Positions 1-33,014 of a stretch of DNA of 33,014 nt are shown here, in pieces. Made by a program: the position numbers and the translations under genes. Origin of the DNA: Comamonadaceae bacterium (lineage in GTDB: Bacteria > Pseudomonadota > Gammaproteobacteria > Burkholderiales > Burkholderiaceae_C); NCBI GenBank assembly GCA_014190675.1, contig BJGT01000027.1, positions 1 to 33,014 on the forward strand, written 5' to 3'. Within the stretch, counting starts at the first letter, position 1; each line of letters opens with the position of its first letter. The notes under the pieces are model-generated. The model did not search any database and was not told the DNA's origin. It worked only from the letters and a program-made list of their open reading frames with translations.

Positions 1-608
1 CTTCTGACGCCACCACAATGTCAAAGCCATCCTCGCGCGGGAAACCGTTGCCCGGGCCACCGAGCGACACCACAGTAGAGCGCAGGGCTCGATCGTTCAT
101 GTCCATCACCCGGCGCCAGACGATGCGTCGGGCATCAAAACCCAGGGTGTTGCCGTGGTGGATGTGGTTGTCCATCAGTGCGGCCAGCAGGTTGTGCGCC
201 AGCGCAATCGCATTGAAGTCACCAGTGAAATGCAAGTTGATGTCCTCCATCGGCACCACCTGCGCATAGCCGCCGCCGGCCGCGCCGCCCTTCATGCCAA
301 ACACCGGGCCGAGCGAGGGCTCGCGCAGCGCAATCACGGTGCGCTTGCCAATGCGGTTGAGCGCATCCCCTAGGCCCACGGTGGTGGTGGTTTTGCCTTC
401 GCCGGCTGGCGTCGGGCTGATGGCGGTCACCAGCACCAGCTTGCCGTTGGGGGTCTGGTTGTTGTTGAGCCACTGCAGGTCAATCTTGGCCTTGTAGTGG
501 CCATAGGGCTCCAAGGCTTCCGCAGGGATGCCGAGCCGGTCCTGCGCCATTTGGATGATGGGCTTCAGGGTTGCGGCCTGGGCGATTTCGATGTCTGAAC
601 CTATCACG
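1..608 (-). CDS. fhs: Formate-tetrahydrofolate ligase, N-terminal part (cut by window edge)
   Basis: ATP-dependent ligation of formate to tetrahydrofolate gives 10-formyl-THF for cytosolic one-carbon metabolism. Only the first 202 codons are inside the window; the family is usually about 550-560 residues, so the gene continues past position 1. The translation shows the family's P-loop region ([12 protein letters not shown], about residues 65-76), the [22 protein letters not shown]-type block split around residues 95-116, the NLHFTGD motif near 124-130 and the NHIHHGN motif near 147-153. The start is a GTG at 606-608, chosen because an AGGAGA ribosome site lies four bases upstream and the family N-terminus aligns there. 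It is divergent from the YdcF-like gene with about 148 bases between them. Frame and motifs are intact. Confidence 0.95.
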
Positions 609-756
609 GTGTCTCCTGAGTGTTGTGCCGCAGCCAAGGCCGGCCGAAGGCCTGAAGCCGACGATTGTGGGCAGGTCTGATCTGCGCCACAAGCAGCAAT
701 GCGTCGCGCATTATCCCGCCAGCGTCAGCCGGGCTGGCGGGTATAGTCGCGCGGCT

Positions 757-1539
757 GTGTTCATTGCCTCAAAGTTGCTGCAGTTTGTCACCCAACCGCT
801 GGCCTGGGCCGCACTGCTTTTGCTGTGCGGCCTGCTCGCTGCAAAGCTGGGACTAGCCTGGGGCCGGCGCTGGGGGCCCCGACTGAGCTGGGCCGCCCTG
901 GCGGTACTGCTGCTGCAGGGCTGGGAGCCTCTGCCCGACGCCTTGATACGCCAGCTCGAGTTGCGCCACCCAGAGCTGGCTGCAGATACCCCCCTGCAGG
1001 ACTTTGCCGGTGTACTGCTGCTTGGCGGCGCCCTCGAGCCAGCTTATGTATGGCAGGGCCACAACCAAGTGGCCCTGAACGAGGCGGCCGAACGAATGAC
1101 CGCAGCAGTGCCGCTGCTGCAAAAGCAGCCGGGCCTGCGGCTGTTGTTCACCGGCGGAGAGGGTGAACTGCTCGCCACCGGCATCACCGAGGCCGACCGC
1201 GCCGCCTTGTTTTTTGCCAGCATGGGCGTGCCGCGAGAACGCCTGGTGATGGAGTCGGCCTCGCGCAATACTTTCGAGAATGCGGTGTTCAGCGCCCGGC
1301 TAGCTGGCATCGACACCAAGCAACGCTGGCTGCTGCTGACCTCGGCCTCGCACATGCCCCGCGCCATGGCAACTTTCCAAAAAGCCGGTTGGAACGTGAC
1401 ACCCTACCCAGTTGACTACCGCAGTGGCCTGGCCACACCCCTGACCCAATATTCTTTGGCCGAGGGAGCTCGCAAATGGCATCTGGTGCTGCACGAGCTC
1501 CTGGGCTCGCTGGTCTACCAACTCACCGGCCGCGCCTGA
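757..1539 (+). CDS. YdcF/ElyC/SanA-family (DUF218) membrane protein
   Basis: A 260-residue protein of the DUF218 family (SanA, ElyC and YdcF in E. coli), proteins linked to envelope integrity whose chemistry is poorly defined. Two hydrophobic segments (about residues 12-29 and 43-54) precede a soluble Rossmann-like domain. Family motifs are VLLLGGALE (86-94), LLFTGGEGE (129-137), ESASRNTFENA (166-176) and TSASHMPRA (195-203). The open frame extends further upstream to 571, but that part runs across the fhs promoter region and does not resemble the family. The GTG at 757 gives the expected short N-terminus before the first membrane segment. The ribosome site is weak (GGCGGG about 15 bases upstream), so the start is less certain than the gene. 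It is convergent with the CNNM gene, with about 50 bases between. Confidence 0.85.
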   Translation: MFIASKLLQFVTQPLAWAALLLLCGLLAAKLGLAWGRRWGPRLSWAALAVLLLQGWEPLPDALIRQLELRHPELAADTPLQDFAGVLLLGGALEPAYVWQGHNQVALNEAAERMTAAVPLLQKQPGLRLLFTGGEGELLATGITEADRAALFFASMGVPRERLVMESASRNTFENAVFSARLAGIDTKQRWLLLTSASHMPRAMATFQKAGWNVTPYPVDYRSGLATPLTQYSLAEGARKWHLVLHELLGSLVYQLTGRA

Positions 1540-1590
1540 CAGCGCGGCGGCCGGTGCCACCAAACGGCCTGGTGCGCCGCACTGGCAGAC

Positions 1591-2898
1591 TCAAGGCGGA
1601 GCGGGTAGGACGGGCAAGGGGGTGGCGAGCAGTTTGTCTATGCGCTTGCCTTCCAGGGCCACCACCTCAAAGCGCCAGCCGACGCACTCGATACGCTCGC
1701 CGGCTTGCGGCATTGCGCCAGACACCGACATCAGCAGGCCGGCTACGGTGTTGTAGCGGCCACGGTCTTCTTCAGGCAGATCGTCCAGGCCCAGGCGCAC
1801 CTTGAGCTCGCCAACTGGCATCAGGCCGTCGATCAGCCAGCTGCCGTCCTCGCGTCGCGTGGCCCAGGCCTCGGTCTGGGCGTCTGGTTGCAGCTCCCCA
1901 GTGATGGCCTCGAGCAGGTCAAGCGGGGTCAGCAGGCCCTGCACCGTGCCGTATTCGTCGACGACAAACACAAAACGTCCGGCACGGACGCGGAACTGCT
2001 CGAGCAGGGCCATGGCGCTGAGGGTCTCAGGCACAAAGGTGGCTGCCGTGGCATGCGGCTCGATCGGGCCGGGCATGGCCGGCCCAAGTTCGAGCAGGCG
2101 CGCCACACTGATGACGCCCACCACATGCTCGAGCGAGCCCCTGCACACCGGGTACCAGGAGTGGGCGCCCTGCCCAGCGCCAGCGGCCGCGCGTTGCAGG
2201 CTGTGGGCCACCGTGTGCGAGGCATCCAGCCAAGCCATGTCAGCCCGTGGCACCATCAGTGAGGTGAGCGGGCGGGCGTCGAGCTGAAACACGTTTTGCA
2301 CCATCTGGTGCTCATGCTGCTCGATCAAGCCGGCGTTGACGCCCTCCTCCAAACTGGCGGTAATTTCTTCTTCGGTGACCGCCCGGGCCGCCGTGGTGTC
2401 AATGCGCAGCATCTTGAGCACGGCCGCCGTGGTGCCAGAAAGCAGGCGCACAAAGGGCTTGGCGGCGGTGGCAAGCCACAGCATGGGCCGAGACACCCAG
2501 CGGGCCACGGGCTCGGGGTAGAGCTGGCCAATGCGCTTGGGCACAAGCTCCCCAAAAATAATGGTGATGAAGGTGATGGCGGTGACCACCATGGCGGTGG
2601 CCGATATGGCCGCCGCCTTCTCACTGACACCCCAGCCCAGCAGCCAGGCCGACACGCCCTCGCTGAAAGCCGCCTCGCCCACAATGCCATTGAGCACACC
2701 AATCGAGGTGATGCCAACCTGTACGGTGGACAAAAACTGGTTTGGATTGCCCAGCAGGGTGAGTGCCGCCTGGGCCCCTTTGTCACCGGCCTCTGCCATG
2801 GCACTGAGCCGCGCCTTGCGGCTGGCCGCCAGCGCGAGTTCCGACATCGCAAAGACGCCATTGAGCAGGGTCAGGAAAACAATCAGCAGGACATCCAT
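1591..2898 (-). CDS. CNNM/HlyC/CorC-family membrane protein with paired CBS domains
   Basis: A 435-residue protein with the full family architecture: an N-terminal CNNM (DUF21) transmembrane domain (about 1-190, with FAMSELALAASRKARL at 16-31 and the IIFGELVPKRIG motif at 113-124), two CBS domains (about 212-270 and 280-335) and a C-terminal CorC_HlyC transporter-associated domain (about 350-425). Family members are linked to magnesium or cobalt efflux or resistance; the older 'hemolysin' label is misleading. Length and domain order are normal. The ATG at 2898 begins directly with the first hydrophobic helix. Its start codon lies only 24 bases from the apaH start on the other strand, so the two promoters must overlap the neighbouring coding regions. 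Confidence 0.9.
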   Translation of the reverse strand: MDVLLIVFLTLLNGVFAMSELALAASRKARLSAMAEAGDKGAQAALTLLGNPNQFLSTVQVGITSIGVLNGIVGEAAFSEGVSAWLLGWGVSEKAAAISATAMVVTAITFITIIFGELVPKRIGQLYPEPVARWVSRPMLWLATAAKPFVRLLSGTTAAVLKMLRIDTTAARAVTEEEITASLEEGVNAGLIEQHEHQMVQNVFQLDARPLTSLMVPRADMAWLDASHTVAHSLQRAAAGAGQGAHSWYPVCRGSLEHVVGVISVARLLELGPAMPGPIEPHATAATFVPETLSAMALLEQFRVRAGRFVFVVDEYGTVQGLLTPLDLLEAITGELQPDAQTEAWATRREDGSWLIDGLMPVGELKVRLGLDDLPEEDRGRYNTVAGLLMSVSGAMPQAGERIECVGWRFEVVALEGKRIDKLLATPLPVLPAPP

Positions 2899-2922
2899 GG
2901 ATCAGCGGCGAGAATGAACACC

Positions 2923-3789
2923 ATGGCACTTTACTTGATTGGCGATGTGCAGGGTTGCGACGCCGCCCTGCAGCGCTTGCTCGACAAGATTGATTTTTCC
3001 CCCAGTCGCGACACGCTTTTCATGCTGGGCGATCTGGTGAACCGGGGGCCAGATTCGGCCCGGGTGCTGCGCCGCCTGATGGGTTACGGCAGCGCCGCTG
3101 AATGCCTGCTGGGCAACCACGACCTGCACCTGCTGGCCTTGGCCCAGGGGGTGCGCCGGCCAAACCGAAGCGACACCATCAGCGATGTGCTTGCAGCCAG
3201 CGACCGGGACGCGCTGCTGGATTGGCTGCGCAGGCAACGCCTGGCCATGCTCGAAGTGATCGATGGCCAGCCGCTGCTGATGGTGCATGCCGGCGTGCTG
3301 CCGGGCTGGACCGCGCAGCAAGCGGTGGCACTGGCAGGCGAAGTTGAAGCGCAGTTGCGCGGAGCCGATGCGGCTGACTTTTTGCACCAGCTCTACGGCG
3401 ACATGCCCGACACCTGGAGCGAGGCCCTGAGCGGTATGGCACGCTGGCGCATGATCGTCAACGGCCTCACCCGCCTGCGTTTTTGCAATGCCCAGAACCG
3501 CATGGAATTTGCCACCAAAGAAGGCGCCGGTGCCGCGCCTCAAGGCTACCTGCCCTGGTTTGATGTGCCGGGTAGACAAACCGAAGCGGTGACCGTGGCT
3601 TTTGGCCATTGGTCAACGCTGGGCGCCCTGCAGCGCACCAATTTGCTCGCGCTTGACACCGGCTGCGTGTGGGGCGGCTGCCTGAGCGCCCTGCGCTTTT
3701 CGCAGCGCGGCGCAGCGCTGGCGGCGCGCAAGCCTCTGGCCGGCGCCCTGATTCAGGTGGCATGCCAAGCGGCACAGCGGCCGGTTTGA
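2923..3789 (+). CDS. apaH: Symmetrical bis(5'-nucleosyl)-tetraphosphatase
   Basis: Hydrolyses Ap4A to two ADP, removing alarmone-like dinucleotides. The 288-residue protein has the metallophosphoesterase motifs in order: GDVQGC (7-12), GDLVNRGPDS (36-45) and GNHDLH (64-69), followed by the ApaH-typical YGDMP, FGHW and LDTGCVWGG blocks. The first motif has Gln where E. coli ApaH has His (GDVHGC). To my knowledge this is a common variant in beta- and gammaproteobacterial ApaH and not a sign of inactivation. An in-frame ATG at 2914 would add three residues. The ATG at 2923 is preferred because MALYLIGDV matches the usual ApaH N-terminus and GGCGAG sits ten bases upstream. It is convergent with the helicase gene, with 17 bases between. 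Confidence 0.95.
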   Translation: MALYLIGDVQGCDAALQRLLDKIDFSPSRDTLFMLGDLVNRGPDSARVLRRLMGYGSAAECLLGNHDLHLLALAQGVRRPNRSDTISDVLAASDRDALLDWLRRQRLAMLEVIDGQPLLMVHAGVLPGWTAQQAVALAGEVEAQLRGADAADFLHQLYGDMPDTWSEALSGMARWRMIVNGLTRLRFCNAQNRMEFATKEGAGAAPQGYLPWFDVPGRQTEAVTVAFGHWSTLGALQRTNLLALDTGCVWGGCLSALRFSQRGAALAARKPLAGALIQVACQAAQRPV

Positions 3790-3806
3790 GCGGGCAGCCG
3801 CGGGGC

Positions 3807-5345
3807 TCAATCGCCCTTGAACAGAGCCGCCACGCGGCGCTTGGGCTTGATGTTGGCTGATATACCTCGGGCACCCGGGCGCGGCGCGCTGGCCTCCCAG
3901 GAAGGCACCGCCTGCTCCGCCGGTGCGGCTTCGTAGGGTTTGTCAAAGAAGGGGTCCCGTGGGGCACGCGAGCTGTGCACTGGGCGAGCGGCCCGGTCTG
4001 GGCGGAACTGCTGGCCATCGGCGCCGGACGCCCGGGGGTGGTTGTCTTGCCCGCCGCCCCGCTGGGCTTGGTCGTCGCCCCCGGCGGCATACATGCGCCG
4101 ACCGTCATTGATGCGGCCCTGCCGGCGGATGTCGGGCTGATCTTCATCGAACTCCATGGCCTCTAGCTCGATTTTGATTTTGATGAGTTTCTCAATGTCC
4201 GCCACCAGCCGGGCATCACTTTTGGTAACAAAGCTGACCGCCAAACCAGAGGCTCCGGCGCGCCCGGTGCGCCCAATGCGGTGCACATAGTCTTCGGCGT
4301 TGAACGGGATATCGAAGTTGAATACCGCCGGCACGTCCTTGATATCCAGGCCCCGGGCCGCCACGTCGGTGCACACCAGCAGGTCAACCTCGCCTTTTTT
4401 GAAGGCATCAAGCGCCTTGAGGCGCTCATCCTGGCTTTTGTCACCATGCAGGGCGGTGGTGTTGAGGCCCTCGCGCTCCAGCGAGCGGGCCAGGCGGGCG
4501 CAGCCGAGTTTGCTGTTGACAAACACAAAGGCCTGCTTGAGTGCGCGACTCTTGATGATTTGGTGCAGCGCGTGGCGCTTGTCGTCGTCGCCCAGGCTGT
4601 AGAAATGCTGCTCCACAGTGGAGGCGGTGGCATTCGAGCGGGCCACCTCAATGGTGACGGGGCTTTGCAGGTAGCTGTTGGCCAGGCGTTTGATCTCGGG
4701 CGAAAAGGTGGCCGAGAACAGCAGGGTGGTGCGCTGTTTGGGCAGGTAGCTCAGGATGCGTTGCAGGTCGGGCAAAAATCCGATGTCAAGCATGCGGTCG
4801 GCCTCGTCTAGCACTACATATTCGACCTGCCCCAACACCGCATTCTTGGCCTCGATGTGGTCGAGCAGGCGCCCGGGGGTGGCCACCAGCACCTCGACGC
4901 CCCTTTTGAGCTCCAGGGTTTGCGGCTTCATGTCGATGCCGCCAAACACCACCGTGCTGCGCAACTGAGTGTGCTGGGCGTAGGCCTTGATGGCCTGGGC
5001 CACCTGGTCGGCGAGCTCCCGGGTGGGCAGCAGCACCAGTGCGCGCACCGGGTGGCGGGCCGGCGAGGTGGAGCCGTTTTCGTGTTTGAGCAGGCGCTGC
5101 AGCAGGGGCAAGGCGAAGGCGGCTGTTTTACCGGTGCCAGTTTGCGCCGCACCCATCACATCACGACCCTGAAGCACCACGGGTATGGCCTGGGCCTGAA
5201 TCGGCGTCATGACGGTGTAGCCCAACTCTGCCACGGCGCGGGCCAGGGGAGACGCGAGTTGTAACTGGGCAAAGGCCATGACCGGGGTGTCGGACGCCAG
5301 CTCGGGCGTGGGGTCGAGGATCAAATCAGAGGTCAAATCGGTCAT
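3807..5345 (-). CDS. rhlE: RhlE-type DEAD-box ATP-dependent RNA helicase
   Basis: A 512-residue cytosolic RNA helicase acting in RNA remodelling (ribosome assembly, decay, cold adaptation). All superfamily-2 motifs are visible: Q motif with TPIQ (about 47-50), AQTGTGKT (67-74), PTREL (107-111), TPGR (156-159), DEAD (180-183), SAT (211-213), HGDKSQ, ARGLDI (330-335) and HRIGRTGRAG (355-364). The C-terminal tail (about 400-512) is polar and low in complexity, ending in a lysine/arginine-rich stretch as in other RhlE proteins. The ATG at 5345 follows a weak AAGAG ribosome site; an internal ATG at 5279 (MAFAQL) is a possible alternative. Two perfect inverted repeats lie just upstream in the leader. 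RhlE rather than DbpA or SrmB is inferred from overall motif context. Confidence 0.88.
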   Translation of the reverse strand: MTDLTSDLILDPTPELASDTPVMAFAQLQLASPLARAVAELGYTVMTPIQAQAIPVVLQGRDVMGAAQTGTGKTAAFALPLLQRLLKHENGSTSPARHPVRALVLLPTRELADQVAQAIKAYAQHTQLRSTVVFGGIDMKPQTLELKRGVEVLVATPGRLLDHIEAKNAVLGQVEYVVLDEADRMLDIGFLPDLQRILSYLPKQRTTLLFSATFSPEIKRLANSYLQSPVTIEVARSNATASTVEQHFYSLGDDDKRHALHQIIKSRALKQAFVFVNSKLGCARLARSLEREGLNTTALHGDKSQDERLKALDAFKKGEVDLLVCTDVAARGLDIKDVPAVFNFDIPFNAEDYVHRIGRTGRAGASGLAVSFVTKSDARLVADIEKLIKIKIELEAMEFDEDQPDIRRQGRINDGRRMYAAGGDDQAQRGGGQDNHPRASGADGQQFRPDRAARPVHSSRAPRDPFFDKPYEAAPAEQAVPSWEASAPRPGARGISANIKPKRRVAALFKGD

Positions 5346-5351
5346 CAAAAT

Positions 5352-5393
5352 CGGCTCTTCGAAGCCGCAGTCAAGTGCTATCGATCCGATAGC
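5352..5393 (-). promoter_or_regulatory. Two consecutive hairpins in the rhlE 5' leader
   Basis: Read toward rhlE, the leader holds GCTATCG-GAT-CGATAGC (5393-5377, 7-bp perfect stem) and then CGGCT-TCGAAG-AGCCG (5367-5352, 5-bp stem), the second ending seven bases before the ATG. The second hairpin contains the only Shine-Dalgarno-like bases (GAAGAG), so folding could hide the ribosome site. Structured leaders are known for cold-induced DEAD-box helicase messages; that this one is regulatory is inference. Confidence 0.4.
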
Positions 5394-5468
5394 CGATGTT
5401 GCCCTGGAAATCGGGGCAGCGCGGGATTATCGGCCATCCGACCAGGCCCGGGCGGGTGAGACGGGGCT

Positions 5469-6035
5469 TCAGGCCCTCGGCAGCGTCACGCCGCGCTGGC
5501 CCTGGTATTTGCCACCCCGGTCCTTGTAGCTGGTTTCACACACCTCGTCGCTCTCAAAAAACAGCACCTGGGCGCAGCCCTCACCGGCGTAAATCTTGGC
5601 CGGCAGTGGCGTGGTGTTGGAGAATTCGAGGGTCACGAAGCCCTCCCACTCGGGCTCAAAGGGGGTCACGTTGACAATGATGCCGCAGCGGGCATAGGTG
5701 CTTTTGCCCAGGCAGATGGTCAGGACGTTGCGCGGTATACGAAAGTATTCCAGCGTGCGGGCCAGGGCAAAGCTGTTGGGCGGGATGATGCAGACATTCT
5801 CATGAAAATCAACAAAGCTTTTTTCGTCGAAATTCTTCGGATCGACCACGGTGCTGTGGATATTGGTGAACACCTTGAACTCGGGCGCGCAGCGGATGTC
5901 ATAGCCGTAGCTGCTGGTGCCGTAAGAAATAATTTTTTTGCCCTCGCGCTCACGAATCTGGCCAGGCTCAAAGGGCTCGATCATGCCGGTGGTCTCGGCC
6001 ATGCGGCGTATCCATTTGTCGCTTTTAATGCTCAT
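5469..6035 (-). CDS. dcd: dCTP deaminase
   Basis: Deaminates dCTP to dUTP, supplying dUMP for thymidylate synthesis. The product is 188 residues, the usual length of the trimeric Dcd enzyme. Visible family features are [13 protein letters not shown] at the N-terminus, SSYGYDIR (41-48), the active-site block [10 protein letters not shown] (110-119), and TPFEPEWEG then VTLEFSN with the catalytic Glu near residue 138. The open frame extends eight codons upstream, but the start at 6035 has an AGGAG ten bases before it and matches the family N-terminus exactly. The gene lies downstream of guaD on the same strand, separated by a 95-base spacer with strong inverted repeats, so it is probably not part of the purine operon. 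Confidence 0.96.
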
Positions 6036-6067
6036 GTCAATCAGGCTCCTGTCAAACAATTGTAGGG

Positions 6068-6128
6068 GGCTAGGCCCAGTTACCAGGCTGTTCCTGGCCT
6101 AGCCTGCAAGCCCGGCAGCCGCTGCCGG
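6068..6128 (-). terminator. Tandem inverted repeats after guaD (possible terminator without U-tract)
   Basis: Directly after the guaD stop lies CCGGCAGC-C-GCTGCCGG (6112-6128), an eight-base perfect inverted repeat. Further on is GGCTAGGCC at 6068-6076 paired with GGCCTAGCC at 6096-6104 (nine of nine bases, 19-base loop). No T-run follows either on the minus strand, so this is not a classical intrinsic terminator. It may mark the end of the purine operon or separate it from dcd. Confidence 0.35.
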
Positions 6129-6130
6129 AT

Positions 6131-7489
6131 TCAGCTCGGCCCAACCGGCCTGGCGCTTGCGCTACGCGCAATCACGGTGCGCTCTACCACCCGGTCATCG
6201 CCCAAAACAATCAGGGCGAACAGCAGTTCGTCCAGGTTGGCAGCGCGGGCGGTGCGCCGGGCCAGCAGCGGGGTGGCCTGGGTATTGAGCAGAACAAAGT
6301 CGGCCTCGCAGCCGGGCAGCAAATTACCCACTGCTGGCCGCCCACTGCGGCCGTCCAAACCAAGGGCCTGCGCAGCCCCGGCCGTGTGTTGCCACCACAG
6401 GTGCTGCGGTGTCAGCGACAGCCCGGCCTTGCCCCGCCCATCGCGGCCTACAACATAGGCGCCGAGCATGGTGTGAAACGGGCTCAGCGAGGTTCCTCCG
6501 CCGACATCGCTGGCCAAGCCGTAGCGAAAACCGGCCTGCTCTGCGCTGGCGTAATCAAAAAAACCACTGCCCAAAAACAAGTTGCTGGTGGGGCACAGAG
6601 CGGCGGCGGCGCCAGTGGCGTGCATGAGCGCCCGGTCCTCGGCGTCAAAGTGAATGCAATGGGCATAGACGGCACGTTCGCGCATCAGGCCAAAGTCAGC
6701 ATAGGTGGACAGGTAGCTGCGCGACTGCGGAAAAAGCGACCTGACCCAGGCGATCTCATCATGGTTTTCTGCCACATGGGACTGGATCCAGGCCTGCGGG
6801 TAGCGGGCCGCGAGTTCACCAGCACCGCGCAGCTGCGCGGCGCTGGAGGTGGGCGCAAAACGCGGCGTGATGGCATAACCCAGCCGACCCACGCCCTGCC
6901 ACTGCAGCAGCAGGGTTTCAGAATCGATCAGGCTTTGCTCGGTGGCGTCGGTACCAGCCGGTCCGTCCCGGTTCAGCAAAGCCGCCGGCGCATGGCGGTC
7001 CATCAGGCACAGGCCGGTGATCAGCCGCATGTCCCGCTGCTGCGCCGCCGCAAACAGGGCCTGCACCGAGGCCGGGTGCGAGGTGGCAAAGGCCAGCGCT
7101 GTGGTAACGCCGTGGCGCAGCAGCTCGTCGAGAAAAAACTCCGCCTCGGCTGCGCTGTAGGCGGGTGACTCGAAGCGCTGCTCTTCAGGGAAGGTGTGGT
7201 TTTCTAGCCAGGGCAGCAGGCCATCGGCGGGCGAGCCGATCACATTGAGCTGCGGAAAATGCACATGCATGTCGATAAAACCGGGGGCAATCAGACGGCC
7301 TGGCAGATGCTCCACAGCCAGGCCAGGATAGCGCGGCGCCAGCGCTGCCCAGGCGCCCACGTCCTGCACCACCTCAGCACCGCTGGCATCGGGGCCCAGC
7401 ACCAGCAGGCCGTCGGCCTCATAGACAGCGGCCTGCCGCGGGTCTGCGGCCGGGTCAAAGCGCAGCAGGGCAGCGCGGTAGGCCTTCAT
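6131..7489 (-). CDS. guaD: Guanine deaminase
   Basis: Converts guanine to xanthine, the substrate of the XdhAB encoded nearby. The 452-residue protein is an amidohydrolase-superfamily metalloenzyme with PGFIDMHVHFPQ (zinc ligands H75 and H77), the ITPRFAP substrate-binding block (207-213), SHVAEN (H238, E241), YAHCIH (275-280, H277 and H280) and ASDVGGGTS with Asp328. Spacing and length match GuaD rather than dihydropyrimidinase or hydantoinase. The open frame extends to 7687, but that part overlaps the upstream deaminase gene. The ATG at 7489 is 13 bases after that gene's stop and fits the family. It is the last gene of a four-gene run (GST, Rieske, adenine deaminase, guaD). Confidence 0.94.
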   Translation of the reverse strand: MKAYRAALLRFDPAADPRQAAVYEADGLLVLGPDASGAEVVQDVGAWAALAPRYPGLAVEHLPGRLIAPGFIDMHVHFPQLNVIGSPADGLLPWLENHTFPEEQRFESPAYSAAEAEFFLDELLRHGVTTALAFATSHPASVQALFAAAQQRDMRLITGLCLMDRHAPAALLNRDGPAGTDATEQSLIDSETLLLQWQGVGRLGYAITPRFAPTSSAAQLRGAGELAARYPQAWIQSHVAENHDEIAWVRSLFPQSRSYLSTYADFGLMRERAVYAHCIHFDAEDRALMHATGAAAALCPTSNLFLGSGFFDYASAEQAGFRYGLASDVGGGTSLSPFHTMLGAYVVGRDGRGKAGLSLTPQHLWWQHTAGAAQALGLDGRSGRPAVGNLLPGCEADFVLLNTQATPLLARRTARAANLDELLFALIVLGDDRVVERTVIARSASARPVGPS

Positions 7490-7502
7490 GGCAGCATGTC
7501 GC

Positions 7503-8555
7503 TCAGGCAAAAGATTCAAACAAGGCATCCAGCCGCGCGACATGGGCGCTGCGCTCAGGGGCGCTGATAAAGCTCGCCTCAAAGCTGTTGCGCGCCAACT
7601 GATAGGCATGGACCGCCGAGAGCGGCAGGGCAGCAAAGGTCTGGCTGAAGTTCTCGTTGAGGTAGCCACCAAAGTAGGCTGGGTCATCCGAATTAACCGT
7701 GGCCACGATGCCGGCTTCCAGCATGCGGTGCAGGCTGTGCTGCGCCAAGCTGGGGTAGACGCAGAGCTTGAGGTTGGAGAGCGGACACACCGTGAGCGGT
7801 ATGCGGTCTAGCGCCAGGCGCTGCATCAGGGCCGCATCATGGATGGCCTGCACACCATGGTCAACGCGCTCGACCTTGAGCACATCCAGCGCGCTCCAGA
7901 TATAAGCCGGCGGGCCCTCCTCGCCAGCATGCGCCACCAGCCGGAAGCCCAAGGCCCGCGCCCGGGCAAACACCCGGGCAAATTTTTCGGGCGGGTGGCC
8001 GACCTCGCTGGATGCCAGGCCGATGCCAAGAATGCTGTCCCGCAGGGGCAAGGCCTGCTCCAGGCACTCAAAGGCCTCGGCCTCGCTCAGGTGGCGCAAA
8101 AAGCAAAGAATCAACGAGGCAGTCATGCCAAAGCGGTCTGGCGCATCGGTGCAGGCCCGGTGCAGCCCCTTGATGACCACCTCGGCACTCAGGCCATGGC
8201 CGGTGTGGGTCTGGGTGTCAAAAAACAATTCAGCATGCAGCACGTTGTCAGCCTGGGCGCGAGCCAGGTAGGCGCAGGCCATGTCATAAAAATCTTGCTC
8301 GGTCTTGAGCACCAGAGTGCCAGCGTGGTAAATGTCAAGAAAGCTTTGCAGGTTGTCAAACACATAGGCGTCGCGCAAGGCCTGCACCGACCGGTAGGGC
8401 AAGGCCACCTTGTTGCGCTGGGCCATAGCAAAAATCAGCTCGGGCTCCAGCGATCCTTCGATGTGCATATGCAGTTCGGCCTTGGGCATGCGCTGCAGCA
8501 GCTCGGACAGGCATTGGGTCGGAATATGGTGAACGAATGACGGCAGGGTTTGCAT
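7503..8555 (-). CDS. Adenine deaminase of the adenosine-deaminase family
   Basis: Predicted to convert adenine to hypoxanthine. The 350-residue protein has the Add-family metal and catalytic motifs: KAELHMHIEG (H29, H31), VAHAGEEGPP (H209, E212), ERVDHG (H233) and VNSDDPAYFGGY (D290, D291). AHAGEEGPP and SDDPAYFGGY are hallmarks of the Aah1/Pseudomonas-type adenine deaminases. True adenosine deaminases usually carry a different sequence after the Asp pair. The match to my memory of the Pseudomonas aeruginosa adenine deaminase is close over the whole length. Automatic annotation would probably say 'adenosine deaminase'. The ATG overlaps the stop of the Rieske gene by one base (TGATG), which suggests translational coupling. 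The product feeds XdhAB. Confidence 0.88.
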   Translation of the reverse strand: MQTLPSFVHHIPTQCLSELLQRMPKAELHMHIEGSLEPELIFAMAQRNKVALPYRSVQALRDAYVFDNLQSFLDIYHAGTLVLKTEQDFYDMACAYLARAQADNVLHAELFFDTQTHTGHGLSAEVVIKGLHRACTDAPDRFGMTASLILCFLRHLSEAEAFECLEQALPLRDSILGIGLASSEVGHPPEKFARVFARARALGFRLVAHAGEEGPPAYIWSALDVLKVERVDHGVQAIHDAALMQRLALDRIPLTVCPLSNLKLCVYPSLAQHSLHRMLEAGIVATVNSDDPAYFGGYLNENFSQTFAALPLSAVHAYQLARNSFEASFISAPERSAHVARLDALFESFA

Positions 8556-9580
8556 CAGCTGACTCCAAAAGTAATGCCCAGTTGGCTCAAGTGGCGGCGG
8601 TAAGCCACCGAAGCCTTGTCGGCCGCCGTGTGCAGCTCGGCACGGGGCGCCAGCGGCAGGGTCTTGGGCAATTGCGACTCCAGCACCGGCTTGTCTTGCA
8701 TGAAGATGCTGTGCTGGAAGTCGCGCAGTGCGGCCGCATCGGGCGTCATATCAGCCACCGCCAGCCGGAACCAGACACGGCTGCTGCTGGGCGTGAGCGG
8801 GCAGACAAACAGGGCGATCGATTCGCGAAACGCTGGCAGCGACACGCTGTGTGCAGGCGCTACCTTGCACAGCACTGCAGTAAAAGGCGCAATGACTTCG
8901 TAGTTGTAATCAATTTGCGCGGCCGCAGTGGCGTGCACGCTGGAGCGAGGTTGCCAGGCGCGGCAGCCGGTGGCGCGCAGGCCCTGCAGCGTGGTTTCAA
9001 CCTGGTAGGGCGGGATTTCGGTAGCCTGGCCCATGACGCCCTCGGGCAGCTGGCGCATGCCCAGCCAGCCCTCGTGCACAAAGCCAAAATGCGCCATGTC
9101 CAAAAAGTTTTCCACAATCCGCCCGGCACTGGTGGCCACCTCGTAGGGGCCGCAGTTGAGCTTGTACAACTGGGCGTCGGCCTCTGCCTCAAAGACCGGC
9201 AAGGCCCGCCCTGAGGCCGGTCCGGCGGCGTCCAGACAAACCCAGATGAGCCCGCCCTGTTCGCAGGCCGCAAACACCTGGGCCCGATGCGAGGTCGGCG
9301 GCGTGAAGGCCGGCAGGGCCGGCACCTGCACACACTGGCCCGAAGCATCGAACTGCCAACCGTGGTAGGGGCAGGTCAGACGACCTTCGCACACTCGCCC
9401 CAAGGAGAGACGAGCCCCGCGGTGCGGGCACTGGTCAGCCCAGGCCTGGATGGCCCCGCTGGTGTCGCGCCACAGCACCAGCGGCTGCGCCAGCAGCACA
9501 GCCGCCACCGGTTGCGGCCCCACCTCATCGGCACCAGCCACCGGGTGCCAATGCTGGTGTTCGATCGGGCTCAGGGCCAC
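8555..9580 (-). CDS. Rieske non-haem iron oxygenase, alpha subunit (purine-locus)
   Basis: A 341-residue aromatic-ring-hydroxylating/O- or N-demethylating oxygenase. The Rieske [2Fe-2S] ligands are CPH (C51, H53) and CPYH (C70, H73). The mononuclear iron site is ENFLDMAHFGFVH, with D161, H164 and H169, and a likely third carboxylate ligand in MQDKPVLE (D296). The size and short C-terminus resemble the vanillate/caffeine demethylase and HpxD-like group, not large biphenyl-type dioxygenases. No ferredoxin or reductase is encoded nearby, so electrons must come from elsewhere. The GTG at 9580 starts 13 bases after the GST stop; the longer open frame runs into the GST gene. It sits inside a purine operon between a GST and adenine deaminase, which suggests a purine or methylpurine substrate. 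That is inference; an unrelated aromatic substrate is possible. Confidence 0.9.
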   Translation of the reverse strand: MALSPIEHQHWHPVAGADEVGPQPVAAVLLAQPLVLWRDTSGAIQAWADQCPHRGARLSLGRVCEGRLTCPYHGWQFDASGQCVQVPALPAFTPPTSHRAQVFAACEQGGLIWVCLDAAGPASGRALPVFEAEADAQLYKLNCGPYEVATSAGRIVENFLDMAHFGFVHEGWLGMRQLPEGVMGQATEIPPYQVETTLQGLRATGCRAWQPRSSVHATAAAQIDYNYEVIAPFTAVLCKVAPAHSVSLPAFRESIALFVCPLTPSSSRVWFRLAVADMTPDAAALRDFQHSIFMQDKPVLESQLPKTLPLAPRAELHTAADKASVAYRRHLSQLGITFGVS

Positions 9581-9593
9581 CCCACCCGCTCGC

Positions 9594-10238
9594 TCAGAAC
9601 CAGGGCGCCTGCAGCGCCTCGGCGCCAAACACCCGCTGCACAGCGGGCCGCTCAAAAACACGTTGCAGCCAGGGGCCGATGTGGGGCAGGTCGCGCGCTT
9701 TGGGCCCGGCGAAATTGCGGGTCCAGCGGCACACCATCATGGCGTGGATGTCGGGCAGGCTGTAGGTCTGGCCCAGCAGCCAGGGGCCTACTTGGGTGGC
9801 CAATTGGGTGTCGATCTGCTGCACCAGCGTCATCACCCGTTGCTCGGCGTGGGCCTTGACCTGGGCAACGGCCTCTGCGCTGTCGGCCCAGCGCTCGGGG
9901 TAAAAGTAGATGTTGGTGGCCGGTTGCAAGGTGCCGGCGAGCCAGGCCATCCATTTGTAGGCCTGGGCCCGCTCAGCCGTGCCAAGCGCCGGCATCAAGC
10001 CTCCGGCCGGGTGGCTATCGGCCAGGTGCAGGCAGATTGCCGCTGACTCGTAAAGCACCAGGTCGCCATCAACCAGCACCGGCACCAGCCCGTTCGGGTT
10101 GAGCTGGCGGTAGGCCGGCGAGCCGAGTTGGCCCCCCGCCTTATCCACCTTGAGCAAGGTGTGGCCGCAGCCGAGTTCTTCGAGCACGATGTGCGGCGCC
10201 ATGCTGGCAGCACCGGGCAGGTAATGGAGTTGGATCAT
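9594..10238 (-). CDS. Glutathione S-transferase family protein
   Basis: A 214-residue protein with an N-terminal thioredoxin-like GST domain (about 1-80; the cis-proline region NPNGLVPVL and the glutathione-binding ESAAI motif are clear) and a helical C-terminal domain. No signal peptide. It is the first gene of the GST-Rieske-adenine deaminase-guaD run and ends 13 bases before the Rieske start. In caffeine-degrading Pseudomonas putida CBB5 the GST-like NdmE forms a complex with the Rieske N7-demethylase NdmC and reductase NdmD. Pairing of a GST with a Rieske oxygenase in a purine operon makes a structural-partner role plausible. Two starts are possible: ATG 10238 (MIQLHYLP, the usual GST N-terminus, chosen) or ATG 10274. 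Neither has a clear ribosome site. Confidence 0.85.
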   Translation of the reverse strand: MIQLHYLPGAASMAPHIVLEELGCGHTLLKVDKAGGQLGSPAYRQLNPNGLVPVLVDGDLVLYESAAICLHLADSHPAGGLMPALGTAERAQAYKWMAWLAGTLQPATNIYFYPERWADSAEAVAQVKAHAEQRVMTLVQQIDTQLATQVGPWLLGQTYSLPDIHAMMVCRWTRNFAGPKARDLPHIGPWLQRVFERPAVQRVFGAEALQAPWF

Positions 10239-10308
10239 GGTGTTTAGGGCGTGTGCGTGGGTCAGTGTTGACATGGTTTGGCGTGAGCAAGCGGCATAGG
10301 GCGCCGTG

Positions 10309-10314
10309 ATTATC
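10309..10314 (-). promoter_or_regulatory. Candidate -10 element for the GST-Rieske-deaminase operon
   Basis: On the minus strand a TGATAAT (extended -10-like, five of six to consensus) lies between the BMP terminator and the GST gene, about 35-70 bases upstream of the two possible GST starts. The -35 region is weak (T-rich). Because a terminator precedes it, the downstream genes would need such a promoter or read-through. Confidence 0.3.
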
Positions 10315-10331
10315 AGCTGCCAAACACATAC

Positions 10332-10356
10332 AAAAAGGGCCGCTCAAGAGCGGCCC
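10332..10356 (-). terminator. Intrinsic terminator after the BMP lipoprotein gene
   Basis: The minus strand reads GGGCCGCT-CTTG-AGCGGCCC followed by TTTTT: an eight-base-pair GC-rich stem, a four-base loop and a U-tract. It lies 17 bases after the stop of the binding-protein gene and separates the importer operon from the GST operon. Confidence 0.85.
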
Positions 10357-10373
10357 CAAGGAATCTCTAGCAG

Positions 10374-11525
10374 TTACTTACCGCCGGGGATCTTGCCTTC
10401 CACGCCTTTGACGTAAAAATCCAGGCCACCGAGGAACTTGTCGTCGGCTGCCGCATCCTTGGCGATCTGCACTTTGCCTTTGTTGTCGGTGATCGGGCCT
10501 TTCCAGATGACATAAGTGCCATCAGCCAGGCCTTTTTTCACGTCTGCCACTTTGGTCTTGATGTCGGCGGGCACATCTTCAGCAATAGAGACGATGTCAA
10601 TGGCGCCTTCTTTCACGCCCCACCACACGCCAGTGCCACCCTTCCAGGACCCGTCAAGCGCCTCTTTGGTGGCCTTGCTGTAGTACGGGCCCCAGTTGAT
10701 CACGGCAGATGCCAGGTGGGCCTTGGGGCCGTAGGCGGTCATGTCGGAATCCCAACCAAAAGCGCGTTTGCCCTTGGCTTCTGCAGCCTTGAGCACGGCG
10801 GGCGAGTCGGTGTTCTGAAACAGCACGTCAGCGCCGCCGTTCATCAGCGAGGTGGCGGCTTCGGTTTCTTTCGGTGGGTCGAACCAGCCGTTCACCCACA
10901 CCACTTTGGTCTTGACCTTGGGGTTGACCGACTGGGCGCCCAAAGTGAAGCTGTTGATGTTGCGGATCACCTCAGGAATTGGGATCGAAGCCACCACGCC
11001 CAGCGTGTTGGACTTGGTCATTTTGCCGGCGATGATGCCGGCCATGTACGCGCCTTCATAGGTGCGGCTGTCGTAGGTGCGCATGTTGTCAGCCTGCTTG
11101 AAGCCGGTGGCGTGCTCGAACTTGACGTCCTTGAAATCAGGCGCGATCTTGAGCATGGGCTCCATATAGCCAAAGGTGGTGCCGAAGATCAGCTTGTTGC
11201 CTTGGGTGGCCATGTCGCGGATCACGCGCTCGGCGTCTGCGGACTCGGGCACGTTTTCAGCAAAGGATGTCTTGATCTTGTCGCCAAACTCTTTTTCCAG
11301 GGCCTTGCGCGCGTTGTCATGGGCGAAGGTCCAGCCGCCATCGCCGACCGGGCCAACGTAAGCAAAGGCGATTTTCAGCGGCTCGGGTGCGGGCGCCGAA
11401 GCGGCAGCAGCGGGTGCTGCAGCAGGCGCCGGCGGCGCCTCTTTTTTGCCGCAGCCCACCAGCGCAGCGGAGGCTACGGCGGTGAGTGCTGCGATCTTGA
11501 ACGTCAGCTTGTGCAGATCGGTCAT
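10374..11525 (-). CDS. BMP-family nucleoside ABC transporter substrate-binding lipoprotein
   Basis: The periplasmic binding component of a BmpA/PnrA/NupN-type nucleoside importer. The 383-residue precursor has a lipoprotein signal with lipobox LVGC (Cys25), then an Ala/Pro-rich linker (about 30-50), then the BMP domain starting at LKIAFAYVGPVGDGGWT. GTTFGYMEP, YEGAYMAGIIAG and FGWDSDM are typical BMP blocks. The ATG at 11525 is chosen over the upstream ATG at 11576 because AAGGA lies six bases before it and the signal peptide begins there. It is the last gene of the importer run, 67 bases after the second permease gene, and is followed by an intrinsic terminator. Substrates are inferred to be purine nucleosides or bases from the neighbouring catabolic genes. 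Confidence 0.93.
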   Translation of the reverse strand: MTDLHKLTFKIAALTAVASAALVGCGKKEAPPAPAAAPAAAASAPAPEPLKIAFAYVGPVGDGGWTFAHDNARKALEKEFGDKIKTSFAENVPESADAERVIRDMATQGNKLIFGTTFGYMEPMLKIAPDFKDVKFEHATGFKQADNMRTYDSRTYEGAYMAGIIAGKMTKSNTLGVVASIPIPEVIRNINSFTLGAQSVNPKVKTKVVWVNGWFDPPKETEAATSLMNGGADVLFQNTDSPAVLKAAEAKGKRAFGWDSDMTAYGPKAHLASAVINWGPYYSKATKEALDGSWKGGTGVWWGVKEGAIDIVSIAEDVPADIKTKVADVKKGLADGTYVIWKGPITDNKGKVQIAKDAAADDKFLGGLDFYVKGVEGKIPGGK

Positions 11526-11592
11526 GTCAATTCCTTCTTTACGGGTGGGTTGCGACAGGGTTGGAAAACATTTCAATTATGAACCGGAAAAC

Positions 11593-12513
11593 TCAGGCGC
11601 CCGGGTAAAACGGCTTGCCAATCGAGGCTGGCATGTTGATGCGGATCCATTGCGGATTGCGCGAAATGAGCGCCAGCACGACGATGGTGGCCAGGTAAGG
11701 CAGCATGGTCAGAAACTGGCTGGGCACCTCAACCCCATCGCCCTGCAGGTGAAACTGCAGCATGGTGACGCCGCCAAACAGGTAGGCGCCCAGCAGCACC
11801 CGCGCCGGGCGCCAGGTGGCAAAGGTGGTCAGGGCCAGGGCGATCCAGCCCTTGCCGGCGACCATACCCTCCACCCACAGCGGGGTGTAGACAATCGAAA
11901 TATAGGCACCAGACAGGCCACACAGGGCGCCACCCGCCACCACGGCCAACAGCCGGATACGCCGCACTGGGTAGCCCAGAGCGTGCGCCGACTCAGGGCT
12001 TTCGCCCACGCTGCGCAACACCAGGCCAGCGCGGGTGCGGTACAAAAACCAGATCAGGGCCAGCGCCAACAGCACGGTCAGGTAAACCAGGGGGTGCTGG
12101 CGGAACAGGGCGGGGCCAAGCAGAGGTATATCGGTGAGCCAGGGGACCTCAAACTGCAGGCGTTCGGGCATTTTTTGCTGAACGTAGCCCACGCCCACAA
12201 ACGCTGAAAAACCGGCGCCAAACAGGCTGGCCGCCAGGCCAGTGGCGTACTGGTTGGTGTTGAGCCAGATCACCAGTGCGCCAAAGATCAGCGCCAGCAG
12301 CGCCCCGGCGCCAATACCGGCGGCAAAACCAAGCAGGTCACTGCCCGTGTGCACCACGGCCGCAAAGCCGGCAATGGCGGCGCACAGCATCATGCCTTCT
12401 GCCCCCAAATTGACGATGCCAGCTTTTTCATTGATCAGCAGGCCCAGCGAGGCCAGGGCCAGCACCGTGCCGGCATTCAGCGTGGCGGCGATCAGGAGGG
12501 CATAGGATTCCAT
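11593..12513 (-). CDS. ABC transporter permease, nucleoside importer (NupQ-like)
   Basis: A 306-residue inner-membrane permease of the BPD_transp_2 family (as in NupQ of Bacillus subtilis and simple-sugar ABC systems). It is hydrophobic throughout, with roughly eight to ten membrane segments. The conserved cytoplasmic signature NEKAGIVNLGAEGMML lies at about 28-43, and the coupling-helix region ALGYPVRRIRLLAVVAGGALCGLSGA (split around 198-223) contacts the ATPase. The ATG at 12513 gives a normal N-terminal helix. It is 45 bases downstream of the first permease in the same direction, forming the usual ATPase-permease-permease-BMP order. Confidence 0.92.
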   Translation of the reverse strand: MESYALLIAATLNAGTVLALASLGLLINEKAGIVNLGAEGMMLCAAIAGFAAVVHTGSDLLGFAAGIGAGALLALIFGALVIWLNTNQYATGLAASLFGAGFSAFVGVGYVQQKMPERLQFEVPWLTDIPLLGPALFRQHPLVYLTVLLALALIWFLYRTRAGLVLRSVGESPESAHALGYPVRRIRLLAVVAGGALCGLSGAYISIVYTPLWVEGMVAGKGWIALALTTFATWRPARVLLGAYLFGGVTMLQFHLQGDGVEVPSQFLTMLPYLATIVVLALISRNPQWIRINMPASIGKPFYPGA

Positions 12514-12558
12514 GGTCTCAATGTCCTTGGTTCAGGGCAGCGGCGCCCGGGGCCGCGG

Positions 12559-13614
12559 TCATTTGGCCCACCGCATACGGTAATTGACAAGTGTGTCGCA
12601 AGCCAGCAGGGTGAACAGCAACAAGCCCTGGAACACGCCAGTGAGCGAACGCGGCATCCCCAGCCGCGACTGCGCCAGCTCACCGCCGATGTAGAACATG
12701 CTCATCAGCACCGCAGACAGCACCATGCCCACCGGGTGCAGCCGCCCAACATAGGCGACGATGATGGCAGCAAAACCGTAGCCGGCCGGCACATAGGGTG
12801 TGAGCTGGCCAATGGGGCCGGCCACCTCGAGCGCGCCAGCCAAGCCCGCCATGCCACCCGAGACAAGCAGCGCCGCCCACAGCGCACGGCGCGACGAAAA
12901 ACCAGCGTAGCGGGCGGCCGCCGGCGCCAGGCCGCCGACCTGCTGGGCAAAACCAGCACGCGTGCGGAACAAGAAGACCCAGACGCAAGCCACACCGGCC
13001 AGGGCGATAAAGATGCCAATGCTGACGCGAGAGCCTGCGAACAAACGCGGAATGCGGGTCGCGGCGTCAAAGGTGCGGCTCTGGGGGAAGTTGTAACCCT
13101 GCGGGTCTTTCCAGGGGCCCGAGACAATGAAACTGAGCAGCATCACCGCCACATACACCAGCATCAGGCTGACCAGGATTTCATTGGCGTTGAAGCGGTC
13201 GCGCAGCCAGGCCGTGATACCCGCCCAGAACATGCCGCCCAGGACGCCCGCCAAAAGGATCGGCAACACGATCCAGCTGCTGCTGCCCTTCTCAGCCATC
13301 AGTGCCACGCCACTGGCGGCAATCGCGCCCAGCACATATTGGCCTTCAGCGCCAATGTTCCAGACATTGGAGCGAAAACACACAGCCAGCCCCAGCGCGA
13401 TCAGCAGCAGCGGCGTGGCCTTGACGGTGAGCTCACCCAACCCGTAGGTGCTTTTGATCGGGTCCCAGAAAAATACCCGCAGTCCAGCCACCGGGTCTTT
13501 ACCCAGTGCCACAAACAGCAACACGCCAACCAGCACCGTGACCGCCAGCGCCAGAACCGGCGAGCCGTACGTCCACGCCGGGCTGGGTTGCGACCGGGCT
13601 TCAAGCTTGAGCAT
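12559..13614 (-). CDS. ABC transporter permease, nucleoside importer (NupP-like)
   Basis: A 351-residue integral membrane permease, the larger partner of the NupQ-like protein. The signature FRSNVWNIGAEGQYVLGA and the domain GFSSRRALWAALLVSGGMAGLAGA (split) identify the BPD_transp_2 family. The first about 25 residues are cytoplasmic and polar, followed by about ten membrane helices. The ATG at 13614 has a good ribosome site (GGGAGAGG) and lies 14 bases inside the 3' end of the ATPase gene, so the two are translationally coupled. An upstream ATG at 13638 would extend the overlap and is less likely. Confidence 0.92.
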   Translation of the reverse strand: MLKLEARSQPSPAWTYGSPVLALAVTVLVGVLLFVALGKDPVAGLRVFFWDPIKSTYGLGELTVKATPLLLIALGLAVCFRSNVWNIGAEGQYVLGAIAASGVALMAEKGSSSWIVLPILLAGVLGGMFWAGITAWLRDRFNANEILVSLMLVYVAVMLLSFIVSGPWKDPQGYNFPQSRTFDAATRIPRLFAGSRVSIGIFIALAGVACVWVFLFRTRAGFAQQVGGLAPAAARYAGFSSRRALWAALLVSGGMAGLAGALEVAGPIGQLTPYVPAGYGFAAIIVAYVGRLHPVGMVLSAVLMSMFYIGGELAQSRLGMPRSLTGVFQGLLLFTLLACDTLVNYRMRWAK

Positions 13615-15130
13615 GGGCCTCTCCCTGCCACAAGCCACTCATCCATTCGCCAATCTGCTCGACGGTGGCATCGGCTACTGCGATGGATGGCGACAGGCGA
13701 CCGCGCGCCATCACGTGCAGGCGGTCGCTCAGCTCGAACAGTTCGTCGAGCTCTTCGCTGACCACCAACACCGCGCAACCTGCGTCGCGCAGCGCCAGGA
13801 TTTCACCCCTGATCTGCGCGGCCGCACCCACATCGACACCCCAGGTGGGCTGTGACACGATGAAGAGGCGGGGGACAGCATCAATCTCGCGACCGACGAT
13901 GAACTTTTGCAAATTGCCACCTGAGAGCGAACGCGCCAACGCTCGGGGGCCGCCAGCTTTGACATTGAAGCGCGCAATGATGCCGGCCGCCTGTTGTTCC
14001 AGCGCCCGCACCCGAATCCAGCCTCCGCCCCAGCCGGGGTGGCTGATCGCCTCCTGCCGTGTCAATAGCAGGTTGTGCGCCAGGCCCAGTGTGGGCACCG
14101 CGCCGCGACCCAGTCGCTCTTCCGGCACGAAATGCAGACCCAGTTTGCGCCGGGCACCGGGATGCAAGGCGCCCGCATCCGTACCCGCGATGCGAATGGC
14201 ACCGGCGGCCGCCCGCATGTCTTCGCCTGACAAGGCATACAACAGCTCTTTTTGACCATTGCCAGACACGCCAGCCAGGCCCACCACCTCGCCGGCCCGC
14301 ACCTGCAGGTCCAGGCCAAGCAGGTCGACACCAAACTGGTCGGCTCGCGGCAGGCTCAAGCCCTGCACCTCAAGCACCGGTGCGCCGGGCTGTTGCGGCC
14401 GGTGGATCAGCTGCGGCGGCTCGGCGCCGATCATCAGCCGCGACAGCGAGGCGTTGGACTCTTCGCCCGGGTTACAGACCCCGGTGACACGGCCGCCGCG
14501 CAGCACCGTGCAGGCCGTACACAGTTCGCGAATCTCGTGCAACTTGTGGCTGATGTACAAAATGCTGCAGCCTTCAGAGGCCAGTTTTTTCAGCACCACA
14601 AACAGCTTTTCGACGGCTTGCGGTGTCAGCACCGAGGTCGGCTCGTCCAGGATCAGCAGTTCCGGGTTGGTGAGCAGGGCTCGGATGATCTCTACCCGCT
14701 GCATCTCGCCCACGCCAAGGGTGTGCACCGGCCGGGCAGGGTCAATGTCAAGACCATACTCGGCCGCTTTGCTGCTGATGCTGCGCGTGACATCGGCCAG
14801 GCTGAGGCTTTTGCTCAGGCCGAGCCAGACATTCTCTGCCACGGTGATGGTGTCAAACAGACTGAAATGCTGGAACACCATGCTGATGCCCAGCGCCCGT
14901 GCCTCCTGCGGGTTGCGGATGTGTACAGGCTGACCGTTGAACAAGACACTGCCGCTGTCCGGTTTGACCGAGCCGTAGATCACCTTCATCAGCGTCGACT
15001 TGCCGGCCCCGTTTTCACCCAGCACCGCATGGACCTGACCGGGCTGGACGATCAGATTGACGTCACTGTTGGCCACCACGCCAGAGTAGCTCTTGGTGAT
15101 GCCGGTTAATTGAAGGCGGGGGGTCGTCAT
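13601..15130 (-). CDS. ABC transporter ATP-binding protein, nucleoside importer (NupO-like, two ATPase domains)
   Basis: A 509-residue protein with tandem ABC domains, as in NupO/YufO and sugar importers of the CUT2 type. Domain 1 has Walker A GENGAGKST (38-46), signature LGVGEMQRV (138-146) and Walker B LLILDEPTS (158-166). Domain 2 has a degenerate Walker A (GVSGNGQKE, 287-295), an LSGGNLQK signature (402-409) and Walker B LFIVSQPTWGVDVG with Gln in place of the catalytic Glu, normal for the second site of this family. It energises the two permeases. It is divergent from xdhA, with about 167 bases between the starts, and a 28-codon open frame overlaps its ATG by four bases. Confidence 0.93.
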   Translation of the reverse strand: MTTPRLQLTGITKSYSGVVANSDVNLIVQPGQVHAVLGENGAGKSTLMKVIYGSVKPDSGSVLFNGQPVHIRNPQEARALGISMVFQHFSLFDTITVAENVWLGLSKSLSLADVTRSISSKAAEYGLDIDPARPVHTLGVGEMQRVEIIRALLTNPELLILDEPTSVLTPQAVEKLFVVLKKLASEGCSILYISHKLHEIRELCTACTVLRGGRVTGVCNPGEESNASLSRLMIGAEPPQLIHRPQQPGAPVLEVQGLSLPRADQFGVDLLGLDLQVRAGEVVGLAGVSGNGQKELLYALSGEDMRAAAGAIRIAGTDAGALHPGARRKLGLHFVPEERLGRGAVPTLGLAHNLLLTRQEAISHPGWGGGWIRVRALEQQAAGIIARFNVKAGGPRALARSLSGGNLQKFIVGREIDAVPRLFIVSQPTWGVDVGAAAQIRGEILALRDAGCAVLVVSEELDELFELSDRLHVMARGRLSPSIAVADATVEQIGEWMSGLWQGEAHAQA

Positions 15131-15213
15131 GCGGCAAGCGCCTGGCGCTTGTGGGCCGCCACCGACATCAGGCGGTCTATGTCGCGTTCACCGAAAAGAA
15201 TGTCGTCGCGCAT
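15127..15213 (-). CDS. Possible 28-residue leader peptide overlapping the ATPase start
   Basis: An ATG at 15213 opens a 28-codon frame (MRDDILFGERDIDRLMSVAA and eight more residues) whose TGA overlaps the ATG of the ATPase gene as ATGA, the typical geometry of coupled genes. Codon choice is ordinary for this genome. The frame stays open further upstream to a stop near 15270, so it could instead be the 3' remnant of a lost gene. There is no clear ribosome site. I do not recognise the peptide. Confidence 0.25.
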   Translation of the reverse strand: MRDDILFGERDIDRLMSVAAHKRQALAA

Positions 15214-15297
15214 CGCTGGATCTTGTTGAATGCCATATGCTAGTCGATACGAAGGCCCTGCCGCCCCTGCTCTACCCTAGGCCCTGAGGAATCTCCG

Positions 15298-16764
15298 ATG
15301 ACCACCCGACCGCTTCAATTTGTCCGCCGAGGCCAGACCGTCACGCTGCATGACGTGCCGCCCGACCGCACGCTACTGGAGGTGCTGCGCGAGGACCTGC
15401 ATTGCACCGACACCAAAGAGGGCTGTAACGAGGGCGATTGCGGCGCCTGCACTGTGGTGCTGGGCGAGGCCAAGGGAGAGCGCCTGAAGTACCGCGCGGT
15501 AAACAGCTGCATCCGGCTGGCGCACTCTGTGCAGGGGCAAGCACTGTGGACCACGCAGGACCTGCTGGCGCCGGATGGCAGCCTGCACCCGGTGCAGCAG
15601 GCCATGGTGCAGTGCCATGGGAGCCAATGCGGCTTTTGCACACCCGGCTTTGTGATGAGCCTGTTTGGCATGTACCAGAACCATGTGGTGCCGGGCCGTT
15701 CAGTTACGCGGGCCTTGGCACAGCAGGATTTGTCAGGCAACCTGTGCCGCTGCACCGGCTACAGGCCCATTCTCGACGCGGCCCAGACCATGGCCGCACT
15801 GCCCCGCGTACAGGTGAACGAAACCGAATTGCTACAACGATTGAAGCAGATAAACCAAGCGGGACAGGGGCTGGAGGCCGATTCGGCTTATTTTTTGCCA
15901 AATACCCTATCTGAGCTGCTGCTGCTGCGCAGCAGCCACCCTGCAGCGCAACTGGTGGCCGGTTGCACCGACGTGGGGCTGTGGGTCAACAAGGGACACC
16001 GCCGCTTGCCAAAAGTGCTGGACTTGACCCGCGTGGCCGAGCTGCGCCGCGTGGAGGTCTACCCGCATCACCTGGCGATTGGCGCTGCGGTGCCGCTGAC
16101 CGAAGCATTTTCAGCATTGGTGGCCGACCGACCGCAACTGCAGGCCTTTGCCCTGCGTTTTGCCGGGTTGCCGGTACGCAACTCGGGCACCCTGGGCGGC
16201 AATGTGGCCAATGGCTCGCCGATTGGCGACTCAATGCCGCTCTTGATCGCACTGGGCGCCAACGTGGTGCTGATGAGCACACGCGGCCACCGCGATTTGC
16301 CGCTGGAGCGGCTTTACACCGGCTACCGGCAAAACCTGATGGCGCCCGACGAGGTGCTGGCCTGGATCAAGGTGCCCAAGGCGGTGCCGCAGGAATTCAG
16401 CCGGGTGTACAAAGTGTCCAAACGCTTTGACGACGACATCTCGGCCCTGTGCCTGGCCGTGGCGCTGCACCTGGAGGGCGGCCAGATCGTGCGGGCTTCG
16501 ATCGGGGTGGGCGGGGTGGCGGCCACCCCCGTGCGTGCCGGGCAAACCGAGGCGCTGCTGACTGGGAAGCCCTGGACCGAGGCCACGGTGCAGCGGGCCA
16601 TGCGGGTGCTGCGCCAGGAGTTCTCGCCCATCTCTGACCTGCGTGCCTCGAACGCTTACCGGGTGCAGGTGCTGGGCAATCTGCTGCAGCGCTTCTGGCT
16701 GGAGAGCCAGGGCGCGCGCGCCATCAACCTGGAGAGTGCCGGGCTTGAGGAGTTGCTGGCATGA
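15298..16764 (+). CDS. xdhA: Xanthine dehydrogenase small subunit (2Fe-2S / FAD)
   Basis: Electron-transfer subunit of the XdhAB enzyme that oxidises hypoxanthine to xanthine and then urate. The 488-residue protein has a plant-type [2Fe-2S] domain (C43, C48, C51, C71), a second helical [2Fe-2S] domain (C111 and C114 in CGFCTPG, C150 and C152 in CRC), a linker (about 165-200), an FAD-binding domain with LVAGCTDVGLWV and LGGNVANGSPIGDSMP, and a CO-dehydrogenase-flavoprotein C-terminal domain. The start follows a GAGGA ribosome site. The 4-base ATGA overlap with xdhB shows co-translation. Residues 178-198 in the linker use codons unlike the rest of the gene and resemble a patch in xdhB. Confidence 0.96.
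   Translation: MTTRPLQFVRRGQTVTLHDVPPDRTLLEVLREDLHCTDTKEGCNEGDCGACTVVLGEAKGERLKYRAVNSCIRLAHSVQGQALWTTQDLLAPDGSLHPVQQAMVQCHGSQCGFCTPGFVMSLFGMYQNHVVPGRSVTRALAQQDLSGNLCRCTGYRPILDAAQTMAALPRVQVNETELLQRLKQINQAGQGLEADSAYFLPNTLSELLLLRSSHPAAQLVAGCTDVGLWVNKGHRRLPKVLDLTRVAELRRVEVYPHHLAIGAAVPLTEAFSALVADRPQLQAFALRFAGLPVRNSGTLGGNVANGSPIGDSMPLLIALGANVVLMSTRGHRDLPLERLYTGYRQNLMAPDEVLAWIKVPKAVPQEFSRVYKVSKRFDDDISALCLAVALHLEGGQIVRASIGVGGVAATPVRAGQTEALLTGKPWTEATVQRAMRVLRQEFSPISDLRASNAYRVQVLGNLLQRFWLESQGARAINLESAGLEELLA
15831..15889 (+). repeat. Degenerate 59-bp repeat-like patch in the XdhA linker
   Basis: This 59-base stretch aligns without gaps to 17999-18057 in xdhB, with 33 of 59 identities by my count and 17 of the last 21. 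Both start at the third base of a codon and so are read in the same frame. Codons here (CTA, CAA, CGA, TTG, ATA, GGA) are unusual for this gene. It sits between the iron-sulfur and FAD domains. Chance similarity cannot be excluded. Confidence 0.35.
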
Positions 16765-19088
16765 GCACCAAGGCGAACCGGAGCGCGAGTGGAACATCCA
16801 CGCCGCATGAGAGCGCGGCCGCCCAGGTGGCGGGCGCCGCCACCTATGTTGACGACATCACAGAGCTGCGCGGCACGCTGTATGCGGCCCCCATCTTGTC
16901 GCCGCTGGCACATGGCACCCTGCGCGGGGTATCTGGCTCGGCGGCACTGGCGCTGGCCGGCGTGCGCGGCCTCGTACTGGCAGCGGACATTCCCGGCGAC
17001 CCGATGCTGGCCGCCTTTGCCGGCGACGAGCCGGTATTCGCACAAGGCAGGGTGCAGCACGTGGGCCAGGTGGTGGGGCTGGTGGTGGCCGACAGCGTGA
17101 TGCAGGCCCGCCGTGCAGCACGCCTGGTGCAACTGCAGATCGACGCCCTGCCCGCCGTGATGAGCGTGCGCGAGGCGCTGCAGCAAGAGCATTTCGTGCT
17201 GCCGCCGGTGTTTGTGCGCCGTGGCGACGCCGATGCCGCACTGGCCAGCGCGCCGCACCAGCTCAGCGGCACGCTGGAGGTGGGCGGCCAAGAGCACTTT
17301 TACCTCGAAGGCCAGGTGGCCTACGCCCTGCCGCAGGAGCAGGGGCAGTGGGTGATTCACAGCAGCACCCAGCACCCGGGCGAGGTGCAGCACTGGGTAG
17401 CCCACGCCCTGGGCCTCTCCAATAACGCGGTGCGGGTGGAATGCCGGCGCATGGGTGGCGGTTTTGGCGGCAAGGAGACCCAGGCTGGCCACATGGCGGT
17501 TTGGGCGGCGGTGGCTGCGCACAAGTTCAAATGCCCGGTCAAGCTGCGGCTGGACCGCGACGATGATTTTTTGATCACCGGCAAGCGCCATCCTATGGTC
17601 TGCGACTACACCGTGGGTTTTGACGACAGCGGGCGCTTGTGCGGCCTGCGCCTGATGATGGCCATGAACTGCGGCTTCAGCGCCGACCTGTCGGGCCCGG
17701 TGTCAGACCGCGCGATCTTCCACACCGACAACGCCTATTTTCTGGAAGACGTGGCCATTGCCTCTTACCGTTGCAAGCTCAACACCCAGAGCCACACCGC
17801 GTTTCGCGGCTTTGGCGGGCCCCAGGGCATGGTCGTGATCGAAGCCATCATGGGCGACATCGCCCGCCGGCTCGGGCTGGACCCTTTGGCCGTGCGCCAA
17901 CGCAACCTGTACGACGACACGCTGCAGGCCGATGGCCGCACACGGCGCGACACCACCCACTACGGCATGCGGGTCGAGGACAACATTCTGGCGCCACTGC
18001 TATCGAAACTAGAGCAAACTTCTCAATACCAGCAAAGGCGGGAGGCCATTTTGGCTTGGAACGCTGGCCAACCCGTCATCCGACGCGGACTGGCGATAAC
18101 GCCGGTCAAATTCGGCATTTCCTTCACTGCAACCCTGTTCAACCAGGCCGGCGCGCTGGTGCATGTGTACCTGGACGGCAGCGTGCAAGTGAACCACGGG
18201 GGCACAGAAATGGGCCAGGGTCTGCACACCAAGGTGGCGCAAATCGTGGCGGACGAACTTGGCGTGCCGCTGGCGCGAGTCATGGCCACCGCCAGCGACA
18301 CCAGCAAGATTCCCAACGCCTCGGCCACCGCTGCCTCGGCCGGCACCGACCTGAATGGCCGCGCGGCCCAGTTCGCGGCGCGCCATGTGCGCGACAACCT
18401 GGCGGCCTTTGTGGCCGGGCTTGACGGCTGCGGTGCTGGCGCAGTGCGCTTTGCCGGCGGCCTGGTGCACTCGCCCGGCGCCACCCGGCCATTTGACGAG
18501 GTGGTGCACCTGGCCTACGCCAACCGCATCCAGCTCTGGAGCGACGGTTTTTACCGCACCCCCAAGATCCACTACGACAAGACCACGCTGACCGGCCGGC
18601 CGTTTTATTACTTTGCCTACGGCGCCGCCTGCACCGAGGTCGCCATCGACACCCTCACCGGCGAAAACCGGGTGCTGCGGGTGGACATCCTGCACGACGT
18701 GGGCCGCTCCATCAACCCGGCGATTGACATCGGCCAGATCGAAGGCGGCTTTGTGCAGGGCATGGGCTGGCTCACCACCGAGCAGCTGGTGTGGGACGCC
18801 CGGGGCCGCCTGGCCACCCACGCGCCCAGCACCTACAAGATCCCTGCCACCGGCGACATACCGGCGCACTTGCACGTAGACCTGTGGCCCGAGCCGAACC
18901 GTGAGGACAATGTGTTTGGCAGCAAGGCCGTGGGTGAGCCGCCTTTCATGCTGGCCATCAGTGTGTTTGAGGCCCTGCGGGATGCGGTGGCACAAGCCCG
19001 AGGCGACGGCGCTGCGGTCAGGCTGCAGGCGCCGGCAACGGCCGAAGCCGTGCTGACAGCACTCAGCGCACCTGCCAACCCGCGCTAA
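16761..19088 (+). CDS. xdhB: Xanthine dehydrogenase large subunit (molybdopterin-binding)
   Basis: Catalytic molybdenum-cofactor subunit, 775 residues, the normal length for bacterial XdhB. Visible blocks are the N-terminal hammerhead-type domain with GRVQHVGQVVGLVVADS (split), the cofactor and substrate motifs GGGFGGKE and FRGFGGPQG, GTEMGQGLHTK, and the active-site VGEPPFML with the catalytic Glu at about 726. The first motif set identifies the XDH group rather than CO dehydrogenase or isoquinoline oxidoreductase. It overlaps xdhA by four bases. The usual third gene, xdhC (cofactor-sulfuration chaperone), does not follow, so maturation must rely on a copy elsewhere. Residues 413-433 are a codon-atypical patch resembling one in xdhA. 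The gene ends convergently with a decayed fragment on the other strand. Confidence 0.97.
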   Translation: MSTKANRSASGTSTPHESAAAQVAGAATYVDDITELRGTLYAAPILSPLAHGTLRGVSGSAALALAGVRGLVLAADIPGDPMLAAFAGDEPVFAQGRVQHVGQVVGLVVADSVMQARRAARLVQLQIDALPAVMSVREALQQEHFVLPPVFVRRGDADAALASAPHQLSGTLEVGGQEHFYLEGQVAYALPQEQGQWVIHSSTQHPGEVQHWVAHALGLSNNAVRVECRRMGGGFGGKETQAGHMAVWAAVAAHKFKCPVKLRLDRDDDFLITGKRHPMVCDYTVGFDDSGRLCGLRLMMAMNCGFSADLSGPVSDRAIFHTDNAYFLEDVAIASYRCKLNTQSHTAFRGFGGPQGMVVIEAIMGDIARRLGLDPLAVRQRNLYDDTLQADGRTRRDTTHYGMRVEDNILAPLLSKLEQTSQYQQRREAILAWNAGQPVIRRGLAITPVKFGISFTATLFNQAGALVHVYLDGSVQVNHGGTEMGQGLHTKVAQIVADELGVPLARVMATASDTSKIPNASATAASAGTDLNGRAAQFAARHVRDNLAAFVAGLDGCGAGAVRFAGGLVHSPGATRPFDEVVHLAYANRIQLWSDGFYRTPKIHYDKTTLTGRPFYYFAYGAACTEVAIDTLTGENRVLRVDILHDVGRSINPAIDIGQIEGGFVQGMGWLTTEQLVWDARGRLATHAPSTYKIPATGDIPAHLHVDLWPEPNREDNVFGSKAVGEPPFMLAISVFEALRDAVAQARGDGAAVRLQAPATAEAVLTALSAPANPR
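17999..18057 (+). repeat. Degenerate 59-bp repeat-like patch in XdhB
   Basis: Partner of 15831-15889 in xdhA. It encodes LLSKLEQTSQYQQRREAILA with codons rare in this gene (CTA, TCG, AAA, CTA, CAA, ACT, TCT, AGG). Nine of 21 residues match the XdhA patch at the same offset. Homologous XdhB proteins also have residues here, so a simple insertion is not proven. Confidence 0.35.
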
Positions 19089-19222
19089 ACACCGGCCAGG
19101 GAAAGCGGCCCGGTCAGGTCCATCAGGTGCAGGCTGCGGCCGGTGTCGCTGATCAGGCGGCTCACCGCAAACTCAGTTTGCCGCCGATGGACACGGGCCA
19201 CATCGAGCAGCACCGCCCAGGC
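19085..19222 (-). pseudogene. Unidentified gene remnant (C-terminal end) convergent with xdhB
   Basis: A 45-residue open stretch on the minus strand ends in TAG at 19085 and overlaps the xdhB stop by four bases. Codons are strongly GC-rich in third position and the peptide (VLLDVARVHRRQTEF then AVSRLISDTGRSLHLMDLTG) looks like genuine protein, but an in-frame TAG at 19223 and the lack of a start leave no intact gene. I do not recognise the family. It appears to be the tail of a decayed gene. Confidence 0.4.
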
Positions 19223-19519
19223 CTAGGTTTGGGTGCGACGCGCCAGCATTTGGCCGCACGAGGCAGTCTCGCTTGCAACAGAAACCGAAACGGTGTGGAT
19301 TGGCAGCATGTTGATGACTGTGCACTTTCAAGAGTCCAGTCACCTTGAGTGAAATCAAGGAAGCAAAAAAACCCCGACAAGCCTGAGCTACTTGCTAGAC
19401 ACCAGTGTGGTGTCCGTGTTGGCCCATGGGCGAGGCCTGCGCTGACCCTTTGATAGAACTACCCGCAGGGTGACGTTTGAACCGTGTACCATGTGATTTT
19501 TTGATGTAAAGATGTTTTT
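19223..19519. other. Gene-poor spacer between xdhB and the first toxin-antitoxin pair
   Basis: No intact gene. A VapC-like relic occupies 19383-19445. The bases just before it read as a possible antitoxin tail (SEIKEAKKPRQA then TGA, ending at 19386). From about 19490 the sequence becomes T-rich before the antitoxin start at 19520. I see no clear ribosome site there (only weak AAAGA). Confidence 0.5.
19383..19445 (+). pseudogene. VapC (PIN-domain) N-terminal relic with CTG in place of ATG
   Basis: The frame reads LSYLLDTSVVSVLAHGRGLR and then TGA. YLLDTSVVS is the typical first strand of a VapC/FitB PIN domain with its catalytic Asp. The expected ATG is CTG here. The NTGA overlap with a preceding short frame ending KKPRQA mimics the antitoxin-toxin overlap of intact modules. 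Only about 20 residues remain, so this is a dead module beside a living one. Confidence 0.45.
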
Positions 19520-19873
19520 ATGCGAACCACACTTGACCTCCCCGATGAAACCTTCCGCCAGCTCAAGTCGCAGGCAGCGCTCAGCGGCATGAAGCTCAAA
19601 GAACTGGTCACCCAGCTGATAGAGCGCGGCTTGGCGGCTGGTGTCACGACAAACCAACCAGCGCAGCAGTCCGGCCCGCAGTCCGTCGCGATCAAGCGGT
19701 TTGCAGCCACCCTGTCCACTACCGAACCAACCCCCGCCTACCCGATACCCATTGCGCGGGATGCGGATGGCACGGCCACGCCCTACCTCAATAACGCACA
19801 ACTCCATGCCATTCTGGAGGAAGAAGACTTGGCGCAGTACAAGCGTGTACGCAACGATGCAAGCGGTCAATGA
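19520..19873 (+). CDS. RHH-type antitoxin (VapB-like)
   Basis: A 117-residue protein whose N-terminus (MRTTLDLPDETFRQLKSQAA) is a ribbon-helix-helix DNA-binding motif, followed by ELVTQLIERGL. This is the pattern of VapB antitoxins that bind their own operator and neutralise VapC. The C-terminal half is polar and Pro/Thr-rich, with an acidic ILEEEDLAQY segment near the end as expected for a toxin-binding tail. The ATG overlaps nothing upstream, and a weak AAAGA stands in for a ribosome site. Its stop overlaps the toxin start by four bases (ATGA). Family assignment is by motif only; it is longer than most VapB proteins. Confidence 0.8.
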   Translation: MRTTLDLPDETFRQLKSQAALSGMKLKELVTQLIERGLAAGVTTNQPAQQSGPQSVAIKRFAATLSTTEPTPAYPIPIARDADGTATPYLNNAQLHAILEEEDLAQYKRVRNDASGQ

Positions 19874-20304
19874 ACGACCTGCCCGATATCAACGTTTGGC
19901 TGGCCTTGGTCGACAAGCGACACGTTCACCACGCAGCGGCCGCCCATTATTGGTTTGACACCTCGGTGCGAAGCCGCGCCTTTTGCCGCATCACCGCGAA
20001 TGGTTTTTTACGCCTGAGCAGCAACGCCAATGTGCTGCCAAATCCGCTTAGCCCGCATGAAGCCTGGATCACTTACCGACAATTTTTATTGCTGCCCATC
20101 ATTCGCTGGCTGCCTGAACCGCCAACACTTGATGACAGCTACTGTGCCTTGACCTGTGCCCCAGGATTTTTTCATCGCCTATGGACAGACGCCTACCTGG
20201 CCGCTTTTGCAATCAGCGGCCAATGCCGACTGGTTTCCTTTGATGGCGATTTCAATCGCTTTGCCGGGCTAGACTTTTTGCACTTGAGCGGGCCGCCGCC
20301 CTGA
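19870..20304 (+). CDS. VapC-family PIN-domain toxin
   Basis: A 144-residue predicted Mg-dependent ribonuclease toxin. The PIN-domain acids are visible: DINVWLALVD (Asp6) at the N-terminus, TDAYLAAFA with its Asp in the middle-to-late part, and LVSFDGDFNRF near the C-terminus. ITANGFLRLSSN occupies the place where many VapC proteins have a Glu or Gln, consistent with the TTHA0281-like VapC group. Length is normal and the frame is intact. It is translationally coupled to the upstream RHH antitoxin and convergent with the ParE-like gene, with about 50 bases between. Confidence 0.88.
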   Translation: MNDLPDINVWLALVDKRHVHHAAAAHYWFDTSVRSRAFCRITANGFLRLSSNANVLPNPLSPHEAWITYRQFLLLPIIRWLPEPPTLDDSYCALTCAPGFFHRLWTDAYLAAFAISGQCRLVSFDGDFNRFAGLDFLHLSGPPP

Positions 20305-20356
20305 GTTTTTACTGCGTGCGCCCGACACCGTATGTGTGCCCATGGCGAGCAACATG

Positions 20357-20641
20357 TTATCGCTCGATCATTCGAGAAAGCCAGTAGCCTGGCTTCCTGC
20401 CGTCTGGTGCAATTGCCCGCACCAAGATTTCATCATTGCGGTGTAGGTGCACGACCGAAAATGGAAAGCGCTTCGGGAAAACTCGGCGAGTGCCATAACT
20501 GTGAGGTGCGCCCATCTCTGGGAATTCAGCGGCAATCGCGAGCGCCCGCTCAACGACAGTTGCAAACCTCTCACCGAGCTGCGGACTGATCTTTGCGTAG
20601 TACTGAACCTCCCACGCTAACTCGGCCACCGCACTCGTCAA
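20357..20641 (-). CDS. RelE/ParE-family toxin with doubtful start (possible frameshift)
   Basis: A 94-residue frame with RelE/ParE features: AVAELAWEVQYYAKISPQLGE near the start (split), RVFPKRFPFSVVHLH in the middle and the C-terminal ILVRAIAPDGRKPGYW. In this frame the only start is TTG at 20641 without a ribosome site. An ATG at 20654 overlaps the antitoxin stop as TGATG, the expected geometry, and begins MRVRF like a normal ParE. It is out of frame by one base: skipping one T of the TTT at about 20640-20642 would join MRVR to LTSAVAELAW. Either the gene is frameshifted, or it uses TTG. The remaining frame is intact. Confidence 0.75.
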   Translation of the reverse strand: MTSAVAELAWEVQYYAKISPQLGERFATVVERALAIAAEFPEMGAPHSYGTRRVFPKRFPFSVVHLHRNDEILVRAIAPDGRKPGYWLSRMIER

Positions 20642-20653
20642 ATCGGACGCGCA

Positions 20654-20881
20654 TCAATTCAGCAGACGTCGAACTTCCGCAAATACTTCTTCAGCGGGAA
20701 TGAGCTTCGCCGTACCCGCATCAATATCGGCGATCCGGATTCGAATTTCCTGGTCCCAAGCCGTCTCGACTTCATCGTTTGATTCGTGCACGGTAGCAAG
20801 GAGTTCCTCGGCCAAGCGAACCCGGTCCGCCGGAGGCAGTGTCCGAGCTTGTGAGCTGAGTTCTTCGATGAGTTTAGCCAT
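20654..20881 (-). CDS. Addiction-module antitoxin (TIGR02574-like)
   Basis: A 75-residue protein with the pattern of TIGR02574 antitoxins: SSQARTLPPADRVRLAEELL in the first half, W-D-Q-E-I in the middle, and the closing IPAEEVFAEVRRLL. It would bind and neutralise the ParE-like toxin downstream and probably repress the pair's promoter. An AGGAGA five bases before the ATG at 20881 is one of the best ribosome sites in the window. Its TGA overlaps the ATG at 20654. Confidence 0.87.
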   Translation of the reverse strand: MAKLIEELSSQARTLPPADRVRLAEELLATVHESNDEVETAWDQEIRIRIADIDAGTAKLIPAEEVFAEVRRLLN

Positions 20882-21046
20882 AGTGATCTCCTGGTGGAAC
20901 CCTAAGTCTAGCGCTCAAGGGGGCTGCCCGCTACACGCGGCGGAGCCGCAGCCTGCACTTGTGTTTCCGAGTCGAGCGACATGTTCAAACGGATCAGGTC
21001 GCGGCTGACCTGGCCTACCCCGGCACCGGTGCCAGCTGTGGTGTTT
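20882..21046 (-). other. Spacer before the antitoxin, with a possible out-of-frame relic
   Basis: Apart from the antitoxin ribosome site, no gene is visible. A minus-strand frame open from about 21048 to a TAG at 20908 reads QVSRDLIRLNMSLDSETQVQ near its middle and could be the continuation of the metalloprotease relic in another phase. This is weak. Confidence 0.3.
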
Positions 21047-21196
21047 TCATGTCGCCTGCAACCGCACCGAGTGAATAGCCTCATTCAGGCACAACTCATG
21101 GTTCATCACATGCAAGATGGCGTGGGCCACTTCGTGCCAGAACGTGTCGCTGATCACGATGTCGCTGTAATCCCGCGCTGCGCGGCAGCGGTTGCC
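21047..21196 (-). pseudogene. HEXXH zinc-metalloprotease fragment
   Basis: A 49-residue minus-strand reading frame contains DYSDIVISDTFWHEVAHAIL, with the HEXXH zinc-binding motif HEVAH and a downstream NEA that could supply the third ligand region. This resembles the small zincin domains of ImmA/IrrE-like or phage-type metallopeptidases. There is no start and the frame stops soon after, so it is a fragment. It begins right at the end of the glycerate kinase gene. Confidence 0.4.
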
Positions 21197-21197
21197 T

Positions 21198-22523
21198 TTA
21201 CAACACCAGCACCGCCCGGAAATCATTAACGTTGGTATAGGTTGGCCCTGTCACCAACAGATCCCCCAGGGCCGCAAAGTAGCCATAGGCGTCGTTGCGG
21301 TACAGGTGGTCTGCCAGCTTCAGGCCGGCATCGGCGGCGCGCTGCAGGGTGTCTGGCGCCACCCAGGCGCCGGCGTTGTCTTCCACACCGTCTATGCCAT
21401 CGGTATCTGCGGCCAGCGCGTAGACACCGTCCTGGCGCTGCAGGCCTTGGGCCAGACCAAGGCAAAATTCGCCGGCACGGCCGCCTCGGCCGCGAACGGC
21501 GGAAGGGATTTGAGGACGGATCGTGACCGTGGTCTCGCCGCCGCTCAGGATCACACAGGGCCGCGCAAAGGGCTGGGCCCGGCGCGCTACGGCACGCGCC
21601 AGCGCCGCATGCACCCGGCCCACCTCGCGTGACTCGCCTTCCATCTCGTCACTCAGAATGTGCGCATCAAGCCCGGCCGCACGCGCCAAGTCAGCCGCCG
21701 CCTGCAGCGATTGTTGGGGCGTGGCAATCAGGTGCACGGCATGGCCGGAAAACAGCGGGTCGCCGGGTTTAGGCGTCTCCAGCGCGCCGCTGTGCATCGC
21801 CTGCGCCACGGCCGGCGGCAACTCAATGCGGTAACGCGCCAGCGTAGCCAGCGCGTCGGCACAGGTGCTGGCATCGGGCACGGTCGGTCCGCTGGCGATG
21901 GTGGAGGGGTCATCACCGGGCACATCGCTGATGGTCAGCGTCACCACACGGGCTGGCCAGCAGGCCTGCGCCAGCCGGCCACCCTTGATGCGCGAGAGGT
22001 GCTTGCGCACGTTGTTCATCTCGCCAATGTTGGCGCCACTGGCCAGCAGGGCGCGGTTGATGGCCTGCTTGTCGGCCAGGCTCAGGCCCGCGGCCGGCAG
22101 CGTCAGCAGGGCCGAGCCGCCACCGGAGATCAGGCACAGCACCAAATCGTCGGCAGTCAGGCCCTGGGTGAGGGTCAGCATGCGCTCTGCCGCCGCCAGC
22201 CCGGCAGCATCCGGCACCGGGTGCGCGGCTTCCACCACCTCTATGCGCTGCGGCAAGCCCTGCGGGCGCGGCGGGATATGGTGGTAGCGCGTCACCACCA
22301 GCCCACTCAGCGGCGCGTCAGTCGGCCACAAGGCCTCCAGGGCCTGCGCCATGGCGCCGCCGGCCTTGCCCGCGCCCAGCACCAGGGTGCGGCCGCGTGG
22401 TGGCGGCGGCAAAAATGGCGCCATGCTGTGCAGCGGCAGGGCACGTTGCACCGCAGCGCGGTACAACTGGGTCAGAAATTCACGGGGTGCGGTGATGGGG
22501 TTGGGGGGGTCGCTGGGCGTCAT
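21198..22523 (-). CDS. Glycerate 2-kinase / hydroxypyruvate reductase family (GckA/TtuD, DUF4147-MOFRL)
   Basis: A 441-residue protein of the class II glycerate kinase family, which phosphorylates D-glycerate to 2-phosphoglycerate (some members were named hydroxypyruvate reductase, TtuD). The DUF4147 part has LVLGAGKAGGAMAQ, CLISGGGSALL, NNVRKHLSRIKGG and SDVPGDD. The C-terminal MOFRL domain has LSGGETTVT, RAGEFCLGLA and ADTDGIDG. Length is normal. The start is ATG 22523 with GGAG five bases upstream, rather than the TTG one codon earlier. It stands alone on the minus strand among toxin-antitoxin genes. It may serve the GarD-like pathway encoded about 4 kb away, where glycerate is an intermediate of galactarate breakdown; that link is inference. 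Confidence 0.93.
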   Translation of the reverse strand: MTPSDPPNPITAPREFLTQLYRAAVQRALPLHSMAPFLPPPPRGRTLVLGAGKAGGAMAQALEALWPTDAPLSGLVVTRYHHIPPRPQGLPQRIEVVEAAHPVPDAAGLAAAERMLTLTQGLTADDLVLCLISGGGSALLTLPAAGLSLADKQAINRALLASGANIGEMNNVRKHLSRIKGGRLAQACWPARVVTLTISDVPGDDPSTIASGPTVPDASTCADALATLARYRIELPPAVAQAMHSGALETPKPGDPLFSGHAVHLIATPQQSLQAAADLARAAGLDAHILSDEMEGESREVGRVHAALARAVARRAQPFARPCVILSGGETTVTIRPQIPSAVRGRGGRAGEFCLGLAQGLQRQDGVYALAADTDGIDGVEDNAGAWVAPDTLQRAADAGLKLADHLYRNDAYGYFAALGDLLVTGPTYTNVNDFRAVLVL

Positions 22524-22577
22524 CAAAACTCCATGGCCTCAAGAGACAACCCACCCTGTCCAAGGTCAAGTGTCCCG

Positions 22578-22592
22578 ATGACGCATTGTCAT
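22578..22592. promoter_or_regulatory. Perfect inverted repeat upstream of the glycerate kinase gene
   Basis: ATGAC-GCATT-GTCAT, a five-base perfect palindrome with a five-base spacer, about 55 bases upstream of the gene start, in the expected promoter region. It could be an operator. The rest of the 241-base gap to the next gene shows no convincing gene. Confidence 0.3.
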
Positions 22593-22764
22593 GGATTCAC
22601 GCCGGATGCCCCAATCCGAACCCACCACCACATGTACCAGAGCCTGACGCGGGCCATCCCACAGACGCAAAACGCCGAGCTTTTTGGCTGGCTGCGACCA
22701 TTTGCTTTGCAAGAAAATCGAGGAGAGTCTGCGCGCTTGCTTGACTGGTTTCGTCAGCCAATGC

Positions 22765-23181
22765 TCAAGCCCGAAACGGGTTGCGAATCACCAGCGAGGT
22801 GGCGCTGGGGGACCTGGGTACTTGGAGGTTGAGCCCGTCCTGCATGTCTTCGCTAGACAAAGCGGCGCAATCACTCAGGGCTGCGGCGGCAACGATGTTG
22901 GCGTCGTACACCGACAAGTTGTAGCGGGCCATCAGGGTCAGGGCCGTTTGGTGGGTGCGCACGCTTAAATTAAGCACATCGCAGGTGTCAATCAAGGTGG
23001 TGCAAAGGGCCTCAACATCTGGCAGCGCCATAGCGCGCTTTCTGCGCAGCACATTGGCAAACTCATTGAGCACCTGCACACTGATGACAGCCTCCTGCGC
23101 CAACAACTGCTCCACCACATCGGCCCGTGCGCTGTCGTCCACCCAATAAATGAGCACATTGGTGTCGATAAACGCCTTCAC
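22765..23181 (-). CDS. VapC-family PIN-domain toxin (AbrB-linked)
   Basis: A 138-residue PIN-domain protein, a predicted ribonuclease toxin. Motifs: MKAFIDTNVLIY (Asp6), LNEFANVLRRK with the conserved Glu, SVYDANIVAAA with Asp, and SSEDMQDG near the C-terminus. All four acidic positions look intact. The ATG overlaps the stop of the AbrB-type antitoxin by four bases. It differs clearly in sequence from the VapC at 19870 and belongs to another branch, so the two did not arise by local duplication. Confidence 0.88.
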   Translation of the reverse strand: MKAFIDTNVLIYWVDDSARADVVEQLLAQEAVISVQVLNEFANVLRRKRAMALPDVEALCTTLIDTCDVLNLSVRTHQTALTLMARYNLSVYDANIVAAAALSDCAALSSEDMQDGLNLQVPRSPSATSLVIRNPFRA

Positions 23182-23459
23182 CGTGCGTTGGCCTCGTCGC
23201 GGTCAAAGGCAAAGTCTGCGCCCCAAGACCCTCGCAAGTGGCGCACCGCCTGCAAGCGCTCCAACTTCCCTGGCAGGCGGGTCACGATGACACTGGCCGG
23301 CTGCGCCGCTTGCCGGGGTGCCGTTTGCAGCACCAACTCGTCACCGTCGGCAATGCCCAGCTCTTGCACCAAGGACACCGGCAAGCGTACCGCCAGACTA
23401 TTTCCCCATTTGGCAGGCTTCAAGCGCGACCAGTCGGCCTGGCTTTGGAGGCGCTGCAC
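23178..23459 (-). CDS. AbrB/MazE-type antitoxin
   Basis: A 93-residue protein with the SpoVT/AbrB swapped-hairpin DNA-binding signature AKWGNSLAVRLPVSLVQELG followed by DGDELVL. The C-terminal tail (SWGADFAFDRDEANAR) is acidic and Phe-rich, as in toxin-binding tails. The only upstream in-frame start is GTG at 23459, because a stop lies just before. A TTG at about 23423 would give the more usual short N-terminus before AKWGNS. Neither has a good ribosome site. It is coupled to the VapC gene by a four-base overlap and divergent from the ATPase gene. Confidence 0.8.
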   Translation of the reverse strand: MQRLQSQADWSRLKPAKWGNSLAVRLPVSLVQELGIADGDELVLQTAPRQAAQPASVIVTRLPGKLERLQAVRHLRGSWGADFAFDRDEANAR

Positions 23460-23524
23460 GCCCAGCTCAAACTGCTGGGCACAACCGGCGTGTGACTAGT
23501 TAAGCGCATTGCGTGTGATTTTAT

Positions 23525-23590
23525 TCCGGATTTTTCAATATATAAATCCGAAATTTACGCAGATAAATTCCGATATTTATGCTATCCTGA
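23525..23590 (+). promoter_or_regulatory. Three 22-bp-spaced TCCG motifs at the ATPase promoter
   Basis: The AT-rich 135-base gap before the ATPase holds three copies of TCCG(G/A)(A)(T/A)TTT. Their CCG cores are at 23526, 23548 and 23570, spaced exactly 22 bp (about two helical turns). Copies two and three are preceded by ATAAAT and are near-palindromic (AAAT..CG..ATTT). They overlap a plausible promoter (TTACGC at 23555, 17 bases, TATGCT at 23578). This fits a repeated operator, perhaps for the AbrB-type antitoxin on the other side or for another regulator. Confidence 0.55.
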
Positions 23591-23594
23591 GCCC

Positions 23595-24833
23595 ATGAAT
23601 ACGCCAAAGCTGTTCACTCGTCGGATTGAGCCCCGTATTGCCGAAGCCATGGCCGATACGCCCGTGGTTCTTTTGGCTGGGCCACGTCAGGCGGGCAAAA
23701 CGACACTGGTGCGTCAATTGGCTCAAGGCCGCTTGCGCTACCTGACACTCGATGATGACCTCACGCTACTGTCCGCTCAGCAGGACCCGGTGGGCATGAT
23801 CCGTAGCCTAGACCGTGCGGTCATTGATGAAATTCAGCGTGCCCCGCAATTGCTACTGGCGATCAAAAAGAGCGTTGACGAAGACCGGCGTCCGGGGCGT
23901 TTTGTGTTGACGGGCTCTGCCAATTTAATGGCTTTGCCTACTGTTGCTGATTCGTTGGCCGGGCGGATAGAGACTTTGTCGCTGTTGCCTTTGTCGCAAT
24001 GCGAAATTGAGGGGCGTTCGACAAACTGGCTCGACACCGTGTTCGCAGGCCAGTTGCCGCAGCCGGGGTCATCTTCCCGTGCGGATGATCTGGTCGGACG
24101 TGTACTGCGCGGCGGTTACCCGGAAGCGATGTCACGTTCGACAGCAAGGCGTCGTACGACATGGGCACGGCAGTATCTTGACTCCATCATTCAGCGTGAT
24201 GTTCCCGATGTAGCGGGCATCGAAAGACTGGATCAATTGCCGCGCTTTTTGCGAGCGCTGGCGCAGACGGCTGGACAAATGTGCAACTACACCCAGCTTG
24301 CAGGCCAAGTTGGCTTGGATGGCAAGACGGCGGCAAAGTATGTTGGCATCTTTGAACAAATGTATTTGCTCAAACGGGTTGATGTTTGGGCGCGTAACCG
24401 CCTAAATCGGGTTGTTAAGACCCCAAAGCTGCAGTTCATCGACTCAGGACTGCTTGCCACCTTGCTGGATTTGACCGCTCAAGAGGTTGAAAACGACAGA
24501 ACAAGGTTTGGGAATGTTCTAGAAACATTTGTCTTTGCAGAATTGCTCAAGCACACGACCACGGCCGAGGGCGATTACCGCCTGATGTATTACCGCGATG
24601 CAGATAAAGTTGAGGTAGACGTGGTGATCGAGAATGCAGCTGGGCAATTGGTGGGCGTCGAAGTAAAGGCCACGGCGACAGTCCAGGAAAGTGCCCTGCG
24701 AGGTTTAAAAAAACTGTCTGGGTTGGCAGGAGATAGCTTCAAAATGGGCATCTTGCTCTACGACGGCGATGAAATCATGCCCCTAGGGGATCGCATTTGG
24801 GCCGCGCCGCTATCTACTTTGTGGGGCAATTAA
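23595..24833 (+). CDS. AAA-family ATPase with DUF4143 / PD-(D/E)XK-like C-terminus
   Basis: A 412-residue protein of a very common but functionally unassigned family. The N-terminal AAA_14 ATPase domain has Walker A GPRQAGKTT (29-37), Walker B AVIDEIQRAP (75-84) and LTGSANL (105-111). The middle and C-terminal DUF4143 region carries a winged-helix-like segment, then GNVLETFVFAELLK, YYRDADKVEVDVVIE and VGVEVKA, the D...E-x-K pattern of a PD-(D/E)XK nuclease fold. Acidic and lysine positions appear intact. Codon use is less GC-biased than in the flanking metabolic genes, consistent with transfer. The ATG has no strong ribosome site and lies close to a predicted transcription start. It is convergent with the Ldh-family gene. 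Function is unknown; a mobile or defence role is possible but unproven. Confidence 0.88.
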   Translation: MNTPKLFTRRIEPRIAEAMADTPVVLLAGPRQAGKTTLVRQLAQGRLRYLTLDDDLTLLSAQQDPVGMIRSLDRAVIDEIQRAPQLLLAIKKSVDEDRRPGRFVLTGSANLMALPTVADSLAGRIETLSLLPLSQCEIEGRSTNWLDTVFAGQLPQPGSSSRADDLVGRVLRGGYPEAMSRSTARRRTTWARQYLDSIIQRDVPDVAGIERLDQLPRFLRALAQTAGQMCNYTQLAGQVGLDGKTAAKYVGIFEQMYLLKRVDVWARNRLNRVVKTPKLQFIDSGLLATLLDLTAQEVENDRTRFGNVLETFVFAELLKHTTTAEGDYRLMYYRDADKVEVDVVIENAAGQLVGVEVKATATVQESALRGLKKLSGLAGDSFKMGILLYDGDEIMPLGDRIWAAPLSTLWGN

Positions 24834-24859
24834 AACCAAATGCAGTCAGCCGTGCTCTT

Positions 24860-24876
24860 GCCGACAGGTTGTCGGC
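24860..24876. terminator. Hairpin between convergent ATPase and Ldh-family genes
   Basis: GCCGACA-GGT-TGTCGGC, a seven-base perfect stem with a three-base loop, lies midway between two gene ends that point at each other. No T-tract follows on either strand, so termination activity is uncertain. Confidence 0.35.
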
Positions 24877-24930
24877 CAGAGCAAACGCCAAGCCAGAGCA
24901 GCAAGTCCGGACAGGCCAGGTCAGCTCAAC

Positions 24931-26016
24931 TCAAGCCGGCACCACCACTCCAAACTTGCGTCCCGCTTCGGTGATGTCTTGCCAGGTTTGGCTGTCGATC
25001 ACGACTCCGTCAATGCTGCGCTGTGCGCGCGCCGCACGCTCCGGGTCGCCGGCGATTTGCACGCCTGGGCTGCCGGGCGCCGGGGGCGAGGCCTGGAGCG
25101 AGTCGACAAAGGCCAAGGTCTCGCGCTCAAAATCAGCTTTCGGGCCGAGCCGGGCGGGATCAATCAGAATGCAAAGCATGCCGTTGATGACGGCTCGTAC
25201 CGTCGGGTCGCAGGGCTTGTGCCAGGTGCCGTTGCCACTGAGCGCGCCGCCAAGCAACTCGCAGGCCACGGCCATGCCAAAGCCCTTGTGCTCGCCAAAA
25301 GTGAGTAGCGCACCCAGCAAGCCATTGGATTGGGGCACCACCACCACACCGGGATCAGTGCTTGGATGACCGTACTCGTCGATCAGGGTGCCGGGTGCCA
25401 CCTGCTGGCCCTTGTTGTAGGCCACCCGCATCTTGCCCTGCGCCACCCGGCTGGTGGCAAAGTCGAGGATGAAGTGTCCGGGGGCATCGGCCCCCTGCCC
25501 CCGCCCCGCCACCGGTATGCCGATGCAGCAGGGGTTGGTGCCAAAGCGGCCGTCGGCACCGCCCCAGGGTGCTACCACCGGCCGCGAGACGACGCTGACA
25601 AAGTGCATAGACACCAGGCCGCGGGCCACCGCCATTTCCGCGAAGTGGCCGATGCGCCCCAAATGGTGGGCCTGCGCCAAAGTCATGATGCAGCTGCCAT
25701 GGGCCAGCGCCCGGTCAATCGCCAGGCCCATGGCCTGCTCGCCTACCACCTGACCATAGCCGCGTTGTCCGTCCAAGGCCAGCATGCTGCCGATGTCCAT
25801 GGTGATGCGGGCCGCTGCATTGGGTTTGAGGCCGCCCTCGAGCACCGCATCAACATAGCGCGGCAACATGCCCACGCCGTGCGAATCGTGGCCGCTCAGG
25901 TTGGCCATCACGAGGTTGGCGGCAACCGTCTGCGCCTCTGCTGCCGAGCTGCCAGCTGCCAACAGAATATCGGCCGTAACAGCCTGCAGTTCAAGCGATG
26001 AAATTATTTTTGACAT
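24931..26016 (-). CDS. Ldh-family (malate/L-lactate/sulfolactate-type) NAD(P)-dependent dehydrogenase
   Basis: A 361-residue oxidoreductase of the Ldh_2 family, which has its own fold distinct from classical lactate dehydrogenases and includes malate (MDH/YlbC), ureidoglycolate (AllD), 2,3-diketogulonate (DlgD) and (R)-sulfolactate (ComC) dehydrogenases. Motifs: GHDSHG (43-47, catalytic His46), the HHLGRIG block (117-123), GTNP, and FGEHKGFGMAVACELLGG near 245-262. The start at 26016 has AGGA seven bases upstream. It follows the dehydratase gene by 10 bases and is the last gene of the operon. Substrate cannot be read from sequence; a 2-hydroxy acid produced from, or feeding, the adjacent dehydratase pathway is the likely type. 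Confidence 0.9.
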   Translation of the reverse strand: MSKIISSLELQAVTADILLAAGSSAAEAQTVAANLVMANLSGHDSHGVGMLPRYVDAVLEGGLKPNAAARITMDIGSMLALDGQRGYGQVVGEQAMGLAIDRALAHGSCIMTLAQAHHLGRIGHFAEMAVARGLVSMHFVSVVSRPVVAPWGGADGRFGTNPCCIGIPVAGRGQGADAPGHFILDFATSRVAQGKMRVAYNKGQQVAPGTLIDEYGHPSTDPGVVVVPQSNGLLGALLTFGEHKGFGMAVACELLGGALSGNGTWHKPCDPTVRAVINGMLCILIDPARLGPKADFERETLAFVDSLQASPPAPGSPGVQIAGDPERAARAQRSIDGVVIDSQTWQDITEAGRKFGVVVPA

Positions 26017-26026
26017 GGCTCGGTCC

Positions 26027-27553
26027 TCACATCACGGCGCCGAGTTGCCAGGGCACAAATTCATTTTGGCCGTAGCCGTGGCGCTCGCTTTTGCTCAAGC
26101 TGCCCGATGCCGTGGCGAGCACAAGATCAAAAATCTGCTGGCCCATTTCGGCGATCGAGACGCTGCCATCGACGATGACGCCGCAGTTGATGTCCATGTC
26201 TTCCTCTTGCCGCTGCCACAGCCTGGAATTGGTGGCCAGTTTGAGCGAGGGCGCCGGCGCGCAGCCGTAGGCCGAGCCGCGCCCGGTGGTAAAGCAGATC
26301 ATGTTGGCGCCACCTGCCACCTGGCCCGTGGCGCTGACCGGGTCGTAGCCGGGGGTGTCCATGTAGACCAAGCCCCGGGCCAGCACCGGTTCGGCGTATT
26401 CGTAGACCGCCTGCAAGTTGCTGGTACCGCCCTTGGCAACCGCACCCAGAGATTTTTCGAGGATGGTGGTCAGGCCGCCGGCCTTGTTGCCGGGCGAGGG
26501 GTTGTTATTCATCTCGCCGTTGTTGATGGCGGTGTAGTTTTCCCACCATTTGATGCGTTCGATAAGTTTGTGGGCCACATCGGGCGTGACGGCGCGGCGG
26601 GTGAGCATGTGCTCGGCGCCATAAATTTCCGGTGTTTCAGACAATATCGCCGAGCCACCATGAGCCACCAGCAGGTCGACCGCCGCCCCCAGGGCCGGAT
26701 TGGCGCTGATACCGCTGTAGCCGTCCGAGCCGCCGCACTGCAGCCCGATGCTGATGTGAGAGGCGCTACACGGAACCCGCTTGGTCTGGTTGGCGGTGGG
26801 CAGCATGTCACGAATCAGGGCAACGCCTTTGTCCACCGTCTTGCGCGTGCCGCCAGTGTCTTGAATGTTGAACACGCGCAGGGTTTCGCCCTCGCGCAGG
26901 CTGCTGCGGGACAGCCAGGCATTGATCTGGTTGGACTCGCATCCCAAGCCGACCACCAACACCGCACAAAAATTGGCGTGGGTGGCATAGCCGGCCAGCG
27001 TGCGCTGCAGCACCTTCAGGCCCAGGCCCTCGCTGTCCATACCGCAGCCTGATCCGTGGGTGAGTGCCACCACCCCATCAACATTAGGAAAATCAGCCAG
27101 CGCCTCGGGATGGTTTTGCCTGGAAAAATGGTCGGCAATGGCACGCGCTGCGGTAGCCGAGCAATTGACCGAGGACAGTACGCCGATGTAATTGCGCGTG
27201 GCCACCCGGCCGTCGCTGCGCTGGTAGCCCATGAAGCTGGCTTCGCGGTGGGCTGGCTCGGGCTTGAGGTCTACGCCAATCGCGTAGTCACGGGCAAAGT
27301 CGCCCTTGCCCTCGCCGACCCACAGGTTCTGGGTGTGCACATGCTCGCCAGCCGCTATTGGCTTGCTGGCAAAGCCAATGATCTGGTTGTAGCGACGCAC
27401 CGGTTCGCCCAGGGCAATGGCACGCGTGGCGATTTTGTGCCCGGCCGGTATCAGGCCCCGGGCGGTGATGCCTTCAACCGGGGTGCCGCCCACCAGTTGG
27501 CTTCGGGCAATCACCACATCATCAGAGGGGTGCAGGCGTATAAATGGGTTCAT
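26027..27553 (-). CDS. UxaA/GarD-family sugar-acid dehydratase
   Basis: A 508-residue metal-dependent hydro-lyase with an N-terminal SAF domain (about 1-80) joined to a C-terminal UxaA/GarD domain. Motifs: GYQRSDGRVATRN (109-121), GSGCGMD (167-173), GLGCESNQ (202-209), QCGGSDGYSG (272-281), NPSPGNKAGGL (351-361), TTGRGSAYG (422-430) and DINCG (454-458). Altronate dehydratase (UxaA) and galactarate dehydratase (GarD) have this layout; SuyAB sulfolactate sulfo-lyase is the same family split in two. To my eye it is closer to GarD than UxaA. The ATG at 27553 has AGAGG six bases upstream; the longer frame to 27625 lacks support. It sits between the TRAP permease and the Ldh-family gene, so it probably acts on the imported sugar acid. 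Exact substrate is unknown. Confidence 0.9.
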   Translation of the reverse strand: MNPFIRLHPSDDVVIARSQLVGGTPVEGITARGLIPAGHKIATRAIALGEPVRRYNQIIGFASKPIAAGEHVHTQNLWVGEGKGDFARDYAIGVDLKPEPAHREASFMGYQRSDGRVATRNYIGVLSSVNCSATAARAIADHFSRQNHPEALADFPNVDGVVALTHGSGCGMDSEGLGLKVLQRTLAGYATHANFCAVLVVGLGCESNQINAWLSRSSLREGETLRVFNIQDTGGTRKTVDKGVALIRDMLPTANQTKRVPCSASHISIGLQCGGSDGYSGISANPALGAAVDLLVAHGGSAILSETPEIYGAEHMLTRRAVTPDVAHKLIERIKWWENYTAINNGEMNNNPSPGNKAGGLTTILEKSLGAVAKGGTSNLQAVYEYAEPVLARGLVYMDTPGYDPVSATGQVAGGANMICFTTGRGSAYGCAPAPSLKLATNSRLWQRQEEDMDINCGVIVDGSVSIAEMGQQIFDLVLATASGSLSKSERHGYGQNEFVPWQLGAVM

Positions 27554-27626
27554 GTCAATACCTCTGCGCGGCAAAGCGCTATTTTGGTCTTTAGCAAGGG
27601 CTGAGCCAGCCTCCCGCCCGGGCATC

Positions 27627-29021
27627 TCAATAAAACTGTTTGGGCAGCCATAGCACCACTTTGGGAAAATACGTGATGATGACCAGCGAGCCCAGCAAGG
27701 GTATCAGCCAGGGCAGGATGGCCATGGTGGTGCGTTCTACCGAGAGTTTGGCCACCCGCGCCAGCACAAACAGCACCATGCCCATGGGCGGATGCAACAG
27801 GCCAATCATGAGGTTGAGCACCATCACCAGACCGAAATGGATCAGGTCAATGCCCAGCTTTTGGCAAATCGGCACCAGGATGGGTACCAAAATGGTGATG
27901 GCAGCGGTTGGCTCTAAAAAGCAGCCGACAAACAGCATCAGCGCATTGGCCAAAAGCAAAAACACCCAGGGCTCCTTGGTGAAACCCAGCACCCACTCGC
28001 TGATGGCAGCGGTCACGCCGGTGGCAGTCAGCATCCAGCCAAAAATACTGGCGGCCGCCACAATAAAAAGCACTGTGGCAGTGGTCTCTACAGTTTCAAG
28101 ACAAACCTTGACAAACATTTTCCAGGACAGGGTTTTGTACCAAAGCAGGCCCAGCACCATGGCCCAAACACAGGCGGCAATAGCGCCCTCGGTGGGCGTG
28201 AACAGGCCAGTGGTCATGCCGCCGATGAGCAACACCGGCGTCATGATGGGCAGCACCGCCTGAAAGGCAAACACCCGATCGGCCACAAACAGCAGCACCA
28301 GACCCGCAAACACCGTGCTGCGCGGCGGAAAACCAAGCCGCGTAATTAAAAACCACAGCAGCAGCGGCGAACCCACTACCACCCCGGTCTCAATCAAGGC
28401 CTTGATCACGCGGGGCCATTCAAACTTGACATCCGCGCCCCAATTGTTTTTGTGCGCGAAATAAGCCACTGTCAGCATCATCAGCAGCGCCATCAAAACG
28501 CCGGGCAGAATGCCCGCCAAAAACAAGGCCCCAACACTGACATTGGCCATCATGCCGTAGATCACAAAGGGTAGGCTCGGTGGAATGATGGGCCCCAGTG
28601 TGGCCGAAGCGGCGGTGACACCCACCGCAAACTCGCTGCTGTAGCCATGGTCTTTCATGGCCTTGATCTCCACCGTGCCCAGGCCGGCCGCATCAGCAAT
28701 GGCGGTACCGCTCATGCCGGCAAAAATCACCGAGCCGATCACATTGACATGGCCCAGGCCGCCTTTGAGCCAACCCACCAGGGCCAGCGCATAGTTGAAA
28801 ATCCGATTGGTGATGCCGGCATTGTTCATCAGGTTACCGGCCAGAATAAAGAAGGGCACAGCCAGCAGCGGAAAGCTGTCAATACCGCTGACCATGCGGT
28901 GGATCACCACAAAGGGCGGCGTGGTGTCTTGCCAAAACAGGTAAATCATGGAGGCCCCGGCCATGGCAATGGCCACCGGGATGCCGCCCGACATCAAAAC
29001 AAGAAAGATGATTTTTAGCAT
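27627..29021 (-). CDS. dctM: TRAP transporter large permease (DctM)
   Basis: A 464-residue inner-membrane protein of the DctM family, the ion-coupled translocation subunit of TRAP importers. It is hydrophobic throughout with about 12 membrane segments. Family motifs are PFFILAGNLMNNAGIT (56-71), IFAGMSGTAIADAAGLGTVEI (split, about 99-119), PPSLPFVIYG and PTEGAI; the C-terminal half has LEPTAAITIL and LHPPMGMVLFV. The start at 29021 follows an AGGCG and lies 12 bases after dctQ. It is followed by a 73-base gap before the dehydratase gene. Normal length. Confidence 0.94.
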   Translation of the reverse strand: MLKIIFLVLMSGGIPVAIAMAGASMIYLFWQDTTPPFVVIHRMVSGIDSFPLLAVPFFILAGNLMNNAGITNRIFNYALALVGWLKGGLGHVNVIGSVIFAGMSGTAIADAAGLGTVEIKAMKDHGYSSEFAVGVTAASATLGPIIPPSLPFVIYGMMANVSVGALFLAGILPGVLMALLMMLTVAYFAHKNNWGADVKFEWPRVIKALIETGVVVGSPLLLWFLITRLGFPPRSTVFAGLVLLFVADRVFAFQAVLPIMTPVLLIGGMTTGLFTPTEGAIAACVWAMVLGLLWYKTLSWKMFVKVCLETVETTATVLFIVAAASIFGWMLTATGVTAAISEWVLGFTKEPWVFLLLANALMLFVGCFLEPTAAITILVPILVPICQKLGIDLIHFGLVMVLNLMIGLLHPPMGMVLFVLARVAKLSVERTTMAILPWLIPLLGSLVIITYFPKVVLWLPKQFY

Positions 29022-29033
29022 GTTGCGCCTGTG

Positions 29034-29597
29034 TTAACGATCGTCCATCGTGCTCTCGGGTTTCTCGAGCACGCAGAAACCACGCCGCCAATGCACCCGC
29101 AAAACCCAGAAGGAGCGCACAAACATGGCAGCAAAACCAGCCATGACCACCGAATAAACGATGTTCATGGGCAGGTCAATAACGGTCATTTTGTAGCTGC
29201 CGAGCTTTTGCATCATTTGCCAGCTCATCAACACAGCCAGACCAAAAAAAACAATGCGCATCAGATCGACAAAAAGGCCCAGCGCCCGGGTCAGTGGCTG
29301 GGGCATGAAGCGGTAAAAGAAGTCGACCTGGATGTGGTTATTTTTGGCCACACCGATCGCCGCCCCCACAAACACCGTGCCAATCAACAGGTAGCGGGCG
29401 ATTTCCTCGGTCCACGACGCTGAATTATTGAGCACATAGCGGGTGAAAAACTGGTAGAAAACGGTCAGGCCCAGCGCCCAGAACAGGCCCAGCGCCACCC
29501 ACGCCTCAACGGGCGTGTTGGAGAGGTCAACCTCTTCGTCGGTGGCGTGGAACTGGCCGTCATCGCCCATCACCTTGGGGCCGGCGTCAATGTCCAT
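29034..29597 (-). CDS. dctQ: TRAP transporter small permease (DctQ)
   Basis: A 187-residue membrane protein with four predicted helices after a polar N-terminal region of about 30 residues. FFTRYVLNNSASWTEEIARYL (split) is the DctQ signature, with the W-T/S-E-E motif between helices. It forms the membrane complex with DctM. Its ATG overlaps the dctP stop by one base (TGATG), indicating coupled translation. The polar N-terminus is a little longer than usual, and an internal start cannot be ruled out. Confidence 0.92.
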   Translation of the reverse strand: MDIDAGPKVMGDDGQFHATDEEVDLSNTPVEAWVALGLFWALGLTVFYQFFTRYVLNNSASWTEEIARYLLIGTVFVGAAIGVAKNNHIQVDFFYRFMPQPLTRALGLFVDLMRIVFFGLAVLMSWQMMQKLGSYKMTVIDLPMNIVYSVVMAGFAAMFVRSFWVLRVHWRRGFCVLEKPESTMDDR

Positions 29598-30583
29598 CAG
29601 CGGGCGGCCTGGATTTTGTCGAAATCAGCCTTGGTAAAACCCATGGACTCGAGCGGCGAACTCTTCAGGACAGCATCCTGGAAGCTCTTGCGGTCCACAG
29701 CCACAACTTGCAAGCCTTTTTTCTTGAACTCATCAACCAACTCGCCCTCGCGCTTTTTGATCTCGGCGGTGGCGCGTGATGCAGCCTCGCGGGTCACATC
29801 GGTGAACATGGTTTTTTCGGCATCGCTGAGCTTGTTCCAGATGTGCGGGGCAATCTGGGTGGTCAGGCCATCGACGATATGCCCGGTGAGCATGATGGCT
29901 TTTTGAACTTCATAGAACTTCTTGGCCTCGATGGTGGTCAGCGGGTTCTCTTGGGCGTCTACCGTGCCGTTTTGCAAGGCCAGATAAACCTCGGCAAAAG
30001 CGATCGGGGTGGGGTTTGCGCCGCAGGCCTTGGGTGTTGCCGTGTAGGCCGGTACATCGGGCACCCGAATTTTCAGGCCTTTCATGCCCTCGCAGTTGGT
30101 GAAGGCTTTTTGCGAGGTGGTATGGCGTGCACCATAGTAGGTGTAAGCCGTGACCTGAATGCCGGTTTTGACGCGGAACTCGTCAACCATTTCCTTGAAC
30201 ACCGGGCTCTTGGCATAGGCCAGCAGGTGGTCGCCGTCGCGGAAAATAAAGGGGTAGTAGGCGATGCCAAAACGCGGGTAGCTGCGCGCTGCAAACGAGG
30301 GGCCGCTGATGATCATGTCCACCGTGCCGAGTTGCAGACCCTGGTTGATGTCGGTCTCTTTGCCCAGGCTAGACGCCGGGAAAACCTGGATATCAAACTT
30401 GCCGTTGCTGCGTTTTTTGATTTCGTCTGCGGCCCAGACCGACTGGGTGTGGTATGCCTCTGAAGTCTCGTAGACATGGGCCCATTTGATTTTGGTTTGG
30501 GCCTGGGCCAAACCGGCAGTACCCAGGCTCAGTGCCAGAACGGCGGCGGCGGTGAGGGCTTTGATGGCGAAACGTTTTGACAT
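29597..30583 (-). CDS. dctP: TRAP transporter substrate-binding protein (DctP)
   Basis: A 328-residue periplasmic solute-binding protein with a Sec signal peptide (MSKRFAIKALTAAA..., predicted cleavage after AQA). The mature part has IKWAHVYETSEAYHTQS, IQVFPASSLG, LQLGTVDMI and the ligand-contact region GLKIRVPDVPAY (the Arg that pairs with a substrate carboxylate), then TPIAFAEVYLALQNGTVDAQEN (split), all typical of DctP-family binders of organic or sugar acids. The ATG at 30583 has AAGGAGA five bases upstream; the longer frame to 30730 overlaps the regulator gene. It lies 46 bases after that gene and opens the transport part of the operon. Confidence 0.95.
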   Translation of the reverse strand: MSKRFAIKALTAAAVLALSLGTAGLAQAQTKIKWAHVYETSEAYHTQSVWAADEIKKRSNGKFDIQVFPASSLGKETDINQGLQLGTVDMIISGPSFAARSYPRFGIAYYPFIFRDGDHLLAYAKSPVFKEMVDEFRVKTGIQVTAYTYYGARHTTSQKAFTNCEGMKGLKIRVPDVPAYTATPKACGANPTPIAFAEVYLALQNGTVDAQENPLTTIEAKKFYEVQKAIMLTGHIVDGLTTQIAPHIWNKLSDAEKTMFTDVTREAASRATAEIKKREGELVDEFKKKGLQVVAVDRKSFQDAVLKSSPLESMGFTKADFDKIQAAR

Positions 30584-30629
30584 GCTTGTCTCCTTGGTTG
30601 GTGATGCTGACAGGGGAAAGTGATGGGTC

Positions 30630-31352
30630 TCAGGATTCGTTCTTTTTTGTGCGGCGCCAACTCGCGCTGAAGCGGGCATGGGCTCGGTCCATATGGCTGT
30701 GCATGGCAGTCCGGGCGGCGCCGGCATCACGGCCCTCGATGGCCTCTAAGATGAGGCGGTGTTCAGCAATGGCGGCTCGCCAGGAAGGCGCGGATTCAAA
30801 GTGCCCGCCCAAGCGCTCAAATACCGGGCCGCGGCGCGAATCCCAAAAGGCATGGACGGTTTCTATCAAAACGCTGTTGCCACTGGCCTGAACGATGGCG
30901 CCATGGAAAGCCCGGTCACCCGCCAGGGGAGGCACCTTGTCTTGGGCGTCCTGCTCCATGGACTCAATGGCCTGCCGAATCGCGGCGAGATCGCGCCGCT
31001 TGGCCAGGGCAGCGGCGAGCGCGGCGGTTTCTCCCTCGACCACGCGGCGGGCCCGAATGAGTTCGAGCGGCCCCCACTCAGCCGCTGTCTGGGCGGCCAA
31101 TGGCGCGCAAACCGGGACTGGGCGTGCCATGGCATAAACGCCAGAGCCGCAGCGCACCTCAACCCAGCCTTCTACTTCAAGGGCAATCAGGGCCTCGCGC
31201 ACCGTGGGCCGGCTTACGCCGAGTTGGCGGGCCAAGTCTCGCTCGGCGGGCAATCGCTCATGGGCCGCAAACTCTCCAGACCCAATCAGCAGACGCACCT
31301 GCTCGGCAATCTGCCGGTAGAGTCGTTGCGGTTCGACACTTAGCAGTGGCAT
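30630..31352 (-). CDS. FadR-subfamily GntR transcriptional regulator
   Basis: A 240-residue repressor with an N-terminal winged helix-turn-helix (LPAERDLARQLGVSRPTVRE at 34-53, then EGWVEVRCGSGVYA) and a C-terminal FCD effector domain. The FCD metal/ligand residues are visible as D146, H150 (DRAFHGAI), H198 (EHRLI) and H220. FadR-type regulators usually bind TGGTnnnACCA-like palindromes and release on binding an acid effector. Exactly such a site lies about 40 bases upstream, in the promoter of the divergent tctC gene. It heads the dctPQM-dehydratase-dehydrogenase operon and probably controls it in response to the imported acid or a breakdown product. No clear ribosome site at ATG 31352. Confidence 0.93.
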   Translation of the reverse strand: MPLLSVEPQRLYRQIAEQVRLLIGSGEFAAHERLPAERDLARQLGVSRPTVREALIALEVEGWVEVRCGSGVYAMARPVPVCAPLAAQTAAEWGPLELIRARRVVEGETAALAAALAKRRDLAAIRQAIESMEQDAQDKVPPLAGDRAFHGAIVQASGNSVLIETVHAFWDSRRGPVFERLGGHFESAPSWRAAIAEHRLILEAIEGRDAGAARTAMHSHMDRAHARFSASWRRTKKNES

Positions 31353-31384
31353 GGGCAGCGGGCGGAGTTCAGGGTTTTCACGAA

Positions 31385-31413
31385 TTGGACAGATGGTCAG
31401 ACCAATCTATAGT
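31385..31413 (+). promoter_or_regulatory. Sigma-70 promoter with a FadR-type operator in the spacer
   Basis: TTGGAC (31385-31390), 17 bases, TATAGT (31408-31413): a near-consensus promoter pointing at the tctC-sulfatase pair. In the spacer at 31394-31404 lies TGGTC-A-GACCA, a perfect palindrome matching the TGGTnnnACCA pattern of FadR/GntR regulators. Bound repressor would block the polymerase. A six-base inverted repeat AACCCC...GGGGTT (31446-31470) follows in the leader. Confidence 0.65.
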
Positions 31414-31502
31414 AGATAGCTTTCGCAGCTGCTTCCATCCGGATTAACCCCAATACCAGCATCAGGGGTTTATCAGGCCAACTAAATCAAGAGACATCAG
31501 CC

Positions 31503-32489
31503 ATGCGCCAAAAACATCATCGCTTCTCCAAACTCTGCCTGCAATCTCTTGTTGCAGGCGCGCTCACTTTGGCCTCATGCCTGGCGACAGCCCAGGGCTG
31601 GCCCAGCAAGCCTGTCAGGGTGGTCGTCCCTTTTCCACCCGGCGGCGCATCAGACATGCTGGCCCGCACGGTGGCTCAAAAAATGAGTGAGCAGTTGGGC
31701 CAAACTTTTGTCATTGAGAACAAGCCTGGCGCGGCCAGCACCATCGGCATTGCCGAGGCAGCCAAAACACCGGCCGACGGCTACACCCTGCTGCTGGCCG
31801 CAGCACCCTATGTGATCACCCAGTACGTGTACCCGAAACTGAGCTACGACGTGCGCAAGGATTTTGTGCCCCTGGGTCTGCTGCAGACCACACCCACTCT
31901 GCTGGTCGTCAACCCGGCGCTGGGTATCAATACGCTAAATGACTTTCTGAAGCTGGCCAAGTCGAAGCCTGGCCAGATTTCCTACGCGACCCCCGGCGGT
32001 GGCAGTCTGCCGCACCTGATTGGCGAATTGTTCAAGCAGCAGGCCGGCATTGATCTGCTGCATGTGCCCTACAAGGGCGGCGGGCCGGCGCTGGCTGACC
32101 TGCTGGCCGGGCATGTCAACAGTTCATTTCTGTCGCCGATTGAGGTCAATGCGCACCTCAAGAGCGGGAAGTTGATTGCCATTGGTGCGAGCTCTCTCAA
32201 GCGCACGCCTGCCCTGGCCGCGCTACCAACCCTGGCAGAAGCCGGCGTGGCAGATTTTGAAGCGCTGGCCTGGTTCGGCTTTGTCACGCGCCAAGGCACG
32301 CCGCCCGATGTCTTAGCGAAATTGTCAGAGCATTTGCAGCGAGCCCTCAAAAGCCCGGAGATCCGCGACAAGGTCGCGCAAAGCGGCGATGTTCCCGCGG
32401 GCACCGTGCAAGAGTTCGCCGACCTGCTGGGCCGCGAGCATGTGCGCTGGGAGAGCACCGTCAAGACCGCCAACATCAAGCCAGAGTAA
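31503..32489 (+). CDS. Bug/TctC-family tripartite tricarboxylate transporter substrate-binding protein
   Basis: A 328-residue periplasmic binding protein with a Sec signal peptide (cleavage likely near CLATAQ-GW) followed by WPSKPVRVVVPFPPGGASDM, the hallmark start of Bug/TctC proteins. FVIENKPGAASTIGIAEAA, DGYTLLLA, LPHLIGELFKQQAG and VPYKGGGPALADLLAGHV (split) are further family blocks. No tctA or tctB permease gene is in the window, as is typical of the many orphan Bug proteins in Burkholderiales. It is preceded by AAGAGA eight bases before the ATG. It is followed after seven bases by the sulfatase, so both are likely co-transcribed. A sulfated or carboxylated ligand is possible, but this is inference. 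Confidence 0.92.
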   Translation: MRQKHHRFSKLCLQSLVAGALTLASCLATAQGWPSKPVRVVVPFPPGGASDMLARTVAQKMSEQLGQTFVIENKPGAASTIGIAEAAKTPADGYTLLLAAAPYVITQYVYPKLSYDVRKDFVPLGLLQTTPTLLVVNPALGINTLNDFLKLAKSKPGQISYATPGGGSLPHLIGELFKQQAGIDLLHVPYKGGGPALADLLAGHVNSSFLSPIEVNAHLKSGKLIAIGASSLKRTPALAALPTLAEAGVADFEALAWFGFVTRQGTPPDVLAKLSEHLQRALKSPEIRDKVAQSGDVPAGTVQEFADLLGREHVRWESTVKTANIKPE

Positions 32490-32496
32490 GCGCACC

Positions 32497-33014
32497 ATGC
32501 CTGCCACGCGCCCCAATATTCTGTGGTACTGCGCAGACCAGCAACGCTGGGACACCATCCACGCGCTGGGCAATGCCCATATTCGCACCGACGCGCTCGA
32601 TGCCCTGGCGGCCTCGGGTGTGGCCTTCAATCGGGCCTATACCCAAAGCCCGATCTGCACGCCCGCCCGGGCGAGCTTCCTGACGGGTCGATACCCGGCT
32701 TCCCACCATGTCTACCGCAATGGCAACGCCTACTTTCCGGCGCACGAAAAACTGGTGACCAAGCGACTGGCCGAAGCTGGCTACGACTGCGCCCTGGTGG
32801 GCAAACTGCACCTGGCAGCGGCCAAGCACTACGAGGTCCGCACCGATGACGGCTACCGGGTTTTCCACTGGAGCCACCACCCGACGCCCGACCAGGCTTT
32901 CGGCCACGACTATGAAAACTGGCTCAAACACGAAAAGAAAGTCGACCCGGTTGAGCTTTATGCCAAGGTCAACTACTTTTGCGGGCCGGGGGTAGCCAGC
33001 GAATACCACCAGAC
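32497..33014 (+). CDS. Sulfatase family hydrolase, N-terminal part (cut by window end)
   Basis: The first 172 codons of an alkaline-phosphatase-superfamily sulfatase. The N-terminal strand RPNILWYCADQQRWD gives the metal-binding Asp14 (followed by Gln, as in choline-sulfatase or phosphonate-monoester-hydrolase-like members). SPICTPARASFLTGR contains the C-x-P-x-R formylglycine site with Cys54, and GKLHL supplies the active-site Lys and His. Activity therefore needs a formylglycine-generating enzyme encoded elsewhere. There is no signal peptide, which suggests a cytosolic enzyme acting after uptake by the preceding Bug protein's system. The gene runs off the window at 33014. The exact substrate class cannot be decided from this part. 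Confidence 0.93.
   Translation, partial: MPATRPNILWYCADQQRWDTIHALGNAHIRTDALDALAASGVAFNRAYTQSPICTPARASFLTGRYPASHHVYRNGNAYFPAHEKLVTKRLAEAGYDCALVGKLHLAAAKHYEVRTDDGYRVFHWSHHPTPDQAFGHDYENWLKHEKKVDPVELYAKVNYFCGPGVASEYHQ

What the first reader, a model, noticed from the sequence alone, without database searches (positions are those of the whole stretch)
6131..10238. Rieske oxygenase and GST embedded in a purine-deaminase operon
The minus-strand run GST - Rieske oxygenase - adenine deaminase - guanine deaminase has spacers of 13 bases, a one-base overlap and 13 bases, so it looks like one transcriptional unit, next to a nucleoside importer and xdhAB. Seen: intact Rieske ligands, mononuclear iron ligands and GST fold motifs. 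Known: in P. putida CBB5 the GST-like NdmE binds the Rieske N7-demethylase NdmC/NdmD; in Klebsiella, HpxD/HpxE is a Rieske system for hypoxanthine oxidation. Inferred: the pair oxidises or N-demethylates a purine (for example 7-methylguanine, a methyladenine or a methylxanthine) so that the deaminases and XdhAB can complete breakdown. The absence of a local reductase and the GST partner make it different from HpxDE. Purine demethylation coupled to deamination would be a new combination.
Basis: partly seen in the sequence, partly recalled or inferred. Interest (0 to 1): 0.75.

Follow-up and report, generated by a model that had tools for sequence, protein, structure and literature searches.

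The report
Single-chain NdmC-like purine demethylase candidate
In many freshwater and soil bacteria an iron enzyme whose closest characterised relative strips a methyl group from caffeine-type purines sits beside the adenine- and guanine-breakdown genes, so it probably helps these cells feed on methylated purines such as those released from RNA.

Summary
In detail: GST (9594-10238), Rieske oxygenase (8555-9580), adenine deaminase (7503-8555) and guanine deaminase (6131-7489) run on the minus strand with spacers of 13, -1 and 13 bases. A terminator-like hairpin separates them from the BMP importer genes.

The Rieske gene, not the GST, is the conserved partner: adenine deaminase lies directly downstream in 31 of 34 family-draw loci and 58 of 65 larger loci (the sets overlap). 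The GST is at the locus in 3 of 80 loci and is not NdmE-like.

On the shared catalytic domain the Rieske clade is sister to NdmC, the Rieske-less N7-demethylase (bootstrap 100; SH-aLRT 97). Grouping with HpxD or NdmA/B is rejected (p 7e-6, 1.5e-4). Two residues mark Comamonad plus NdmC proteins, and NdmC looks like the same chain with the cluster loops deleted.

Best reading: an intact single-chain relative of NdmC that N-demethylates a methylpurine (7-methylguanine or 7-methylxanthine the leading guesses), feeding the deaminases and xanthine dehydrogenase. Reaction, substrate and electron donor are unproven.

The parts
9594..10238 (-). GST-fold protein, 214 aa, first gene of the unit; lineage-specific, probably a general GST
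   Evidence: Pfam GST_N/GST_C over cut-off; at the Rieske locus in 3 of 80 loci and in L172; 10 of 11 further orthologues lie away from a Rieske gene
8555..9580 (-). Rieske non-heme iron oxygenase, single chain, 341 aa, GTG start; sister clade of NdmC
   Evidence: Pfam Rieske + VanA_C; trees; ligands and signature residues
7503..8555 (-). adenine deaminase of the Pa0148 type, overlapping the Rieske stop by one base
   Evidence: directly downstream in 31 of 34 loci
6131..7489 (-). guanine deaminase GuaD
   Evidence: TIGR02967, 446.7 bits against cut-off 375.4
10336..10357 (-). terminator-like hairpin between BMP gene and GST
   Evidence: 9 pairs, 7 G-C, T-run
10374..11525 (-). BMP/PnrA-type substrate-binding protein of the nucleoside-type ABC importer
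   Evidence: Pfam Bmp 197 bits
11593..15130 (-). two permeases (11593-12513, 12559-13614) and ATPase (13601-15130) of the importer
   Evidence: Pfam BPD_transp_2 and ABC_tran; gene ends
15298..19088 (+). xdhA and xdhB, xanthine dehydrogenase subunits, divergent
   Evidence: TIGR02963 and TIGR02965 over cut-off

Best explanation
The Rieske protein is an N-demethylase of a methylated purine, of the NdmC (N7) kind but with its own Rieske domain in one chain. It takes a methylpurine, hydroxylates the N-methyl carbon using O2 and electrons from a reductase encoded elsewhere, and releases formaldehyde plus the free purine. The neighbouring deaminases and XdhAB then carry the product to hypoxanthine or xanthine and on to urate. 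Leading substrate guess: 7-methylguanine from RNA, either demethylated to guanine and then deaminated by GuaD, or deaminated first to 7-methylxanthine, the known NdmC substrate, and then demethylated. A methyladenine feeding the adenine deaminase is the next guess. The GST is probably a bystander or a local add-on. Shown: family, ligands, phylogenetic place, gene order. Inferred: reaction, substrate, electron path.
For: Sister group of NdmC on the catalytic domain (UFBoot 100, 70 rows; SH-aLRT 96.9 under LG+C20, 55 of these rows); grouping with HpxD or NdmA/B rejected by AU test (p 6.85e-06 and 1.49e-04; run after the first tree was seen). C206 and Q295 in 22 of 22 Comamonad and 18 of 18 NdmC-clade rows, in 0 of 7 HpxD-clade and 0 of 6 NdmA/B rows. 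Gene order: adenine deaminase directly downstream in 31 of 34 loci, BMP gene directly upstream in 25 of 34. BMP genes also in 8 of 12 NdmC-type stretches and near the Leptolyngbya and Paraburkholderia relatives. The Niallia relative follows a xanthine/uracil-type permease and lies near a guanine deaminase over its cut-off. frmA or fghA homologues in 7 of 12 NdmC-type stretches, as expected for demethylation. NdmCDE turns 7-methylxanthine into xanthine (PMC4408171, passages). The own genome has a 67% glutathione-dependent formaldehyde dehydrogenase homologue and two transthyretin/HIU-hydrolase-family matches.
Against: No frmA or fghA match in the 80 Comamonad loci or the window. No reductase there either; the one HpxE-like reductase found in the genome is on contig C208 beside a frame that reads like an aldehyde dehydrogenase. 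(Six of 12 NdmC-type stretches also lack a match to HpxE.) Identity to NdmC is only 33% over 237 residues, and whole-chain BLAST scores HpxD higher (164 against 112 bits), because NdmC lacks the Rieske domain. The Rieske-domain tree does not place NdmD's domain beside the Comamonad clade specifically and moves Niallia to the HpxD side. The Mycetohabitans relative has direct neighbours (hydroxylase-like, aminotransferase, SidA-type) that do not look purine-related, though a purine nucleoside permease lies about 7 kb away. Tight coupling to the adenine rather than the guanine deaminase fits a methyladenine, or oxidation of hypoxanthine, as well as 7-methylguanine.
Confidence: 0.5

Rival explanations
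1. It is a purine-ring hydroxylase that works like HpxD: it oxidises hypoxanthine (product of the adenine deaminase) or another unmethylated purine, as an oxygen-dependent route beside XdhAB.
For: Annotated HpxD scores above NdmA, NdmB and NdmC by whole-chain BLAST (34.8%); operon with purine deaminases; HpxDE is involved in oxidising hypoxanthine and xanthine according to PMC7373994 (passages); no formaldehyde genes nearby.
Against: Separate clade (AU p 6.85e-06); G instead of N at 158 and E instead of Q at 295 in 7 of 7 HpxD-clade rows; XdhAB already present in the same cluster; no HpxE match in 80 loci or the window.
Confidence: 0.22
2. It is an N6-dealkylase that turns N6-methyladenine or a cytokinin into adenine, which the coupled deaminase then converts to hypoxanthine.
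For: The most constant neighbour is the adenine deaminase (31 of 34), with the same one-base overlap in 24 of 65 loci by my start calls.
Against: The nearest characterised relative attacks a ring N7-methyl, not an exocyclic amine (PMC4408171, passages); none of the 10 papers listed for Rieske plus cytokinin plus bacteria plus adenine is on point by title and abstract start.
Confidence: 0.13
3. It acts on a non-purine heterocycle that shares the importer, and its place in the operon reflects shared regulation only.
For: The closest solved relatives by sequence are SxtT and SxtDIOX (2.9e-48 and 8e-46), biosynthetic hydroxylases of guanidinium compounds (recalled); the Mycetohabitans relative has other direct neighbours.
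Against: A BMP importer or purine genes recur beside relatives from three phyla.
Confidence: 0.13
4. GST and Rieske protein form an NdmCE-like complex.
For: GST-Rieske order kept in L008, L010, L011 and L172, with GST identity of 84-98%.
Against: 0 of 34 family-draw loci have a GST beside the Rieske gene; it is not NdmE-like; a chain with its own Rieske domain should not need the bridging role proposed for NdmE.
Confidence: 0.07

Closest known systems
NdmC of the NdmCDE 7-methylxanthine N7-demethylase (Pseudomonas putida)
   Same: Catalytic domain is the sister clade; mononuclear ligands, C206 and Q295 shared; BMP genes in 8 of 12 NdmC-type stretches
   Different: NdmC has no Rieske cluster, uses the one on NdmD and needs NdmE (PMC4408171, passages); formaldehyde genes in 7 of 12 stretches. 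Here one chain carries both domains, with no NdmD, NdmE or formaldehyde gene found beside it.
HpxD/HpxE as annotated in Erwinia and Pantoea
   Same: Rieske oxygenase of similar length in a purine setting
   Different: Different clade; beside the Erwinia gene lie a VanB-type reductase, hpxO, uraH and uraD. In the 80 Comamonad loci none of these was found except one HpxO-like match (L084) and, at a looser limit, one UraH-like match (L073).
NdmA and NdmB (N1- and N3-demethylases)
   Same: Single-chain Rieske purine demethylases, next-best solved relatives
   Different: Grouping rejected; E at 295 and a gap at 206
SxtT/SxtDIOX (best PDB matches by sequence)
   Same: Aligns over residues 36-367 of the longer reading frame
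   Different: Biosynthetic hydroxylases (recalled), not purine enzymes; used only as a search hit

Membership tests
Rieske non-heme iron oxygenases | C-x-H and C-xx-H cluster ligands plus His, His, Asp iron ligands | tested here: met
   present and invariant in 31 of 31 rows
NdmC (N7-demethylase subunit) | Falls inside the NdmC clade | tested here: not met
   Sister to it, not inside
NdmC (N7-demethylase subunit) | Rieske cluster ligands absent | tested here: not met
   Ligands present here; absent in 18 of 18 NdmC-clade rows
NdmC (N7-demethylase subunit) | Shared catalytic-domain residues C206, Q295 (my own criterion) | tested here: met
   22 of 22 and 18 of 18
NdmCDE complex | NdmD-type reductase and NdmE-type GST beside it | tested here: not met
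   In 80 loci every NdmD match at 1e-15 (77) lies on the Rieske gene itself and NdmE has none; same for NdmD in the window; window GST is not NdmE-like
NdmCDE complex | 7-methylxanthine turned into xanthine | not testable with these tools
   needs an assay
HpxD | Groups with annotated HpxD | tested here: not met
   AU p 6.85e-06
HpxD | HpxE reductase adjacent | tested here: not met
   0 of 80 loci and not in the window
NdmA/NdmB | Groups with NdmA/B | tested here: not met
   AU p 1.49e-04
VanA | VanA_C domain | tested here: met
   PF19112, 71.2 bits against 23.5; not specific to VanA (recalled)
VanA | Groups with characterised VanA | not tested
   No named VanA sequence was put in the tree
Adenine deaminase (Pa0148 type) | Nearest solved homologue is Pa0148 | tested here: met
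   3ou8, E 1e-123; that 3ou8 is Pa0148, and its activity, are recalled

The most novel reading that the evidence does not exclude
Comamonadaceae carry a widespread, unrecognised route for eating RNA-derived N7-methylpurines (7-methylguanine). It is run by a single-chain oxygenase that represents the ancestral form of NdmC. The odd split NdmC plus NdmD-Rieske plus NdmE system of caffeine eaters arose from such a chain by deletion of the cluster loops and transfer of the Rieske domain to another protein.
Probability: 0.27. Interest if true: 0.75.

Novelty: new variant of a known kind. Interest (0 to 1): 0.58.

Why it matters
7-Methylguanine and other methylated bases are released by RNA turnover (established knowledge). 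Among the papers listed by my searches (20 of 262, 20 of 72, 12 of 104; titles and abstract starts only, open-access library) none is about a bacterial enzyme that demethylates 7-methylguanine; that is not proof of absence. If the assignment holds, it names a candidate gene for that step in a common freshwater and soil family. [quoted passage not shown] It is testable with one purified protein.

Tried and rejected
HpxD membership: rejected by tree and residues. NdmE identity of the GST: rejected. A riboswitch or other Rfam family in the window: none at gathering scores; relatives were not scanned. A promoter in front of the GST: none by consensus scan. A first ORF clustering by longest frame contained many apparent antisense frames and was replaced by codon-model calls, which still missed genes, among others in L015, L046, L057, L150, L174 and L179. 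The Rieske-domain tree (54 of 57 rows, three short calls dropped) was too weak to show which intact clade gave rise to NdmD's Rieske domain. Literature for this operon, judged from titles and abstract starts of the rows listed: 0 papers; 1 of 1; 9 of 9; 20 of 24; 10 of 10; 20 of 262; 20 of 72; 12 of 104; 10 of 76; 12 of 36; no listed paper describes it. I read passages of three papers (PMC7373994, PMC4408171, PMC13237722) and none in full. Structure prediction failed once and was then switched off, so no pocket comparison was made. The tree used 55 of the 70 rows.
Full report
What is there. The domain matches are over their Pfam cut-offs; GuaD, XdhA, XdhB and the deaminase pass NCBIfam cut-offs. 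Upstream lie a BMP-type binding protein, two permeases and an ATPase, and divergently xdhAB. A hairpin of 9 pairs followed by a T-run at 10357-10336 (-) separates the BMP gene from the GST, so the four genes probably form their own unit. No consensus promoter was found there, and no Rfam family reaches its gathering score in the window.

Conserved partners. Codon-model gene calls found Prm1 in 59, the ATPase in 57, BMP in 68, the adenine deaminase in 66, GuaD in 43, XdhB in 33 and XdhA in 30 of 80; many loci are cut short and some genes were missed, so these are lower bounds. Where Rieske gene and deaminase were both called, the deaminase starts within 250 bases of the Rieske stop in 58 of 65, and in 24 of 65 with the same one-base overlap (starts chosen by the model). 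In 34 loci from evenly drawn family genomes, partly the same species, the deaminase is directly downstream in 31 of 34 and the BMP gene directly upstream in 25 of 34. In the 299-genome family draw 97 genomes match the Rieske protein at E 1e-30, 82 of them at E 1e-70; 78 of these 82 have the deaminase, against 158 of the other 217 (from; relatedness not corrected). Of three genus mates in that draw none has a Rieske match; two keep the deaminase (G121, G214) and one lacks it (G284). Stretches from G121, G214 and the family member G125 show the deaminase without the oxygenase. The oxygenase is thus an optional module of this purine cluster.

The GST. By tblastn the GST is at the locus in L008, L010 and L011 (3 of 80; L009 is cut at the Rieske gene) and in 0 of 34 family-draw loci. 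Of 11 further orthologues fetched, one (L172, 86%) is also followed by the Rieske gene and the deaminase; the other ten (50-66%) have no Rieske match in flanks of about 1.5 kb. The window GST matches NdmE over 98 residues at 26.5% only, whereas NdmC-type stretches carry GSTs that are 38-68% identical to NdmE in 12 of 12. The window GST is therefore not NdmE-like, and the proposed complex has little support.

Where the Rieske protein belongs. The best solved relatives by sequence are SxtT (2.9e-48), SxtDIOX (8e-46), NdmA (6.2e-36) and NdmB (4.6e-28). I took NdmA to NdmE from a P. putida plasmid and from Paraburkholderia caffeinilytica; these names rest on similarity and position, since the records carry product names only. 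HpxD came from an Erwinia plasmid, where it is annotated as such. On the catalytic domain, which all share, a 70-row tree makes the Comamonad Rieske clade sister to the NdmC clade with bootstrap 100, with the Leptolyngbya, Niallia, Paraburkholderia and Mycetohabitans proteins next, and the HpxD clade and NdmA/NdmB apart. A second model on 55 of these rows agrees (SH-aLRT 96.9). It rejects Comamonad plus HpxD (p 6.85e-06) and Comamonad plus NdmA/B (p 1.49e-04) (tests chosen after the first tree was seen). Roots are midpoint only. Whole-chain BLAST would rank HpxD (164 bits) above NdmC (112 bits), because NdmC lacks one domain.

Residues. C206 and Q295 (numbered from the GTG) are in 22 of 22 Comamonad rows and 18 of 18 NdmC-clade rows, and in 0 of 7 HpxD-clade (V and E) and 0 of 6 NdmA/B rows (gap and E); N158 is G in 7 of 7 HpxD-clade rows. 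Q295 is also in the Leptolyngbya-Niallia-Paraburkholderia-Mycetohabitans rows, C206 is not. Q289 aligns with N282 of NdmA, a substrate contact as far as I recall; it is Q in 22 of 22 Comamonad and 15 of 18 NdmC rows, but also in 3 of 6 NdmA/B rows, so it is not diagnostic.

An intact relative of a split enzyme. The ten NdmC-clade rows printed begin with a W-containing strand like the window's WHPV, lack most of the cluster-bearing stretch, and resume before the catalytic domain; the four cluster ligands are absent in 18 of 18. Beside them lies either an NdmD-type reductase with an extra Rieske domain or a separate Rieske protein of about 200-250 residues; the separate ones match the window protein at 41.5-49.6%. 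In the Rieske-domain tree NdmD's domain and the separate Rieske proteins form one group (99) that joins Leptolyngbya (83), not the Comamonad clade specifically, and Niallia moves to the HpxD side. The fission idea is therefore plausible but not resolved.

Function. NdmCDE converts 7-methylxanthine to xanthine; NdmC has no Rieske cluster, and the GST-like NdmE is required (PMC4408171, passages). PMC13237722 (passages) calls NdmE's role proposed and non-catalytic. Of 12 NdmC-type stretches, 8 carry a BMP gene, 7 carry frmA or fghA for formaldehyde, and 6 have a reductase match to HpxE; some of the 12 are close kin of each other. L159 adds an 8-oxoguanine deaminase over its cut-off, a xanthine dehydrogenase-like protein below its cut-offs and weak HIU/OHCU-type matches. 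The Niallia relative is near a guanine deaminase and next to a permease. Hence the best reading: demethylation of a methylpurine that feeds deaminases and XdhAB. 7-Methylguanine fits GuaD and the N7 preference of the sister clade; the one-base coupling to the adenine deaminase leaves a methyladenine open. Against it, the Comamonad loci and the window show no frmA, fghA or HpxE match (0 of 80). The own genome has one HpxE-like reductase on another contig and a 67% formaldehyde dehydrogenase homologue. PMC7373994 (passages) predicted that the dioxygenases under the xanthine riboswitch would prove to act on purines; the window has no such riboswitch.

Verdict. The gene run is real and its Rieske-deaminase core is conserved. 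The purine-demethylase inference gained support and became more specific (NdmC kind, single chain). The GST part of the inference fell. Substrate, reaction and electron donor remain untested, and the structure step could not be run.

Noticed in passing
L159:276-14484: Two NdmC-like genes, NdmD-like and NdmE-like genes, a BMP gene, an 8-oxoguanine deaminase, a xanthine dehydrogenase-like fusion and weak HIU/OHCU-type matches in one stretch: an NdmCDE-type system inside a purine catabolic cluster.
   Followed up: partly
L165:7833-9647: One 604-residue frame matches both NdmC and the reductase part of NdmD, with a separate Rieske gene before it and an NdmE-like GST after it: a different split of the same parts.
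   Followed up: no
L018, L024, L029, L031, L035, L039, L050, L064: A minus-strand pair, a phosphonate-type binding protein and a fatty-acid-desaturase-family protein, recurs downstream of the Rieske gene in these 8 loci, in none of which an adenine deaminase was called.
   Followed up: no
L119:4366-10017: In the cyanobacterium Leptolyngbya boryana a relative of the Rieske protein directly follows a complete BMP-type ABC importer, without deaminases in the stretch.
   Followed up: no
L133 (G114): This Comamonad Rieske homologue (49%) failed my simple cluster-motif pattern; whether its cluster spacing is unusual was not looked into.
   Followed up: no
window 10203-10238 (-): The window GST and the 14 relatives aligned have no Cys in the first 12 residues, where beta-class GSTs such as E. 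coli GstA have their Cys10 (recalled).
   Followed up: no
window 19870-20304 (+): A 144-residue frame that looks like a PIN-domain toxin by eye; not searched.
   Followed up: no
window 24931-31352 (-): A run that reads by eye like a sugar-acid catabolic operon: dehydrogenase, UxaA-like dehydratase, TRAP transporter and GntR regulator; not searched.
   Followed up: no
L080: Record titled Pantoea sp. 18069 has a typical Comamonadaceae version of this cluster; the title may be wrong or the assembly mixed.
   Followed up: no
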